From Corynebacterium gallinarum (GTDB taxonomy: Bacteria > Actinomycetota > Actinomycetes > Mycobacteriales > Mycobacteriaceae): a stretch of 64,000 nucleotides of DNA. Made by a program: the position numbers and the translations under genes. The notes under the pieces were generated by a model. That model did no database searches, was not told the DNA's origin, and saw only the letters and a list, made by a program, of their open reading frames with translations. The stretch spans positions 124,001 to 188,000 of the forward strand of contig NZ_JACSPR010000001.1 in the NCBI RefSeq assembly GCF_014837045.1. The letters are read 5' to 3'. How positions within the stretch are numbered: the first letter of the stretch is position 1; each line of letters opens with the position of its first letter. Positions 1 to 64,000 of this stretch are shown here, piece after piece.

Positions 1-138
1 GTCACCGCCGATGATGCCCCCGCGCTTGCCCACACCGGTGTCGCCGGTCTGGCGGTGGTGCGTGGCCTCATGGAATCCGACGATCCGACCCGCTACGTCC
101 AGCGTCTGCTCACCGGTTTCGGGGAGGGACGCCGATGA
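1..138 (+). CDS. thiE: Thiamine-phosphate synthase ThiE, C-terminal end only
   Basis: The first 46 codons of the window are open from base 1 and end in TGA at 136-138. The translation carries a C-terminal TIM-barrel-like segment (GVAGLAVVRGLM followed by a short helix with the sequence YVQRLL), as in ThiE, which couples the pyrimidine and thiazole phosphates to make thiamine phosphate. The gene overlaps the next start codon by an ATGA junction (135-138), so it heads the thi operon. The function rests largely on the downstream thiO-thiS-thiG-thiF genes, since only 45 residues are visible. The start lies outside the window. Confidence 0.75.
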   Translation, partial: VTADDAPALAHTGVAGLAVVRGLMESDDPTRYVQRLLTGFGEGRR

Positions 139-1205
139 GTAGTGTCACCGTCGTCGGTGGTGGTCTGGTGGGTCTTGCCACCGCGGTCCGGCTGGCGGAT
201 GCAGGTCATGCGGTGACCCTGATGGACCCGGATCCCGCATCCGGTGCCACCCACCACGCCGGTGGGATGCTGGCCCCGGTTGCGGAGGTGATCTACCGGC
301 AGGAGGCCTTGTTCCCGTTGATGCTGCGCTCGGCCGCGCTGTATCCGGGGTTGCTCCGGGTCGTCGACAAGCACACCGACCTGCCCACCGGGTACCGCAC
401 CGAGGGCACCCTGGTGCTGGCTGCGGACCGGGCGGATGCGGCGCATCTGGCGCAGTTGTCGGAGTATCAGTCCGCCAACGGCATGGAAGTCGAACGTCTG
501 ACGCTGCGTGCGGCCAGGAAGTTGGAACCCGCGCTGAGCCCACAGCTGGCCGGTGCCGTGCACATTCCGGGCGATCACCAGGTCAACCCCAGGATGTTCG
601 CCGCCGCCCTGCTCGATGCGCTGAACAATCTCGGGGTGGTCATCCGCCGGGAACATGCCACCACGATCCCCGATGATGAACAGGTGGTGCTGGCCAATGG
701 TCTGGGGGCAGCGGCACTCCATCCGGGGTTGCAGCTGCGCCCGGTCTACGGCGATATCCTGCGCCTGGGCGTGCCGGATCATCTCGCCCCGCTGCTCACC
801 CGGGTGGTGCGCGGGTTCGTGGAGGACCGCGCCGTCTATCTCATCCCGCGTACCGACGGCACCCTCGCCATCGGGGCGACCTCACGTGAGGATGACCGTC
901 CTGTCCCCCGCGCGGGCGCCGTGCATGATCTGCTGCGCGATGCCACCCGACTGGTCCCCGGCATTGGGGAATGCGATTTCCTGGAGGCCACCACCGGTGC
1001 GCGCCCGGGCACCCCGGATGATCTGCCGTACCTCGGGCGGGTGGATGATCAGCTGATCATCTCCACCGGGTATTTCCGCCACGGGATCCTGCTGACCGCC
1101 CTGGCCGCCGAGGCAACCCTGGCACTGGTGGAACGCCGCGACCCAGGCCTTGATCTCCATGCCTGTGCCCCACACCGACACGCCACCCAGAAGGAGCATC
1201 CATGA
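135..1205 (+). CDS. thiO: Glycine oxidase ThiO (FAD-dependent)
   Basis: This 356-residue flavoprotein oxidises glycine to the imine (dehydroglycine) that ThiG uses to build the thiazole ring of thiamine. The N-terminus has the Rossmann FAD fingerprint (VTVVGGGLVGLATAV, residues about 5-19, then an acidic residue at the end of the second strand). The C-terminus has the family's GARPGTPDDLPYLGR segment followed by the glycine-rich FAD-contact region near GYFRHGILLT. The length is normal. The ATG overlaps the thiE stop and the TGA stop overlaps the thiS start (ATGA at 1202-1205), so translation is probably coupled. Confidence 0.93.
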   Translation: MSSVTVVGGGLVGLATAVRLADAGHAVTLMDPDPASGATHHAGGMLAPVAEVIYRQEALFPLMLRSAALYPGLLRVVDKHTDLPTGYRTEGTLVLAADRADAAHLAQLSEYQSANGMEVERLTLRAARKLEPALSPQLAGAVHIPGDHQVNPRMFAAALLDALNNLGVVIRREHATTIPDDEQVVLANGLGAAALHPGLQLRPVYGDILRLGVPDHLAPLLTRVVRGFVEDRAVYLIPRTDGTLAIGATSREDDRPVPRAGAVHDLLRDATRLVPGIGECDFLEATTGARPGTPDDLPYLGRVDDQLIISTGYFRHGILLTALAAEATLALVERRDPGLDLHACAPHRHATQKEHP

Positions 1206-1402
1206 ACATCACCCTCAACAACCAGTCCGTGACCACCCAGGCCACCACGCTGAGCGCCCTGGTGGAGAACACCCTCGGGCAGCTGCCGGATGCCGGGGTC
1301 GCCGTGGCCGTGGACGGTGAGGTGGTGCCCCGCTCCCAGTGGGACCGCCCGCTTGCCGACGGCCAGCACATCGACATTCTCACCGCCGTCCAGGGAGGTT
1401 AA
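1202..1402 (+). CDS. thiS: Sulfur carrier protein ThiS
   Basis: This is a 66-residue ubiquitin-fold protein. It ends in the diagnostic Gly-Gly (AVQGG), which is adenylated by ThiF and then converted to a thiocarboxylate that donates sulfur to the thiazole in ThiG. The start overlaps the thiO stop by ATGA. A GGAGG sequence (1393-1397) near its 3' end serves as the ribosome binding site for thiG, which starts three bases after the stop. Confidence 0.93.
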   Translation: MNITLNNQSVTTQATTLSALVENTLGQLPDAGVAVAVDGEVVPRSQWDRPLADGQHIDILTAVQGG

Positions 1403-2185
<783 letters not shown>

Positions 2186-3277
2186 ATGGCACTTCCCAAC
2201 ACCGAATTGCGCCGCACCGCCCGCCAGTTGGCGCTGCCTGGATGGGGCATGGAGCAGCAGGAACGTCTCCACCGTGCCCATGTGCTGGTCATCGGTGGTG
2301 GAGGCCTGGGGTGTCCCGCCATGCAGTCGCTCGCCTCCGCTGGCGTTGGACACATCACCGTCATTGATGATGACACCGTGGACATCACCAACATCCACCG
2401 GCAGATCCTCTTCGGTGCCTCCGATGTGGGCCGGCCCAAGGTTGAGGTGGTTGCCGAACGCCTGGGTGAACTCCAACCCGACATCATGGTGACCGCTCTG
2501 CAGGAGCGCCTGACCGTGGACAATGCGGTGGAGCTGGTCGGCGGGGTTGATCTGGTACTCGACGGATCCGATTCCTTTGCCACCAAATACTTGGTGGCCG
2601 ATGCCGCCGAGATCACCGGCACTCCCCTGGTGTGGGGTACCGTGCTGCGTTTCCGCGGGGATGTCTGCCTGTTCGCCAATGGTGTGGGCCTACGTGATCT
2701 CTTTCCCGTCCAACCCACCGGCGATTCCATCCCCGACTGTGCCACCGCCGGTGTCCTCGGTGCCACCACTGCCACCATCGGTGCGCTCATGGCCACCGAG
2801 GCCATCAAGTTCCTCGCAGGACTACCCACCCACCCGGGCCGCATACTCAGCTACGACGCCCTGACCTCCACCACCCGCAGCTTCACAGTGGGAGCGGACC
2901 CGGCGCGTGACCGCGTCACTAGACTCCAGCCGAGCTACAACGATGCGGTGTGCGCGGTCGGCCCCTCCCCCGAGGAGCTGCTCGATCAGGTCCGATCCGG
3001 CGCGGCGGTGCTCCTGGACATCCGGGAACCGCATGAATACCTGCTCAATGATTCACTCGCCGACCTGGATCCGGTGCGCCTGCCGCTGTCGGAGATCACC
3101 GGTGTGGACACCGTGCGACATGCCCTCGATGACGTGCGGTGCGATGCCCGACGCGATGCCCGGCGCGTGGTGGTGCACTGCGCCTCCGGGGTTCGCAGCG
3201 CCACCTTTGTGGAGCGGTACGCCGACCTGGGTTATGACCTGGTCAACCTCCCCGGTGGGATCAACGCGCTGGGGTGA
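2186..3277 (+). CDS. thiF: ThiF/MoeB-type adenylyltransferase with C-terminal rhodanese domain
   Basis: This 363-residue protein activates the ThiS C-terminus as an acyl-adenylate and supplies sulfur. Residues about 1-245 form an E1-like domain with the nucleotide loop GGGGLGCPAM, the IHRQILF helix and the conserved cysteine in PDCATAGVLG. Residues about 262-363 form a rhodanese domain with the active-site loop VVHCASGVRS. The CxxC pairs that hold zinc in many MoeB/ThiF proteins are absent. Position directly after thiG argues for a role in thiamine synthesis, but service to molybdopterin synthesis as well cannot be excluded. Confidence 0.9.
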   Translation: MALPNTELRRTARQLALPGWGMEQQERLHRAHVLVIGGGGLGCPAMQSLASAGVGHITVIDDDTVDITNIHRQILFGASDVGRPKVEVVAERLGELQPDIMVTALQERLTVDNAVELVGGVDLVLDGSDSFATKYLVADAAEITGTPLVWGTVLRFRGDVCLFANGVGLRDLFPVQPTGDSIPDCATAGVLGATTATIGALMATEAIKFLAGLPTHPGRILSYDALTSTTRSFTVGADPARDRVTRLQPSYNDAVCAVGPSPEELLDQVRSGAAVLLDIREPHEYLLNDSLADLDPVRLPLSEITGVDTVRHALDDVRCDARRDARRVVVHCASGVRSATFVERYADLGYDLVNLPGGINALG

Positions 3278-3330
3278 GCGGCCGGGATCTGCAGGGTGTT
3301 AGGCCGCGCCCGCCACGGCGTTGAGGCTCC

Positions 3331-6138
3331 CTAGAGCATCTGTCGCAGCATGTACGGGAGAATGCCGCCGTGCTGGAAGTAGCTCTCCTCCGCGGGGGTG
3401 TCGATGCGGACGGTGACGGTGAACTCCACCGGATCCTTCCCGTCGGATTCCGCTCGGACGGTGACCTCCTCCGGGACATCGTCGTGGCCTTCAAAACCGG
3501 TCACGGAGAAGATCTCCTCACCGGTGAAGCCCAGACTCTCGGCGTTCTCACCGTCCTTGAACTGCAGGGGCACCACACCCATGCCGATCAGGTTGGAGCG
3601 GTGGATCCTCTCATAGGATTCCGCGATGACGGCGCGCACGCCCAGCAGTGTCGTGCCCTTGGCTGCCCAGTCACGCGAGGAACCGGAGCCGTATTCCGCG
3701 CCGGCGATGACCACCAGTGGAACACCCTCCTCGGCGTAGCGCATGGCCGCATCGTAGATGCTGGTCTCCTCCCCATCCGGGAAGCGCCTGGTCACACCGC
3801 CCTCAGTGCCGGGGGCTACCTGGTTGCGGAGACGGACGTTGGCGAAGGTACCGCGCACCATCACCTCGTGATTGCCACGGCGGGAACCATAGGAGTTGAA
3901 ATCCCTTGGTTCCACACCCTGCGACTGGAGGTACTTCCCGGCCGGTGAGGACGGGTTGATGGATCCCGCCGGTGAGATGTGGTCGGTGGTCACCGAGTCG
4001 CCCAGCAGGGCCAGCACCCGGGCGCCGGTGATATCGCGTACCGGTTCCGGTTCCAGGCTCATCCCATCAAAGTAGGGGGGTTTACGGATGTAGGTGGATT
4101 CCTCACTCCAGGTGAACTTGTCCCCCTCGGGGACATCCATCCCGCGCCAGTTCTCATCACCGGTGAACACATCGGAGTACCCGTCCACAAACAGCTCGGC
4201 TGCGATGGTGGCGTCCACCACCTCCTTGATCTCCGCGGAGCTCGGCCAGATATCCCGCAGGTAGATATCCTCGCCGTCGCTGTTGGTGGCCAGTGGTTCG
4301 GTGAGCAGATCCGTGTGCAGACTGCCCGCCAGGGCATAGGCGATGACCAGCGGCGGGGAGGCCAGGAAGTTCATCTTCACCTCAGGGTGGATGCGCCCCT
4401 CGAAGTTGCGGTTGCCCGACAGGACGGAGGACACATTGAGGTCATTCCCCCGGACTGCACCGCTGACCTCGGGGATCAGCGGTCCGGAGTTGCCGATACA
4501 GGTGGTACAGCCATAACCCACCAGATCGAAGCCCAGCTGGGACAGATAGGGGCTCAAACCCGCCCGGTCGAGGTAGTCGGTGACCACCCTGGAACCCGGG
4601 GCGAGGGTGGTCTTGACCCACGGACGGCTCGTGATGCCCGCCTCGACAGCTTTCTTCGCCACCAGTCCCGCACCGATCATCACTGAAGGGTTGGAGGTGT
4701 TGGTGCACGAGGTGATGGCGGCGATGACCACATCACCGTGATCGACGATCGCGGTGGTGTCTCCGATGACCACGTCAACCGGGTCACTGGGCCAGCCGAG
4801 CTTGGCGTTCGCGGTCAGCTGTTCCCGGCTCAGGCGCCTCGGTGGTTCGTCGGGGGTCTGGCCCGGTGTGGGAGATACCGGGTCACTGGCGGGGAAGGAA
4901 TCAGCGGAGGCATCATCAATGCTGCCGTCCTTGAACTGGGAGATGACTCCCTCCCCGTGGAGGATGCTCAGCACGGTGGCCGGGGCGTCACCCAGTTCGA
5001 TGCGGTCCTGTGGGCGGCGGGGACCTGCGATGGAGGGCACTACCTCAGCCAGGTTCAGTTCGAGGACCTCGCTGTAATCCGCCGGGTTGTCCGGGTCGTG
5101 CCACATGCCCTGTTCCTTGGCATAGGCCTCGACCAGGTTGATCTGGTCCTCCGCCCGGCCGGTCAGCCTCATGTAGTCCAGCGTCTCCTCATCGATGGGG
5201 AAGATTGCACAGGTAGCACCGTATTCGGGGCTCATGTTGCCCAGGGTCGCGCGGTTGGCCAGGGGGATGTTCCTGACACCGGGACCGAAGAACTCGACAA
5301 ATTTGCCCACCACCCCGGTCTTGCGGAGCAGCTCCGCAACTGTGAGCACGAGGTCGGTCGCTGTGGTTCCCTCAGGCAGTTCACCGGTCAGTTTCAGTCC
5401 GATCACCTCGGGGATCAGCATGCTCATCGGCTGGCCGAGCATGGCGGCCTCCGCCTCGATGCCGCCGACTCCCCAACCGAGCACACCGAGGCCGTTGACC
5501 ATCGGGGTGTGGGAGTCGGTACCCACCAGCGTGTCCGGGTAGGCCTGGACAACGCCGTCGTCCCCGTCCCGCGTGAAGACCACCCGGGAGAGGTATTCCA
5601 GGTTGACCTGGTGGCAGATGCCGGTGTCCGGTGGGACCACCACGAAGTCGTTGAAGGACTGCTGCGCCCATCGCAGCAGCTGGTAGCGCTCGTGATTGCG
5701 CTCGAACTCCAACTCGGAGTTCTGCCTGGCTGCATCCGGGGTGCCGAACACATCGGCGATGACCGAGTGGTCGATCACGAGTTCACCGGGGATCAGGGGG
5801 TTGATCCTCTTCGGGTCACCGCCCAGTTCGGTCATCGCATCACGCATGGCCACCAGGTCAACGACGCAGGGCACACCGGTGAAGTCCTGCATGAGCACCC
5901 GGGCCGGGGTGTACTGGATTTCGATGTCACCGACGTTCTTGGGATCCCAGGCCTGCAGCGCCTCAACCTGCGCGGCGGTGACAACGCGGCCGTCCTCATT
6001 GCGCAACAGGTTCTCCAGCAGCACCTTCAGGCTGTACGGGAGCCGGGTGGATCCGGGAATGCTGTCCAGTCGGTGGATTTCATAGGACTTGTCCCCCACC
6101 TTGAGGGTATCGCGGGAATTGAAACTGTTTGAGCTCAT
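3331..6138 (-). CDS. Aconitate hydratase, divergent type (AcnA superfamily)
   Basis: This protein would interconvert citrate and isocitrate. It has 935 residues from the ATG at 6138. I chose that start because AAAGGA (6147-6152) lies 8 bases upstream, whereas the ATG at 6144 is too close to it. The cluster ligands are in SCTNTSNPS and [12 protein letters not shown]. The swivel domain carries [25 protein letters not shown] and [14 protein letters not shown]. The linker around residues 420-475 is short and rich in Pro, Ser and Asp. It has no adjacent TetR-type acnR, the usual partner of acn in C. glutamicum, and differs clearly in sequence from the C. glutamicum enzyme as I recall it. It may be a second, acquired aconitase. 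A related substrate such as 2-methylisocitrate is possible. Confidence 0.88.
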
Positions 6139-6367
6139 CTTCATCGTCCTTTCGACGATTTCAGTGATCAGTGGAACAGTCGGGCTCAGCCACAAGCATC
6201 TCTTCTCTGGCGACATATGACGGTCGCGGCGTCTGACGGGTCATCTCGTCCGACTGGACCCCCTACCCCTGTGATCTACGTTACACGGGCGTGGGTGTGT
6301 CCCAGCCTAGCCCAGAACCTCCCCGGATTCCGGACGTCAGGAGCCCAGCGTCGATACCCGGAGCGCC

Positions 6368-7504
6368 TTATGTCCAGGCCGCAGGAACATGGGAGCAGGT
6401 TGGATCGGAGGCCAGAGGGTCACCGGTGATCGCGTAGGCCGTGGACCGGGAGCCCCCGCAGACCGTGGCGAACTCGCAGACCGAACATTTTCCCAGCCAT
6501 GTGGAGGGGTCCCGCAGGGACCGGAAGACCGGGGAGTCGGAGTAGATCTCCGGCAGGGGTGTCTCCTTGACGTTTCCGCAGTGCAGGGGAAGGAACCCGT
6601 TGGGATACACATCGCCCAGATGGTCGATGAACACGAAGCCACTGCCCGCGTTGACCGCCATCGGCGGCCGGGGCCGACGGGGCGTGGTGGGCCTTTCACC
6701 CAGCAGCCGGGTGGTTTCTGCCGTCAGGTACCGGTACAGCTCCCCACCCTCATAACTACGCCCCTGCGTACGTTGCAGCACGACGCGCCGATACTGGGGC
6801 GCCTCGGTGGTTTTGATGGCCACGCGGTCCGAGACGTCGTGAAGCCAGTGGAGGACCTCCTCCCGCTCGTCGGCATCCAGTGCGCCCAGACCGGCACCAC
6901 GCCCCGTGGGCACGAGGAAGAACACGCTCCACAGCCGCGCGCCCAGGTCAATGACACGGGCCAGCAGCGCCGGTGCCTCACGCACGTTTCCCGCGGTCAG
7001 CGTCGAATTGATCTGCAGCCGGTAACCGACATCAGTGACCACCCGCGCCATCTCCACGGTCTGGTCAAAGGTGCCCGCGAAACCCCGGAAATGATCGTGC
7101 GTTTCTGCCACGGCACCGTCCAGGGAGAGCGATAACGCCGACCCGCCGGCCTCCCGCAGCTCGACGAGCCTGTCGCGGGTCAGGCGTGGTGTCACCGAGG
7201 GTGACAGCGAGATATTGAGCCCGAGACCGGTACCGTACCGGGTCAGTTCCGTGATATCGCCACGCTCGAAGGGATCACCGCCGGTGAGGACCACCAGCGG
7301 ACGCGGATGATCATAGGTGGCCAGCGAGTCCAGGAGGGCGAACCCCTCCTCGGTGCTCAACTGGCCGGGCGCGGGCTCATGCTGGGCATCGGCCCGGCAG
7401 TGCCGACAGACCAGCTGGCAGGCCCGCGTCACCTCCCAGATGGCGATGAAGGGTTTGACGTTGAGGTCATGTCGGACCTGCCGGACCATCGGACTGCGAG
7501 TCAT
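6368..7504 (-). CDS. Radical SAM/SPASM domain protein
   Basis: This 378-residue protein has the radical SAM cluster motif CxxxCxxC (Cys29, Cys33, Cys36 in ACQLVCRHC), followed by the SAM-binding motif LTGGDPFER. The C-terminus is a SPASM-like domain with several cysteines (HCGNVK, GKCSVCEF, VCGGSR, PTCSHVP), which would hold auxiliary iron-sulfur clusters. The layout resembles the TIGR04053 family and the haem-pathway enzymes AhbD/NirJ. Haem or peptide maturation is therefore possible, but no substrate gene is adjacent. There is no Shine-Dalgarno sequence; a TAATAT hexamer lies 7 bases before the ATG, so the mRNA is probably leaderless. Confidence 0.85.
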   Translation of the reverse strand: MTRSPMVRQVRHDLNVKPFIAIWEVTRACQLVCRHCRADAQHEPAPGQLSTEEGFALLDSLATYDHPRPLVVLTGGDPFERGDITELTRYGTGLGLNISLSPSVTPRLTRDRLVELREAGGSALSLSLDGAVAETHDHFRGFAGTFDQTVEMARVVTDVGYRLQINSTLTAGNVREAPALLARVIDLGARLWSVFFLVPTGRGAGLGALDADEREEVLHWLHDVSDRVAIKTTEAPQYRRVVLQRTQGRSYEGGELYRYLTAETTRLLGERPTTPRRPRPPMAVNAGSGFVFIDHLGDVYPNGFLPLHCGNVKETPLPEIYSDSPVFRSLRDPSTWLGKCSVCEFATVCGGSRSTAYAITGDPLASDPTCSHVPAAWT

Positions 7505-7511
7505 ACACTCT

Positions 7512-7517
7512 ATATTA
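7512..7517 (-). promoter_or_regulatory. -10 box for a leaderless radical SAM transcript
   Basis: On the minus strand the hexamer TAATAT is followed by 7 bases and then the ATG at 7504. This spacing would place the transcription start on the start codon. No clear -35 hexamer is visible, which is common for corynebacterial promoters. Confidence 0.5.
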
Positions 7518-7542
7518 AACCCGGATAGTCCCGTAGAAAAAT

Positions 7543-9858
7543 CTAGCGCCCCAGGCCCGCCCGCCTGAGTGCATCGGACATGGCGCCACCTGCCGGTGCG
7601 GACGGTGCTTGTCGACGCTGCCCCTGCCCACCACGGGCCGGGGTTCTGCCGTCGTTGCGGCCTCCACGTGGGTTGTTGCGCTGGGGCTTCTTGGCAGGCT
7701 GGCCCGGTTCATCATTCAGGCGTAGGGACAGGCCGATGCGTTTGCGGTCCACATCCACCTCCATGACCTTCACCTTCACCACCTGGCCGGAGCGGACCAC
7801 TTCATGCGGATCGGAGATGAACTTATCGCTCATCGCGGAGACATGCACCAGCCCGTCCTGGTGGACTCCCACATCAACGAAGGCACCGAACGCCGCCACA
7901 TTGGTCACGGTGCCCTCCAGGATCATGCCCGGGGTGAGGTCGGAGATCTTCTCCACGCCCTCCTTGAAGGTGGCTGTCTTGAACTCCGGGCGGGGATCGC
8001 GGCCGGGTTTGTCCAGCTCGGCGATGATATCGGTGACGGTGGGGATACCAAACTGCTCATCGGCGAAATCCGCCGGGCGCAGGGAGGAGAGCACCGCGGT
8101 ATTGCCGATGAGGTCGCCGATACCCATGCCGGTGGCCTTGACGATGCGTTTGACCACCGGATAGGCCTCGGGGTGCACCGCGGAGGCATCGAGTGGATCC
8201 TTCCCACCGTCGATGCGCAGGAAGCCGGCGCACTGCTGGAAGGCCTTCGGCCCCAGGCGCGGCACCTTGTTCAGCTCCCTGCGTGAGGAGAACCCACCGT
8301 GCTCATCACGGTAGGCCACGATGTTGGTGGCCAGGGTGGTACTGACACCCGCGACCCGGGTGAGCAGCGGCGCGGATGCGGTGTTGAGGTTCACGCCCAC
8401 GGCATTGACAGTGTCCTCCACCACGGCATCGAGTGTTCTGGCCAGGGCTGTTTGGTTCACATCATGCTGGTACTGACCCACGCCGATGGCCTTGGGGTCG
8501 ATCTTGACCAGTTCCGCCAGAGGATCCTGCAGACGCCGGGCGATGGAGACCGCACCACGCAGGGAGACATCCATGTCGGGGAATTCCTCCGCGGCGATCT
8601 CGGAGGCGGAATACACCGACGCCCCGGATTCCGAGACCATCACCGGGGTCGGGCGGGTACCGCCGGCCTGTTTGATCAGATCGGCGACCTCACCGGCGAG
8701 TTTCTCCGTCTCCCGGGAGGCGGTGCCGTTACCCACGGCCATCAGCTCCACCCCGTGCGTGGCGCACAGACCGGCCAGTTCCTGCACCGCATCCGTCCAC
8801 CGGTTCTGTGGCTGGTGGGGGTAGACGATGGTGGTGTCCAGGGCCTTACCGGTGGAATCCACCACGGCCACCTTCACACCGTTGCGGAACCCCGGGTCCA
8901 GGCCGATGGTGGCGCGCTGCCCCGCGGGTGCGGCCAACAGCACATCACGGAGGTTGGTGGCGAAGATGTCGAGTGCACCGGCCTCGGCCTTTTCCTTCAG
9001 CCGCATGCGGACATCCAGGCCGGAGGAGACATAGAGTTTGGTGCGCCATCCCCACCGCACCGCCTCAGCCAGCCAGCTTGAGCCCCTGGTGTCCAGGGAG
9101 AAACGGTCGGCGATCATGCCCTCGTAGATGGTGTCATCGCCGGCGTCCAGGTTCAGCTGGAGCACGCCTTCATTCTCACCGCGCAACAGCGCCAGGATGC
9201 GGTGTGAGGGCAGGGAGTCGAAGGGTTCATTGAACTCGAAGTAATCCTTGAACTTCGCACCCTCGGTCTCCCTGCCCGCCACCACGGAGGCGGTGAGGGA
9301 ACCGGTCCGGGACATCTGTTCACGGACCTCGCCCACCAGGTCTGCGTCCAGGGCAAAACGGTCGATGAGGATCGCACGGGCACCCTCCAGCACCTTCCTG
9401 GTGTCCTCGAAGCCGTCGGTGATAAAACGTGCCGCCTCACCGGTGGCGTCGGTGGTGGGGGCGTCGATAAGCACATCAACCAGCTCCTCCAGGCCGGCCT
9501 CGCGGGCGATGTCGGCCTTGGTGCGGCGACGCTTCTTGAACGGAAGGTAGAGATCCTCCAGGCGCGCCTTGGTCTCACACCCCAGGATCAGGGTGCGGAG
9601 GTCATCGGTGAGCTGGCCCTGCTCCTTGATGGCCTCGAGGATTGTCTTCTTGCGGTCCTCCAACTCACGCAGGTAACCCAGACGGTCCTCCAGTTGGCGC
9701 AGCTGGGTGTCATCGAGGCCACCGGTGACCTCCTTGCGGTAGCGGGAGATGAAGGGGACGGTGTTTCCCTCGTCGAGAAGCGTGATGGCCGCAACCACCT
9801 GCTCCTCACGGACACCGAGTTCGCGTGCGATCGTGCTGGAAATCGAGATTACTGACAT
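7543..9858 (-). CDS. tex: Tex family RNA-binding transcription accessory protein
   Basis: This 771-residue protein has the Tex order of domains: an N-terminal helical region, a YqgF/RNase H-like domain ([19 protein letters not shown], about residue 318), helix-hairpin-helix motifs (about 480-560) and an S1 RNA-binding domain (about 640-715, [20 protein letters not shown]). The last 55 residues are a basic, Arg/Gly/Asn-rich tail. Tex proteins bind nucleic acid and affect transcription and ribosome-related processes; the exact role here is unknown. It sits 38 bases downstream of the radical SAM start and may be transcribed with its minus-strand neighbours. Confidence 0.92.
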
Positions 9859-9886
9859 TCTCGCGATTCTAGCCGGTACGCCCGGT

Positions 9887-11791
9887 TTAGAAGTCGCTCA
9901 GCTTCTTCTTGGTGAACGGTACCCGGGCTGCATTGAGGATGGCGAGCACATCGATGACCTCCTGGGCGATCGCACCCATCAGCGGGGTCAGCAGGCCGAA
10001 CACCGCCAACACCATGCCGATGAAGGACAGCGCCATGCCACCGATCGCGGTCTGTAGTGCGATCCTTCGCATGCGGGCACCAATATGGATGAGGTTGTCC
10101 AGACGCTCCAGGGAGGAATCCAGGACCACCGCATCAGCGGCTTCCATGGTCACATCCGAACCGGCACCGAAGGCCACACCGACGGTCGCGGTGGCCATCG
10201 CCGGGGCGTCGTTGATGCCGTCACCCAGAAACAGTGTCTTGCCCCGTTTGTTGTGTTCACGGACCAGTTCGAGTTTGCCCTCCGGGCTCACCCCCGCGTG
10301 GACGGTCTTGATGCCGACCTTCTCCGCCAGGTACTCCGCCTCGGAGGCGCGGTCACCGGAGATGATCATGGTCTCGGTGGTGCCGTGTTTCTTGCCCAGG
10401 TGGGCGATGAAATCAGCGGCAGACCTGCGCGGTTCATCACGGAACTGGATGAAGGCGGCGAATTCACCGTCGAGAAGCATCACCGATTCCATTCCCGCCT
10501 GGTCCTGGGGCAGGAAGGAGGAATCCGCCAACGCCTTGCGGCTGGTCAGTTTGACCTCAAGACCGTCGACGACACCGGTCAATCCCTGGCCGGGTTTCTC
10601 AGAGATCGAATCCACCGTGAGTTTGTCTACTCCACGGGCGTCAGCCTCCTCAACAATGGCGGTGGCCAGGGGATGGCGGGAATAGCGCTCCACGGCCGCT
10701 GCCAGCGCCAGGGCATAATCCTCATCGAGGCCGCCGGTGGTCTGGAAGTGGGTAATCACGGGACGTCCGTAGGTGAGGGTTCCCGTCTTGTCGAACATGA
10801 CGGTATCCACCCGGGACACCGCCTCCAGGATGCCCGGATTCTTGATGATAATGCCGCGCCTGGCCGCCAGGTTGATCGCACCGATGATGGCCACCGGGAC
10901 ACCGATCAGCAGCGGACACGGGGTGGCGATGACCACAACGGCAAGGAAGCGGGTCGGATCCCCGGAGATGATCCAGCCGATCGCGCCCATGGTCAGGGCA
11001 AGCACGGTATACCAGGCTCCAAGACGGTCAGCGAGCCGACGCATCTCCGGACGGTTGGTCTCCGCCTCACGCAGCACACCCACGATGCTGGCATAACGGG
11101 AATCCTCCGCCAGGGCCGTCGCCCGGATCACCAGGGCATCATCCGCGTTGATCGCACCCGAGATCACCTGGGACCCTTCAGACTTGCTCACCACATAGGG
11201 CTCACCGGTCAGGAAGGACTCATCCATGGCACCGTGACCGGAGATCACCTCACCGTCCACCGGACACAGCTCATGGGGCAAGACCACCAGTTCATCACCG
11301 ATGCGGACCTCCTCGATGGCAATGTCCGCGGTGGTACCGTCCGGGTTCCTGCGGTGGGCGATCTGCGGGGCACGTCTGGCCAGGGCGTCAAGTGTCGCCG
11401 AGGCCCTCTTGGAGGCCGCCTCCTCCAGTGCCTCACCACCGGAGAGCATGAGCACCACGATGGCGGCCACCAGCCACTCCCCCAGTAACACGGAGGCGAT
11501 GATGGAGACCGCAGCAAGGGTGTCGGCACCGCCACGGGTGGCGATGGCTGATTTGACCACATCAATCCCCAGCGGGATACCGCCACCGATGACGATCACG
11601 ACGAGCGGCCAGGAGGCGGCAAAGCCCTCCAGGCCCACGGCGAAACGCAGAATCAGGAACAGCGCGATGGCCACCAGGGTTGCGGTGGCGATCACGCCGT
11701 CACGGGAGCCGAAGAATTCCCGCATTCTGTTGGGTTGTGTCGGAACGGTGGCGGGAGATTTCACGGCTGGGGTATGCGTCGCGGCGTTCAT
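9887..11791 (-). CDS. Heavy-metal translocating P1B-type ATPase without HMA domain
   Basis: This is a 634-residue membrane pump with about eight hydrophobic segments. The metal-site motif in the sixth helix is TPCPLLIG (about residue 292). The phosphorylation motif DKTGTLT is near residue 333, the TGE loop is LTGEPYVV, and the hinge is [10 protein letters not shown]. There is no N-terminal metal-binding CxxC domain; the first 22 residues are Thr/Pro-rich. The Thr-Pro-Cys-Pro motif differs from the CPC (copper, zinc/cadmium) and SPC (cobalt) classes, so the metal cannot be assigned. No metal-responsive regulator is adjacent. Confidence 0.9.
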
Positions 11792-12530
11792 GCCTCCACC
11801 ATAACCAATAAAAAGCTAGTTGACCAGGCAGGATAGGATTCCCTTATGAAGCCTGATGCGGTGTTATCTCACTGTTTCATCTCCGGTGCCACCCGTCACG
11901 CTGTGCGTTCGTGTTTAGCTCAGAAGTGCTCGTCGCGGTGACTGCACGCATGCGTATATCACCGACGGGATACCTGATCCGGTTCTGCTGTAGACCGGTG
12001 TCAGCTCCCGGTCTCGGACACCGGCACAGGCACCGGTACTGGCGAGGGCTGGCGGCAAATTCACCCGGACACGTCGTGGGGTTTTCCACCCCTGCTGTCC
12101 TGTTCCCACCATCATCTACCCCACCCCTCCACCCCTAGAGTTGCATAACGATACTGTCACAGGGATACTTGGCCGAACTCCCGATGGGAAGGCCCAGGCG
12201 GAACCACCGCTTAGCGCGGGTCATCACAAACCCACCCACGGGGGAAGAACTCTGATATCTCAATAATGCGTATGTGACAGCACCCTGATGCAGTCCACCC
12301 GTCCCTGTGGTCATCCCGGGGATGCAGGGGAGGGGGTCAATGCCATACGTAAATCCGTAGATCCTCTATCAGGGGTCCACTGTCACATCATGTCTGAGAT
12401 CCCATCAGAACACTACTGATGCATCCCCGCGGGGATCATCCCCCAAAAAAACAAACAGTATCGCTGCGTTTTTGCAGACCCCTTTTTCCACGCGCAATCC
12501 CCTCACTCCTCACACAGGAAGGACACCGCT
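11792..12530. other. 739-base region without a recognised gene
   Basis: This gap separates the divergent P-type ATPase gene and the small membrane protein at 12531. It contains a possible 31-codon reading frame (11846-11941), a cluster of predicted hairpins (12154-12280), an imperfect hairpin with the 13-base palindrome at 12312-12324, and a 14-base palindrome ATCCCCGCGGGGAT (12423-12436). I see no tRNA or mobile element. The arrangement suggests a long structured 5' leader for the gene at 12531. Confidence 0.5.
12154..12388 (+). ncRNA. Candidate structured leader RNA with two alternative long-range pairings
   Basis: The segment TGTGACAG (12273-12280) can pair with CTGTCACA upstream (12154-12161) or, over nine bases, with CTGTCACAT downstream (12380-12388). 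Both cannot form at once. Inside the first pairing are three hairpins: GGCC/GGCC with an inner TCCC/GGGA stem (12171-12194), GCGG/CCGC (12198-12210) and GGGT/ACCC (12218-12233). A multi-hairpin domain closed by a switchable stem is what a riboswitch or attenuator looks like. It does not match any riboswitch class I can recognise with certainty. It would lie in the leader of the gene at 12531. Confidence 0.35.
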
Positions 12531-12839
12531 ATGTCCACCATGGTGTTCCTTGGCCTCGTCGCCTCAATTGCCCTGCTCGCCGCCTTCGCCCTGCTCAACA
12601 TGGGCAAGCTGACCCCAGATCACTACACGTATCAGATCCTCAATTTCCTCGGGGCCGGTTTCCTGGCCGCCTCCGCAGCCAACCCCATGAATGCCGGTGT
12701 CTTCTGGGCCGAACTGATCTGGGCACTGCTCGGTCTGTACGGCATCATCACCATCTGGAGGAAACGCCGCGCCCAGAAGGCCCTGCCGTCCCCATCAGCT
12801 CCCCCACTGCCCCAGACCCTGCACCCCGTCGCCGCATAG
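12531..12839 (+). CDS. Small membrane protein, CBU_0592-like
   Basis: This 102-residue protein has about three hydrophobic segments (residues 4-22, 38-52 and 62-80) and a basic, Pro-rich tail. The YQILNFLGAGFLAASA centre and the NAGVFWAELIWALLGLYGI end resemble the CBU_0592-like membrane family, whose function is unknown. AGGAAGG lies about 8 bases before the ATG. It is followed after 25 bases by a paralogue in the same direction. A long, structured-looking region precedes it, suggesting regulated expression. Confidence 0.7.
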   Translation: MSTMVFLGLVASIALLAAFALLNMGKLTPDHYTYQILNFLGAGFLAASAANPMNAGVFWAELIWALLGLYGIITIWRKRRAQKALPSPSAPPLPQTLHPVAA

Positions 12840-12864
12840 CGGATTAAGAAATAGAGCGTGAACC

Positions 12865-13185
12865 GTGGAAACCTTAATTTTTTCCCACGAGATCGGCATC
12901 GTCGCCGGTATCTTCCTTGTCGCGGCGTACGGCCTGATGAACTTCGGCATCTTGACCACGAAGTCCCCGTTGTACCAGTCATTGAATATTCTGGGTGCGC
13001 TGGGCTTTGCCTATACCGCACTCTCGCCCTTCAACCCCGGTCTGTTGATCACCGAGCTCGTCTGGATCGGGGTGGCTGTGGGATTTCTATGGAAGATCTT
13101 TTTCGGCAGCAAGGGTGCGGAGACCGTTGTGGATATCAACGTGGCTGACAACAACTCCCCCCAGCACAGCAGCATGGCCAGCTGA
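12865..13185 (+). CDS. Second small membrane protein, CBU_0592-like paralogue
   Basis: This 106-residue protein starts with GTG at 12865 and has three hydrophobic segments. The core YQSLNILGALGFAYTALSPFNPG parallels the upstream protein (YQILNFLGAGFLAASAANPMNAG), so the pair comes from a tandem duplication that has since diverged. The polar tail contains Asn/Ser-rich sequence. The two may form a hetero-oligomer in the cytoplasmic membrane; that is inference. The ribosome binding site is weak, so translation may depend on the gene before it. Confidence 0.7.
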   Translation: METLIFSHEIGIVAGIFLVAAYGLMNFGILTTKSPLYQSLNILGALGFAYTALSPFNPGLLITELVWIGVAVGFLWKIFFGSKGAETVVDINVADNNSPQHSSMAS

Positions 13186-13328
13186 AACCGGATTGAGGGC
13201 AGGTCCGAAAGGTAAATCTGAACGACCACATGTGGGGTGTCAGATTGCACTCACCTTGTTCTCTGGTGAGCGCTCCGGTGGGGAAACCCGCCGATGCCCG
13301 GTGGCGGATGGCTGAAGGGACACAGATA

Positions 13329-13868
13329 TCACTGGCAGGATGCGGAGAAATCAGCTTCGGCGATAGCGACATTGCGGATCAGTTCCTCACCACCCACCCA
13401 CTCATTGATCAACACCTCACCCGGTGCGAGGGCGGCAATCTCACTCATGGTTGCGGAGACCTGCGGGATGGCTTCATCCTTACCCGCCACAGATCGGTCG
13501 GTAATGGTGGATGAGATGATGAGCAGGTCAGGACTTTCTCTGGGTTCCAGGGGTTGTTCCACCCGCCAGGGTGATTCCGGGGTGATCATGTTCACGGTGA
13601 ATCTGCCTTGTTGTGGTTGGTCGGTGACCACGGTTCCCAGGGTGGGGTTAACCTCGCTGCCCTGTAGATGTTCCCGGCCTGCAACTATATTGATCTTGAC
13701 GGCGGAGTAGTCACAGGTGTCGAGGTGGACCAGTAGGTCGCCACGCTCATTGAGGGAAAAAGCGGTATCGCCCCGGACGTCGGCGGTAATGACGTTTCCA
13801 CAGGAGACCAGGCCGGTGGCCAACATGGTCAGCGCGACCACTCCCGCCCGGGCGGAGCGGAGTTTCAT
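13329..13868 (-). CDS. Putative lipoprotein of unknown function
   Basis: This 179-residue protein starts with a signal peptide (basic MKLRSAR, then a hydrophobic stretch) and a lipobox ending at Cys23 (GLVSC|GN). It should therefore be lipid-anchored on the outer face of the membrane; Lgt, encoded at 60046-61029, would attach the lipid. The mature part is mostly beta-like and acidic, with no domain I recognise. It contains a second and a third cysteine (TCDYS and the C-terminal SASCQ), which might form a disulfide. Confidence 0.72.
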   Translation of the reverse strand: MKLRSARAGVVALTMLATGLVSCGNVITADVRGDTAFSLNERGDLLVHLDTCDYSAVKINIVAGREHLQGSEVNPTLGTVVTDQPQQGRFTVNMITPESPWRVEQPLEPRESPDLLIISSTITDRSVAGKDEAIPQVSATMSEIAALAPGEVLINEWVGGEELIRNVAIAEADFSASCQ

Positions 13869-13950
13869 TCCCTCAGCCTAGCAGTATGCGATGACGCTGT
13901 TGGGGGAACGGACGCATGGTGAACTTTGGACAATGATCACCTCATGCAGA

Positions 13951-14322
13951 TCAGTTACCGTGCTGCCACGCGCAGGCAGCGTTCACGCCCGGTTCGGTGG
14001 AACCCTCCAGCGAGGTGCCGTACCAGTAGACACCCTTCGGCAGGTTCTTCACCACCTGTTGGGTGAGGTCCTTCAGGGCAGCATCGGATTCGCCGTTGAG
14101 AACGACGCGGTGGAGGACCTCGTTGATTGGTGGGTATCCCTTGGTCTGGGCGAACTGGGTGACCAGCATGTTGTCCGGCTCGCAGGTCAGGTCAACGGCC
14201 TGGGCATGGATCTCCGTGACCCGGTACCCGGCTTTCTTCAGGCCTTCCGGCATGGTCGCGATGGCCTGGGTGAGTTCCTCGGGTCGGATGAGGATGTTGA
14301 GGTCGGTGGATACGGTGCGCAT
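13951..14322 (-). CDS. Conserved-looking small protein of unknown function
   Basis: This 123-residue protein starts at the ATG at 14322, five bases after AAGGAGG. Longer reading is possible to 14358 but has no ribosome binding site. It is soluble, with no signal peptide, and I recognise no domain. The sequence alternates helices and strands (LNILIRPEELTQAIATMPEG, VVKNLPKGVYWYGTSLEG). It lies 72 bases upstream of the DedA-like gene's end on the same strand. Confidence 0.6.
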   Translation of the reverse strand: MRTVSTDLNILIRPEELTQAIATMPEGLKKAGYRVTEIHAQAVDLTCEPDNMLVTQFAQTKGYPPINEVLHRVVLNGESDAALKDLTQQVVKNLPKGVYWYGTSLEGSTEPGVNAACAWQHGN

Positions 14323-14394
14323 GGCAGCCTCCTTCAGTGGTTGCTCTGTGCTGCCCACGCTACTCCGGGTTCTGCACCTATAACAGGGTCCCTC

Positions 14395-15135
14395 CTACTT
14401 CTTGGCCACCTGTTTGCGCGCCCGGTACACGGCCACGCCCACCAGGGCCAGGGTGATCCACAGCAGGTATTTGTTGATCACATTGACCACATCGAGCACC
14501 TGATCACCGAAGCTGTAGCCCAGCCACATCATCAGTCCGTTGACCACCAGGATGCACACCACATTCCAGGCCAGCATGATGCTGAACCTGATCTTGAGCA
14601 GGCCGGCGACCGCGTTGAGTATGGTGCCCGGCACCGGTCCCGGCAGGTAACCCAGGGGGACCAGGCCGATCACCCACGCGTACATGGTGGAGGATTCCTT
14701 CTCCACGGCAGTGCGGAACATCCGGTGGGCGCGGGGCATGTACTGCAGGGACATCTCAATGAACTCCATGCCCCAACGCCGGCCCATGAGCCAGTAGACG
14801 GGCATGAACTTCACCGCGCCCACCACGGTGCACAGCAGGTAGACCCAGAACACCCCGTTGCCCACCGACGCGTTGGCGCCACCGACCACGGCGCTGGTAT
14901 AACCACCGACCAGCAGGGTGTAGGCCAGCGGGTGGGTGAGCAGCCAGGCGCGCAGGGGGATCATGCAGATGGAGTACACCGCCATGGCCATGAGCAGGAC
15001 GAACAGGACGATGTCCATCTTCTCCGGGTTGGAGAGGAACCTCGGCAGCTCCGGCTCGGGCTTGGTGGCCGGGGCAGGTGTGCCGACAGCTTGCTCATCG
15101 ACGTGTCCTGCGGTGTCATCGGGCTTCTCGGTCAC
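14395..15135 (-). CDS. DedA/SNARE-associated-type membrane protein
   Basis: This 246-residue protein has a polar Pro/Glu-rich N-terminus of about 40 residues, then five to six hydrophobic segments. The central part, with GYLPGPVPGTILNAVAGLLKIRF, resembles the glycine/proline loop of the DedA (VTT) family, which handles lipid carriers or membrane homeostasis. The start is GTG at 15135, about 7 bases after AAGGA. It lies 38 bases downstream of trmD and is probably the last gene of the rpsP-side translation cluster. The family assignment is moderate because the sequence is divergent. Confidence 0.6.
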   Translation of the reverse strand: MTEKPDDTAGHVDEQAVGTPAPATKPEPELPRFLSNPEKMDIVLFVLLMAMAVYSICMIPLRAWLLTHPLAYTLLVGGYTSAVVGGANASVGNGVFWVYLLCTVVGAVKFMPVYWLMGRRWGMEFIEMSLQYMPRAHRMFRTAVEKESSTMYAWVIGLVPLGYLPGPVPGTILNAVAGLLKIRFSIMLAWNVVCILVVNGLMMWLGYSFGDQVLDVVNVINKYLLWITLALVGVAVYRARKQVAKK

Positions 15136-15173
15136 GCATGATCCTTAAATGTGTAGGGGTATCCGGAGTGATG

Positions 15174-16067
15174 TTAGTCCAGTCCGAGTACTTTCCGGTC
15201 TTCGGTGGTGAGATCCACGGCGTCGAGAAGCTCGGGTCGCACCCGCTGGGTGCGCAACAACGCCTGGTCACGCCGCCACCGGTCCACCTTTGCGTGATTG
15301 CCGGAGAACAGCACCTCGGGCACGTCCAGCCCGCGCCAGGTCCGGGGTTTGGTATACGACGGGCCCTCAAGCAGCCCGTCGGAGAAGCTGTCCTCCTCGT
15401 GGGACCGGCGGTTGCCCAGCACGCCGGGGATCAGGCGCACCACGGCCTCGGCGATGACCAGCACCGCCACTTCCCCGCCGATGAGCACATAGTCACCGAT
15501 GGACACCTCGCGCACGCGGTACCGGGTGCGCGCATCGTCGATGACGCGCTGGTCAATGCCCTCATAGCGGCCACATGCGAACACGATGTGGTTCTCATTC
15601 GACCACGCCTGCGCATCGGCCTGCGTGAACGGCTTGCCGGCCGGGGTGGGCACGAGCAGCAGGGGCAGGTCGGCGTCCTCACCCTCATAGGAGTGCTTGT
15701 CGACGCCCGCCAGCTCGTCGTGCCGCGCGACGTTTCTGTGCGGGGTTGCGGACTCCAGTTCCCAGCCCGCGACCTTGCCTGCGGCAACGTCATCCAGGGC
15801 CGGTCCCCACACCTCCGGTTTCATCACCATGCCGGGGCCGCCACCATAGGGGGTGTCATCGACGGCCTTGTGCCCACCGGTGGCCCAGTCACGCAGGTCA
15901 TGGACACCGACCTCGAGGTACCCATCCTCGATGGCCTTGCCCAGCAGCGCGTGGCGCAGCGGATCGAGGTACTCCGGGAAGATGGTCACCACGTCCAGAC
16001 GCAGGTGGCGGTTATCGGTGTTGTCGTTGGCACTAGTCACGGCATTCAATCTACCAATGACCGCCAC
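15174..16067 (-). CDS. trmD: tRNA (guanine-37-N1)-methyltransferase TrmD
   Basis: TrmD methylates G37 beside the anticodon and prevents frameshifting. The protein shows the SPOUT trefoil-knot landmarks: [11 protein letters not shown] at the N-terminus, [11 protein letters not shown], the SAM-binding region [20 protein letters not shown] and LIPGVLGN, then the C-terminal helical domain. The start is uncertain. GTG at 16067 is ten bases after the rimM stop, and a later GTG (16040) or the segment just before RLDVVTIF would fit the usual family length better. It belongs to the rimM-trmD pair. Confidence 0.93.
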
Positions 16068-16076
16068 AACCCCCGA

Positions 16077-16586
16077 CTAGAGATCCAGCAGGCCGTCCGG
16101 CGGGGTGATCGTGGCGGTCCCGGCCTCCAGATCCACCTCGGGAACAATGGCGTGAACAAACGGAATGAGCACCTCCTTGCCGGCGGTCAGCTCCACCTCG
16201 AGGATCTCACCGGCGGGACCGTGCATCACGCCGGTGACCACACCGATATCCGCACCGTCATGGATGATGCGCAGGCCCTCCAGCTCGTAGTCGTAGAACC
16301 CCTCACTGTCATCCTCCCGTTCCAGGGGTGGCGCGAAGAAGCGGGTACCGCGCAGGGAGTCCGCCGTGGTGCGGTCTGGGATCTCCTCGAACTTGATGAG
16401 CAAGCGTCCCTGGTGGGCGCGGGCGGTGTCGATGGTGAGGGTGTGTTCCCGGCCGGTCTGCCTGCCGTGCAGCACCTCGCCCGGGGCGTAACGGGTATCG
16501 GGATCATCGGTGGTCACCTCGACCACGACCTCACCCTTGATGCCGTGGGACTTGATCACTCTGCCGATCTGCAGCTCTGTCGTCAT
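16077..16586 (-). CDS. rimM: Ribosome maturation factor RimM
   Basis: RimM helps assemble the head of the 30S subunit near protein S19. The 169-residue protein starts at the ATG at 16586 (TTELQIGRVIKSHGIKGEV, the family's typical first strand) and ends with a PRC-barrel domain (YDYELEGLRI, then GEILEV and VLIPFV). The reading frame extends 13 codons further upstream, but that part has no family similarity. It is next to trmD as in most bacteria. Unusually, rpsP is not directly upstream: two cupin genes lie between them in the opposite direction. Confidence 0.92.
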   Translation of the reverse strand: MTTELQIGRVIKSHGIKGEVVVEVTTDDPDTRYAPGEVLHGRQTGREHTLTIDTARAHQGRLLIKFEEIPDRTTADSLRGTRFFAPPLEREDDSEGFYDYELEGLRIIHDGADIGVVTGVMHGPAGEILEVELTAGKEVLIPFVHAIVPEVDLEAGTATITPPDGLLDL

Positions 16587-16698
16587 GGGTAGAAATTCTA
16601 GGCCACCGGGTGCGGGTCGGTGCACACCGCGCCCTTCATATCAGGGACTACGGTGGGAGGTCACCCACCCGGATCAACGTACTGAGGAGACCGAAGAC

Positions 16699-17061
16699 AT
16701 GAACACCGACATCCCGGGCCTGAGCGTGGTTGAGCTCCCCGGCTCCGTGACCACCCCGGACCCCGAGCGCGCACTCCCGGCCACCCGACGCATCCTCAAG
16801 GCCGATGGGGTGGATCTGATCAGTTTCACCTTCTCCCCCGGCCAGGTACTCGGCGAGCACCACGCGGCCCATCCCCTCACCATCCAGTGTCTTGACGGGG
16901 AGGTGGATCTTATCCTGGCGGACACCACGGTGCGCATGAGGCAGGGCACCCTGGTGCACCTCGAGGAGGCGGTAACCCACCATGTGCAGGCCACCCCGGA
17001 TGCCACCGAACCCGCCACTATCCTGGTCACCCTGCTCACGGGACACCGGAAGGTGGATTAG
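16699..17061 (+). CDS. Small cupin protein, first of a tandem pair
   Basis: This 120-residue single-domain cupin starts at the ATG at 16699, about 9 bases after GAGGAG. The cupin strands are visible: SFTFSPGQVLGEHHAAHPLTI, GEVDLILADTTVRMRQGTLVHL and VTHHVQATPD. The histidines could bind a metal, but the glutamate of classical cupin motif 1 is replaced (HHAAHPLTIQ). The substrate is unknown. It is adjacent to a paralogue at 17062 without any gap and is encoded against the direction of the neighbouring rimM and rpsP genes. Confidence 0.78.
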   Translation: MNTDIPGLSVVELPGSVTTPDPERALPATRRILKADGVDLISFTFSPGQVLGEHHAAHPLTIQCLDGEVDLILADTTVRMRQGTLVHLEEAVTHHVQATPDATEPATILVTLLTGHRKVD

Positions 17062-17409
17062 ATGGAGTTCTTCAACATCCTCGAGGCGGCCCCGCCCGCC
17101 CAGCCGGATAAACCACGGCCGGCGGTGAAGAGGATCCTGCAGGGTGATGGTGCCAACCTCATCGTGTTCACCTTCTCCCCCGGCCACTGTCTGCCCGATC
17201 ACCGGGCGGCCCACCCCATCACGGTGTGCTCCCTCAAGGGTGAGATCCTGTTCAGCTACGGTGATGAGACGGTCACCCTGTCCCCCGGTTCCGTCGTGCA
17301 CCTTAAGGAACACATCACCCACCGGGTGGACTATCCGGTTGATGCAGAGGGGGAGGCGGTCATGTTGCTGACCATGCTTACCGGTGAGCGCCACCGGCCA
17401 GGAGATTGA
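17062..17409 (+). CDS. Small cupin protein, second of a tandem pair
   Basis: This 115-residue cupin begins on the base after the stop of the first, so the pair is co-translated. It parallels its neighbour step by step: VFTFSPGHCLPDHRAAHPIT, GEILFSYGDETVTLSPGSVVHLKE and ITHRVDYPVDAEGEAVMLLTMLTG. The two came from a tandem duplication. The histidine spacing is kept but motif 1 again lacks glutamate. Its transcript should end at the strong hairpin at 17429-17464, shared with rpsP. Confidence 0.78.
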   Translation: MEFFNILEAAPPAQPDKPRPAVKRILQGDGANLIVFTFSPGHCLPDHRAAHPITVCSLKGEILFSYGDETVTLSPGSVVHLKEHITHRVDYPVDAEGEAVMLLTMLTGERHRPGD

Positions 17410-17427
17410 ATCGGGGCGTTCGCAAGC

Positions 17428-17464
17428 AAAAAGAACCGCTCCCCCGGAAGGGAACGGTTCTTTT
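17428..17464. terminator. Bidirectional terminator between cupin pair and rpsP
   Basis: AAAAGAACCG (17429-17438) pairs with CGGTTCTTTT (17455-17464), with further pairing of CTCCC and GGGA inside. The hairpin has a T run on both strands, so it can end the cupin transcript from the left and the rpsP transcript from the right. Confidence 0.85.
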
Positions 17465-17478
17465 AAACGAAGGTGGCT

Positions 17479-17985
17479 TTATGCCTCTTCGGAAGCAGCC
17501 TCTTCAGCTGGGGCTTCCTCGGAAGCCTCGGCCTCAGCAGCGGCAGCCTTCTCGGCAGCAGCCTTCTCAGCTGCTTCCTTGGCTTCCTTCTCCTCGCGGG
17601 CCTTCTTCTTCTTTTCGGTGATGGCCTCAGCGGTCGGACCGTTGTTGGCCTCGGAGAGAGCCTGGTTGAACAAGTCGAGCTTGGATGGCTTCTCCTCGGC
17701 GACACGCAGGGTACCCTCGGCACCCTCGATGCCCTTGAACTTCTGCCAGTCACCGGTCACCTTGAGCAGTGCAGCAACAGACTCGGTTGGCTGAGCGCCA
17801 ACGGAGAGCCAGTGCTGGGCGCGCTCGGAGTTGATCTTGATGACGGATGGTTCCTGCTTCGGCTCGTAGATGCCGATGTTCTCGATGACCTTACCGTCGC
17901 GCTTGGTGCGTGCGTCAGCGACGACAACGCGGTAGTGCGGGGTACGGATCTTACCGAGACGCTGGAGCTTGATCTTGACAGCCAT
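17479..17985 (-). CDS. rpsP: 30S ribosomal protein S16 with Ala/Glu-rich tail
   Basis: Residues 1 to about 110 are a standard S16 ([46 protein letters not shown]). The family is usually 80-100 residues, but this protein has 168. The extra C-terminal part is a charged, low-complexity Lys/Glu/Ala stretch likely to be a long helix and then disordered. Such tails are known in actinobacterial S16 proteins. The gene stands apart from rimM-trmD and has its own upstream region (17986-18204) and its own terminator. Confidence 0.95.
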
Positions 17986-18265
17986 GTGTGTTCCTCACGT
18001 GGTCACTGGGCAGTACAGACACCCACCTCTTGTTGGTGAGCCGGTTCAACCCTTCTTGTTTAACCTGCGTGTGACGGCACCGGACGACCGGGGTCGTTGG
18101 CGGCATTACGCAGGAAAGTCTTAGGCGCAATCCACACCCATGCGGGTGCAGACAACCTAAACCACCTTAGCGGGTGCACGACAGAAAACTGAAATCCCCG
18201 GTGTGTGGACGTGTGGAACGCTGGCAATCCACCGCTGAATAGGTGCGTTCCTCCCGCTCAGGGAG
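17986..18265. other. Intergenic region between rpsP and the ankyrin gene
   Basis: About 280 bases without a gene, between two divergent genes. The strand toward rpsP should hold a ribosomal-protein promoter, but I cannot place it confidently. A short inverted segment (CACCCATGCGGGTG, 18136-18149) is present. Confidence 0.4.
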
Positions 18266-18271
18266 TAGATT
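18266..18271 (+). promoter_or_regulatory. -10 box for the ankyrin gene, leaderless candidate
   Basis: TAGATT lies 8 bases before the GTG at 18280, and no Shine-Dalgarno sequence is seen. This supports the GTG as the start, in place of longer in-frame starts at 18205. Confidence 0.4.
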
Positions 18272-18279
18272 CTTCTAGT

Positions 18280-18756
18280 GTGTTTCCAATTGCCTCTGGT
18301 AATGACGGCCATAACCTGATCACTCATGTGGATGGTGGCCGCTTCGATGACATCATGCTTGCAGGGGATCTCACCGGCATCAGCAGATTCCTCGGCAACG
18401 CCGGGCCCAATGCCCGTGATGACAGAGACCGAACAGTACTCATGCGTGCCGCCGAGGCGGGCAACCTCATGGTGGTCGCCCGCCTGCTTGATCTGCATGC
18501 CGACCCCACCCTGACCGACCCCCGGGGCACCACCGCCCTGCACCTGGCTGCGGTTGCAGGTGATGACGGTGTCGCGGAGATCCTCATCAATGCCGGGGCC
18601 CCCGTGGATCCTGTGGACTGCCACAACCGCACCCCGCTCTGGCACGCCACAGCCAATCACCTCCCGGATTCCGCCGTCGTGGAGGTGCTCCTGCGGGCCG
18701 GGGCGAATCAGCGCCTGCGTGACTGCAACGGTGTCAGCCCGGAGGACCTGATGTAA
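18280..18756 (+). CDS. Ankyrin-repeat protein
   Basis: This protein has 158 residues if translated from the GTG at 18280. Four ankyrin-type repeats are visible, for example DDRDRTVLMRAAEAGNLMVV, TDPRGTTALHLAAVAGDDGV and DCHNRTPLWHATANHLPDSA, each followed by a hydrophobic helix and a turn (LLDLHADP, LINAGAPV, LLRAGANQ). Ankyrin repeats bind other proteins; the partner is not known. There is no signal peptide or membrane segment, so it is cytoplasmic. It stands alone, converging on the ABC exporter genes with a shared terminator. Confidence 0.82.
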   Translation: MFPIASGNDGHNLITHVDGGRFDDIMLAGDLTGISRFLGNAGPNARDDRDRTVLMRAAEAGNLMVVARLLDLHADPTLTDPRGTTALHLAAVAGDDGVAEILINAGAPVDPVDCHNRTPLWHATANHLPDSAVVEVLLRAGANQRLRDCNGVSPEDLM

Positions 18757-18769
18757 CGGCACAGCAATG

Positions 18770-18805
18770 GCCCCGGACCCCATCCAGTGCGGAGGGGTCC
18801 GGGGC
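18770..18805. terminator. Terminator hairpin between ankyrin and ABC-2 genes
   Basis: GCCCCGGACCCC (18770-18781) pairs perfectly with GGGGTCCGGGGC (18794-18805), a 12-base stem. It lies between two convergent genes. The T run is short on the plus side (GCTTTC). Confidence 0.65.
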
Positions 18806-18830
18806 TGCTGGCTTTCAGGTCACCGTCAGA

Positions 18831-19700
18831 TCACCTGATGACGCTGCGCATCCGTGAGATCGCGATGCCGCCGAAGATCAGACCCCAGACGGCGATGATG
18901 CCGACGATCATCCACGGGCCGATCTCGGTGCCGAAGAGTTCAATGCGGGTGCCATAGCCGAACTGCAGCTCCTCGACCATCTCCGGTGGGAAGCCGACAT
19001 CCATGAGCGCCGGTTCCGCCACCGGTCCGCGCACCAGCATCGCCGCCGGGGCGAAGGGCAACAGGTTCATCATGTTGACCACAAACGACGGCAGTGCCAC
19101 CGGTGGGATATAGGCACCGGCGAGGAAACCCGCGAGCGTGCCCACGAGACTGGCCAGTCCCGACATGGCCGCCTGGGAGGTGACCAGGGTGACCATGAAC
19201 GCCGCGATACCGGAGAACGTGGCGGTGAGCAGAAGCAGGACACCGTAGAGTTCCACCAGGCCACCGAGGGTGAGCGAACCGTGTCCCAGCAGCGCCAGGA
19301 TCGTGGCACCCACCACCACCTCCACGGTGAGGATCACCAGGGTGATGATGATCGCCGCGAGAATATAGGAACCGGTGAGTTGTCCGCGACCCACCGGGGA
19401 GACCAGGAAGTCCTTCACCCTGCCCTGCGTGCGGTCCTCCACCAGCACCCCCAGACCGGCCTGGGGCACGGTGATCGCTGAGGTGACCAGGATGCCGGAG
19501 AACACCCAGTTAAGCACAAAGGTGGAGACATCATCACGGGCCTCCGGTGGCACGCTCTCCGCGAGCGAATCGATCTGCATCTTGCCCAGGAACAGGACAT
19601 AAAGCACGAACAACACCAGTGCGCCGAGCACCGAGAACAACACCGCCCACCGGTCGCGGAAGAAACACAGGAGGTGGCGGCGGGTCAGGGTCCAGATCAC
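18831..19700 (-). CDS. ABC-2 type exporter permease
   Basis: This 289-residue membrane protein has about six hydrophobic segments and the ABC-2 layout: a cytoplasmic N-terminus (TLTRRHLLCFFRDRWAVLFS), a large loop after the first segment, then five segments. The VEDRTQGRVKDFLVSPVGRGQL stretch is the typical ABC-2 cytoplasmic helix. It overlaps the ATPase gene by four bases (19697-19700) and forms one exporter with it. The substrate (drug, lipid or peptide) cannot be deduced. Confidence 0.88.
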   Translation of the reverse strand: MIWTLTRRHLLCFFRDRWAVLFSVLGALVLFVLYVLFLGKMQIDSLAESVPPEARDDVSTFVLNWVFSGILVTSAITVPQAGLGVLVEDRTQGRVKDFLVSPVGRGQLTGSYILAAIIITLVILTVEVVVGATILALLGHGSLTLGGLVELYGVLLLLTATFSGIAAFMVTLVTSQAAMSGLASLVGTLAGFLAGAYIPPVALPSFVVNMMNLLPFAPAAMLVRGPVAEPALMDVGFPPEMVEELQFGYGTRIELFGTEIGPWMIVGIIAVWGLIFGGIAISRMRSVIR

Positions 19701-20605
19701 GAAACCGCCCCCAGGGTGTGCCGTGTGGTGTGGGCACCGGGAACGTTGGTCACCGCGAGGAAGACATCGTCCATGGACCCGTGACGGATCTCCACATCCA
19801 ACACACCCTCCAGTCCGACGGCGATCCGGGTGGCCTCCAGTCCGTCGGCGACCAGCACGCGGACACGGTCACCATCGACGGTGACATCACGGCCGGGCAG
19901 CTGGGCGATGAGCTGATCCGGGTGGTCGGTGCGCAGCACCAGCTGTGTCGGGGAATACCGGGCACGCAGCTGCATCGGGGTTCCCGATGCCACCTCCTCA
20001 CCGCCTTCGATGATGAGGACGTTGTCGGCCAGTTCGGTTTCCTCCATGTAGTGGGTGGTGAGAAACACCGTCAGCCCGGAATCATCGCGCAGGGAGTTGA
20101 TGGTCTCCCACACCTGGTAGCGGGACCGGGGATCCAGGCCGGCGGAGGGTTCATCCAGGAAGAGGATGACGGGGCTGTGCAGCAGGGCACGGGCGATGTC
20201 GGTGCGGCGTTTCTCGCCCCCTGACAACAGCCCATACCGGCGGTCCTGGAATTCGGTGAGACCGATGCGGGTGATCAGTTCGTCGATACGCTCGCGGGTC
20301 ACCCCCGGGTACAGGCGGGCGCGGGTCTCCAGATTCTCCCGTGCGGTCAGCAACGGATCCAGCACGGACTGCTGGAAAACCACCCCGATGGACTGGGACG
20401 CCGGGGTGTCCCCCAGGATCTCGATCTCACCGGAGGTCTGTTCGATGATGCCGGTGAGGCAGGAGATGGTGGTGGTTTTACCAGCACCGTTTTCCCCCAG
20501 GAATGCAAAGATCGAGCCTTTTTCCACGTCAAAGCTCAGGGAGTTCACGGCAGTGCTGTCGCCGTATTTCTTCACCAGATCCTTGACTCTCAGAATCGCG
20601 GTCAT
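19697..20605 (-). CDS. ABC exporter ATP-binding protein, DrrA-like
   Basis: This 302-residue ATPase starts at the ATG at 20605, four bases after GGAAGG. It carries the Walker A GENGAGKTTTISCL, the Q-loop VVFQQSVLD, the signature LLSGGEKRRTDIARAL, the Walker B VILFLDEPSAGLD and the switch histidine TTHYMEE. The approximately 75-residue C-terminal domain (QLVLRTDHPDQLIAQLPG) is like those of drug and daunorubicin-type exporters. It drives the permease encoded next to it. Confidence 0.9.
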   Translation of the reverse strand: MTAILRVKDLVKKYGDSTAVNSLSFDVEKGSIFAFLGENGAGKTTTISCLTGIIEQTSGEIEILGDTPASQSIGVVFQQSVLDPLLTARENLETRARLYPGVTRERIDELITRIGLTEFQDRRYGLLSGGEKRRTDIARALLHSPVILFLDEPSAGLDPRSRYQVWETINSLRDDSGLTVFLTTHYMEETELADNVLIIEGGEEVASGTPMQLRARYSPTQLVLRTDHPDQLIAQLPGRDVTVDGDRVRVLVADGLEATRIAVGLEGVLDVEIRHGSMDDVFLAVTNVPGAHTTRHTLGAVS

Positions 20606-20666
20606 GATACCTTCCACAGAATTGTCGGGGAAGGCCATTCATGAGTTCCCCACTGCATTTAAGGTA

Positions 20667-22076
20667 CTACCCCCGTGAGTCCACACGAAATTTCCGGACA
20701 GACCATCCGCACAGCAGGATCACCAGCCCGATCGCGGTGACAATCCACCACAGCGGGGTGTAGGCGGCAGCCGGGTCCACCCCGCCATCACCAGCTGTTT
20801 CAGCCATCCGGGCAACGAGGATAGACCCGAAGATCGCCGCCCCCAGCGAGTTGCCTCCTTGCCGCGCGGTGGAGGTGACCGCCGCGGCGGTGCCGGACTG
20901 GTCCCGGGGCAGTCCGGACACGGCCGCGTTGGTGATCGGGGTGTTGACGAGACCGAATCCGATGCCGTAGACCCCGAAGGCCAGACCCAGGTGCCACAGG
21001 GGTGTGTTCTGGCCGAGGAAGGTGAGCAGAAGACCACCGGTGGCCATGACCGCACCGGCGATCATGAGGGAGGGCGCCGGACCATAGGCGGCGACCAGCC
21101 GGCCGGACACCGGTGAGGACACCGCCACCATCACCGCCAGTGGCAGAAGCATGAGCCCGGCCTGCATCGGGGTGAGCCCGCGGGTGTTCTGCAGGAACAG
21201 GGTGATACTGAACAGGATGCCCGTGGTGGAGATGAACGCGAGCACCGCGGAGATCACCGCGACGCTGAAGGTCCGGGACCGGAAGAACGCCGGTGCCAGC
21301 AGTGGCTCGGTGGCCCGGTTCTCCCACCAGATGAACAGGATGATCGCGGTGGTGGCCACGAGGAAGGCACCGAGCACGAACGGATGCGTCCAACCCAGCG
21401 CACCACCCTGGATCAGGCCGATGTTCAGACCTGCCAGGAAGAAGATCATCAGGACCTGACCGGGTGGATCAAGTCGCCGGTGGGTGGCGGCCCGGGATTC
21501 GGGGATGAACTGGGCTGCCAGGACGATCGCGGCCACGGCGATGGGGATGTTGAGCCAGAAGACCGCGCGCCAGGAGATCAGGTTCACGAGCAGACCCCCG
21601 ATCGGTGGCCCCAGGGCCATGGAAATACCGATCACGCTGCTCCAGATACCGAGCGCCCGGGCGCGGGCACCGGCATCGCTGAAGGTGTTGGAGATGATCG
21701 ACAGGGCCACCGGGTTCAACATCGATCCACCGAGGCCCTGCAGGACACGGGCGGCGATGAGGATCTCCACGGTGGGCGCCAGGGAACTGAACAGGGATCC
21801 CAGGGTGAACAGGGACAGGCCGAATTGGAAGACCTTCCTGCGCCCGATCCGATCCGCCACCGACCCCGCCAGCATGAGGAACCCGGCGGTGGACAGCGCG
21901 TAGGCACTGATCACCCACTGCAGCTGGGAGACATCCGCCCCCAGGGACACGCCGATCTCGGGCAGGGCGACGCTGACCGCGTACCCGTCCATGCTGACGA
22001 TGAACACGCTGAGACAGCAGGTGTAGAGCAGGATCATTCTGCCCCGGGCATCGAGATCTGCAAGAGTCCTGGTCAC
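20667..22076 (-). CDS. MFS drug exporter, DHA2 (EmrB/QacA) type
   Basis: This 469-residue transporter starts at the GTG at 22076, five bases after AAGGAGG; the GTG at 22082 overlaps that site. It has about 14 hydrophobic segments. Motif A appears as GSVADRIGRRKVFQFG and the fifth-helix motif of drug/proton antiporters as VLQGLGGSMLNPVAL. The class exports drugs and other toxic compounds using the proton gradient. There is no TetR or MarR regulator next to it. It sits 62 bases upstream of the ABC ATPase gene on the same strand and could be co-transcribed. Confidence 0.88.
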   Translation of the reverse strand: MTRTLADLDARGRMILLYTCCLSVFIVSMDGYAVSVALPEIGVSLGADVSQLQWVISAYALSTAGFLMLAGSVADRIGRRKVFQFGLSLFTLGSLFSSLAPTVEILIAARVLQGLGGSMLNPVALSIISNTFSDAGARARALGIWSSVIGISMALGPPIGGLLVNLISWRAVFWLNIPIAVAAIVLAAQFIPESRAATHRRLDPPGQVLMIFFLAGLNIGLIQGGALGWTHPFVLGAFLVATTAIILFIWWENRATEPLLAPAFFRSRTFSVAVISAVLAFISTTGILFSITLFLQNTRGLTPMQAGLMLLPLAVMVAVSSPVSGRLVAAYGPAPSLMIAGAVMATGGLLLTFLGQNTPLWHLGLAFGVYGIGFGLVNTPITNAAVSGLPRDQSGTAAAVTSTARQGGNSLGAAIFGSILVARMAETAGDGGVDPAAAYTPLWWIVTAIGLVILLCGWSVRKFRVDSRG

Positions 22077-22108
22077 GCGCACCTCCTTGGGTTTTTCACT
22101 GTACGGGC

Positions 22109-22150
22109 GCAGGGCCCCGGGTGACCGTTGCGGTCATCCCGGGGCCCTGC
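22109..22150. terminator. Strong GC hairpin downstream of ffh
   Basis: A stem of about 19 base pairs (GCAGGGCCCCGGGTGACCG with its complement at 22131-22150 and one bulged T) lies between the 3' end of ffh and the start of the MFS gene. It lacks a U tract on the minus strand, so it may be a transcript-stabilising hairpin or a non-canonical terminator. Confidence 0.55.
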
Positions 22151-22169
22151 AGGTGGTGCTTGTCGACGT

Positions 22170-23819
22170 TTATTTCTTCCCGAAGTCCAGATTGTCGAGG
22201 TCGATGTTCTCCATCCCCTTCGGCAGTTTCGGCATACCCGGGATCTTCGGCATGCCACCGCCTGCGGCACCGGCGGCACCGAGCTGTTTCTGCAGCTCCG
22301 CCAGGTCAGGCATTCCGGCACCACCCATGCCGGGCATGCCACCCATGCCGGGCATACCCGGCATGCCGCCCATGGGCATCTTCGGCTGCGTTGGGCCCTT
22401 CTTGGCCGGTTTACGCTTGCCGTTCTTACCCTTGCGGCCCTTGGCCTGCTTCTTGGTGGCACTGCGGGTGCCCGGGCCCATGCCGAACTGGCCGGCCATC
22501 TTGCCCATCATCTTCTTCGCCTCGAAGAAGCGCTCCACCAGCTGGTTGACCTCGGAGACGGTCACGCCGGAACCGTTGGCGATGCGCTTGCGTCGGGAGG
22601 CGTTGAGGATCTTCGGATCCTCACGCTCCGCCGGGGTCATGCCGCGGATGATGGCCTGGATGCGGTCGAGGTGCTTCTCATCGACCATGTCCGCCATATC
22701 TGACATCTGCTTGCCACCGGGCAGCATCTTGAGGATGTTGCCGATCGGGCCCATGCGACGGATCATGAGCATCTGGTCGAGGAAGTCCTCGAGCGTCAGC
22801 TCACCGGAACCCAGTTTCTTCGCCGCGGCCTCCGCCTTGTCCTGATCCATGACGGACTCGGCCTGCTCGATGAGCGAGAGCACATCACCCATGCCGAGGA
22901 TGCGGCTGGCCATGCGCTCCGGGTGGAAGACATCGAAGTCCTCGAGCTTCTCACCGGTGGAGGCGAACATGATCGGCTTGCCGGTGACCTCACGGATGGA
23001 CAGGGCGGCACCACCACGGGCGTCACCGTCGAGCTTGGTGAGCACGACACCGGTGAAATCAACACCGTCGCGGAAGGCCTCCGCGGTGTCCACGGCGTCC
23101 TGACCGATCATCGAGTCGATGACGAAGAGAACCTCATCGGGGTTGATGGCGTCACGGATGTTGCGGGCCTGGGTCATCAGGGTGTCATCGATACCCAGGC
23201 GGCCGGCGGTATCCACGATGACGATGTCATGCTGGGTGCGCTTGGCCTCCTCGATACCGGCCTGCGCCACGGCGACGGGATCACCGTGGCTGGTGCCCAT
23301 CTCATGCTCATAGGAATCAATGCTGGTGCCGGGATCCGGTGCGAAGGTGGTGACACCGGCGCGCTCACCGACGATCTGGAGCTGCTGGACCGCACCCGGG
23401 CGCTGGAGGTCACAGGCGACCAGCATCGGGGTGTGTCCCTGGGCAGCCAGGTGCTTGGAGAGCTTACCGGCGAGGGTGGTTTTACCCGCACCCTGCAGAC
23501 CGGCGAGCATGATCACCGTCGGGGGGTTCTTCGCCAGCTGGATCCGGCGGGTCTCACCACCGAGGATCGTCACGAGTTCCTCATTGACGATCTTGATGAC
23601 CTGCTGTGCAGGGTTCAGTGCCTGGGAGACCTCGGCACCGGTGGCACGTTCCTTGACACGGCCGATGAAGGAGCGCACGACGGTAAGCGACACGTCGGCC
23701 TCAAGCAGCGCGAGGCGGATCTCACGTGCTGTTGCATTGATGTCAGCCTCGGTGAGCTTGCCTTTGCCACGCAGGCCCTTGAGGGCATTGTTCAACCGAT
23801 CGGACAGTGACTCAAACAC
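22170..23819 (-). CDS. ffh: Signal recognition particle GTPase Ffh
   Basis: Ffh binds signal sequences of nascent membrane proteins together with 4.5S RNA and docks with FtsY. The N and G domains are clear: Walker A LQGAGKTTLAGKLS, DTAGRLGIDD and TKLDGDARGG. The methionine-rich M domain starts near residue 310 (LTLEDFLDQMLMIRRMG). At 549 residues it is about 100 longer than E. coli Ffh because of a basic Lys-rich stretch and a Gly/Met/Pro repeat tail (MGGMPGMPGMGGMPGMGG, about residues 493-510). Confidence 0.95.
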   Translation of the reverse strand: MFESLSDRLNNALKGLRGKGKLTEADINATAREIRLALLEADVSLTVVRSFIGRVKERATGAEVSQALNPAQQVIKIVNEELVTILGGETRRIQLAKNPPTVIMLAGLQGAGKTTLAGKLSKHLAAQGHTPMLVACDLQRPGAVQQLQIVGERAGVTTFAPDPGTSIDSYEHEMGTSHGDPVAVAQAGIEEAKRTQHDIVIVDTAGRLGIDDTLMTQARNIRDAINPDEVLFVIDSMIGQDAVDTAEAFRDGVDFTGVVLTKLDGDARGGAALSIREVTGKPIMFASTGEKLEDFDVFHPERMASRILGMGDVLSLIEQAESVMDQDKAEAAAKKLGSGELTLEDFLDQMLMIRRMGPIGNILKMLPGGKQMSDMADMVDEKHLDRIQAIIRGMTPAEREDPKILNASRRKRIANGSGVTVSEVNQLVERFFEAKKMMGKMAGQFGMGPGTRSATKKQAKGRKGKNGKRKPAKKGPTQPKMPMGGMPGMPGMGGMPGMGGAGMPDLAELQKQLGAAGAAGGGMPKIPGMPKLPKGMENIDLDNLDFGKK

Positions 23820-23917
23820 GAATGAACTCCCAGTGGTTCTAGAGTGCGGGGTTTCTAATCCCCCAATGGTAGCCGGTCGCCCCCTGTCAGGTCACGTCAG
23901 CTGGTGGTTTACCGGTC

Positions 23918-25996
23918 TCAACTCCCCGCCAGCGCCCGGTTGATATCCCGTTCCACCCTCGAGCGGTCGAAACCCGGCTTGAGGGCCGCCTGCATGACGA
24001 GTGTGGCACCGGGTGTTCCCGTGGCGATCCACGAACAGTCCGGCAGCACGCGCAGGAGCGCGAAGATCGCCCCGCGACGCAACTCGGTGCGCACCTCGAT
24101 GGTGTCGCCATGCCAGAAGGTGGCGGTGATGCCGGGGTCCGGGGTGGGCACCTCCGAGTAGAGACCAGATTTATAGGCCTGCAGGAAGGACTGGGGATCG
24201 AAGTCCTGTGGCCCGTTGGCGCGGACATCGAATTCACAGTGCCAGACCCCGTTGTGGATCATCCGGGCGGCGTCGATCATCCAGCCCTTGGCGGCGATGA
24301 CGCCCAGGATGGTACGCAGATCCTCCCCGTGCCAGAAGATGGTGGGGATATCGTTGCGGATCCGCAGGCTGATATCCCTGTTGCGGGCGACCATGGGGGC
24401 GGTGGGTCGGACGTCGACAAGCCGGGCGCGCGCCCGGGAGCAGACCACGCCGAGCGCGCGCTGCAGCGTCGGGGTCCACACGCCGGGGCCGGTGGCCTTG
24501 GCGTCGGCCTCGGTGAGTACCTCCAGCAGGTTGAGGGTGACCACGTCATAGCGCACGGCGTCCAGGAGGACATCCACGGCCTCCTCCGAATACGGGTCCA
24601 TGCGGTGCGCGAGACGTGCGATCGTCGTGTGCTCGGCGACAAGGGTCTGCACGCAGGCGCGGTCACGCAGGTTCAGGCCCATGCGACGGGCGGTGCGTGC
24701 GACCATCTCCGCCCCGACCTGCTCATGCGGGCGGTCGGTGCCCTTGCCCATGTCGTGGTAGAGCGCCCCCAGCAGCAACAGGTCGGGCCGTGCGACGGTG
24801 ACGGTTTCCAGGGCACAGTTGGCCACCGTGTTGAGGCTGTGTTCATCAATGGTGGACACATGACTGGGTTCACGGGGCATCAGACCCCGGATGCGGTCCC
24901 ACTCCGGCACATACCGCGCCCAGAGACCATGCCTGTCCATCTGTTTGATCACCCGGCGCGAATGCACGGGACTGGACAGCACGCGGAAGAAGTCCCCGGC
25001 CAGCGATGCCGGCCACGGATCAGGCAGATCGGGGCAGTCGGTGAGACGTTTCCAGGTGGAGGCCGCCACGGGCAGACCGGTCTTCGCGGCGGCCGCCGCA
25101 ACGCGCAGGGGTAAGGCAGGATCGGTGAGGTCGGCGTTGCGGGCCAGGCCGATGGTACCGGAGATATCCACCACGTCCACATCCAGGGGGCGGCGCTGGG
25201 CAGTGCGGAACCCCAGGCCGGTACGCCGGGGCAGGACACCGCGGGCGGTGGCGAGTGCATCGGTGAGGGCGTCATCGATGGCGCGGGCGGCATCGGCGAT
25301 CTCACGGCCTAAGTGGTAACGGTCCGCGAACCCGAGATCGAGGGAGACATCCACGGCGAATTCCGGGTCGAGGACATCACGGGCGCGGCGGGCATGGACG
25401 TGCAGCAGGGTGCGCACATCCAGCAGCAGGCGGTGGTGGTTGTCCAGCCGGGGCAGATCGCACAGGTTACCCAAGGCAAGGGCCTTGATCAGCTCATAGT
25501 CACGCAGCCCTCCCCTGCCGTGTTTGAGATCCGGCCGGGTCATGGCCACCACCGGCCCGGAGCGGCGCCACCTGCTGATGGCGGTGTCCACCACCGCGTT
25601 GAAGTTGCGGTTGAGCTCCCGGCGCCATTTGGTGAGGATGCGGTGGCGGGTGTCATCGAAGAGTTGTTCATCGCCGCTGATGAACCGCAAATCCAGCATG
25701 GCCAGGGCTGCGGTGGAATCCGCGGAGATCATGTCCGCACACTCCTGCGGGGTGCGCACCGAGTAGTCCAGGCGTTTCTTCGCATCCCAGATCGGGTACC
25801 ACAGCTGCTCCACCCCGTCCGGCACGGCGCCGGGCGGGTGGATGAGGAGGAGATCGATATCCGAGTACGGTGTCATCTCCCCCCGCGCCAGCGAACCGGT
25901 GGCGGCCAGGGTGGTTCCGGCCGGGAGGGTAAGCGCACCCAGCAGGGCCAGGGCTGATTCTTCTGCTTCCCGACGAAGCTGGGCGGGGTCGTTCAT
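23918..25996 (-). CDS. glnD: PII-modifying nucleotidyltransferase GlnD
   Basis: This 692-residue enzyme modifies and demodifies GlnK according to nitrogen status; in C. glutamicum GlnD adenylylates GlnK. The nucleotidyltransferase site is GSLARGEMTPYSDIDLL (about residue 34). An HD hydrolase domain follows (LLLGALYHDMGKG, and VAEHTTIARL), and two ACT-like domains at the C-terminus sense glutamine (FDVRANGPQDFDPQ, IEVRTELRRGAIFALLRVLP). It is shorter than the E. coli enzyme, as expected for corynebacteria. It is the last gene of amtB-glnK-glnD. Confidence 0.94.
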   Translation of the reverse strand: MNDPAQLRREAEESALALLGALTLPAGTTLAATGSLARGEMTPYSDIDLLLIHPPGAVPDGVEQLWYPIWDAKKRLDYSVRTPQECADMISADSTAALAMLDLRFISGDEQLFDDTRHRILTKWRRELNRNFNAVVDTAISRWRRSGPVVAMTRPDLKHGRGGLRDYELIKALALGNLCDLPRLDNHHRLLLDVRTLLHVHARRARDVLDPEFAVDVSLDLGFADRYHLGREIADAARAIDDALTDALATARGVLPRRTGLGFRTAQRRPLDVDVVDISGTIGLARNADLTDPALPLRVAAAAAKTGLPVAASTWKRLTDCPDLPDPWPASLAGDFFRVLSSPVHSRRVIKQMDRHGLWARYVPEWDRIRGLMPREPSHVSTIDEHSLNTVANCALETVTVARPDLLLLGALYHDMGKGTDRPHEQVGAEMVARTARRMGLNLRDRACVQTLVAEHTTIARLAHRMDPYSEEAVDVLLDAVRYDVVTLNLLEVLTEADAKATGPGVWTPTLQRALGVVCSRARARLVDVRPTAPMVARNRDISLRIRNDIPTIFWHGEDLRTILGVIAAKGWMIDAARMIHNGVWHCEFDVRANGPQDFDPQSFLQAYKSGLYSEVPTPDPGITATFWHGDTIEVRTELRRGAIFALLRVLPDCSWIATGTPGATLVMQAALKPGFDRSRVERDINRALAGS

Positions 25997-26044
25997 GGGT
26001 GGAGGGGATTCCTAGCGGTGGTGGTCGGGTGGTGTACCGGGTGG

Positions 26045-27771
<1,727 letters not shown>

Positions 27772-27905
27772 GCTGAGCAACCTCCTTGGGTTGTGGTGCC
27801 GGTGGGTTGTGAGGAAAACCCTGCAGGTGGGGGATGTGCCCGGCCACCTCGGCGGTGACCCGCCGGATGGCACTGTGCTGGCCAGCAGCTCATCTCCTGA
27901 ATTAA

Positions 27906-27919
27906 CTATAGTGCTACAG
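27906..27919. promoter_or_regulatory. AmtR-box-like site 1
   Basis: The sequence reads CTAT-N6-ACAG followed by A. It matches the C. glutamicum AmtR consensus core CTAT-N6-ATAG at all but one position. It lies about 135 bases upstream of amtB. Confidence 0.55.
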
Positions 27920-27928
27920 AAACACTTT

Positions 27929-27942
27929 CAATAGCTCAATAG
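27929..27942. promoter_or_regulatory. AmtR-box-like site 2
   Basis: The plus strand reads CAAT-N6-ATAG, which on the minus strand is CTAT-N6-ATTG. This differs from the AmtR core CTAT-N6-ATAG at one position. It is 10 bases from site 1. Confidence 0.5.
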
Positions 27943-27983
27943 AATCCCCTGCCGAGGCCGCCCGGTCACACACGCACGAAAAC

Positions 27984-27997
27984 CTATAGTCCAACAG
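27984..27997. promoter_or_regulatory. AmtR-box-like site 3
   Basis: The sequence reads CTAT-N6-ACAG, with one difference from the AmtR core, identical in its half-sites to site 1. It lies about 210 bases upstream of amtB. Confidence 0.5.
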
Positions 27998-28083
27998 GTA
28001 ATTTGTCCGTGATGTAATCTCCGGCACACCGGGGTGGTACGGGGTTATCCCCGCTCCCTCCCCGACCCCTCCCCCAGACATGG

Positions 28084-28128
28084 AAAAACCCGGTGGAACC
28101 GCTACTCCTGAGAGCGGTTCCACCGGGT
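28084..28128 (-). terminator. Rho-independent terminator of ftsY
   Basis: ACCCGGTGGAACCGCT (28088-28103) pairs perfectly with AGCGGTTCCACCGGGT (28113-28128). On the minus strand the 16-base stem is followed by TTTTT, a textbook terminator 20 bases after the ftsY stop. Confidence 0.93.
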
Positions 28129-28148
28129 GCGGTGACCGTGACCGGGTG

Positions 28149-29990
28149 TTATCCCAGCAGCGCGTCTACAAAGCCCTCCACCTCGAACGGGGCGAGATCA
28201 TCCGCACCCTCGCCGAGGCCGACGAGCTTGACCGGCACACCGAGTTCCTCCTGGACCTGGAAGACGATGCCACCCTTGGCGGTGCCATCGAGCTTGGTCA
28301 GGACAACACCGGTGATATCCACGACATCGCGGAAGATGCGGGCCTGCTGCATACCGTTCTGGCCGACGGTCGCATCGAGGACCAGCAGGACCTCATCCAC
28401 AGGGGCCTTCTTCTCCACCACACGCTTGACCTTGCCCAGCTGATCCATGAGACCGGTGGAGGTGTGCAGACGACCGGCGGTGTCGATCAGCACCACATCG
28501 GCCTGCTGCTCGACACCCTTGGCCACGGCATCGAAGGCCACGGACGCCGGATCGGCGCCTTCAGCTCCGCGGACGGTGGTGGCACCGACACGACGGCCCC
28601 AGGTTTCAAGCTGATCCGCGGCGGCCGCACGGAAGGTATCGGCGGCACCCAGCAGCACCCTGTGCCCCATGGACACCAGGACGCGGGCGAGCTTGCCGGT
28701 GGTGGTGGTCTTACCGGTGCCGTTGACACCGACGACCAGGACCACCGCAGGCTTGCCCTCGAATGGCATGGCCCGGATGGAGCGGTCGAGGTCGGGGCGG
28801 CAGGCGTCGATAAGCGTGGCCCGCAGCATGGCGCGCGCCTCGGCCTCGCTGGAGACACCGTGCGCGGCGATCTTGTCGCGCAGTTCCTCAACCACCCGCA
28901 TGGTCACGGCGGCGCCGAGGTCTGCCTTGATCAGCATGGCCTCGATGTCCTCCCACGCGTCCTCATCCAGGTCGCCGGCGGTGAGGATACCCAGCACGGA
29001 CTTACCGAAGACATTCTGGGAGCGGGCGAGGCGACCACGCAGCTTGCCGATACGGCCGGCCGCCGGTGCGATCTCATCGAGGGGTTCCGGCGCGGGCTCG
29101 GGAGCAACCTCCGGGACCGGGGTCTGCTCACGCGCAGCCTCCGCGAACTCGGCGGTGACCTGTGCGGCCTCTGCGGCCTCCACAGCCTCATCCTGCACCA
29201 GGTTGGACTCCGCCGGGGTCTCCTCCTCCGGCAGCGCCGGCTCCTCCACAACCAGTTCCTCCACTGGCACCTCGGGCGCCTCAGCCAGCGCGGCCGCGGC
29301 ATCCACGGAGAGCTCCTCGGGGATGGCCTCCGGTTCGGCGGGGGCGGCGGGGGCGGCAGGCTCGACAGGCTCGACCTCGCGCTTGTCGACGTCGCCCCCG
29401 TCCCACTTGACCGACTTTCCGGTCGGGGCAGTCGGGGTGGGTTCCGCGGGTGCTGCAGGCTCGGTCGGCTCAGGTACCGCGACCGGGGTGGTCTCAGCCG
29501 CGGGTTCGATAATGGGTTCTGCGACCGGCTCGTCGTGGATCACGGGCTCAACCGGGGTGGCGTCCTCGCGGATCTCCTCGGGTGCCTGTGGCGCCTCCGG
29601 AACATTGACCGGATCGGCCTGGGGGGCAGGCTCCGGCGTGGGGACCGGTTCCGGGAGGATCGGGGTCACCCCGGTGGAATCCTTCTCCCGGGTCCGGTCC
29701 GTGGTGTCCGGTTCCCACAGCTGCTTGGCCTGTGGCGGGTTCAGCTTCTGATCATCGCGGAGCACCGGCTCCTTTTGATCAGCGGGTTTCGCCGGGGCGA
29801 AGTTGAACCCGCCCTGGGCCTGGTAGTTACCGGATTTCTCCTGCTGGGTGAGCTGTTTCTTCTCCTCCTCAGCCGGTTTTTCAAAACTAACGGTCTTTGA
29901 TTCTGCCCGCTTCCTACCCACGATCAACACGATGATGATCGCCAGTATGACGAGGAGAACTAATCCTACAATCCAAAAAGTCGCATCCAT
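28149..29990 (-). CDS. ftsY: Signal recognition particle receptor FtsY
   Basis: FtsY is the membrane receptor of SRP. With the ATG at 29990 the protein has 613 residues. It begins with a membrane anchor (FWIVGLVLLVILAIIIVLIVG) and then has a very long acidic, Pro/Ala/Glu-rich region (about residues 30-300). The NG GTPase domain follows, with VGVNGTGKTTTTGKLARVL, DTAGRLHTSTG and TKLDGTAKGG. The true transmembrane anchor and long acidic linker are typical of actinobacterial FtsY and unlike E. coli FtsY, which lacks a spanning helix. Confidence 0.95.
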   Translation of the reverse strand: MDATFWIVGLVLLVILAIIIVLIVGRKRAESKTVSFEKPAEEEKKQLTQQEKSGNYQAQGGFNFAPAKPADQKEPVLRDDQKLNPPQAKQLWEPDTTDRTREKDSTGVTPILPEPVPTPEPAPQADPVNVPEAPQAPEEIREDATPVEPVIHDEPVAEPIIEPAAETTPVAVPEPTEPAAPAEPTPTAPTGKSVKWDGGDVDKREVEPVEPAAPAAPAEPEAIPEELSVDAAAALAEAPEVPVEELVVEEPALPEEETPAESNLVQDEAVEAAEAAQVTAEFAEAAREQTPVPEVAPEPAPEPLDEIAPAAGRIGKLRGRLARSQNVFGKSVLGILTAGDLDEDAWEDIEAMLIKADLGAAVTMRVVEELRDKIAAHGVSSEAEARAMLRATLIDACRPDLDRSIRAMPFEGKPAVVLVVGVNGTGKTTTTGKLARVLVSMGHRVLLGAADTFRAAAADQLETWGRRVGATTVRGAEGADPASVAFDAVAKGVEQQADVVLIDTAGRLHTSTGLMDQLGKVKRVVEKKAPVDEVLLVLDATVGQNGMQQARIFRDVVDITGVVLTKLDGTAKGGIVFQVQEELGVPVKLVGLGEGADDLAPFEVEGFVDALLG

Positions 29991-30338
29991 GCCCTCTATA
30001 GTGGCAGGTTTCCTTGTCGCGCACACCGCTAGCCCACGGTTTTTGCTCCATTTCCTGAGTAAGACATGCAGAGGCACGGATCAATGCGTGGAAAACGCAG
30101 GGTGCTGATCATGCCATGGTGGAATGATTAGGTCGATGGATATCTTCTCGGGGGAGCATCTGTGGACGGTACGGAGAGCACCGCCGTTACAGGATCAGCT
30201 CACCTGAGTCCTGACAGAAGTGATGACCTGACGCGGTATTCCGGTTGACCGCACCACGAGATCGGGGCTCTTATCGCACCGGTTTCCGGATACCACCAAC
30301 CCTGTGAGGGATGCCTTCCCCGTGACTTGTACAAGATG
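29991..30338. other. Region upstream of ftsY and the toxin-antitoxin pair
   Basis: About 350 bases between divergent genes. I see the antitoxin promoter at its right edge and no other supported feature. Confidence 0.4.
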
Positions 30339-30344
30339 TACGCT
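30327..30344 (+). promoter_or_regulatory. Promoter and probable operator of the antitoxin-toxin operon
   Basis: A -10 hexamer TACGCT (30339-30344) lies six bases before the ATG at 30351, so the mRNA is probably leaderless. The palindrome TTGTACAA (30327-30334) and the inverted pair GTAC-N5-GTAC (30329-32 and 30338-41) overlap it, as expected for autorepression by the antitoxin. Confidence 0.5.
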
Positions 30345-30350
30345 AGGGGC

Positions 30351-30602
30351 ATGAGTACCACCGTCACTCCCAGCGAGTTCCGTCAAGAGCAGAGCCACTT
30401 CCTCGAGATTGCACAGCGCGAACCCGTCGCGATTCTCAGCAGGGGAACCCGCCGTCGCGCGGTGGTGGTGTCCCCGGATTTCTATGACCGTGCCGTCCAG
30501 GCCCTGGAGGATATCGAAGATATCCGCGCGGCCGCCGCTGCCCGTCAGGAGACCGGCACCATCTCCCACGAGGACCTCAAAGCCGAACTCGGACTTGACT
30601 GA
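30351..30602 (+). CDS. Antitoxin, Phd/YefM family
   Basis: This 83-residue protein starts at the ATG at 30351. The N-terminal half has the Phd/YefM fold (VTPSEFRQEQSHFLEIAQREPVAILSRG, then RRAVVVSPDFYDRAVQAL), which dimerises and binds the operator. The acidic C-terminal part (DIEDIRAAAAARQETGTISHEDLKAELGLD) would wrap the toxin. It precedes a RelE-type toxin by 11 bases. Confidence 0.87.
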   Translation: MSTTVTPSEFRQEQSHFLEIAQREPVAILSRGTRRRAVVVSPDFYDRAVQALEDIEDIRAAAAARQETGTISHEDLKAELGLD

Positions 30603-30613
30603 CCCACCAGTTC

Positions 30614-30886
30614 ATGACAGATTCGCGCTACTCCATCACATATAAACCCTCGGCTGCCAAAGCCCTCCGCAAACTGGATCGACAGCACCAACGATCGATC
30701 ATCGCTGCTATCGATGCCCTGGCGCATGATCCCCGCCCCGACGGCGTGAAGAAGCTACAGGGCGGCATGGGTGAATACCGCCTACGGGTAGGTTCATACC
30801 GGGTTATCTATGACATCAATGACGGGGAGTTAATCATCCTGGTTCTCCACCTCGGCCACCGCAGAGAGATCTACCGGAAACTCTAA
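30614..30886 (+). CDS. RelE/ParE-superfamily toxin
   Basis: This 90-residue basic protein has the RelE fold: YSITYKPSAAKALRKLDRQ, LAHDPRPDGVKKLQGG, YRLRVGSYRVIYDINDGELIILVLHLGHRREIY. The Arg/Tyr residues near YRLRVGSYRV and the C-terminal HRREIYRKL are typical of the RelE mRNA-cleaving branch and not of gyrase-poisoning ParE. No ribosome binding site is evident, so translation probably depends on the antitoxin gene. Confidence 0.87.
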   Translation: MTDSRYSITYKPSAAKALRKLDRQHQRSIIAAIDALAHDPRPDGVKKLQGGMGEYRLRVGSYRVIYDINDGELIILVLHLGHRREIYRKL

Positions 30887-30955
30887 CCACACGCGCGATC
30901 AGGGCGTTGATACCCCGTGAAAAGCCGGGACTCACAGGTGAGCTCGTAAGGGAAA

Positions 30956-30986
30956 ACCCGCCCCCGGTGCGATCACAGGGGCGGGT
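30956..30986 (-). terminator. Terminator downstream of the 1126-residue protein gene
   Basis: ACCCGCCCC (30956-30964) pairs with GGGGCGGGT (30978-30986). On the minus strand the stem is followed by TTT, so it can end the transcript from 31005. Confidence 0.75.
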
Positions 30987-31004
30987 GGTACGGGAACAGG
31001 GGAA

Positions 31005-34000
31005 TTAGTCCACCAACCCGGGGTTGGTCACGCCCAGCACCATGGCCTCCGCGGAGATGAGATCCCCGGTGACCAGGTCCGGAACCAGATCGGCGATCCG
31101 GCTCCACCCACCGGCGGCGCGGTCGAGGGTACGGGTCTTGCCGATGAGATCATGGGCGTGCAGACGCGAGGAGAGGGCGAACACCAGGGAGACCACCGGG
31201 GTCAGCGCCCACATGTTCTCGGCCTTGTTGGTGTCCACACCATCGAGCTTGTCGAAACGGATGCGCGCCGAGGAGTACAGCTGACGCTGGGTGCCGCGCA
31301 TGGCGCGCAGCAGATCCACCGCTGTCTTCATCAGGCCCTCTGCCTGGAGGACCTCATTGAGCTCCGCACGTTTTTTGAAGGTCTCGAACACCGCCATGAG
31401 ACGGGTGTTGTCCGCCATGAGCGGGCCCGGGACGATATCGGCGTTGCTGAAGAACATCTCCAACAGTGCGGCCTGCTGGGCGGCGTTCATGCTGGCGATC
31501 GCCACGGTGGACTGATCCACACAGGCGGTATCCAGGGTGGAATCACGTCCGGTGGCCAGGGTGGACAGGATGTTGCGTCCCGCGACCTCCTCCAGCTGGC
31601 TCAGGATCGGCAGCAGCGGGGTGCGGTTGCCCAGCTCCTCGGCCTCCTTGAACGCGCCGGGCAGTGCGCCCAGCAGCTGGAGGGTACCGATCCACGCGGT
31701 GCGGTGGATCTCGGTGGCCGGGGTGTCGGTGGTGAACGGGGAGGCCGCCAGACCGGAGGAGATCACCTTGCCGGGCAGGGCATGCGCCGGCACCAGTGAG
31801 GCGGACAGGCCCTTCAGCGCCGCCGCCGGGTGGGCACGCAGCGCGGAGTGGACGACCGGCAGGTGCTCGGTGTTGCCCTGCTCCGACCAGATGTGGGAGA
31901 CATCCCACAGCGCGGGCACCACGGCCTCTGAGACCGGTGGTTCCTCCACTGCCCCGCCGAAGAAGGCGGAGAGCTGGGCGAAGTCCTCGGACTGGTTGGC
32001 GTAGTAGCCCTCCTGCTCCACGGTCACCGCGGTGGAACCCGGGGACAGTGGGGTCAGCAGAGTGGTGAACGGATCGGCGGTGTGCAGCTGGACCAGCAGG
32101 GGGCCGGCCCCCACCAGGCCCTCCGGCAGGGCGACGCGCTCACCGGTGACCGGGATCTCCACGGCCCGGACCCACGGTGCGGTGGTCGGCCAGATCCAGG
32201 CGCCGAGCTTGCGTCCGGCGACCAGGTCCTCGAAGACCAGATCCGTGCCGTCGATGGTGATCCCGGTGCAGTGCTCCACCTTGTCCAGGACGGCGATGGT
32301 GACGCTGAGTCGGCGGTCAGCGCGCAGTTCCGTCCACTCGAATTCGATGGAACCACGCGGCACCACCAGCGTGCTGGCGGCGATCTCCTTCATCGGGGCG
32401 ACCAGGGTGCGTCCGTTGTCCGGGGTGGTCATCCGGATGGTGCGCAGGGGCGAACCATGGTGGTTGCGCACACTGATGCGGGGATCACCGACCTGGACAC
32501 CGGTGCGGATACGCAGCTCACCGGCACCATCAAGATCCCGGGGACGGCACACCGTGCGGGTGACGCGCCACATCGGGGGTTCGGTGGTCACCGGCAGCTC
32601 GATGGCGATCTGTGGTGGGACGAACCGCAGCGGCATCTGGTCACCCTCGTCGGTGGTGACCACGAACCCGGCATTCGGGTCAGTTGCGCCGACGCCCACG
32701 AGGCGGGGCTCCGCGGTGAAGTGCTTCTCACCGGGGCGCACCCTCAGGGTGGCCTCGGACAGGCCGGCGGTGGTGGGGATGCGGAAGGAACTCTCCGCAC
32801 CGACCATCTCCAGCTCGGTGGTCATGCCCTCGACGATGGCGTACTCGTGACGGAAGGATTCATTGCGTGGTCCACGCAGGCGGACCAGGTACTCCCCCAC
32901 CCACGGGGCGTCGTAGGCCTCGGGGTCGAAGATGTAGAACACGCCGCCCTCAGCCGGGACCTCCAGGGGTTCCGGTTCCGCGATCTCATCACCGGCGCTG
33001 CCGACACCGGCATAAGCGGAGATGGACAGCATCCAGGTCTCATCCCGCCCGCTCAGCGTCGGGGGGAATTCCGCGATGAGCGATTCGGCGTGCACGGCCA
33101 ACCCGGTGGTGGAACGCACATGCGGAACCAGCGCCTGGTGCGGGTGGTGGAAGGCCACGCGACGACGCGGGTCGATGCAGCGGATCTCCTTGTTCACCTT
33201 CAGTGAGGCCAGTCCACGGGCATCCACACGCGAACACGTCCAGGAGGTCCACCCCTCCACCTCGAAGGAGTCGAGCACCGGGATCGGTTCCCCGGTGACC
33301 ACGTCCTCCAGGGTGGATTCGGTCGGCGCCAGCACATAGATCTCCTGGTGGTGCAGGGAGAGCTTATCGGTGAGGTTCTCACCACGGGCGGAGAACACCA
33401 GCACCGGATCGGTGAAGTCAACCACCGGCACCACCCAGGTGATCTGGTTGGTGGTGTCGGTGACGGTGGTTTCCCGGATCTGACGTTCCAGCGTCACATC
33501 CAGGGCCTCGGAGTACCCGGAGGTGTCCCCCCAGGCGCGGCCGGTGCTGTAGATACGGGTCGTGCCCTCCAGGCTGACCCGCCAGGTGACCTCACCGTCG
33601 TTGACACGCTGTTCGGGTAGACGCAGGCAGACCTTGCGCCGCTCGGCGTCGAGGATCAGTCGGGGACGCAGCTCACGCAGGGCAACACCCACGGAGTTCT
33701 CCCGGTCCTCGGTGCCCACGGGGCGTTCACGCAGTTCCGCGACGAAGAGTTCATCCACCATGGCGGGCAGGGTGGTCTCCCGCTCACGGTCGGGCCAGGA
33801 CGTCGGATGGGACTGGGCGAAGTCGCACAGTTCACGCACGCCGCCGAGCAGGGCATCCGCCCACTGCGGGGCCAGCCTGCGGACGGTATCGAACATGGCG
33901 GGGAACTCCTCCGAACCGGTTTCCACCGCGGTGAGCACCGCCGCCACCTCCCTTCCGGTAACGCCACAGTGCAGGGAGAGGATCTCGATCGGATCGGCCT

Positions 34001-34385
34001 CCTCGGCGGGGACGGTAAGGCCGGCCTTCACCAGCAGCCTCTCCACCTCATTGGCCATCACAGCACCCTGATCGGGTTCCAGACCGAGGCCACCGAAGTA
34101 CTCGGTGAAGAAGTCCTGCGGGTCCACCACGCGCGCGGCCCGGGAGACCAGGCTCGCCACAGTGAGACCGGGTGTCATGTCCAGCAGTTCGGTGATATCC
34201 GCGCCTGCAGCGAGCTGGCGGGACAGGAAGGTGCCGTAGAAACGGTCGATGCGCTCCAGTTCGTCGCTACGCAGCTGGGCCTGGGCGAAGTACTCCACCC
34301 CGGCCAGCCGCTGGGTAAGTTCCAGCTCGGTCTGGGATGCCCATCCGAGTAAAGAATCATTGAAATCGGCGATGCCACCAGGCAT
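31005..34385 (-). CDS. Large protein of unknown function between ftsY and smc
   Basis: This 1126-residue protein is well supported as a gene: GGGGAGAG lies seven bases before the ATG at 34385, it has no stop over 3.4 kb, and a terminator follows. I recognise no domain. By eye it has a helical N-terminus (about 1-260), a long beta-rich middle (about 260-830) with tandem immunoglobulin-like or sandwich-like units and frequent WRV, GEYLVRLRG and WVRAVEIPV strands, and a helical C-terminal third (about 850-1126). There is no signal peptide and no membrane segment, so it is probably cytoplasmic. It lies beside a toxin-antitoxin pair and between highly conserved genes. A scaffold, defence or large adaptor role is speculation. 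Confidence 0.75.
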   Translation of the reverse strand: MPGGIADFNDSLLGWASQTELELTQRLAGVEYFAQAQLRSDELERIDRFYGTFLSRQLAAGADITELLDMTPGLTVASLVSRAARVVDPQDFFTEYFGGLGLEPDQGAVMANEVERLLVKAGLTVPAEEADPIEILSLHCGVTGREVAAVLTAVETGSEEFPAMFDTVRRLAPQWADALLGGVRELCDFAQSHPTSWPDRERETTLPAMVDELFVAELRERPVGTEDRENSVGVALRELRPRLILDAERRKVCLRLPEQRVNDGEVTWRVSLEGTTRIYSTGRAWGDTSGYSEALDVTLERQIRETTVTDTTNQITWVVPVVDFTDPVLVFSARGENLTDKLSLHHQEIYVLAPTESTLEDVVTGEPIPVLDSFEVEGWTSWTCSRVDARGLASLKVNKEIRCIDPRRRVAFHHPHQALVPHVRSTTGLAVHAESLIAEFPPTLSGRDETWMLSISAYAGVGSAGDEIAEPEPLEVPAEGGVFYIFDPEAYDAPWVGEYLVRLRGPRNESFRHEYAIVEGMTTELEMVGAESSFRIPTTAGLSEATLRVRPGEKHFTAEPRLVGVGATDPNAGFVVTTDEGDQMPLRFVPPQIAIELPVTTEPPMWRVTRTVCRPRDLDGAGELRIRTGVQVGDPRISVRNHHGSPLRTIRMTTPDNGRTLVAPMKEIAASTLVVPRGSIEFEWTELRADRRLSVTIAVLDKVEHCTGITIDGTDLVFEDLVAGRKLGAWIWPTTAPWVRAVEIPVTGERVALPEGLVGAGPLLVQLHTADPFTTLLTPLSPGSTAVTVEQEGYYANQSEDFAQLSAFFGGAVEEPPVSEAVVPALWDVSHIWSEQGNTEHLPVVHSALRAHPAAALKGLSASLVPAHALPGKVISSGLAASPFTTDTPATEIHRTAWIGTLQLLGALPGAFKEAEELGNRTPLLPILSQLEEVAGRNILSTLATGRDSTLDTACVDQSTVAIASMNAAQQAALLEMFFSNADIVPGPLMADNTRLMAVFETFKKRAELNEVLQAEGLMKTAVDLLRAMRGTQRQLYSSARIRFDKLDGVDTNKAENMWALTPVVSLVFALSSRLHAHDLIGKTRTLDRAAGGWSRIADLVPDLVTGDLISAEAMVLGVTNPGLVD

Positions 34386-34592
34386 GTATACACTCTCCCC
34401 GCGTGAACGCGTTCCACATTGAAACCGGCATGACAGCTGTTAGGCGTCATTGAAATGCCCTCTCACCCTACCCCACCACTGGAGTCCCGCCCGCGCAGGG
34501 AATGCCTTCCAGCCGGTCACGCAGCCGGTGCAGTAACCAACCCCACAATCACGATTGGGCAGGTCGGGGGATACATTCCAGTCCCACAGGTG

Positions 34593-37500
34593 CTACCCGG
34601 CTACCGTGGCGACGGTATCCGCGCGCTCCATGCGCTGACTGATCACGCGGGTCACCCCGTCGCCACGCATGGTCACGCCGTAGAGCACATTGGCCACATC
34701 CATCGTGGGTTTCTGGTGCGTGATCACGATCAGCTGGGAATCGCGGCGCAGTTCCTCGAACAGGGCGATCAGGCGACGCAGGTTCACATCATCAAGTGCG
34801 GCCTCCACCTCGTCCATGACGTAGAACGGGCTGGGGCGGGCACGGAAGATGGCCACCAGCATCGCCAGGGCGGTCAGGGACTTCTCACCACCGGAGAGCA
34901 GGGACAGGCGTTTGACCTTCTTGCCCGGTGGCCGGGCCTCCACCTCGATGCCGGTGGTCAGCAGATCATCGGGGTCGGTGAGCAGTAGTCGGCCCTCGCC
35001 ACCCGGGAAGAGGGTGTCGAACACCTTCGGGAACTCGCGTTCCACATCGTGCCAGGCATCGGTGAACAGCTGCAGGATCCTGGCGTCCACCTCCTCGATG
35101 ACACCGCGCAGATCGGCGCGGGCCTGTTCCACGTCACGCACCTGGGTGGCCAGGAACTCATAACGTTCCTCCAGTGCCTTGAACTCCTCCAGCGCCAGGG
35201 GGTTGACCTTGCCCAGGGATGCCAGGTCCTTCTCCGCCTGTTTCAGCCGGGCACGCTGGACGCCCTCGTCGAAGTGTTCGTCGGGGGTGTAGTCGCGCAG
35301 CAGCTCCGCCACCGGGACACCCAGTTGTTCGGTGATCTTGGCAACGGCCTCCTCCATGCGTACCTGCGCCTGGGAGCGGGCCAGTTCCAGGGCATGGGCG
35401 TTGTCATGCAGACGGTCCAGCTGGCGTCGCGCGGCGCTGACGGCATCGCGTGCCCGGGCCAGCTGTGTGGCCAACGCCGCCTTCTCCCGGTTGTAGGCAT
35501 CCCGGTCCTTCGTCGCCTGTGCCAGGGCAATGGAGACACGTTCAGCCACATCGCGGGCACCACGCTGGACGGTGGCCGCCAGGTCGGTGCGGCGACGGCG
35601 TTGCGCCACGGCCTGCTCATGTCGCATCTTCGCCTGACGCTCCTGCTCGGCCTGCCGACGCAGACCATCTCCCCGACCCCGGACCTGCACGGCGCGTTCC
35701 TCCGCGGTGTGCAGCGCCAGTCGTGCCTCCATCTCCATGGCCCTGACCTGGGCCAGTGCTGTGGTGGCTGCATCCCTGTCCCGGGTGGAGGGTTCCGTCA
35801 TCTCGGTGTCATCCTCGATGCGGGAGAGACGGTCGACGATCTCCTCCAACTCCATGCGCAACTGGTCCCGGCGGTGCTCCGCGTCGGTGAGCCTGCCGGA
35901 GTGGCGGTCACGTTCGGATTCGACCGTCCGGTGCTGCCGGTCCAGCCGGGTGATGTCACGGGTGATGGCTTCCAGCGCCATGTCGGATTCCCGGAGGGCA
36001 GCGGCCCGCGCAGCAGCCTCGATGCGGGTGTGCTCCGCGGCGACCCGCGCCCCCTCCACGGTTCCGGCGAGGTCACCCAGCACACGGGACACCTCAGCCA
36101 GTTGTGCGCGGGCATCATCGATCTGGGCGGTGATCTCCACCGTCGAGGTGCCGGTGCCGAGCTGGATCCACCCGGAGCCTGCGACCACGCCCTCCCGGGT
36201 CACCGCGCGCAGGCGTGGATCATCGTGGATGACGGTGCGGGCGGTGGGCAGGTCGTCGACAAGCACCACGTCGGCGAGCAGGCGGGTGACCGGGCCGACC
36301 ACGGTGGCGTCCAGGGACACATGATCCAGCAGCCAGGTGGCCCCGGTCGGCAGGACCGCGTCGAGACGCCACGCCCTCTGTTCGTCCGTCGCGGCGACGA
36401 GAACGGTGCGGGACACGCCAGCGTCGACAAGCTTGTCGACGACCTCCCCGGTCACCACACCCGCGAGCGCGTCGGCGTGCGCCCCGAGCGCGGCGGCCAG
36501 AGCCTTGTCGACGCCATCCTGTGGACGCACAAGCTGGGCCAGAAGCGGATAGTCAAGCACCTGTTCCGCTGATGAGCGGGGGCGGTTCTGGGCGAGGGTG
36601 TCGATGCGTGATTCCAGTCGGGACACCTCCCGCTCCAGTTCACCACGCCTGCCACGCAGTTCCTCGAGACGGGTCTCGGCCATGTCGGCCTCGGCGCGCG
36701 CCTGGGTGTGCGCGGTGTCCAGGGGATCACGCCCGGAGAGGATCTCCGCGTGGCGCTGCTCCGCGCGTCGGCGTTCCCCCTCCGACTCGAGGACACGCTG
36801 GTTGAGCTCCGCACGCTGCTCGCCGAGACGCTCCACCTCATCCTCGGCAGCCTGCAACCGGGTGCGCAGGGATTCCTCGCCGGCCAGCAGACGGACGACA
36901 CCCTCCCGGCGGTCAGAGATCGCGCGGACCTGGGCGAGGTGTTCACGTTCCGCCTCCCGGGCTGCCTCCGCCCGGTCCTCGGCCTCCTCCCGGATGGAGT
37001 CGAGCCGCTCGGCGGCCATCTCCACCTGCATCTCCAACTCCTCCAACTCCCGGTCGGCCTGTTCCGCACGGCGCAGCAGGTCATCGGGGTCGGGGCCGGT
37101 GTAGGCGGTGTCCAGCACCCCGGAATTGGCCCGGTCCGCGGCGATACGCATGGTTGCCGAGACCCGTTCCGCCAGGGAGGACAGATCAAACCAGAGCTGC
37201 TGGGCCTGTTCCGCCCGCGGGGTGATCTCGGCGAGGTGCAACTCCAGCTCCGCCTGGGTGCCGGCGGCCTCCTCGAGTGCCTCCCGGGCTGTCTCCACCT
37301 GGTCGCGGATCATCTTCTCGCGGTCGGTGGAGGTCTCGAGTTTCTCCGAGAGCCTGACGATCTCAAACCCGGCGATCTGGAACCGCGCATCACGCAGATC
37401 CGCCTGGACGGTTGCTGCCCGGCGTGCCGCCTCGGCCTGACGCGCCAGGGGTTTGAGCTGTCGACGCAGCTCCTCCGTGAGATCCATGAGGCGGTCGAGG

Positions 37501-38060
37501 TTGACCTGCATGCCCTGGATTTTGCGCTGGGCCTTCTCCTTGCGACGCCGGTGCTTGAGCACACCGGCGGCCTCCTCGATATAGGCCCGGCGTTCCTCTG
37601 GGCGGGATTCCAGGATCTCGGCGAGCTTCCCCTGGCCGACCATGATGTGCATCTCCCGGCCGATGCCGGAATCCGACAACAGTTCCTGAATATCCATGAG
37701 CCGGGCACGGGCACCGTTGATCTCATACTCGCTGGCGCCGTCCCGGAACATCCGGCGGGTGACGGAAACCTCGGTGTAGTCAATCGGCAGGGCACCATCG
37801 GAATTGTCGATGGTGAGGGTGACCTCCGCGCGACCCAGCGGTTTCCGGTCACCCGCACCGGCGAAGATCACATCCTCCATCTTGCCGCCACGCAGGGTCT
37901 TGGCGGACCCCTCCCCCATGACCCAGGCCAGGGCGTCCACGACATTGGACTTGCCGGAACCGTTCGGGCCCACCACGGCACAGATGCCGGGTTCGAATTT
38001 CAGGGTCGTTGCAGAGGCGAAGGACTTGAACCCCTTGAGCGTCAACGATTTCAGATACAT
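34593..38060 (-). CDS. smc: Chromosome segregation ATPase SMC
   Basis: SMC organises and separates the chromosome with ScpA and ScpB. The 1155-residue protein has the N-terminal Walker A GPNGSGKSNVVDALAWVMGE (about 32-51), long coiled coils (about 170-500 and 680-1000), a hinge near residues 505-640, and the C-terminal signature LLSGGEKSLTALAML with Walker B PFYVMDEVEAALDD. The length is usual. acyP follows its start 15 bases upstream on the same strand, and the two are probably co-transcribed. The gene contains the self-complementary sequence GTCGACAAGCTTGTCGAC (36423-36440). Confidence 0.96.
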   Translation of the reverse strand: MYLKSLTLKGFKSFASATTLKFEPGICAVVGPNGSGKSNVVDALAWVMGEGSAKTLRGGKMEDVIFAGAGDRKPLGRAEVTLTIDNSDGALPIDYTEVSVTRRMFRDGASEYEINGARARLMDIQELLSDSGIGREMHIMVGQGKLAEILESRPEERRAYIEEAAGVLKHRRRKEKAQRKIQGMQVNLDRLMDLTEELRRQLKPLARQAEAARRAATVQADLRDARFQIAGFEIVRLSEKLETSTDREKMIRDQVETAREALEEAAGTQAELELHLAEITPRAEQAQQLWFDLSSLAERVSATMRIAADRANSGVLDTAYTGPDPDDLLRRAEQADRELEELEMQVEMAAERLDSIREEAEDRAEAAREAEREHLAQVRAISDRREGVVRLLAGEESLRTRLQAAEDEVERLGEQRAELNQRVLESEGERRRAEQRHAEILSGRDPLDTAHTQARAEADMAETRLEELRGRRGELEREVSRLESRIDTLAQNRPRSSAEQVLDYPLLAQLVRPQDGVDKALAAALGAHADALAGVVTGEVVDKLVDAGVSRTVLVAATDEQRAWRLDAVLPTGATWLLDHVSLDATVVGPVTRLLADVVLVDDLPTARTVIHDDPRLRAVTREGVVAGSGWIQLGTGTSTVEITAQIDDARAQLAEVSRVLGDLAGTVEGARVAAEHTRIEAAARAAALRESDMALEAITRDITRLDRQHRTVESERDRHSGRLTDAEHRRDQLRMELEEIVDRLSRIEDDTEMTEPSTRDRDAATTALAQVRAMEMEARLALHTAEERAVQVRGRGDGLRRQAEQERQAKMRHEQAVAQRRRRTDLAATVQRGARDVAERVSIALAQATKDRDAYNREKAALATQLARARDAVSAARRQLDRLHDNAHALELARSQAQVRMEEAVAKITEQLGVPVAELLRDYTPDEHFDEGVQRARLKQAEKDLASLGKVNPLALEEFKALEERYEFLATQVRDVEQARADLRGVIEEVDARILQLFTDAWHDVEREFPKVFDTLFPGGEGRLLLTDPDDLLTTGIEVEARPPGKKVKRLSLLSGGEKSLTALAMLVAIFRARPSPFYVMDEVEAALDDVNLRRLIALFEELRRDSQLIVITHQKPTMDVANVLYGVTMRGDGVTRVISQRMERADTVATVAG

Positions 38061-38074
38061 ATCGGCTTCAGAGT

Positions 38075-38362
38075 CTAGCGTTCAGTGAAGCCCTCCACCC
38101 CACGCGACTCGCTCCACTGTTCGATTACGGTGTTCACCGTTCCCACCCGGCGATGACGGCTGGGCTGCTCACCGAGTCGAATCAGCAGCTCCCGACAACG
38201 CCCCTCCGGACCCTCCGCGACAACACAGACCCGGCCGTCATCGAGGTTGGTGGCAGACCCTGCCAACCCCAGTTCCAGTGCCTGGGATCTGGTCCACCAC
38301 CGGAAACCCACGCCCTGGACATGGCCGTGAACAAAGGCGGTGAGACGGACGTGATCAGTCAT
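38075..38362 (-). CDS. acyP: Acylphosphatase
   Basis: This 95-residue enzyme hydrolyses acyl phosphates. The conserved arginine is in VQGVGFRWWT and the catalytic asparagine in GSATNLDDGRV, the two standard active-site positions. The position directly before smc is the same as in mycobacteria. Confidence 0.93.
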   Translation of the reverse strand: MTDHVRLTAFVHGHVQGVGFRWWTRSQALELGLAGSATNLDDGRVCVVAEGPEGRCRELLIRLGEQPSRHRRVGTVNTVIEQWSESRGVEGFTER

Positions 38363-38420
38363 GGTGAGTTTCTCCTCAAGAAGTCTCGGAACTGTGTTCG
38401 TGCCCGGGACTGCATTCCTT

Positions 38421-40289
38421 TTATTTTCGTAGAAGTTTCGGGGGGCTCATCTTCAACCAGGAAGACTGGGGTTCCCCGGAACCCTCAGCCGGCCCCGCAG
38501 GCTTGAGCCCGTTGTCTGTCAGATAGGTCAGGGTCCTCTCTACCGATATGAGTTTGCGCTTCAATTCTGTCACCGATGGTGCCTGCTCATCCGAGAACTC
38601 ATCAACACGTTCTAATTCTCTGCGCAGTTTTCTCTCGGCCAGGGTGAGATCCATCCAAATGGTGGGATCCTGTTCGTAACCCTTCAGTTTCCTCAAGATG
38701 ACAACTGCGAGCTGGTAGTGCACCACGGCCTCCATCGATTCCGCGGAGGTACCCGGGCTCATCATGCCCACCGCGATTCCACCACCACCCGCAGACACCA
38801 GCGTTCCAGCGGTAAGGAGACCACCGATCATCCCACCCGGGCCGAAACTGGCAAGTGCACTGGTGATGACCGCGGCACCGGCCAGTCCCGGCGCTGCCGC
38901 AAGTGCCAGACCACCAGTTGCCGCCACGATGGCCACCGCGCCGGCCCCCAGGCTCCCCCACTTCAGCAACTGGGTCTTACGACTGACAGGCGACAGAACC
39001 TTGGCGGCGGCATCCAGCGCAGTGAACACTTTGTCACCATAGTGGGAGCCCAGCCCCATCTCCGCTGTGAGCTCTTTAAGCGCTGTACGACGGACATCGT
39101 CCTTGACGGAGATTTCATAGGGGCGGATCAGATTCTCTGCGGCGAGAGCGATCACCGTGGCAACCGCATCCTCCCCGGAGAAGTGGTGGCCTGGCCGGGG
39201 TTCGGGTGCCTCCGCGTCGGGATTAGTGAAATCAAAACCGAGAGCCATGATCTGCTCCGGGATGGGCCTGTTCTGTGCTCTTTTCCTGACCTTGATGTCC
39301 TCAATGAGAGCCACCTGGACCCGTCGCAACGCCCCTGAATACCGGCTCAGCTGATCACCCTTCAGTTGCCTCTTGATCAAATGCGCATAGCGGAGTGCCA
39401 CTATGGCCATAATCTCGACACCATCAAGCGCAATGTCTATTCCCTTGTCAGCAGCAACAAGGTCCTTTGACCGGGATCCGAACAGGCCGAAACCGACAGC
39501 TTTGGCAACCAGGTCATCGGCGAGGTACTGCTCCGCATAATGAGCTTGCGTGGGGAGGAGAGGGGTCTTGACACGAACATCCAGCATCCAGGGAAAAGCT
39601 GAGGAGACTCCACGTAGTGCTGCCACCGGGTCGGTGTTACTCCAGAAATTCACCCACCACTCCAAGTTCCTCGGCGGTTCCTGGAGAACATCCGTCAGCT
39701 TATCCACCTGGAAGTGTCCATTGGCTAGAGGGCTTCCAATGGTGACCAATCCCATCACACGAACTGCTTCCGGAAGACGTCTCAGCAGATCCACTGCGAT
39801 GACTGATCCGAGGCTGTGGCCCACGATGACAATAGGACCGGACTGCGGAATATTATCTAAGACCCGTGTGAGGACGCTCGCTCTGACATTGGGAGTTGAG
39901 AGGTAGTTTTGGGCCTGCGTGAAGTATGGATTACCGAGGGCCAAGTCCACCACGGTATCTGCTATGACCCCACCATTTCCTTCTGCATGATGTCTTAGCC
40001 GGTACTCCATCGCTGCGATGCGGTGCTCGAATGCCCTGCGTTGGGATTTCGCTTCCTTGGAAGACCAATCACTGATGGTGATCTTGGGAACTTTGAGATC
40101 CTCATCAGTGCCCTGTAGGAGATCGCTGTATTTGGGTGCAGACGTCTCAACCCCATCGAGAGGTGGGAAACCCGCATGAACGAGAGCGGCTGAAAGATGG
40201 GTTTGCCACTTGTTGTCGAGATCCCCTGTCCCCACTCCATGCAGGAATAGTAACGACGGTTCTTCAGCCACGGTTTGGACTCCATTCAA
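38421..40289 (-). CDS. Alpha/beta-hydrolase fused to a glycine-rich membrane-type domain
   Basis: This 622-residue protein has two parts. Residues about 10-270 look like a lipase-type alpha/beta-hydrolase: FLHGVGTG forms the oxyanion region and IVIVGHSLGSVIAVDLL the nucleophile elbow with Ser. Residues about 440-530 are a Gly/Ala-rich hydrophobic stretch (AVAIVAATGGLALAAAPGLA and LLTAGTLVSAGGGGIAVGMM), followed by an acidic coiled coil. GC content is visibly lower than in the neighbouring genes and codon use differs, which points to acquisition. The ATG at 40289 lacks a good ribosome binding site; GTG at 40271 has GGAG eight bases before it. A lipase acting at the membrane or a cell-death effector is possible. 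It interrupts the conserved acyP to mutM interval. Confidence 0.7.
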   Translation of the reverse strand: MNGVQTVAEEPSLLFLHGVGTGDLDNKWQTHLSAALVHAGFPPLDGVETSAPKYSDLLQGTDEDLKVPKITISDWSSKEAKSQRRAFEHRIAAMEYRLRHHAEGNGGVIADTVVDLALGNPYFTQAQNYLSTPNVRASVLTRVLDNIPQSGPIVIVGHSLGSVIAVDLLRRLPEAVRVMGLVTIGSPLANGHFQVDKLTDVLQEPPRNLEWWVNFWSNTDPVAALRGVSSAFPWMLDVRVKTPLLPTQAHYAEQYLADDLVAKAVGFGLFGSRSKDLVAADKGIDIALDGVEIMAIVALRYAHLIKRQLKGDQLSRYSGALRRVQVALIEDIKVRKRAQNRPIPEQIMALGFDFTNPDAEAPEPRPGHHFSGEDAVATVIALAAENLIRPYEISVKDDVRRTALKELTAEMGLGSHYGDKVFTALDAAAKVLSPVSRKTQLLKWGSLGAGAVAIVAATGGLALAAAPGLAGAAVITSALASFGPGGMIGGLLTAGTLVSAGGGGIAVGMMSPGTSAESMEAVVHYQLAVVILRKLKGYEQDPTIWMDLTLAERKLRRELERVDEFSDEQAPSVTELKRKLISVERTLTYLTDNGLKPAGPAEGSGEPQSSWLKMSPPKLLRK

Positions 40290-40414
40290 CGGTGAGATGC
40301 AGGCAAAATCTCATTCAAGCACGGTTCACGTCGTAGCGCGAGGAATACTCCTCCGTCGACGAGCAGAGGCACACGGGTATACCCCACCAGGCCGAAGCTG
40401 CACCCACAACCTGA

Positions 40415-41869
40415 TCAATCGGTTTTCCGAACAGTCAGGGGATCGGACCCATCCCAGCATTCCATACCCTCCCAGCCACGCAGGCCCCTGATCTCCTCAT
40501 CGTCGCGGCTGAACACGGGATCCAGGCCGGCCCGGCGCTGGCGACCGTAGTTGCGCAGCACTGCCAGGGCCACACCCGTCAGCGGCACCACCGCGATGAG
40601 GTTGGTGATGGCCATGAGACCGGAGAACACATCGGCCAGTGCCCAGACCAGCGGTACCGAACCGATGGCCCCACCCAGGACGCAGAGGGTCACCAGGACA
40701 CGGAAGGCCTGCAGGTAGGAGCGGTTGTTGGTGAGGAATTCGATATTGGACTCGCCGTAGTAGTAGTTGCCGATGACCGAGGAGAAGGCCAGGAAGATGA
40801 TGACCACGGTGAGGAAGTGGATGCCCCACTCACCCACCGAGTTGGCCAACGCGTTCTGGGTCAGTTCCATACCGCCCTCGGAGGCATACAGATCAGGTTC
40901 TGCCAGCAGGATGATGAAGGCGGTGATGCTACAGACGATCAGGGTGTCGAAGTACACACCCAGGGTCTGGATCAGGCCCTGTTTGGCCGGGTGGGAGACG
41001 GATGCGGTCGCGGCGGCGTTGGGCACGGAACCCATCCCGGCCTCATTGGAGAACAGACCACGGCGCACACCCTGCATGATCACTGCACCGAGGGTGGCTC
41101 CGGCGAACTCCCGGATACCGAAGGCGTGGGTGACAATCGAGGTGACCATCGCGGGGACCTCACCGATATTGATGACCACCACGACAAGACCGATGGCGAT
41201 GTAGAGCACCGCCATGACAGGGACGATGACCTGGGTAACGCTGGCGATGCGCTGCACACCACCGAAAACGATCGCGGCGGTGAGCACAGCCAGGACCAGA
41301 CCGACGATCCACTTGGTCAGCATGCCGTCGGCGCTGAAGGAGTTGGCCACCGCGGCGGAGATGGAGTTGGCCTGCACGGCGTTGAACACAAAACCGTAGG
41401 TCACCGAGATCAGCACGGCGAAGATGGTGGCCAACCACTTCCAGTTCAGTGCCTTGGTCATGTAGTAGGCGGGGCCACCACGGTAGGAGTCCTTGTCCCG
41501 GACCTTGTACACCTGCGCGAGGGTTGATTCCACGAAGCTGGTAGCACCACCGATGATGGCGATCATCCACATCCAGAACACGGCACCCGGTCCACCCACG
41601 GCCACGGCGATGGCCACGCCGGCGACGTTGCCGGTGCCCACGCGTGAGGCAGCGGAAATAGTGAAGGCCTTGAAGGCGGAGATGCCCTTCTGCCCCTCGG
41701 AGATATCCGAGGGTTTCTCGACGATGGCCCTGAACATGTCCGGGATGTACCTGATCTGCACCAGAAGGGTGGTGGCACAGAACCAGACACCGGACCCGAC
41801 CAGGACCACGATAACCAGCAGCCACAGCTTGTCGTTCACTGCGGTAACAGCATTGAGTAAGGATTCCAT
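40415..41869 (-). CDS. Sodium:alanine (AGCS family) symporter
   Basis: This 484-residue protein has about eleven hydrophobic segments. The AGCS family signature is clear in GISAFKAFTISAASRVGTGNVAGVAIAV and ISAAVANSF, with GGPAYYMTKALNWKWLA near residue 130. It imports alanine or glycine with sodium. The stop at 40415 lies close to the low-GC hydrolase gene on the same strand. No local regulator is visible. Confidence 0.92.
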   Translation of the reverse strand: MESLLNAVTAVNDKLWLLVIVVLVGSGVWFCATTLLVQIRYIPDMFRAIVEKPSDISEGQKGISAFKAFTISAASRVGTGNVAGVAIAVAVGGPGAVFWMWMIAIIGGATSFVESTLAQVYKVRDKDSYRGGPAYYMTKALNWKWLATIFAVLISVTYGFVFNAVQANSISAAVANSFSADGMLTKWIVGLVLAVLTAAIVFGGVQRIASVTQVIVPVMAVLYIAIGLVVVVINIGEVPAMVTSIVTHAFGIREFAGATLGAVIMQGVRRGLFSNEAGMGSVPNAAATASVSHPAKQGLIQTLGVYFDTLIVCSITAFIILLAEPDLYASEGGMELTQNALANSVGEWGIHFLTVVIIFLAFSSVIGNYYYGESNIEFLTNNRSYLQAFRVLVTLCVLGGAIGSVPLVWALADVFSGLMAITNLIAVVPLTGVALAVLRNYGRQRRAGLDPVFSRDDEEIRGLRGWEGMECWDGSDPLTVRKTD

Positions 41870-41896
41870 ACGGGAAACCTACCGTATGAAAGTGAG

Positions 41897-42754
41897 TCAG
41901 CGCACTTTCTGGCAACGATTGCAGAAGTGGCTGCCCCGGTTCATGAAGGTCTCCCGGGTGATCGGGTTCCCGCACCGCGCGCACGGCTTGCCCGCCTGCC
42001 CATAGGCATTGAGGGACAGCGAGAAGTACCCGGACGCGCCGTTGACATTGACGTAGAGCGCATCGAAGCTGGTCCCGCCCTGATCCAAGGCGCGGATCAT
42101 GACCTCACGCCCGGCCTCCAGCAGCGCCACCAGACGTGTGAGGGAGATCCTGCTGGCCTTCTGCCGGGGATGGATACCCGCCTCCCACAGCATCTCATCG
42201 GCGTAGATGTTGCCAATGCCGGAGACGATCTCCTGGTTGAGCAGGAGACGTTTGATCTCGGTGTTCTTCGTCTTGAGCACTGCGGCGAGCGCCGGGATGT
42301 CGAGGGCGTCATCGAGGAGATCGCGGGCGATGTGGGCGACGCGTCCGGGGACCCCGTCGACAAGCTCCCCCAGCCACCAATACCCGAAGGTGCGCTGATC
42401 GACGAACCAGACCTCGTTGCCGTCGTCAAGCTCCGCCCGTGCCCGCAGATGCGGGTTGGGGGACGTGTCGGGGGATTTGACCAGCATCTGCCCACTCATA
42501 CCCAGATGGACGAGCAACCCCAGACCGGAGGGGGCCTGCTCGGCAACGTCATCGAGTTCCAGCCACAGGAATTTTCCACGCCGGTTGGTGGCGCCGACCT
42601 TAAGTCCGGTGAGGTTGGCCTCGATCTCGGCGCCGCCGCCGGCCTGGTTGCGGGCGGCACGCGGATGCAACACCGAGGTGGAGACGATGGTGCGTCCCAC
42701 CATGTGGTCCTCCAAACCCCGGCGGACCACCTCAACTTCGGGCAGTTCAGGCAC
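41897..42754 (-). CDS. mutM: Formamidopyrimidine-DNA glycosylase MutM
   Basis: MutM removes 8-oxoguanine and formamidopyrimidines from DNA. The protein starts with MPELPEVEVVRRGL, with the catalytic Pro and Glu directly after Met. The helix-two-turn-helix region lies near GNIYADEMLWEAGI, and the C-terminal zinc finger has four cysteines (CARCGNP and HFCNRCQKVR). The 285-residue length is normal. It overlaps the rnc stop region (42747-42754) and belongs to the rnc operon. Confidence 0.96.
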   Translation of the reverse strand: MPELPEVEVVRRGLEDHMVGRTIVSTSVLHPRAARNQAGGGAEIEANLTGLKVGATNRRGKFLWLELDDVAEQAPSGLGLLVHLGMSGQMLVKSPDTSPNPHLRARAELDDGNEVWFVDQRTFGYWWLGELVDGVPGRVAHIARDLLDDALDIPALAAVLKTKNTEIKRLLLNQEIVSGIGNIYADEMLWEAGIHPRQKASRISLTRLVALLEAGREVMIRALDQGGTSFDALYVNVNGASGYFSLSLNAYGQAGKPCARCGNPITRETFMNRGSHFCNRCQKVR

Positions 42755-43490
42755 GCTTCTCCCTGAGCTTCAGGAAGGCCTGGCGGGCTGCCTCCTGTTC
42801 GGCGAGTTTCTTGTTCGGCCCCTCTCCCCTGCCCATCTCCACATCCTCGAGATGGACCACGGCGGTGAACACCAGGTCATGGTCCGGACCCACGGAGGTG
42901 GTCTGGTAATCCGCCATCGGCTTCCTGCGCTGGGCCAGTTCCTCCTGCAGGGTGGTCTTCCAGTCCTGGTGGATGCCCTTCGCGGAGGCGTGGTTGATCT
43001 TGTGGTGGAACAGTGCGAGCACGACATCACGCGCCACCTCGAAACCGTGCTGGCGGAAAATCGCGCCCAGCAGCGCCTCGGTGGTGTCAGCGAGGATGGA
43101 TTCCTTACTACGCCCCTCGGTGAGCAGCTCACCCCGACCCAGGAGGATGAACTCACCCAGGTTGATCTCCCGGGCGATATCAGCCAGACCGTACCGGCTG
43201 ACGATGGATGCCCTCATCTTGGAGATATCGGATTCCGGACTGCTGGGATACAGCTCGTACAACCGGTTGGCCACGGCCAGACCCAGCACGGCGTCACCGA
43301 GGAACTCCAGGCGCTCATTGTTCGGCAGCATCCCGTTCTCATTGGCAAATGACCGGTGGGTCAGCGCCAGGATCAGCAGATCCCGGTCGATATCCACGCC
43401 GAGGCTAGCCAGGAGGGGGGCATGATCGACCGCGTCGAAGGCCTCAGTGAGCGCATCGACCCCGGTGACCCGGGTTTTCTTGCGGCTCAC
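42747..43490 (-). CDS. rnc: Ribonuclease III
   Basis: RNase III cuts double-stranded RNA, including rRNA precursors. With the GTG at 43490 it has 247 residues. The catalytic signature is NERLEFLGDAVLGLAVANRLY, and a C-terminal double-stranded RNA-binding domain follows (DWKTTLQEELAQRR to AEQEAARQAFLKL). I chose the GTG because it overlaps the stop of the upstream DUF177 gene (GTGA) and has GGAGAAG five bases before it. Confidence 0.95.
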   Translation of the reverse strand: MSRKKTRVTGVDALTEAFDAVDHAPLLASLGVDIDRDLLILALTHRSFANENGMLPNNERLEFLGDAVLGLAVANRLYELYPSSPESDISKMRASIVSRYGLADIAREINLGEFILLGRGELLTEGRSKESILADTTEALLGAIFRQHGFEVARDVVLALFHHKINHASAKGIHQDWKTTLQEELAQRRKPMADYQTTSVGPDHDLVFTAVVHLEDVEMGRGEGPNKKLAEQEAARQAFLKLREKRA

Positions 43491-44026
43491 AGGAACTTCT
43501 CCAGGCCCGCCCATCGCGGGTCGACCCGACCTTCACCGTCATCATCCTCGTCGTCGACGGTGCCGTCGGGTGCGGGGACCTCACTGTCATCGCAGGAATC
43601 GTAACCGAGTTCCGTGCACAGTGGGTTGAACGGCAGATTCAGACCGGCCGCGTCGATGACGGACTGCAGCAGATCGATGGAATCCTGATTGACCTGGGGC
43701 AGCTCATCCTCGTTCTCGACGGCCTCACCGGTGATGAAATCATCATCGACGGCGAACACCTCGGAGACGTTCAGGGTGGTCTGGGGGGACAGCTCACGCA
43801 GGCAGCGTGAACACTGTCCCTTCAGCTGAGCCTGGATGGTTGCCTGGACGGAGATACCCCCGCCGAGGGGAATGAGGTGGGCGTCGATATCGACGTGGCC
43901 CCCCTCGGGAATGGCGATCATCTCAGGACCGATACGGGCCGGGCTGGGCCCGGACTGCTGGATGTTCTCTGGGAGACCGCTACCGCGCAGCAATGCTGCG
44001 ACATCAAATACAAATGGAGATTTCAT
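43487..44026 (-). CDS. DUF177 (YceD) family protein
   Basis: This 179-residue protein starts at the ATG at 44026. DUF177 hallmarks are the CSRCLRELSP cysteine pair (a possible zinc site) and the segment near LPLIPLCTE, here LPFNPLCTELGYDSCDDSE with a second cysteine pair. The last part is strongly acidic. The family is linked to ribosomal RNA or large-subunit biogenesis and usually stands next to rpmF; here it stands before rnc, as in mycobacteria. Confidence 0.88.
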   Translation of the reverse strand: MKSPFVFDVAALLRGSGLPENIQQSGPSPARIGPEMIAIPEGGHVDIDAHLIPLGGGISVQATIQAQLKGQCSRCLRELSPQTTLNVSEVFAVDDDFITGEAVENEDELPQVNQDSIDLLQSVIDAAGLNLPFNPLCTELGYDSCDDSEVPAPDGTVDDEDDDGEGRVDPRWAGLEKFL

Positions 44027-44195
44027 GACCTGCCAGATCCTACCCGCATCCCGCCTCACCTGTTACATCGACGGTGTGGTGGCCGTGTGTAGACCGTGGT
44101 CTGACCGGCCCCCCGGGCACGGGTCGAACCGGCAGGAGACGCGATGCGCTTGTCGTGTGGATGGGTGACGGTGATGCCCGCGGCATCAGCCGGTA

Positions 44196-44966
44196 TCAGT
44201 AGTCGCGGTCGTAGCCGCGTGGCTCGCGTTCGATGTCCCGGTCATAATCCCGGGCCACCGGTTCCCTGGAATCGCGGCCGGTGACTCCGGCACCGCGGCG
44301 CAGCGCGGTGCGGTCGGAGGACACGCTGCGCAGGGTGGTCGACAGCATGGTCTCGAACTCCGCCAGTTTGGAATCGACGAATTCGTCACACTCATTGCGC
44401 AGCTTGTTGGAATCGGCGTGGGCGGCATCGACGATGCGGTGTGCCTCCTCGTTGGCGCGACGGACCACCTCGGCCTCGTTGACCAGACGTTCCTGCTCCG
44501 CCTGACCCTCCGCCACAGCGCGTCGGTAGGAGTCATTGCCGGAGGCGATGAGACGGTCCGCCTCAGCCTGGGCGCGCTCGGTGAGGCTGTCAGCCTCCCG
44601 CCGGGCATCCGTGACGGTGCGGTCTGCGGTGTCATTGGCGTTGGCGACCACGGTGTTGGCGTGATTGGTGGCATCCTCGATCATGGCGTCGGCCTCACGG
44701 GTGGCACGCTCCAGGATGTCCCGGGCCTCGATCTCGGCATCCTCGACGAGCACCCGGGCCCGCTCCCCGGCCTCACGGAGCACATCATCACGGTGATCGA
44801 GCACATCCTGGGCATCATCAAGTTCGGCGGGCAGGGCATCACGCAGATCATCCAGCAGTGCGAGCATTTCCTGGCGGGGAACCACGCAGTTGGAGGTCAT
44901 GGGAACGCCATAGGCCCGCTCGACGTTATGGACCAGTGCATCAAGTGACTCGAAGACTTTGTACAT
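44196..44966 (-). CDS. sepIVA: SepIVA-like DivIVA-domain coiled-coil protein
   Basis: This protein has 256 residues from the ATG at 44966. The N-terminus (YKVFESLDALVHNVERAYGV) matches the start of mycobacterial SepIVA, a septal protein with a DivIVA-like domain. Residues about 55-215 form one long coiled coil, rich in Ala, Glu and Arg (EARDILERATREADAMIEDA, then ARREADSLTERAQAEADRLI). The tail is Arg/Asp/Tyr-rich (YDRDIEREPRGYDRDY). The position beside DUF177 and rnc is the same as for Rv2927c. A TACGCT hexamer seven bases before the ATG suggests a leaderless mRNA. Confidence 0.82.
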   Translation of the reverse strand: MYKVFESLDALVHNVERAYGVPMTSNCVVPRQEMLALLDDLRDALPAELDDAQDVLDHRDDVLREAGERARVLVEDAEIEARDILERATREADAMIEDATNHANTVVANANDTADRTVTDARREADSLTERAQAEADRLIASGNDSYRRAVAEGQAEQERLVNEAEVVRRANEEAHRIVDAAHADSNKLRNECDEFVDSKLAEFETMLSTTLRSVSSDRTALRRGAGVTGRDSREPVARDYDRDIEREPRGYDRDY

Positions 44967-44973
44967 GCCCCTT

Positions 44974-44979
44974 AGCGTA
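44974..44979 (-). promoter_or_regulatory. -10 box for a leaderless sepIVA transcript
   Basis: On the minus strand TACGCT is followed by seven bases and the ATG at 44966. The same hexamer serves as the -10 candidate of the antitoxin gene. Confidence 0.45.
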
Positions 44980-45145
44980 CCCAGATTCACCGACGGGATA
45001 GGGCAACCACACGGAACTGTGGCTGGGAATACTGCGGGGACCACGGGAGTGTTTTCTGTACGTCACCTGTGAACTGGGTGGTGTCCACCGCACCGGCTAA
45101 TGTGAACTGCTGATGGCGATGTTTTCGTGAAAGGAAGTACACATC

Positions 45146-46792
45146 GTGCGTTCGCTTCTGCAGGATGTCCCGCGGGTCGGCTGGTTGATCACTCTGTTGA
45201 TCACGGTTCGTACAGCGGTGATGGCGGTGATGATCCTGGGTCTGGCGGACCTGATCACCGCCCAGCTCGGTGACACAGCCGGGGATCCCACACCCGCCCT
45301 TGTGGTGACCATCCTGGCCGCTGTGGTGGCCGGGGTCCTGCTGGTGGTGGAGAATGTCCTCCCCGGGCGCCTGCGCGCGCGTCAGGAGGCCCGGTGGCGG
45401 GAACAGCTCGCCCGCGTCAGCCTGTCCCTCGGCCCCGATACCTCCCGCGACGATGCCCAGGTGATCACGGAGGCCACCGACGCCACGGAGAAGGCCTCCA
45501 CCTACACCGTGTTGTTCCTCGGCCCCTACCTCGCCGCGGTGATCGCCCCGGTGGTGGTGCTCATCATCCTCGGCGCGGCGGTGTCCTGGCCGATCGCCGG
45601 TCTCCTGCTCGTGGGCATGCTGGTCATACCCGTGATCCTGGGGTGGGCGTCCCGTTCCCTCAAGGGTGCAGGTGCCGGGTACGGACGTGCCTCCGGGCAG
45701 CTGGCCGGGGTGTTTCTGGAATCGGTGCGCACGCTGGGCACCACCATGATCCTCAATGCCACCGGTTCCCGGCGCGCCCGGATCCGCGGCATGGCGGAGA
45801 AGATGCGCACCCAGGTGATGACCCTGCTCTACCGCAACCAGTTGATGATCCTGATCACCGATGGTGCCTTCGGTCTGGCCACCACGACGGTGGCGGCGGT
45901 CTCGGCGCTGATCGGTCTCACCCGTGGGGATCTGGGGGTGGGTGAGGCTGTGGCGGTGGTGCTGCTGGCCCGTCTGCTCATCGATCCGGTCAACCGCATG
46001 GGCCGGACCTTCTACACCGGTCTGGCCGGTAAGGCCTCCCTGGGCACCATCCGCCGTGCACTGGGCAACCGGGGTGATGCCCCGGATCCCGGGGAGGTTC
46101 CGGAGGGTCGGCTGCAGGTGGGGGCGGTGGACGTCGACAAGCTCACGGTCGCCCGTGGGGAGCGCACGGTGATCACCGACGTCTCCTTCCGTCTGCCCCA
46201 CGGGGCGCACCTGGCCATCGTCGGTCCCAGTGGTGCCGGCAAGTCCACCCTGGCGCTCGCCCTCGCGGGTCTGCAGGGGTTCAGCGGTGCGGTGCGCATC
46301 GGCGGCGAGGAGTGTACGGCGGCGGATCTGCGCAGGTCGGTGGCGTATGTGCCACAGTCGGCGACGCTGTTCTCAGGCACGCTGGCCGATAACCTGGACC
46401 TGGCCGGCCGGGGTGTGGACAGCTCCACCACCGCGGACATCCTGGAACGGGCGAGGTTGCCACTGGATCTGCGTATCGGGGAGACCGGGCGTGGTGTCTC
46501 CGGGGGTCAGGCCGCCCGCATCTCCGCGGCCCGAGGCCTGGTCAAGGGTGCCGGGGTGATCGTGCTGGATGAGGCGACCGCCAACCTGGACACCGACAAC
46601 GCGGCCCTGCTGCGTGAGACGGCGCGTGCCACCGGCGCCACGCTCATCGAGATCACCCACCGGCCCGCTGAGGCCCTGGATGCGGACCTGGTGCTGGTGC
46701 TCGCCGGGGGCCACATCCAGGCCTTCGGTCCCCCGGGGGAGATCGCCACCCACGGCGGGTTCTTCACCCGCGTCCTGGAGGAGGAACAGTGA
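45146..46792 (+). CDS. CydD-like ABC transporter, membrane-ATPase fusion
   Basis: This 548-residue protein starts at the GTG at 45146, eight bases after AAGGAAG. It has about six membrane segments (residues 10-290) and an ATPase domain with Walker A GPSGAGKSTLALAL, signature RGVSGGQAARISAARGL and Walker B VIVLDEATANLD. The fold and pairing with the next gene, with a four-base overlap, match CydDC, which exports cysteine and glutathione in bacteria with cytochrome bd. No cydAB genes are in the window, so another exported substrate is possible. Confidence 0.82.
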   Translation: MRSLLQDVPRVGWLITLLITVRTAVMAVMILGLADLITAQLGDTAGDPTPALVVTILAAVVAGVLLVVENVLPGRLRARQEARWREQLARVSLSLGPDTSRDDAQVITEATDATEKASTYTVLFLGPYLAAVIAPVVVLIILGAAVSWPIAGLLLVGMLVIPVILGWASRSLKGAGAGYGRASGQLAGVFLESVRTLGTTMILNATGSRRARIRGMAEKMRTQVMTLLYRNQLMILITDGAFGLATTTVAAVSALIGLTRGDLGVGEAVAVVLLARLLIDPVNRMGRTFYTGLAGKASLGTIRRALGNRGDAPDPGEVPEGRLQVGAVDVDKLTVARGERTVITDVSFRLPHGAHLAIVGPSGAGKSTLALALAGLQGFSGAVRIGGEECTAADLRRSVAYVPQSATLFSGTLADNLDLAGRGVDSSTTADILERARLPLDLRIGETGRGVSGGQAARISAARGLVKGAGVIVLDEATANLDTDNAALLRETARATGATLIEITHRPAEALDADLVLVLAGGHIQAFGPPGEIATHGGFFTRVLEEEQ

Positions 46793-48315
46793 TCAACCGT
46801 CTGCTGCGTACCGCCGCCCCCGTGCGGGGCACACTCATCGCCTCCACCGCGTTGCGTCTGCTCAGCCAGCTCACGGCCGCGGGCCTCATCATTGTGCCGA
46901 CCTGGGTGTTCACCACCGGCCCGGACCTGTCCGCCTGGGTGCTCGGGGTGGTCATGGCGCTGCTCGCGCTGACAGCGGCGATCAGCCGGTGGGGTGAGCA
47001 GGTGTGCGGCCACCGCGCCGCGTTCACCCTGCTCGCCCGGATGCGGGTTGAGCTTTACGACGCCCTCGTCCGCCAGGGCACACCCCGTGTGCGGTCCGGC
47101 AGCGGTGCGGTGCTCGCCGTGGCCACCCGTGACATCAACTCCATCGAGGTCTTCTTCGCGCACACCATCGCCCCCACCGTCACGGCGGTGCTGCTCAGTC
47201 TCACGGCCGGGGTCGCCCTGTTCGTCCTCGACCCGGTCGCCGGGATCATCGGCGTGGTGGGCATCCTCATCGGGTGGCTGATTCCCCTACTCGGCCGCGC
47301 TGCCCCCGGTCCGGGTGAGGCCGGCATCCGCAGTCTGATCTCCCAGCACCTGTCGGAGGATGCCGCTGGGCGCCTGGAGATCCAATCCCACCATGCAGAG
47401 GCCAACCGGCTGCGGCAGCTGGCGGGTCTTGAGGACCGGCTGAACCGCGCGGTGACCGCCCAGGGGCTGCGTGTCGGGTTCCGTCAGGGCCTAGCACTGG
47501 CCTGGCCGTGGATCGCGGCGGCCCTCATCATCTGGGCAACCTCTGATGTGGTGGCGGCCGTCATCGTGGTGGGAGTGGCACCCGCCCTCGATGCGGTCGA
47601 GGGCTTCGCCCGCACCCTGCCCACCGCCCTGGAGAGCGCACGGCGCTACTACCAGCTCATCGACGCACCTGTGGCCATCCCGGAGACGGTTGAACCAGCC
47701 CGCCTACCCGACGGACCCCTGGATATCCGCTGGGAGGACGTCACCATCGGCCAGGGGCGCCCGATCCTGAGCGGGGTGTCGATCACCGTCGATGCCGGTG
47801 AGCACATCGGGCTGGTCGGCCCCAGCGGTAAAGGAAAATCCACCCTGGCCAGCACGCTGGTGCGCCTGCAGGATGTGCAGGCCGGCCAGGTCACCCTCGG
47901 TGGCGTGGATGTCCGCGAGATCCCCCTCAGGGAACTGCGCGACACCGTTGCCTTCGTGGAACAGACGTCCACACTCTTCCGGGGTTCCGTCCTGGACAAC
48001 CTGCGGGTGGGTAACCCGGATCTCAGCGAGGAGGAGGCGATGGCGGCGATGCGGGCGGCCTCCATCGGTGACATTGATCTGGAGACCAGTGCCCTGGCAC
48101 TGTCCGGCGGCCAGAAACAGCGTGTCTGCCTCGCCCGGGCGCTCGCACGCCGCCCACGGGTGCTGGTACTAGATGAGGCGACCAGCCACCAGGATGCCCT
48201 CAACCAGGCGGAGCTGTCCCGCACCCTGTCCAGTCTGCGGGACACCACCGTGATCATCATCGCCCACCGCCGGGCGGCGCTGTCCGGCGTGGACCGGGTC
48301 ATCGAACTGGCCTGA
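46789..48315 (+). CDS. CydC-like ABC transporter, membrane-ATPase fusion
   Basis: This 508-residue partner subunit also has an N-terminal six-segment domain and an ATPase with Walker A GPSGKGKSTLASTL, signature LSGGQKQRVCLARAL and Walker B VLVLDEATSHQD. It overlaps the upstream gene by four bases (ATGA at 46789-46792), so both are produced together and presumably form a heterodimeric exporter. The Walker A has Lys before the invariant Gly-Lys, an unusual but tolerated change. Confidence 0.82.
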   Translation: MINRLLRTAAPVRGTLIASTALRLLSQLTAAGLIIVPTWVFTTGPDLSAWVLGVVMALLALTAAISRWGEQVCGHRAAFTLLARMRVELYDALVRQGTPRVRSGSGAVLAVATRDINSIEVFFAHTIAPTVTAVLLSLTAGVALFVLDPVAGIIGVVGILIGWLIPLLGRAAPGPGEAGIRSLISQHLSEDAAGRLEIQSHHAEANRLRQLAGLEDRLNRAVTAQGLRVGFRQGLALAWPWIAAALIIWATSDVVAAVIVVGVAPALDAVEGFARTLPTALESARRYYQLIDAPVAIPETVEPARLPDGPLDIRWEDVTIGQGRPILSGVSITVDAGEHIGLVGPSGKGKSTLASTLVRLQDVQAGQVTLGGVDVREIPLRELRDTVAFVEQTSTLFRGSVLDNLRVGNPDLSEEEAMAAMRAASIGDIDLETSALALSGGQKQRVCLARALARRPRVLVLDEATSHQDALNQAELSRTLSSLRDTTVIIIAHRRAALSGVDRVIELA

Positions 48316-48370
48316 GTCAGCCGGTCCGGGTTGGCCTGCGCGAACCGCAGAACCGCAGAAACCCAGAAAA

Positions 48371-48413
48371 CAACCGCCTGCCCTGGGAAGGATCTCCCGG
48401 GGGCAGGCGGTTG
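48371..48413. terminator. Terminator between the ABC pair and gdh
   Basis: CAACCGCCTGCCC (48371-48383) pairs perfectly with GGGCAGGCGGTTG (48401-48413), with GGGA/TCCC inside. On the minus strand a TTTT follows, so it clearly serves gdh; it may also end the ABC transcript. Confidence 0.85.
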
Positions 48414-48469
48414 TGTCGATCTGGTGGCTGTGACCGCACCGTGGTTCTTACCGTGGTGTTTGGCTGGGC

Positions 48470-49870
<1,401 letters not shown>

Positions 49871-49898
49871 CTACACCGAGGGGCACGGCTTGTCATAC

Positions 49899-49912
49899 CT
49901 AACGGTTAATAG
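49899..49912. promoter_or_regulatory. AmtR-box-like site upstream of gdh
   Basis: The plus strand reads CTAA-N6-ATAG, one base away from the AmtR core CTAT-N6-ATAG, and it is 86 bases upstream of the gdh ATG. gdh is a known AmtR-regulated gene in C. glutamicum. Confidence 0.45.
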
Positions 49913-49938
49913 TTTTAAACCACGCGGGCCCTAAAGAG

Positions 49939-49960
49939 CAACTCTCAACCATGAGAGTTG
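49939..49960. promoter_or_regulatory. Perfect inverted repeat, operator candidate
   Basis: CAACTCTCA and TGAGAGTTG are separated by four bases (ACCA). No T run follows, so a terminator is unlikely. The repeat lies between two divergent promoters regions and looks like a dimer-bound regulator site. Confidence 0.45.
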
Positions 49961-50275
49961 ACTCACAAGGGCCACAGTGGCAGGTCAACACTCACGTCCG
50001 ATTATGTCAGTCCGATGACGATATGACCACAATGTGGAAAATTTCACACTCCGGAGCATTTGGTTCACCCGCCGAACCTGCCTCCTTAAGGAACAGTATC
50101 CGAGATGACCGCCGGAGCCCACGCCGATGAAACCGGTGGCCCCACTGGTATTAATACCACCACCTGTGATCCCCGCCCGGGCCCGCCGGTTGCCGAACAC
50201 CACCCGCCGGACGATAGAGTTTCTTGTGACAGCGCCCAGTGCCCCGGGACGCCCCACGCAAGCGAAAGGTCCTCC

Positions 50276-51388
50276 ATGCCATCCACCCCCACCATCATCA
50301 TCGCGCCGGATTCCTACAAGGGCACCGCCACCGCCGGCCAGGCGGCGACCTGGCTGGCCGAGGGTGTCCGGGAGGTCCTGGCCGACGCGGAGATCACCCT
50401 GGCCCCCATGGCCGATGGCGGCGAGGGCACGTCCGAGATCTTCGGCGGGGAGAGGATCACCCTGCCCACCACCACCGCGGCGGGGCGGCTCACCGAGGCC
50501 AGTTACACCTTCGATCAGGCCACAGCCACCGCCTACATCGATGTCGCGGCCGCCTCGGGTCTGCCTGCAGTGGCGGACAACCCCGTGCCCACCACGGGTG
50601 ACACCTACGGCACCGGTGTGCTCGTCGCTGATGCGGTGAGCCGGGGTGCCACCCGTATCACGCTGGGTCTGGGCGGTTCGGCCACCACCGACGGCGGCAC
50701 CGGCATCCTCGTTGCGCTCGGCGCGGTCCCCCGCAACAAGCAGGGGTACGCCCTGGGTAAGGGCGGTGCTGACCTGGTCAACCTCGATAACATCGACACC
50801 ACGCTGCTCAACATCCCCGCGGCCGTCGCGGAATGGGTGCTGTTGACGGATGTCACCGCGCCGGCCACCGGCCCCCACGGGGCGGCCCACGTCTTCGGGC
50901 CCCAGAAAGGGGCCACGCCAGAGGAGGTGGAGCTTCTCGACGCCGGATTGTCCCACCTCTGCGATGTCCTGGACGTTGACGGCACCATCCCCGGCATGGG
51001 TGCAGCCGGTGGCATCGGGATCGGGTTGACCTGGTTGTCCACCCTTATGCACGGCACGACCGACCACATCCACATCCTGCCCGGTGCGCCCCTGATCGCC
51101 CGAGCCACAGGACTGGAGGAGATGATCCCCCAGGCAGATCTGGTCATCACCGGTGAGGGGCGTCTGGATGCCCAGTCCCACACCGGGAAGGTGGTGGGCA
51201 CCCTCCATGCGCTCACCTCGGCGGCCGGTGTCCCCCTGGTGGTGGCTGCCGGTGAGATCGACGGGGAGGTCCCGGCGGGGATCATCCCCGTCGAATTGGA
51301 GAAGACCACCGATGTGGCAGCCCAGCTGCGTGCCGCCGGCAGGCAGATCGCCGAGAGGTTCGCAGAAGGATTGACTTCCGGCCTCTAG
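50276..51388 (+). CDS. Glycerate kinase
   Basis: This 370-residue enzyme phosphorylates glycerate. The ATG at 50276 follows AAAGGTCCTCC and opens the family's first strand (TIIIAPDSYKGTATAGQAATW). PMADGGEGTSEI, LGLGGSATTDGGTGILVALGA and ITGEGRLDAQSHTGKVVG are the diagnostic glycerate kinase (GlxK/GarK) blocks. The length is normal. It is divergent from gdh and ends five bases before a convergent unknown gene. Confidence 0.92.
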   Translation: MPSTPTIIIAPDSYKGTATAGQAATWLAEGVREVLADAEITLAPMADGGEGTSEIFGGERITLPTTTAAGRLTEASYTFDQATATAYIDVAAASGLPAVADNPVPTTGDTYGTGVLVADAVSRGATRITLGLGGSATTDGGTGILVALGAVPRNKQGYALGKGGADLVNLDNIDTTLLNIPAAVAEWVLLTDVTAPATGPHGAAHVFGPQKGATPEEVELLDAGLSHLCDVLDVDGTIPGMGAAGGIGIGLTWLSTLMHGTTDHIHILPGAPLIARATGLEEMIPQADLVITGEGRLDAQSHTGKVVGTLHALTSAAGVPLVVAAGEIDGEVPAGIIPVELEKTTDVAAQLRAAGRQIAERFAEGLTSGL

Positions 51389-51393
51389 CGTCC

Positions 51394-51792
51394 CTAGCGG
51401 ATGATCTCCACGGTCCACGGGTAGGTCGCGGGGAGCTCATAGGCCAGTTCCTGCTCGAGCAGGAAGGCATCCTTGGGCAGCTCAGCCGGTGGGGTGAGCA
51501 GGCGGGCGAAGATCATGGTGATCTGGTTGACGGACCCCTTCACCCCGTCCACCTCGATGAGGTAGCGGTTGACGGAGGCCTCCTCCAGGTCGGTGTCCTC
51601 ATGCTCATCCCGGTAGGTCTGGCGCAGCTGCTCCTCCACCGCGGGGGCCACCGCCGGTTCCGGATCATGGACCACCAGGGCCGAGCTGAGCAGCTCCTTG
51701 TTCCTCAACAGGTCGGATACGGCGGTGAAGCGTCCCGCGAGATCGATGGAATCGGTGTCCGGGACAAGTACATCAAATTGGATCTTCGGCAT
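51394..51792 (-). CDS. Unknown protein, 132 residues
   Basis: This is a small soluble protein starting at the ATG at 51792 (PKIQFDVLVPDTDSIDLAGR). It has a mixed alpha/beta pattern and no recognised domain. Two halves with beta-alpha rhythm suggest a ferredoxin-like or small-molecule-binding fold, but this is a guess. It is divergent from the DUF4921 gene with only 30 bases between the two start codons, so the two may share control. Confidence 0.6.
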   Translation of the reverse strand: MPKIQFDVLVPDTDSIDLAGRFTAVSDLLRNKELLSSALVVHDPEPAVAPAVEEQLRQTYRDEHEDTDLEEASVNRYLIEVDGVKGSVNQITMIFARLLTPPAELPKDAFLLEQELAYELPATYPWTVEIIR

Positions 51793-51809
51793 GACAACAC
51801 AGTAGCCAA

Positions 51810-51815
51810 TAATCT
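51810..51815 (+). promoter_or_regulatory. -10 box for leaderless DUF4921 gene
   Basis: TAATCT is followed by seven bases and then the ATG at 51823, with no Shine-Dalgarno sequence. It lies in the 30-base gap between two divergent genes. Confidence 0.5.
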
Positions 51816-51822
51816 GGGTGTC

Positions 51823-53157
51823 ATGAACAGTCCCTTCCGTATCCAACCCACCCCCATCCGCACGATGGCTGACGGCACCATCAAGCAGATCCACCCCTTC
51901 ACCGGCACCGAGGTGTGGACGGTGCCCGGGCGGGGCAATCGGCCCCTGTCACGTCCCGCCTCGGATCCGGTGCCGCTGAACCCGAAGGATCACACCTCCT
52001 ACTGCGCGTTCTGCCAGGACAATCAGCTCTCCACTCCCCCGGAGAAATCCCGGATGGTGCGTTCCGGCAAGGGGGATTTCGAGATCCTGCCCGGTGGGTT
52101 GCCGAAGGATCTGGGTGACACGGTGGCGGAGTTCCGGCGGGTGCCCAACCTGTTTGAGATCGTCACCTACGAGTACTGGAACAAGAACTTCGGTTTCGAG
52201 ATGGATCCCGAGACCGCCATGCGCATGGCCACCTACCTCGCCGACCCGGAGGGGCGTCGACATGTTCTGGCGATTGTGCGCACGAGGATGAAGGCCGCCG
52301 GTGAGGATGGTGCCAGCCTGACGGAGGTGGAGCTCCTGGAACGTGCCCCGAGCTATTTCTCCGGGGGCCATGACGTCATCGTCGCCCGGCGCCACTTCAC
52401 CGACGATGCCATCGATGACTCCGAGCTGGCCTCCTCCGGCACCCTGACCAGTGAGGAACACGCCGCGTTCATCCACTTCACCCTGGACGGCATGCGTGAT
52501 CTGTATGCACGCAACCGGTACGCCCCTTACGTGGTGGCGTTCCAGAACTGGCTCAAACCCGCCGGTGCGTCCTTCGACCACCTGCACAAACAGCTCGTGG
52601 CCATCGACGAGCGCGGGTACCAGAATGATGTGGAACTGGCCCAGCTGCGCCAGAACCCCAACATGTACAACGAGTGGGGTGTGGACTACGCCGGGTACCA
52701 CAACCTCATCATCGCGGAGAATGATCACGCGGTGGCCTTCGCCGGTTTCGGCAACCGCTACCCCACCCTGGAGATCTACTCCAAGTCCCCGGTGTCGGAG
52801 CCGTGGCTGCAGTCCGAGGAGGAGATCCGTGCCATGAGTGATCTCATCCATGCCTGCCACGCGGCCACCGGCCCCGATGTGCCCTGCAATGAGGAGTGGC
52901 ACCACAAACCGGTGGATGTGGACATGCCGATGCCCTGGCGGGTCACCATCAAGTGGCGGGTGTCCACCCTCGCCGGTTTCGAGGGTGGCACGAAGATCTA
53001 CCTCAACACCCTCTCGCCCCAGAATGTCCGCGACCGGGTGGTGCAGGAACTGTACCGTCTGCGGGACGAGGGGTGGATCGACGAGGAGATAAAGATCGCC
53101 ACGGAGTGTTCCGTGGAACGCAACAGTCTCAAGTACAACCCGTTGCTGCAGCGGTGA
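51823..53157 (+). CDS. DUF4921 family GalT-like protein
   Basis: This 444-residue protein starts at the ATG at 51823. It resembles galactose-1-phosphate uridylyltransferase (HIT superfamily): a zinc-type CxxC pair (SYCAFCQDN), a second metal-like group near CHAATGPDVPCNEEWHHKP, and the catalytic pattern HxHxQ in SFDHLHKQLVAID. The nucleotidyl-transfer chemistry is probably retained, but the substrate is unknown. No galactose genes are near. Confidence 0.8.
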   Translation: MNSPFRIQPTPIRTMADGTIKQIHPFTGTEVWTVPGRGNRPLSRPASDPVPLNPKDHTSYCAFCQDNQLSTPPEKSRMVRSGKGDFEILPGGLPKDLGDTVAEFRRVPNLFEIVTYEYWNKNFGFEMDPETAMRMATYLADPEGRRHVLAIVRTRMKAAGEDGASLTEVELLERAPSYFSGGHDVIVARRHFTDDAIDDSELASSGTLTSEEHAAFIHFTLDGMRDLYARNRYAPYVVAFQNWLKPAGASFDHLHKQLVAIDERGYQNDVELAQLRQNPNMYNEWGVDYAGYHNLIIAENDHAVAFAGFGNRYPTLEIYSKSPVSEPWLQSEEEIRAMSDLIHACHAATGPDVPCNEEWHHKPVDVDMPMPWRVTIKWRVSTLAGFEGGTKIYLNTLSPQNVRDRVVQELYRLRDEGWIDEEIKIATECSVERNSLKYNPLLQR

Positions 53158-53209
53158 CAGGGAGGCGTCGATAAGCACCCACCGACCGCGCCGGACGCGC
53201 GAGCTGCCC

Positions 53210-53215
53210 TAGTAT
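53210..53215 (+). promoter_or_regulatory. -10 box for leaderless M20 gene
   Basis: TAGTAT is followed by exactly seven bases and the ATG at 53223. No Shine-Dalgarno sequence is present. Confidence 0.5.
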
Positions 53216-53222
53216 CGTATCC

Positions 53223-54500
53223 ATGAGTCATATCTCCGATCTGCTGCGCAACCACGGCGTTGACCTGTCATGGCAGGAATCTCTCTACCAGGATCTCCAC
53301 GAGCACCCGGAGCTGTCCGGTTTCGAAACCGAGACATCGCGCACCATCCTCAGCCAACTGAACCGCTTCGACTGCGAGGTGATCTCGCCGGTTGGCGGGT
53401 ACGGTGTCATCGCGATCTTCCGCAATGGTGACCATGAGAATCACCCGGTCGCGCTGATGCGCGCGGATTTCGACGGCCTGCCCGTCAAGGAGACCACCGG
53501 CGTGCCGTGGGCCTCGACGCGGATCCGTCCCCTCGACGGCACCAACGTGCCGGTCATGCACGCGTGCGGGCACGACATGCACACCACCGCGCTGCTGGGG
53601 GCCTGTGCGCTTCTCGACGAACGACGTGACGCCTGGCAGGGCACCTTCATCGCCCTGTTCCAACCCTCGGAGGAAAACGCCCGCGGGGCCAACGCCATGA
53701 TCGCCGACGGTCTGGCACAGAAGATCCCCCGCCCCGATGTCTGCTTCTCCCAACATGTGGTGCCTGGACCGGCCGGCGCGGTGATGAGCCGACCCGGCGC
53801 GGCCCTGGCGGCCTGCGACTCCATCGACATCCGCATCCGGGGACGCAGTGCCCACGGATCGATGCCCCACAACTCCATCGACCCGACCTATGTGGCGGCG
53901 ATGATCGTGGTGCGCCTGCAGGGCATCGTCGGTCGCGAGGTCTCCCCCGAGGAATTCGCGGTCATCTCGGTCTGCACCCTGCAATCCGGCAATTCCAACA
54001 ACACCATCCCCAGCGAGGCGCGGCTGGTGCTCAACTGCCGGTTCTACAACGACAAGGTGAAAAAGAGGATCTACCGGGCCATTGAACGGGTGGTCAAGGG
54101 CGAGTGCATGGCTTCCGGGATCGAGCATGAACCGGTCATCGAGTACTTCGCCCACGGTGAACTCACCGACAATGATGTGGATGTCTTCGCGAAGGTCCGC
54201 CCGGTCTTCGATGAGGTCTTCGGGCCCGAGTCGGTGACCGCCGACCGGTGGACCGCATCGGAGGATTTCCCCAACATCCCGCTGGCGCTCAACAGCCCGT
54301 ATCTGTACTGGACGATCGGTGCGACCCCCGCCGGTGACTGGGCACGTGCCGTGGCTGCCGACCGGGTGGCCCAGGATGTCCCCGCCAACCACATGGGTGA
54401 TTTCCTGCCCGATTTTGAACCGACGGTGAAGTCTGCTACCACCGCGGCCGCCGCGGCGGTGTTGACCTACCTGGGTGTCCGCTCCCACCGGAAGGTGTAA
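53223..54500 (+). CDS. M20-family amidohydrolase
   Basis: This 425-residue metallopeptidase-type hydrolase has the zinc-ligand motif MHACGHDMHTTALLG (about residue 112), the acidic ligand region QPSEENARGANAMI, and a dimerisation domain inserted around residues 195-315. The family removes acyl or amino-acid groups from small N-acyl substrates (HipO, IAA-amino acid and N-acetyl-diaminopimelate type). The exact substrate is not visible. It ends in a strong terminator shared with glgP. Confidence 0.9.
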   Translation: MSHISDLLRNHGVDLSWQESLYQDLHEHPELSGFETETSRTILSQLNRFDCEVISPVGGYGVIAIFRNGDHENHPVALMRADFDGLPVKETTGVPWASTRIRPLDGTNVPVMHACGHDMHTTALLGACALLDERRDAWQGTFIALFQPSEENARGANAMIADGLAQKIPRPDVCFSQHVVPGPAGAVMSRPGAALAACDSIDIRIRGRSAHGSMPHNSIDPTYVAAMIVVRLQGIVGREVSPEEFAVISVCTLQSGNSNNTIPSEARLVLNCRFYNDKVKKRIYRAIERVVKGECMASGIEHEPVIEYFAHGELTDNDVDVFAKVRPVFDEVFGPESVTADRWTASEDFPNIPLALNSPYLYWTIGATPAGDWARAVAADRVAQDVPANHMGDFLPDFEPTVKSATTAAAAAVLTYLGVRSHRKV

Positions 54501-54512
54501 CTTCCGGGAAAG

Positions 54513-54557
54513 CCGGACGGGCCCCCACCCGCGGGGTGGGGGGCCCCGTCCGGTTTT
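54513..54557. terminator. GC-rich terminator between M20 gene and glgP
   Basis: CCGGACGGG with CCCCCACCC pairs with GGGTGGGGG and CCCGTCCGG, followed on the plus strand by TTTTC. It lies between two convergent genes and serves at least the M20 gene. Confidence 0.88.
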
Positions 54558-54584
54558 CTGACGCGCCTGGTACTGGGCCTGGTA

Positions 54585-57158
54585 TTAGGCGTGGTAGTAG
54601 GTGATCAGTCCGGTTTCAGCGGCATTGACCAGCATCTCGTGGCAGGGCACCACGCGGGCGGTGTAGCCGACGGTGCCGGGGAGGTCACGGTGGATCGCCA
54701 CGGTGTAGGTGGTCTTGCCGGTCTTCTCCATGTCATAGATCACCGGATCCACGATCTGGCCGTGATCATCCTGATCACCGACGACGGCCTGGACACGGAT
54801 GTCCTTATCGCGCAGCGACCCGGGATCGACATCCACGGTGATCAGGGTTTCCGCCTCGGTATCCGCGTGGGTCTCTCCACCGGCAGCGGTGTCCGCAACA
54901 CGCAGGTTGGACAGTGCCACCGTGGACCACTCTGACTTGACGGTCTCCAGCCAGGAGGCGTAGGAACCGGCGTCCTTCGGCTTGGCGATAAGCGTCGCCT
55001 GGTGCTGTGTCGGACGGTAGTAGTCGGTCGTGTAGTCACGGACCATGCGGGTGGAGGTCACCATCGGTGACAGGGTGGTCCAGGACCTGCGGATCATCTC
55101 CAGCCAGCCCTGTGGGATGCCGTTGTCATCACGGTCGTAGAACAGCGGGGCGACATCATTTTCCAGCAGGTCGTAGAGGGCCTGGGATTCGAGGTGGTCG
55201 CGGTACTCGAAGTCAGGGGTCTCCACTGTCGGGATGGTCCAACCGGTCTCCTGCTGGGGCATCTCATCCCACCAGCCGTCGGAGATCGACAGGGTGAGCC
55301 CACCGTTCATGACGGCCTTCATGCCGGAGGTGCCGGAGGCCTCCTGCGGGCGCACCGGGTTGTTCAGCCAGACATCGGTGCCGGCGACCAGGTAGCTGGC
55401 CAGGTTGATGTCATAGTCAGGCAGGAACAGGAAGCGGTCACGCACACCGGCCTGGTCTGCGAACTGGACGATCTCCTGCATGAGCTTCTTGCCACCCATG
55501 TCGTGCGGGTGGGCCTTGCCGGCGATCACGAACTGCACCGGGCGTTCCTCGTTGAGGAGGATGGAACGCAGCCGCTCCGGGTTGCGCAGCATCAGTGTCA
55601 GGCGCTTGTAGGTGGACACGCGACGGGCGAAACCGATGGTCAGCACCTCCGGGTCCAGGACGCGACGGGTCCAGCCGAGCTGGGCGTCGGCATGCCCACG
55701 GGTGGCCCAGGATTCGAAGGTGGCGTCGCGGGCGACCTCGACGAGATCGGCGCGCAGCTTGTTGCGGACCTCCCAGATCTTCTCGTTGGGCACCGCGTCG
55801 GGGTTGCTCCAGGTGTCGGCGACGGCGAGGTCAGCCCCACCGGAGACACGCTCGATCAGTTCCATCATCTCGGGCTTGACCCAGGTGGGGAGGTGGACAC
55901 CGTTGGTGACATGGCCGATCGGGACCTCCGCGGGTTCATAACCCGGGTAGAGGCTGGCGAACATCTCGCGGGAGACCTCACCGTGGAGTTTGGCCACACC
56001 GTTGGCGTGCTGGGAGGCACGCAGACCCATGTGTGCCATGTTGAAAAGGGAAGGGTCATCCTCACGTCCGAGGTCAATGGCCTTGTCCAGCGGGATACCC
56101 GGGCAGAGCTGCTGATCCTCAGGCAGCCCGTCACCGAGGTAACGGCGCACCATGGACATATCGAAGCGGTCGATGCCCGCCGGGACCGGGGTGTGGGTGG
56201 TGAAGATGTTGGAGGCGCGGACCTGCTCGAAGGCGGCGGCGTAGTCCATGCCCTGCGCCATGCGCTGGCGGATGCGCTCCAGGGTGAGGAAACCGGCGTG
56301 ACCCTCGTTGAGGTGGGCGACATCCGGACGTGGGATGCCCTTTGCCTCGCAGTAGGCGACGACGGCGCGGATGCCACCGACACCGAGGACGATCTCCTGC
56401 TTGATGCGGTGCTCGGAGTCACCGCCATAGAGACGGTCGGTGACAGAACGCATGTCCCCGGGGTTCTCGTCGATGTTGGTGTCGAGCAGGAGCAGCGGGA
56501 CGCGGCCGACGTTGGCCACCCACAGGGCGATGGTGATCTGACGGCCCTCGGGGAAGGCGACGGTGACCTTGAGCTGCTCACCCTTGTCATCGGTGACGGC
56601 AACAATCGGAAGGTTGGCGGGATCGTGGTACTCGTACTTCTCCTGCTGCCAACCATCGGAGGTCAGGGACTGGGTGAAGTAACCGTGGGTGTAGAGCAGG
56701 CCGACGCCGATCAGGGGGACGCCGAGGTCAGAGGCGGACTTCATGTGGTCGCCGGCGAGCACGCCGAGGCCACCCGAGTAGATCGGGAGGCTGGGGTGGA
56801 TGCCGAATTCCATGGAGAAGTAGGCGGTGATGGGGGTGTTGCTGCGCTCAGACTCGGCGCAGGTCTTCTGGTACCACAGCGGGGCCGTCAGGTACTCGCT
56901 GAGGTTTTGGGATTCGTTGTTGATGCGTCCCAGATATTCGTCATCATCGGCGAGCTCGCGCAGGCGGGAGGCAGGTGCCTGGTGCAGCATCTGCTTGGGG
57001 TCCTCCCCGAGCTTCGCCCACAGTTCCGGATCGATGTCCCGGAACAGCTGCTTGGTTTCCTCACGCCACGACCAGCGCAGATTGTGCGCGAGCTGAACCA
57101 GCGGTTCGAGCTGGGTGGGGAGCTGATTGCTGAATTTGACTGTGCCTACTGATTTCAC
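54585..57158 (-). CDS. glgP: Glycogen/alpha-glucan phosphorylase
   Basis: This enzyme releases glucose 1-phosphate from glycogen or maltodextrins. It has about 857 residues. The PLP-binding lysine motif is PQEASGTSGMKAVMNGGLTLS, and the first domain has MEFGIHPSLPIYSGGLGVLAGDH, typical of the alpha-glucan phosphorylase subtype. A C-terminal extension of about 100 residues follows the catalytic part. The start is uncertain: GTG at 57158 (KSVGTVKFSNQ) is preferred, with GGAGGG close before it; a TTG lies at 57167. Confidence 0.93.
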   Translation of the reverse strand: MKSVGTVKFSNQLPTQLEPLVQLAHNLRWSWREETKQLFRDIDPELWAKLGEDPKQMLHQAPASRLRELADDDEYLGRINNESQNLSEYLTAPLWYQKTCAESERSNTPITAYFSMEFGIHPSLPIYSGGLGVLAGDHMKSASDLGVPLIGVGLLYTHGYFTQSLTSDGWQQEKYEYHDPANLPIVAVTDDKGEQLKVTVAFPEGRQITIALWVANVGRVPLLLLDTNIDENPGDMRSVTDRLYGGDSEHRIKQEIVLGVGGIRAVVAYCEAKGIPRPDVAHLNEGHAGFLTLERIRQRMAQGMDYAAAFEQVRASNIFTTHTPVPAGIDRFDMSMVRRYLGDGLPEDQQLCPGIPLDKAIDLGREDDPSLFNMAHMGLRASQHANGVAKLHGEVSREMFASLYPGYEPAEVPIGHVTNGVHLPTWVKPEMMELIERVSGGADLAVADTWSNPDAVPNEKIWEVRNKLRADLVEVARDATFESWATRGHADAQLGWTRRVLDPEVLTIGFARRVSTYKRLTLMLRNPERLRSILLNEERPVQFVIAGKAHPHDMGGKKLMQEIVQFADQAGVRDRFLFLPDYDINLASYLVAGTDVWLNNPVRPQEASGTSGMKAVMNGGLTLSISDGWWDEMPQQETGWTIPTVETPDFEYRDHLESQALYDLLENDVAPLFYDRDDNGIPQGWLEMIRRSWTTLSPMVTSTRMVRDYTTDYYRPTQHQATLIAKPKDAGSYASWLETVKSEWSTVALSNLRVADTAAGGETHADTEAETLITVDVDPGSLRDKDIRVQAVVGDQDDHGQIVDPVIYDMEKTGKTTYTVAIHRDLPGTVGYTARVVPCHEMLVNAAETGLITYYHA

Positions 57159-57271
57159 GCCCTCCAATCTGGCCCGAACCAGGTGACTCTGCTACCGGAA
57201 TGGAAACTGGGTTCGTGCCCGAGCTCAGCGGGGGTCACCAAAACCGCGGCCACCGACATCGTATATGGTGC

Positions 57272-58174
57272 CTATCGACGCTCGAGCAGCTCCTGCGTGG
57301 TGACCCCCGGGAGGGAGACAGTGACCGGGATGCCCCACGGGTCGGTCATGGTCACCGAGGTTCCATTGTCGGAATGCTCCCAGTCACCGAGGCGGCTGAC
57401 CAGCATGTCCAGATCCTCCCGCTCGGGTACGAGGATGGACACCTCGGCGAGTCCGAGGGTGGCGGCCCGAGGCCCGGCACCGCCGGAATGCCAGGTGTTC
57501 ATGGCCACATGATGGTGGTACCCACCGGCGGAGGTGAACAGCGCGCCGGGGATGGAGGTGGTGCGTTCGAAACCGATGCGGTCGAGGTAGAAGGCGGCGG
57601 CCTGCTTGAGGTCACCGACCTGGAGGTGGACATGCCCGATGGTGGCAGGCTGGGATCTGTTGGACTCCAGAACCTCCTGGTCGAGGTGTTTCTGCAGGTA
57701 GGCGTTGGGGTCGAGGTAGACGGTGTCCATATCCACATCACCGTTGGTGTAGGTCCAGGCCTCCCGCGGCCGGTCCACATACAGTTCGATGCCGTTGCCC
57801 TCTGGGTCGGTGAAGTAGAACGCCTCCGAGACCAGGTGGTCGGAGGAACCGACGAAGCTGGACCGGGGATCCCGCGCGGAGCGATAGACGGTGGCGGCGA
57901 GGGCCGCGGGGGTCTCGAACAGGAAGGCGGTGTGGTAGAGACCCGCCTGGCGGGGATCGACACCCGGCAGGCCGGGGGTGGCCACGAGACGCATCAGAGG
58001 CAGGCCGTTGCGGCCCAGCACTCGGTGGATCTCTCTGCCCCGGGACTTCTCCTCGATCGGGTCCATGTCCAGGATGGTCGCATAGTAGGAGGACATGTTC
58101 TCTAGGTCGCCGACGCGGAGGGTGACGGCGTCCATGTGGGTGGCGGTGCTGATGGTCTGCTCGGGGGTGGTCAT
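57272..58174 (-). CDS. VOC-family ring-cleavage dioxygenase-like protein (CatE type)
   Basis: This protein has 300 residues from the ATG at 58174 (TTPEQTISTATHMDAVTLRVG). Two glyoxalase/VOC modules are visible: residues about 14-130 (AVTLRVGDLENMSSYYATIL to FYFTDPEGNGIELYVD) and about 180-285 (IGHVHLQVGDLKQAAAFYLD to DPWGIPVTVS). The spaced His and Glu residues could hold Fe or Mn. The layout is that of CatE-type catechol 2,3-dioxygenases that detoxify quinones. A strong sigma-70-type promoter with two direct repeats precedes it. Confidence 0.85.
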   Translation of the reverse strand: MTTPEQTISTATHMDAVTLRVGDLENMSSYYATILDMDPIEEKSRGREIHRVLGRNGLPLMRLVATPGLPGVDPRQAGLYHTAFLFETPAALAATVYRSARDPRSSFVGSSDHLVSEAFYFTDPEGNGIELYVDRPREAWTYTNGDVDMDTVYLDPNAYLQKHLDQEVLESNRSQPATIGHVHLQVGDLKQAAAFYLDRIGFERTTSIPGALFTSAGGYHHHVAMNTWHSGGAGPRAATLGLAEVSILVPEREDLDMLVSRLGDWEHSDNGTSVTMTDPWGIPVTVSLPGVTTQELLERR

Positions 58175-58222
58175 GGGGGTCCTCACTTCAGATGGGGTGG
58201 CGGTGTTGCGGTGTGCTGTTGC

Positions 58223-58257
58223 ATTTAGTTATACGCCAGATTTAGTTGATGTGTCAA
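58223..58257 (-). promoter_or_regulatory. Promoter of the VOC gene with two ATTTAGTT repeats
   Basis: On the minus strand TTGACA (58252-58257) and TATAAC (58228-58233) are 18 bases apart, close to a perfect sigma-70 consensus. The 8-mer ATTTAGTT (plus strand) occurs at 58223-58230 and 58240-58247, 17 bases apart, one copy overlapping the -10. This is what a repressor site looks like. Confidence 0.65.
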
Positions 58258-58325
58258 GCACTTTGTTGTCAGTGCCCACAATCGACCCCTCACCGGGACC
58301 CCGGTCCCTCCCCTCCCGGAGATGC

Positions 58326-58362
58326 AAAAAGAGCGCCGACGGTAACCATCAGCGCTCTTTTT
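58326..58362 (-). terminator. Terminator of pyk
   Basis: AAAAAGAGCGC (58326-58336) pairs with GCGCTCTTTTT (58352-58362). On the minus strand the hairpin is followed by TTTTT, ten to fifteen bases after the pyk stop. Confidence 0.9.
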
Positions 58363-58375
58363 CTGGACTTCCCGA

Positions 58376-59800
58376 CTACTTGGGAACCCGGGTGTCCTCG
58401 CCCAGCAGGTGGACGTGGATCATGTTGGTGTTTCCGGTGACTCCCGGAGGGGAACCGGCGACGACGACCATCATGTCGTCCTTCTGGTACTCGTCCATGG
58501 CCAGCAGCGCACGGTCGACCTCGCGCATCATGCCGTCGGTGTCATCGACCTTCGGGCACAGGAAGGTCTGCGCACCCCAGGTGAGCGCCAGCTGGGAGCG
58601 GACGTTCGCATCGGGGGTGAACACCAGCAGCGGCAGGTGGGAGTGCAGCCGCGCCAGACGCTTGGCGGTGTCACCCGAGGTGGTGAAGGCGACCAGTGCG
58701 CGGGCGTTGAGGCGCTCAGCGATGTCACGGGCCGAGTAGGAGATCACGCCGCGCTTGGTGCGCGGAATGTGCGTGAGATCCGGAACCCGGCCGTCGGTCT
58801 CGGCGAAGCGGACGATACGGGACATGGTGCGGACCACGTTGTGGGGATCCTTACCCACGGAGGTCTCACCGGAGAGCATGACGGCATCGGCGCCGTCGAG
58901 CACGGCGTTGGCCACGTCGGAGGCCTCTGCGCGGGTCGGACGGGAGTTCTCGATCATGGAATCGAGCATCTGGGTGGCCACGATGACCGGCTTGGCGTTC
59001 TCACGGGCGATCTGGATCGCGCGCTTCTGCACGAGCGGAACCTCCTCGAGTGGAACCTCCACACCGAGGTCACCGCGGGCGACCATGATCGCGTCGAAGG
59101 CCAGCACGATGGATTCGAGGGCCGCGACGGCCTCCGGCTTCTCCAGCTTGGCGATGACCGGGACACGACGTCCCTCCTCGTCCATGATGGCATGGACGAG
59201 TTCGACATCCGCCGGGGAGCGCACGAAGGACAGGGCGATGAAGTCAACGCCGAGGTTCAGGGCGAAACGGAGATCCTTGATGTCCTTCTCGGACAGGGCG
59301 GGAACGGAGATGTCCATGCCCGGCAGGGAGACACCCTTGTTGTTGGAGACGGGGCCACCTTCGGTGACCTCGCAGATGACGTCATTGCCCTCAACGGAGA
59401 CGCAGACGAGGCCGACCTTGCCGTCATCGACCAGCAGGCGGTCTCCCGGGCGGGCATCGTTGGCCAGGTTCTTGTAGGTGGTGGACACGCGGTCATGGGT
59501 GCCTTCGACGTCCTCCACCGTGATGCGGACCGTCTCACCGGTCTCCCATACGGTTGCGCCGTCCTTGAACCGTCCGAGACGGATCTTGGGGCCCTGCAGG
59601 TCGGCGAGGATGCCGACCGCACGACCGGTCTTGTCAGTGGCTTCACGGACCCACTTGTAGTTCTGTTCATGGTCGGGGTGATCACCGTGCGAGAAGTTCA
59701 GGCGGGCGACATCCATGCCGTCCTGAACCAGTCGGAGGATCCCATCCGCGCTGGCGACCGCCGGACCGAGGGTGCATACAATTTTAGTTCGTCTTTCCAC
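58376..59800 (-). CDS. pyk: Pyruvate kinase
   Basis: This 474-residue enzyme makes pyruvate and ATP from phosphoenolpyruvate. The N-terminus RRTKIVCTLGPAVAS and the active-site segment MVARGDLGVEVPLEEVP with IARENAKPVIVATQML are diagnostic. It is close to the C. glutamicum protein as I recall it. The start is GTG at 59800. There is no Shine-Dalgarno sequence, and TAGGCT lies seven bases upstream, so the transcript is probably leaderless. Confidence 0.97.
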   Translation of the reverse strand: MERRTKIVCTLGPAVASADGILRLVQDGMDVARLNFSHGDHPDHEQNYKWVREATDKTGRAVGILADLQGPKIRLGRFKDGATVWETGETVRITVEDVEGTHDRVSTTYKNLANDARPGDRLLVDDGKVGLVCVSVEGNDVICEVTEGGPVSNNKGVSLPGMDISVPALSEKDIKDLRFALNLGVDFIALSFVRSPADVELVHAIMDEEGRRVPVIAKLEKPEAVAALESIVLAFDAIMVARGDLGVEVPLEEVPLVQKRAIQIARENAKPVIVATQMLDSMIENSRPTRAEASDVANAVLDGADAVMLSGETSVGKDPHNVVRTMSRIVRFAETDGRVPDLTHIPRTKRGVISYSARDIAERLNARALVAFTTSGDTAKRLARLHSHLPLLVFTPDANVRSQLALTWGAQTFLCPKVDDTDGMMREVDRALLAMDEYQKDDMMVVVAGSPPGVTGNTNMIHVHLLGEDTRVPK

Positions 59801-59807
59801 ATCGACC

Positions 59808-59813
59808 AGCCTA
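59808..59813 (-). promoter_or_regulatory. -10 box for leaderless pyk transcript
   Basis: On the minus strand TAGGCT is followed by seven bases and the GTG at 59800. No clear -35 is visible. Confidence 0.45.
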
Positions 59814-60045
59814 ACCCTTCCAGGTTGAGGCGGCTACAATGGCTGCGGGAAAGTAATGCCCTGTTCACCTGCCCCACACCCGGTTCCGGCACCCCTGCTC
59901 CGTGTCAGAGTTCACCGATCATGCCCGAACACAACGTGATATGACGGCATTTCCGGAAGAAACGGACATTAGCAGAATTAGCTGATCGTCTTTCCCCTGA
60001 CAACCCCCGTTCGGCGCGATGATGATCACACCTAGCGGGTCAGGC

Positions 60046-61029
60046 CTATTTCTGCTTCTTCCCGGTCGTTTCAGGCTTGTCCCCCGGCGCGGTCCCGGCG
60101 CCGGTCCCTGTGCCGGTGCCGGTGCCGCCAGCCACCCCGACCGCGTCCGCCTCATCCTGCTCAGCCAGGGCTGCCTGGTAGGCAGGATCCACCTCCACCG
60201 GGGTCTCCCTCCCCTTCCCCAGACGGAAGAAGACGATGACCGCCAGGATGAACACCACCGCGGACACCAGGGTGTTGATGCGCATGCCGAACACCATGGT
60301 GGCCTCGTCGGTACGCATCTGCTCGATCCAGAACCTGCCGAGGGTGTAGCCGGCGACATACAGGGCGAACACCTTGCCGTGGCCGAGACGGAAACGGCGG
60401 TCCGCCCAGATTAGCAGCCCGAAGATGAGCAGGTTCCACAGCAGCTCATAGAGGAAGGTGGGATGGACGGTGGCCATGACCTCGCCCGTGGAGACACCCG
60501 TCACGGGTGCGAAACGACCATTCTCATCCACGCGGTAGTAGATCTCCAGTGCCCAGGGCACATTGGTCTCGGCTCCGTAGAGTTCCTGGTTGAACCAGTT
60601 GCCCAGGCGTCCGATGGCCTGCGCCAGGATCACACCGGGGGCCACGGCATCGGCGAACGGTGCCAGGGGGATCTTCTTGTAGCGGAAATAGGCCCACACC
60701 GCCAGACCTCCGAGGACCACGGCACCCCAGATACCCAGGCCTCCATTGGTGATCTTCAGGGCATCGACGGGGTCACAGGTATCGCAGAAGTACTTCTGGT
60801 TGTCGGTGATCACATGGTAGATGCGACCACCGATGATGCCGGCCGGAACAGCGACGATCGCGGCATCCAGGACCACCTCCGGGTTGCCACCACGGGCGGC
60901 GTAGCGCTTCCTGGTCAGCCAGATGGCGACGATGATGCCGGCGATGATGCACATCGCGTAGGCGCGGATCGGGAGTGGACCGAGGTACCACACTCCCTGG
61001 GGAGGGGATGGAATTGCTGCCAGTGTCAT
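60046..61029 (-). CDS. lgt: Prolipoprotein diacylglyceryl transferase
   Basis: Lgt transfers diacylglycerol to the lipobox cysteine of lipoproteins. With the ATG at 61029 it has 327 residues and about seven hydrophobic segments. The signature [17 protein letters not shown] (about residue 140) and [16 protein letters not shown] are typical. The C-terminal tail is Gly/Thr-rich low complexity (GGTGTGTGTGAGT) and ends in Lys residues. It is downstream of trpC on the same strand. Confidence 0.95.
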
Positions 61030-61104
61030 GACGTCCACAGGATTATTCAGAACCTAACCGCTTGAAAAGCGCAGAAGTGTCAACGGGGAATGACACTCAA
61101 CTTA

Positions 61105-61134
61105 GCAACAACCCCCTATCGGGGTCAGGGTTGC
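61105..61134. other. Hairpin between trpC and lgt
   Basis: GCAAC-N1-ACCCC pairs with GGGGT-N3-GGTTGC across the loop CTATC. No U tract follows on either strand, so it may be an RNA-stability element and not a terminator. Confidence 0.35.
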
Positions 61135-61180
61135 GTCGACAAGCGTGGACGGCGACCCACCCGGTGCGGGCCGGTAGCGC

Positions 61181-61966
61181 CTACCGCGATGGGCAGGCCG
61201 GATGCATCCCCGCAGAGATCAGCGACCGCGTGGACGCGAGGGGGTTGTGGGGCACGTAGATGGCGTCGGCGGACTGACGGGCGAAGGCCATGAGCTCCTT
61301 GGGCGTCCAGCACCCGCCGAGGACGATGCGGGCGGTCTCCGGCGGAAGCTGGGAACAGACCCCGGCGAAGGCCTCCGGCAGTGTTTTCGGCCCCTGGTAA
61401 CCGGTGATGTCAATGGCCACCACCGAGGCACCCACCTCGACGGCCCGCGCGGCCTCACCCGGGTTGCGCACCTCCACCAGTGCGGTCATGCCCAGGGATT
61501 CGGTGCGGTCGAGCAGGGCGGCGAGTTTGTGCTGATCCATCGTCCACACCGCCAGCGCCAGGGCATCCGCGCCGAGGACGCGGGCCTCATGGATCTGATA
61601 GGGATCAACGATGAGGTCATCGAGCAGCAGCGGGAGATCAACCGCCGCCTTGATATCCCTGATGTCCTGCGCCGCGATGTCGAACCGCCCCCTGCGGACC
61701 ATGTAACTGAGCACGGAGGCACCGCACTCCTCCAGGCGGGTGGCGAAATCAACGGGGTCCTTGTGATCCGACCAGTCCGATGCGAAACGGTCAAATCCCG
61801 CCACCAGATTGCATCCGGACCCCAGGAATACCGAGCGGACATCAAGCGCCGCCGGCAGACCGGGTGAACGTGACTGATCCTTGACGTCCCGGAACGTCAC
61901 CCGTGCTTCCCGTGTCGCGACCTCTGCTGCAACATCCTGGAGAATACGGTTTTCCACCGTTACCAT
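61181..61966 (-). CDS. trpC: Indole-3-glycerol phosphate synthase
   Basis: TrpC closes the indole ring in tryptophan synthesis. The 261-residue protein has the TIM-barrel blocks: the substrate lysine in RVTFRDVKDQSRSPG, LLLDDLIVDPYQIHEARVLGADAL, LVEVRNPGEAARAVEVGASVVAI and VLGGCWTPKEL. It is separate from a trp operon and lies 33 bases from a Trp-associated membrane protein gene in a his-adjacent cluster, an arrangement typical of Actinobacteria. Confidence 0.92.
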   Translation of the reverse strand: MVTVENRILQDVAAEVATREARVTFRDVKDQSRSPGLPAALDVRSVFLGSGCNLVAGFDRFASDWSDHKDPVDFATRLEECGASVLSYMVRRGRFDIAAQDIRDIKAAVDLPLLLDDLIVDPYQIHEARVLGADALALAVWTMDQHKLAALLDRTESLGMTALVEVRNPGEAARAVEVGASVVAIDITGYQGPKTLPEAFAGVCSQLPPETARIVLGGCWTPKELMAFARQSADAIYVPHNPLASTRSLISAGMHPACPSR

Positions 61967-61999
61967 GCTTGCCCTCCTCCGTGCCGTGCAGAAATAACG

Positions 62000-62722
62000 T
62001 TAGTCCGGACACGGTGTGGTAGGAAAATCAGGTCGGCTTGTCAACCCCCGATCACTATCATTAACCTGTGATTTTTCCCCTACCCCGCTGGTGTCGGTTG
62101 GGTCAATATCCTCATCAAGTGCGTCCCACATCACACGACCGGAATCGGGTGCCTGCTCAAGGTCGGTGCGGATCTTGTCCGCACGTGCCTGACGGCGTTC
62201 GAACCTGCCCGCCTGCACACTGTCGACACCGGGACGCATGGCCAACAGCACACCCCCGAACAGGGCTAGAGCACAGCCGATGAGCGCCACAATGGCCGCC
62301 GCCGGGTGCGTGGAGAGGTCCGTGATCTCCGCCCACTCCGACAGGAGGGTCCCCTCAGAGGCGCGCTGACTGGCCACCCCGGAGGTGAGCAGGGTCCGTG
62401 CCCGCTCCGCATCCTCCGCGGTCGCCTCCCCCGTGAGCAGGGACAGCGGCGACAGGCTCGCACCGACGGCGAGCACCGCGGAGATCGCACCGACGATCCT
62501 GCGACCCAGACGACGCAGCACGAGCCCGGCCACACACGCGGCCGCCAGCGCCAGCGCCAGCGCCATGATCTCCGTCGACCAGGTGGCACCCACCAGCGAC
62601 TGGGTGGTGGCCCCGGACTTGTCATCGAAGGCCTCGACGGTGATCCAGTTCATGCGCGAGCTGATCCAGACCACCAGGGCCCCCGCACCGATCAACAGGG
62701 CTGACAGCACGTGACGTTTCAT
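62000..62722 (-). CDS. Trp-associated membrane protein (TIGR02234 type)
   Basis: This 240-residue protein has four hydrophobic segments: an N-terminal VLSALLIGAGALVVWISS, then two near residues 50-100, and a fourth near 140-160 (AIVALIGCALALFGGVLLAM). The family is found between hisI and trpC in Actinobacteria and is called Trp-associated because of that location. Its function is unknown. The C-terminal 70 residues are polar. Confidence 0.78.
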   Translation of the reverse strand: MKRHVLSALLIGAGALVVWISSRMNWITVEAFDDKSGATTQSLVGATWSTEIMALALALAAACVAGLVLRRLGRRIVGAISAVLAVGASLSPLSLLTGEATAEDAERARTLLTSGVASQRASEGTLLSEWAEITDLSTHPAAAIVALIGCALALFGGVLLAMRPGVDSVQAGRFERRQARADKIRTDLEQAPDSGRVMWDALDEDIDPTDTSGVGEKSQVNDSDRGLTSRPDFPTTPCPD

Positions 62723-62804
62723 CGTGTTTCCTTCTGGTTGTGGCTAAAGCGGGGGGTGGTGGGCTGGACCGTCGGGGTCGTGCGTCGGGATGCTTATCGA
62801 CGCA

Positions 62805-63194
62805 CTACTGCTCCGGCCCCAGCAGCGGATCCGCATCAAAGCAGGTGCGGGCACCGGTGTGGCAGGCCCCACCGGTCTGGTGGACGGTGACCAGGATGGT
62901 GTCGCCGTCACAGTCGAGGGCGACATCGGTGACCTCCTGGACATTGCCGGAGGTCAGTCCCTTGATCCAGTATTCGTCCCTGGACCGGGAGTAGTAGGTG
63001 CCGCGGCGGGTGGCCAGGGTGTAGGCCAGTGCGTGTGTGTCCATCCACGCCATCATGAGCACCTCACGGGTGTCCACCGCCTGGACAACTGCCGGGATGA
63101 GACCGGCGTCGTTGAGCTTGAGGCGGGCGGCGATCGCCGGGTCGAGGGTGAACTCAGCCGGGTTGTCGCTGATCTGTGTGGTGTCGTCGCTCAC
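62805..63194 (-). CDS. hisI: Phosphoribosyl-AMP cyclohydrolase
   Basis: HisI opens the purine ring in the third step of histidine synthesis. The 129-residue single-domain protein has [30 protein letters not shown] and the zinc/magnesium ligands in [15 protein letters not shown] and [10 protein letters not shown]. The C-terminal pyrophosphatase domain (HisE) is separate, as usual in Actinobacteria. It overlaps hisF by four bases. Confidence 0.95.
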
Positions 63195-63967
63195 CGGCGC
63201 ACCTCGAAGCCTGCGTTCTCGATGGCGTCCTTGACCTCGGAGATGGTGACCTCACCGAAGTGGAAGATGGTGGCGGCCAGGACGGCGTTGGCGCCGGCGC
63301 GGACCGCGGGTGGGAAGTGCTCGGCGGTGCCTGCTCCACCGGAGGCGATCACCGGGATGGACACCGCGGCGCGGACCTTCTCCAGCAGCTCCAGATCGAA
63401 TCCGTTCTTGGTGCCGTCGCCGTCCATGGAGTTCAGGAGGATCTCGCCGACACCGAGCTTCTCACCCGTGATCGCCCATTCCACCGCATCCAGACCGGCG
63501 GACCGGGTGCCACCGTGGGTGGTGACCTCGAAACCGGAGGGCTGGGGTGTCTCCCCGGCGGGCACACGACGTGCGTCGACGGACAGGACGATGCACTGGG
63601 CACCGAACCGCTGGGACAGCTCGGACAGCAGCTCCGGGCGGGCGATCGCGGAGGTGTTCACGCTGACCTTGTCCGCACCGGCGCGCAGCAGCTGGTCCAC
63701 ATCCTCCACGCTGCGTACTCCACCACCGACGGTGAGGGGGATGAAGATCTGCTCAGCGGTGCGACGCACCACATCGAGCATGGTTCCGCGCCCGTCCTTC
63801 GAGGCGGAGACATCCAGGAAGGTCAGTTCATCCGCGCCCTCCTCGCCGTACCGCTTGGCCAGCTCCACCGGATCACCGGCATCGCGGAGGTTCTCAAAGT
63901 TGACGCCCTTGACCACGCGACCGTTGTCCACGTCCAGGCAGGGGATAACCCTGATTGCCACACCCAT
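63191..63967 (-). CDS. hisF: Imidazole glycerol phosphate synthase subunit HisF
   Basis: HisF is the cyclase subunit that uses ammonia from HisH to form the imidazole ring. The 258-residue TIM barrel starts with [26 protein letters not shown], with the catalytic aspartate in IPCLDV. The phosphate-binding loops are [25 protein letters not shown] and IASGGAG. The ATG at 63967 is near the window end, so upstream his genes are outside. Confidence 0.96.
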
Positions 63968-64000
63968 GTCATTGCTCTTTTCTTGCTAGATTTCTCACTA

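Follow-up and report, generated by a model that had tools for sequence, protein, structure and literature searches.

DruH has been characterised as the partner of the helicase DruE in two papers from 2026 (PMC13316683, and the preprint PMC13192584). The reported anatomy of a type III Druantia operon is a large DruH gene followed by a gene for DruE, a large DUF1998 helicase (PMC13316683), and DruH is the DruE partner, and likely the sensor subunit, of this antiphage defence. In the account given of Mycolicibacterium smegmatis, DruH inhibits or kills cells when it is expressed by itself and is neutralised by DruE, and a chromosomal helicase, SftH, binds DruH and can replace DruE (PMC13316683). 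For the E. coli protein, a cryo-EM structure is described in which N- and C-terminal helical regions are arranged around Ig-like and beta-rich parts, and dimerisation, ATP/Mg binding and DNA nicking are reported. An N-terminal regulatory surface at residues of about 63–137 is reported as needed for defence output, and positively selected residues are reported as well, several of them within Ig-like domains (PMC13192584). The main texts of both papers contain no word beginning with "Corynebacter-".

The window analysed here is a stretch of 64,000 nucleotides from Corynebacterium gallinarum. Between ftsY and smc it holds a 3.4 kb gene whose product, here P0001, was described in the initial annotation as an orphan protein inside a universally conserved gene run and beside a Phd/RelE pair. 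The features of the locus are the following.

31005–34385, minus strand: P0001, 1126 aa, a stand-alone gene assigned to the DruH family from its ORF, homology and locus survey, with smc upstream, ftsY downstream and no DruE
34393–34400, minus strand: Shine-Dalgarno-like GGGGAGAG, 7 nt 5' of the P0001 ATG, read directly in the sequence
34593–38060, minus strand: smc, the usual upstream neighbour of P0001 (family match and locus survey)
28149–30077, minus strand: ftsY, the usual downstream neighbour of P0001 (family match and locus survey)
30327–30602, plus strand: Phd/YefM-type antitoxin, strain-specific and not part of the feature (family match)
30614–30886, plus strand: ParE/RelE-type toxin, strain-specific and not part of the feature (family match)

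The open reading frame of P0001 fills 31005–34385 exactly, with 1126 codons, an ATG start and 0 internal stops, and both flanking genes were identified by family match, which confirms an intact gene between ftsY and smc. A simple scan for promoter and terminator signals at the locus yielded no more than shuffled sequence; thus, of the good expression signals first claimed for the gene, what stands is the ribosome site. The toxin-antitoxin pair sits on the opposite strand, beyond the 3' end of the P0001 gene. No match to P0001 was returned by Pfam or NCBIfam at E ≤ 1, nor by PADLOC or the PDB sequences at E ≤ 5, in agreement with the first impression that no domain is recognisable. Judged by title, the matches listed in a literature search included nothing on the gene. 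None of the locus tags guessed for the orthologue in C. glutamicum was present in PMC7205459, and among the matches listed for these tags in the literature, none was on Corynebacterium by title.

The label of orphan did not survive profile comparison. The profile search that had been proposed gave a full-length match between a set of 35 P0001 orthologues (set A1; the A6 alignment leaves out 4 of these 35 rows) and 15 DruE-linked DruH proteins from other genera, with an hhalign E-value of 4e-117 over 1108 columns. The same set matched seven DruE-linked DruH proteins of Corynebacterium over the full length with an E-value of 3e-82. When set A1 was reversed or column-shuffled as a control, the E-values were 0.07–0.43, the highest being that of the reversed set. 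At the level of single sequences, the DruH of locus L104 (1106 aa, with a DruE of 1668 aa) aligns with P0001 by BLASTP at 24.7% identity over 907 aa (E = 5e-37) and is closer to it than to the DruE-linked DruH of Corynebacterium (E = 6e-8). From these comparisons, P0001 very probably belongs to the actinobacterial DruH family. This family identity is well supported; the function of P0001 we infer. At 1126 aa, its length is within the 971–1226 aa of DruE-linked DruH proteins outside Corynebacterium. P0001 differs from these DruE-linked actinobacterial relatives, which belong to type III Druantia (cf. M. smegmatis, PMC13316683), by the absence of an adjoining DruE, a mostly fixed housekeeping site, slow evolution and the loss of most N-terminal conserved positions.

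The relationship to E. coli DruH/YjiT (PMC13192584; STY4851/ECs_5259 family; PDB: 9tud) is more distant. Both proteins are about 1100 aa in size, but neither P0001 nor its alignment had a significant match when compared directly with E. coli or proteobacterial DruH (probability 2.3 for the P0001 set), and the P0001 family profile did not match PDB entry 9tud. In contrast, comparison of the 15 DruE-linked actinobacterial DruH proteins with nine proteobacterial DruH proteins gave a probability of 94.6 and an E-value of 7e-8, the alignment staying in register from residue 75 onwards; the controls, one reversed and three shuffled, gave at most 0.7. The DruE-linked DruH set of Corynebacterium reached a probability of 53.5 in the same comparison. 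The link from P0001 to the E. coli type is made only through the DruE-linked actinobacterial proteins. The DruH3 models of PADLOC match E. coli YjiT; they match neither P0001 nor any of the five DruE-linked actinobacterial DruH proteins tested, so their silence on P0001 is not evidence against membership. For the same reason, PADLOC may assign the wrong type to type III Druantia, or count too few cases of it, among such genomes. The M. smegmatis DruH was sought among 16 matches by nine published residue positions, of which at best five fitted, and by spacing patterns, and was not identified among them; its tie to the P0001 family is thus one of operon anatomy and size.

The genome of the window also contains what is, from its sequence, a complete DruH–DruE pair. 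A distant paralogue of P0001 (L027, positions 9021–12686, 1221 aa) shares 22.8% identity with it along 957 aa (E = 6e-33). The gene of this paralogue overlaps the beginning of the gene for a DEAD-box helicase of 1627 aa with an MZB/DUF1998 domain, which PADLOC identifies as DruE (E = 2e-185 for DruE1 and 2e-163 for DruE3). The DruE-linked paralogue diverges far more than P0001, with 42% identity as opposed to 81% in the genome pair G000–G172, although separate acquisition could also be the cause of the lower value. Among 201 Corynebacterium genomes, nine have a match to DruE at E ≤ 1e-40, and the pair was seen directly in the loci of seven. In one of the other two (G086), the helicase adjoins a C-terminal piece of DruH by position and another DruH piece is on a second contig; in the remaining one (G145), the matches listed include only a fragment with a stop. 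Outside Corynebacterium, 249 genomes from the order were searched, with 6 positives, and 248 from the genus to which G372 belongs (same family, probably Mycobacterium), with 16 positives; G372 is in both sets. In each of the 21 distinct genomes that have a P0001 homologue, a DruE-type helicase is directly downstream of it. Near the P0001 orthologues, DruE was found in none of 22 sampled loci (11.7–20 kb). When the L027 paralogue and the L104 DruH were searched by tblastn against 72,556 plasmid records, neither had a match at E ≤ 1e-5.

A clear orthologue of P0001 was identified in 110 of the 201 Corynebacterium genomes, a sample of species, at E ≤ 2e-107; the 142 genomes with a match at E ≤ 0.001 include weaker paralogues. 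Universal conservation was therefore too strong a claim. What remains of it is an orthologue that is present in many Corynebacterium species and mostly at the same smc–ftsY site. Orthologues in named Corynebacterium records, including C. pacaense, are 56–90% identical. In the 22 sampled loci of 11.7–20 kb, smc and ftsY both flank the orthologue in 16, ftsY alone does so in three, and the remaining three (L028–L030) have neither. Of 26 Corynebacterium genomes searched that have no clear orthologue, 22 have ftsY at a distance of at most 1.5 kb from smc. The idea that the gene might move with defence genes is contradicted by this mostly retained site and by the independence of its presence from DruE, with an orthologue in five of nine DruE-positive genomes and in 105 of the 192 others (Fisher p = 1).

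The Phd/RelE pair noted at the outset was confirmed by family match as a Phd/YefM antitoxin and a ParE/RelE toxin. It was detected in the locus of the window only, out of 43 loci searched (20 of these with flanks of only 1.5 kb), and seems to be unrelated to P0001. The suggestion that beta-sandwich proteins beside stress modules may belong to defence or cell-envelope systems was thus apt with respect to a defence family, DruH, and not with respect to the toxin-antitoxin pair. No link to the cell envelope was seen in the homology, locus and fold analyses.

In a family tree of 58 members, the 17 orthologues included group as a single clade (SH-aLRT 99) that is joined to 20 DruE-linked DruH proteins of other genera (98) and not to the DruE-linked DruH of Corynebacterium. 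This tree leaves out L052, L073 and all but 17 of the 37 orthologue rows, and proteins shorter than 790 aa were dropped from the family set. A single clade of all DruE-linked members was rejected (p-AU 6e-35, with 25 chosen rows and no mixture model), and linkage to DruE requires at least three changes on the family tree. Corynebacterium holds several further clades of DruE-free DruH relatives, two of which are at recurring sites. A tree of SMC was built from 17 genomes that carry the gene and 24 that lack it; the 24 group together (SH-aLRT 89), corresponding to one change. Several branches of this SMC tree are long and its root is weak; the 24 are a sample from 91 genomes that have no clear orthologue, and L149 and L150, in which smc is broken, were left out. 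The distribution of P0001 is explained by a single loss within one clade or by a single gain outside it. As the family trees are unrooted, the direction of DruE gain or loss has to be inferred. To lose DruE several times would be simpler than to acquire one and the same helicase several times; vertical inheritance of the P0001 gene combined with loss of DruE is the presumed history.

The P0001 gene is under strong purifying selection, like its core neighbours. Against close relatives, its dN/dS ratio is 0.06–0.14 overall (G145, 0.062; G044, 0.069; G046, 0.074; G172, 0.137). In the G046 and G172 pairs, the ratios for smc, ftsY and amtB are 0.106–0.165 and that of P0001 is lower in both. In the G117 pair, where synonymous change is near saturation, P0001 (0.083) may be compared with smc (0.088) and amtB (0.103), while ftsY (0.066) and ffh (0.033) are more constrained. 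In all five genome pairs, change is fastest in the N-terminal part of P0001 and slowest in the C-terminal part, and there is no excess of amino-acid change in the Ig-like part (dN/dS 0.05–0.13).

An AlphaFold model of P0001 was obtained with a mean pLDDT of 88.3 and a pTM of 0.82. It consists of helices at residues 13–220, mostly strands at 242–789 and helices at 800–1120, and so displays the beta-rich centre and helical ends that had been read from the sequence. The protein may be considered in terms of three parts, each listed with the number of conserved positions that it retains. A position was taken as conserved if it was at least 90% conserved in 19 DruE-linked DruH proteins of other genera (L106 and L052 left out), and retention was counted over 37 orthologue rows, one of which is a split copy.

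33726–34385, minus strand: N-terminal helical domain, residues 1–220, from the model; fastest-evolving, 9 of 28 positions kept
31998–33725, minus strand: central array of Ig-like beta-sandwich domains, residues 221–796, from the model and weak fold matches; 37 of 50 positions kept
31008–31997, minus strand: C-terminal helical domain, residues 797–1126, from the model; slowest-evolving, 22 of 25 positions kept

With nine of 28 positions kept, the N-terminal module is the part of P0001 that has changed most. In E. coli DruH it is this module that carries the surface needed for defence output, residues of about 63–137, to which P0001 could not be aligned directly. The loss of most of these positions may mean that the ancestral DruH activity is gone. 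The model agrees with the cryo-EM architecture of E. coli DruH when the two are compared by description, and on that basis P0001 fits a helical / Ig-like / helical DruH arrangement. A Foldseek search with the whole model had complement, alpha-2-macroglobulin and other multi-Ig proteins in its top rows, with weak scores (TM about 0.1), and a fold search produced no Z of 8 or more. The C-terminal domain by itself (pLDDT = 91) had no match in the PDB (best E = 0.64) or among viral structures (best E = 0.58). PDB entry 9tud was not among the 50 rows listed for the fold search, whose library may lack it. These blanks are not evidence of a new fold.

Taken at a probability of about 60%, P0001 is a stand-alone DruH that has been uncoupled from DruE and that a large part of Corynebacterium retains as a core gene. 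Its Ig-like array would still bind a protein ligand, and its helical parts would still bind DNA or a helicase. Together with a chromosomal helicase of the SftH type, P0001 would then have a permanent part in the surveillance or processing of DNA. An SftH-type helicase (TIGR03817) was found in 199 of the 201 Corynebacterium genomes; thus a DruH without DruE could have a partner elsewhere in nearly every genome, while its near universality means that the presence of SftH does not discriminate in favor of the partner idea. In the genome of the window, this helicase (L174, positions 6288–8984) lies near a gene that we take, from its sequence, to be topA. By analogy with M. smegmatis, partnership with SftH may be the likeliest single mechanism, put forward tentatively and at distinctly less than even odds. 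The main alternatives to it are that P0001 would act alone on DNA intermediates or in standing defence.

The second of these alternatives leads to a different view of the gene, in which P0001 is still antiphage, either as an always-on single-gene defence factor or by sharing DruE or SftH in trans, and has no housekeeping role. Its membership in a defence family and the several other DruE-free DruH relatives in the genus speak for this. Defence genes are usually patchy and fast-evolving. In contrast, P0001 has a clade-wise presence that requires one change on the SMC tree, a mostly fixed site and a slow rate of evolution that extends to the Ig-like part, where no excess of change was found; it has no association with DruE, and tblastn of P0001 against 50,697 phage records gave no match at E ≤ 1e-5. 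A purely antiphage role is unlikely on this evidence, if worth keeping in mind. The conserved location might instead reflect recruitment by neighbourhood, with P0001 working alongside SMC or FtsY, the SRP receptor, in chromosome organisation or membrane targeting. The flanking of P0001 by both genes in most loci agrees with such a role, but one Corynebacterium clade lives without P0001, and the sister group L028–L030 carries the orthologue with neither smc nor ftsY in the 19–20 kb around it. In C. glutamicum, smc and the P0001 orthologue presumably lie within the interval cgp_2159–cgp_2340. Between these two tags, there are no entries in the printed Tn-seq table of genes on which a delta-smc strain depends (PMC11898615). 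A partnership with either neighbour is accordingly quite improbable.

Two further explanations would remove P0001 from DruH function altogether. It could be a functionless passenger from a decayed Druantia operon, as the lack of an adjoining DruE and a single split copy (G040, L038) might indicate; the long stop-free frames among the matches listed and the strong purifying selection leave this explanation with next to no weight. Alternatively, it could be a large adhesin-like or envelope protein with no relation to DruH, the resemblance being confined to the Ig-like domains, given the multi-Ig proteins in the top rows of the Foldseek search. Those matches are weak, however, and the homology to DruE-linked DruH spans the whole of P0001, helical ends included, so that a chance resemblance is very improbable.

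A DruH relative that has no helicase partner and is kept like a core gene suggests that an immune protein has been taken over for another or standing role. It is possible, at somewhat less than an even chance, that Corynebacterium has more than once turned the sensor half of Druantia, alone or with SftH, into a core protein for routine DNA surveillance. With selection of the housekeeping kind acting on it, a DruH that lacks DruE is in effect an experiment made by nature on DruH acting by itself. In a genus that includes harmless laboratory strains, P0001 would also, if the reading is true, offer a case well suited to study of an immune component turned core gene.

The surroundings of the P0001 gene and the second DruH locus of the genome comprise the following features:

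30327-30886 (window), toxin-antitoxin pair (Phd/YefM - ParE/RelE), with ftsY on one side and the P0001 gene on the other
38421-40289 (window), minus strand, 622-aa protein, upstream of smc and an acylphosphatase
L027:4181-12686 (contig C4, same genome as the window), complete two-gene DruH-DruE system

Among 43 loci searched, the toxin-antitoxin pair was found only in the C. gallinarum window strain. Matches of the 622-aa protein to α/β-hydrolases were weak and fell under the Pfam cut-offs.

A diverged group of P0001 orthologues (L028, L029 and L030; approximately 30% identity) is sited away from smc and ftsY, adjoining in L029 and L030 genes that we take from their sequences to be ilvA-like and dnaE-like. 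Further DruH relatives from Corynebacterium (L073-L082, L084, L085) also lack DruE within 14-20 kb. Some measure 1040-1128 aa and occupy two recurring sites, one adjoining a presumed sigA-like gene (L074, L075) and the other close to what appears to be a SecA-like gene (L076, L077, L084). The remaining forms are either short (799-907 aa; L078-L082, L085) or 1378 aa long (L073).

In the closest relative, G145, a DruE helicase fragment with an internal stop (G145:C3:1283379-1284314) is probably a decayed Druantia. On an E. coli plasmid (L162:280-7324), a DruH-family gene and its helicase directly adjoin type II Zorya genes; synergy between type II Zorya and the DruH-helicase system has been described in a preprint.

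The L027 DruH (1221 aa) was not recognized by the PADLOC models. Together with its 1627-aa DruE, it likely constitutes a type III Druantia system.
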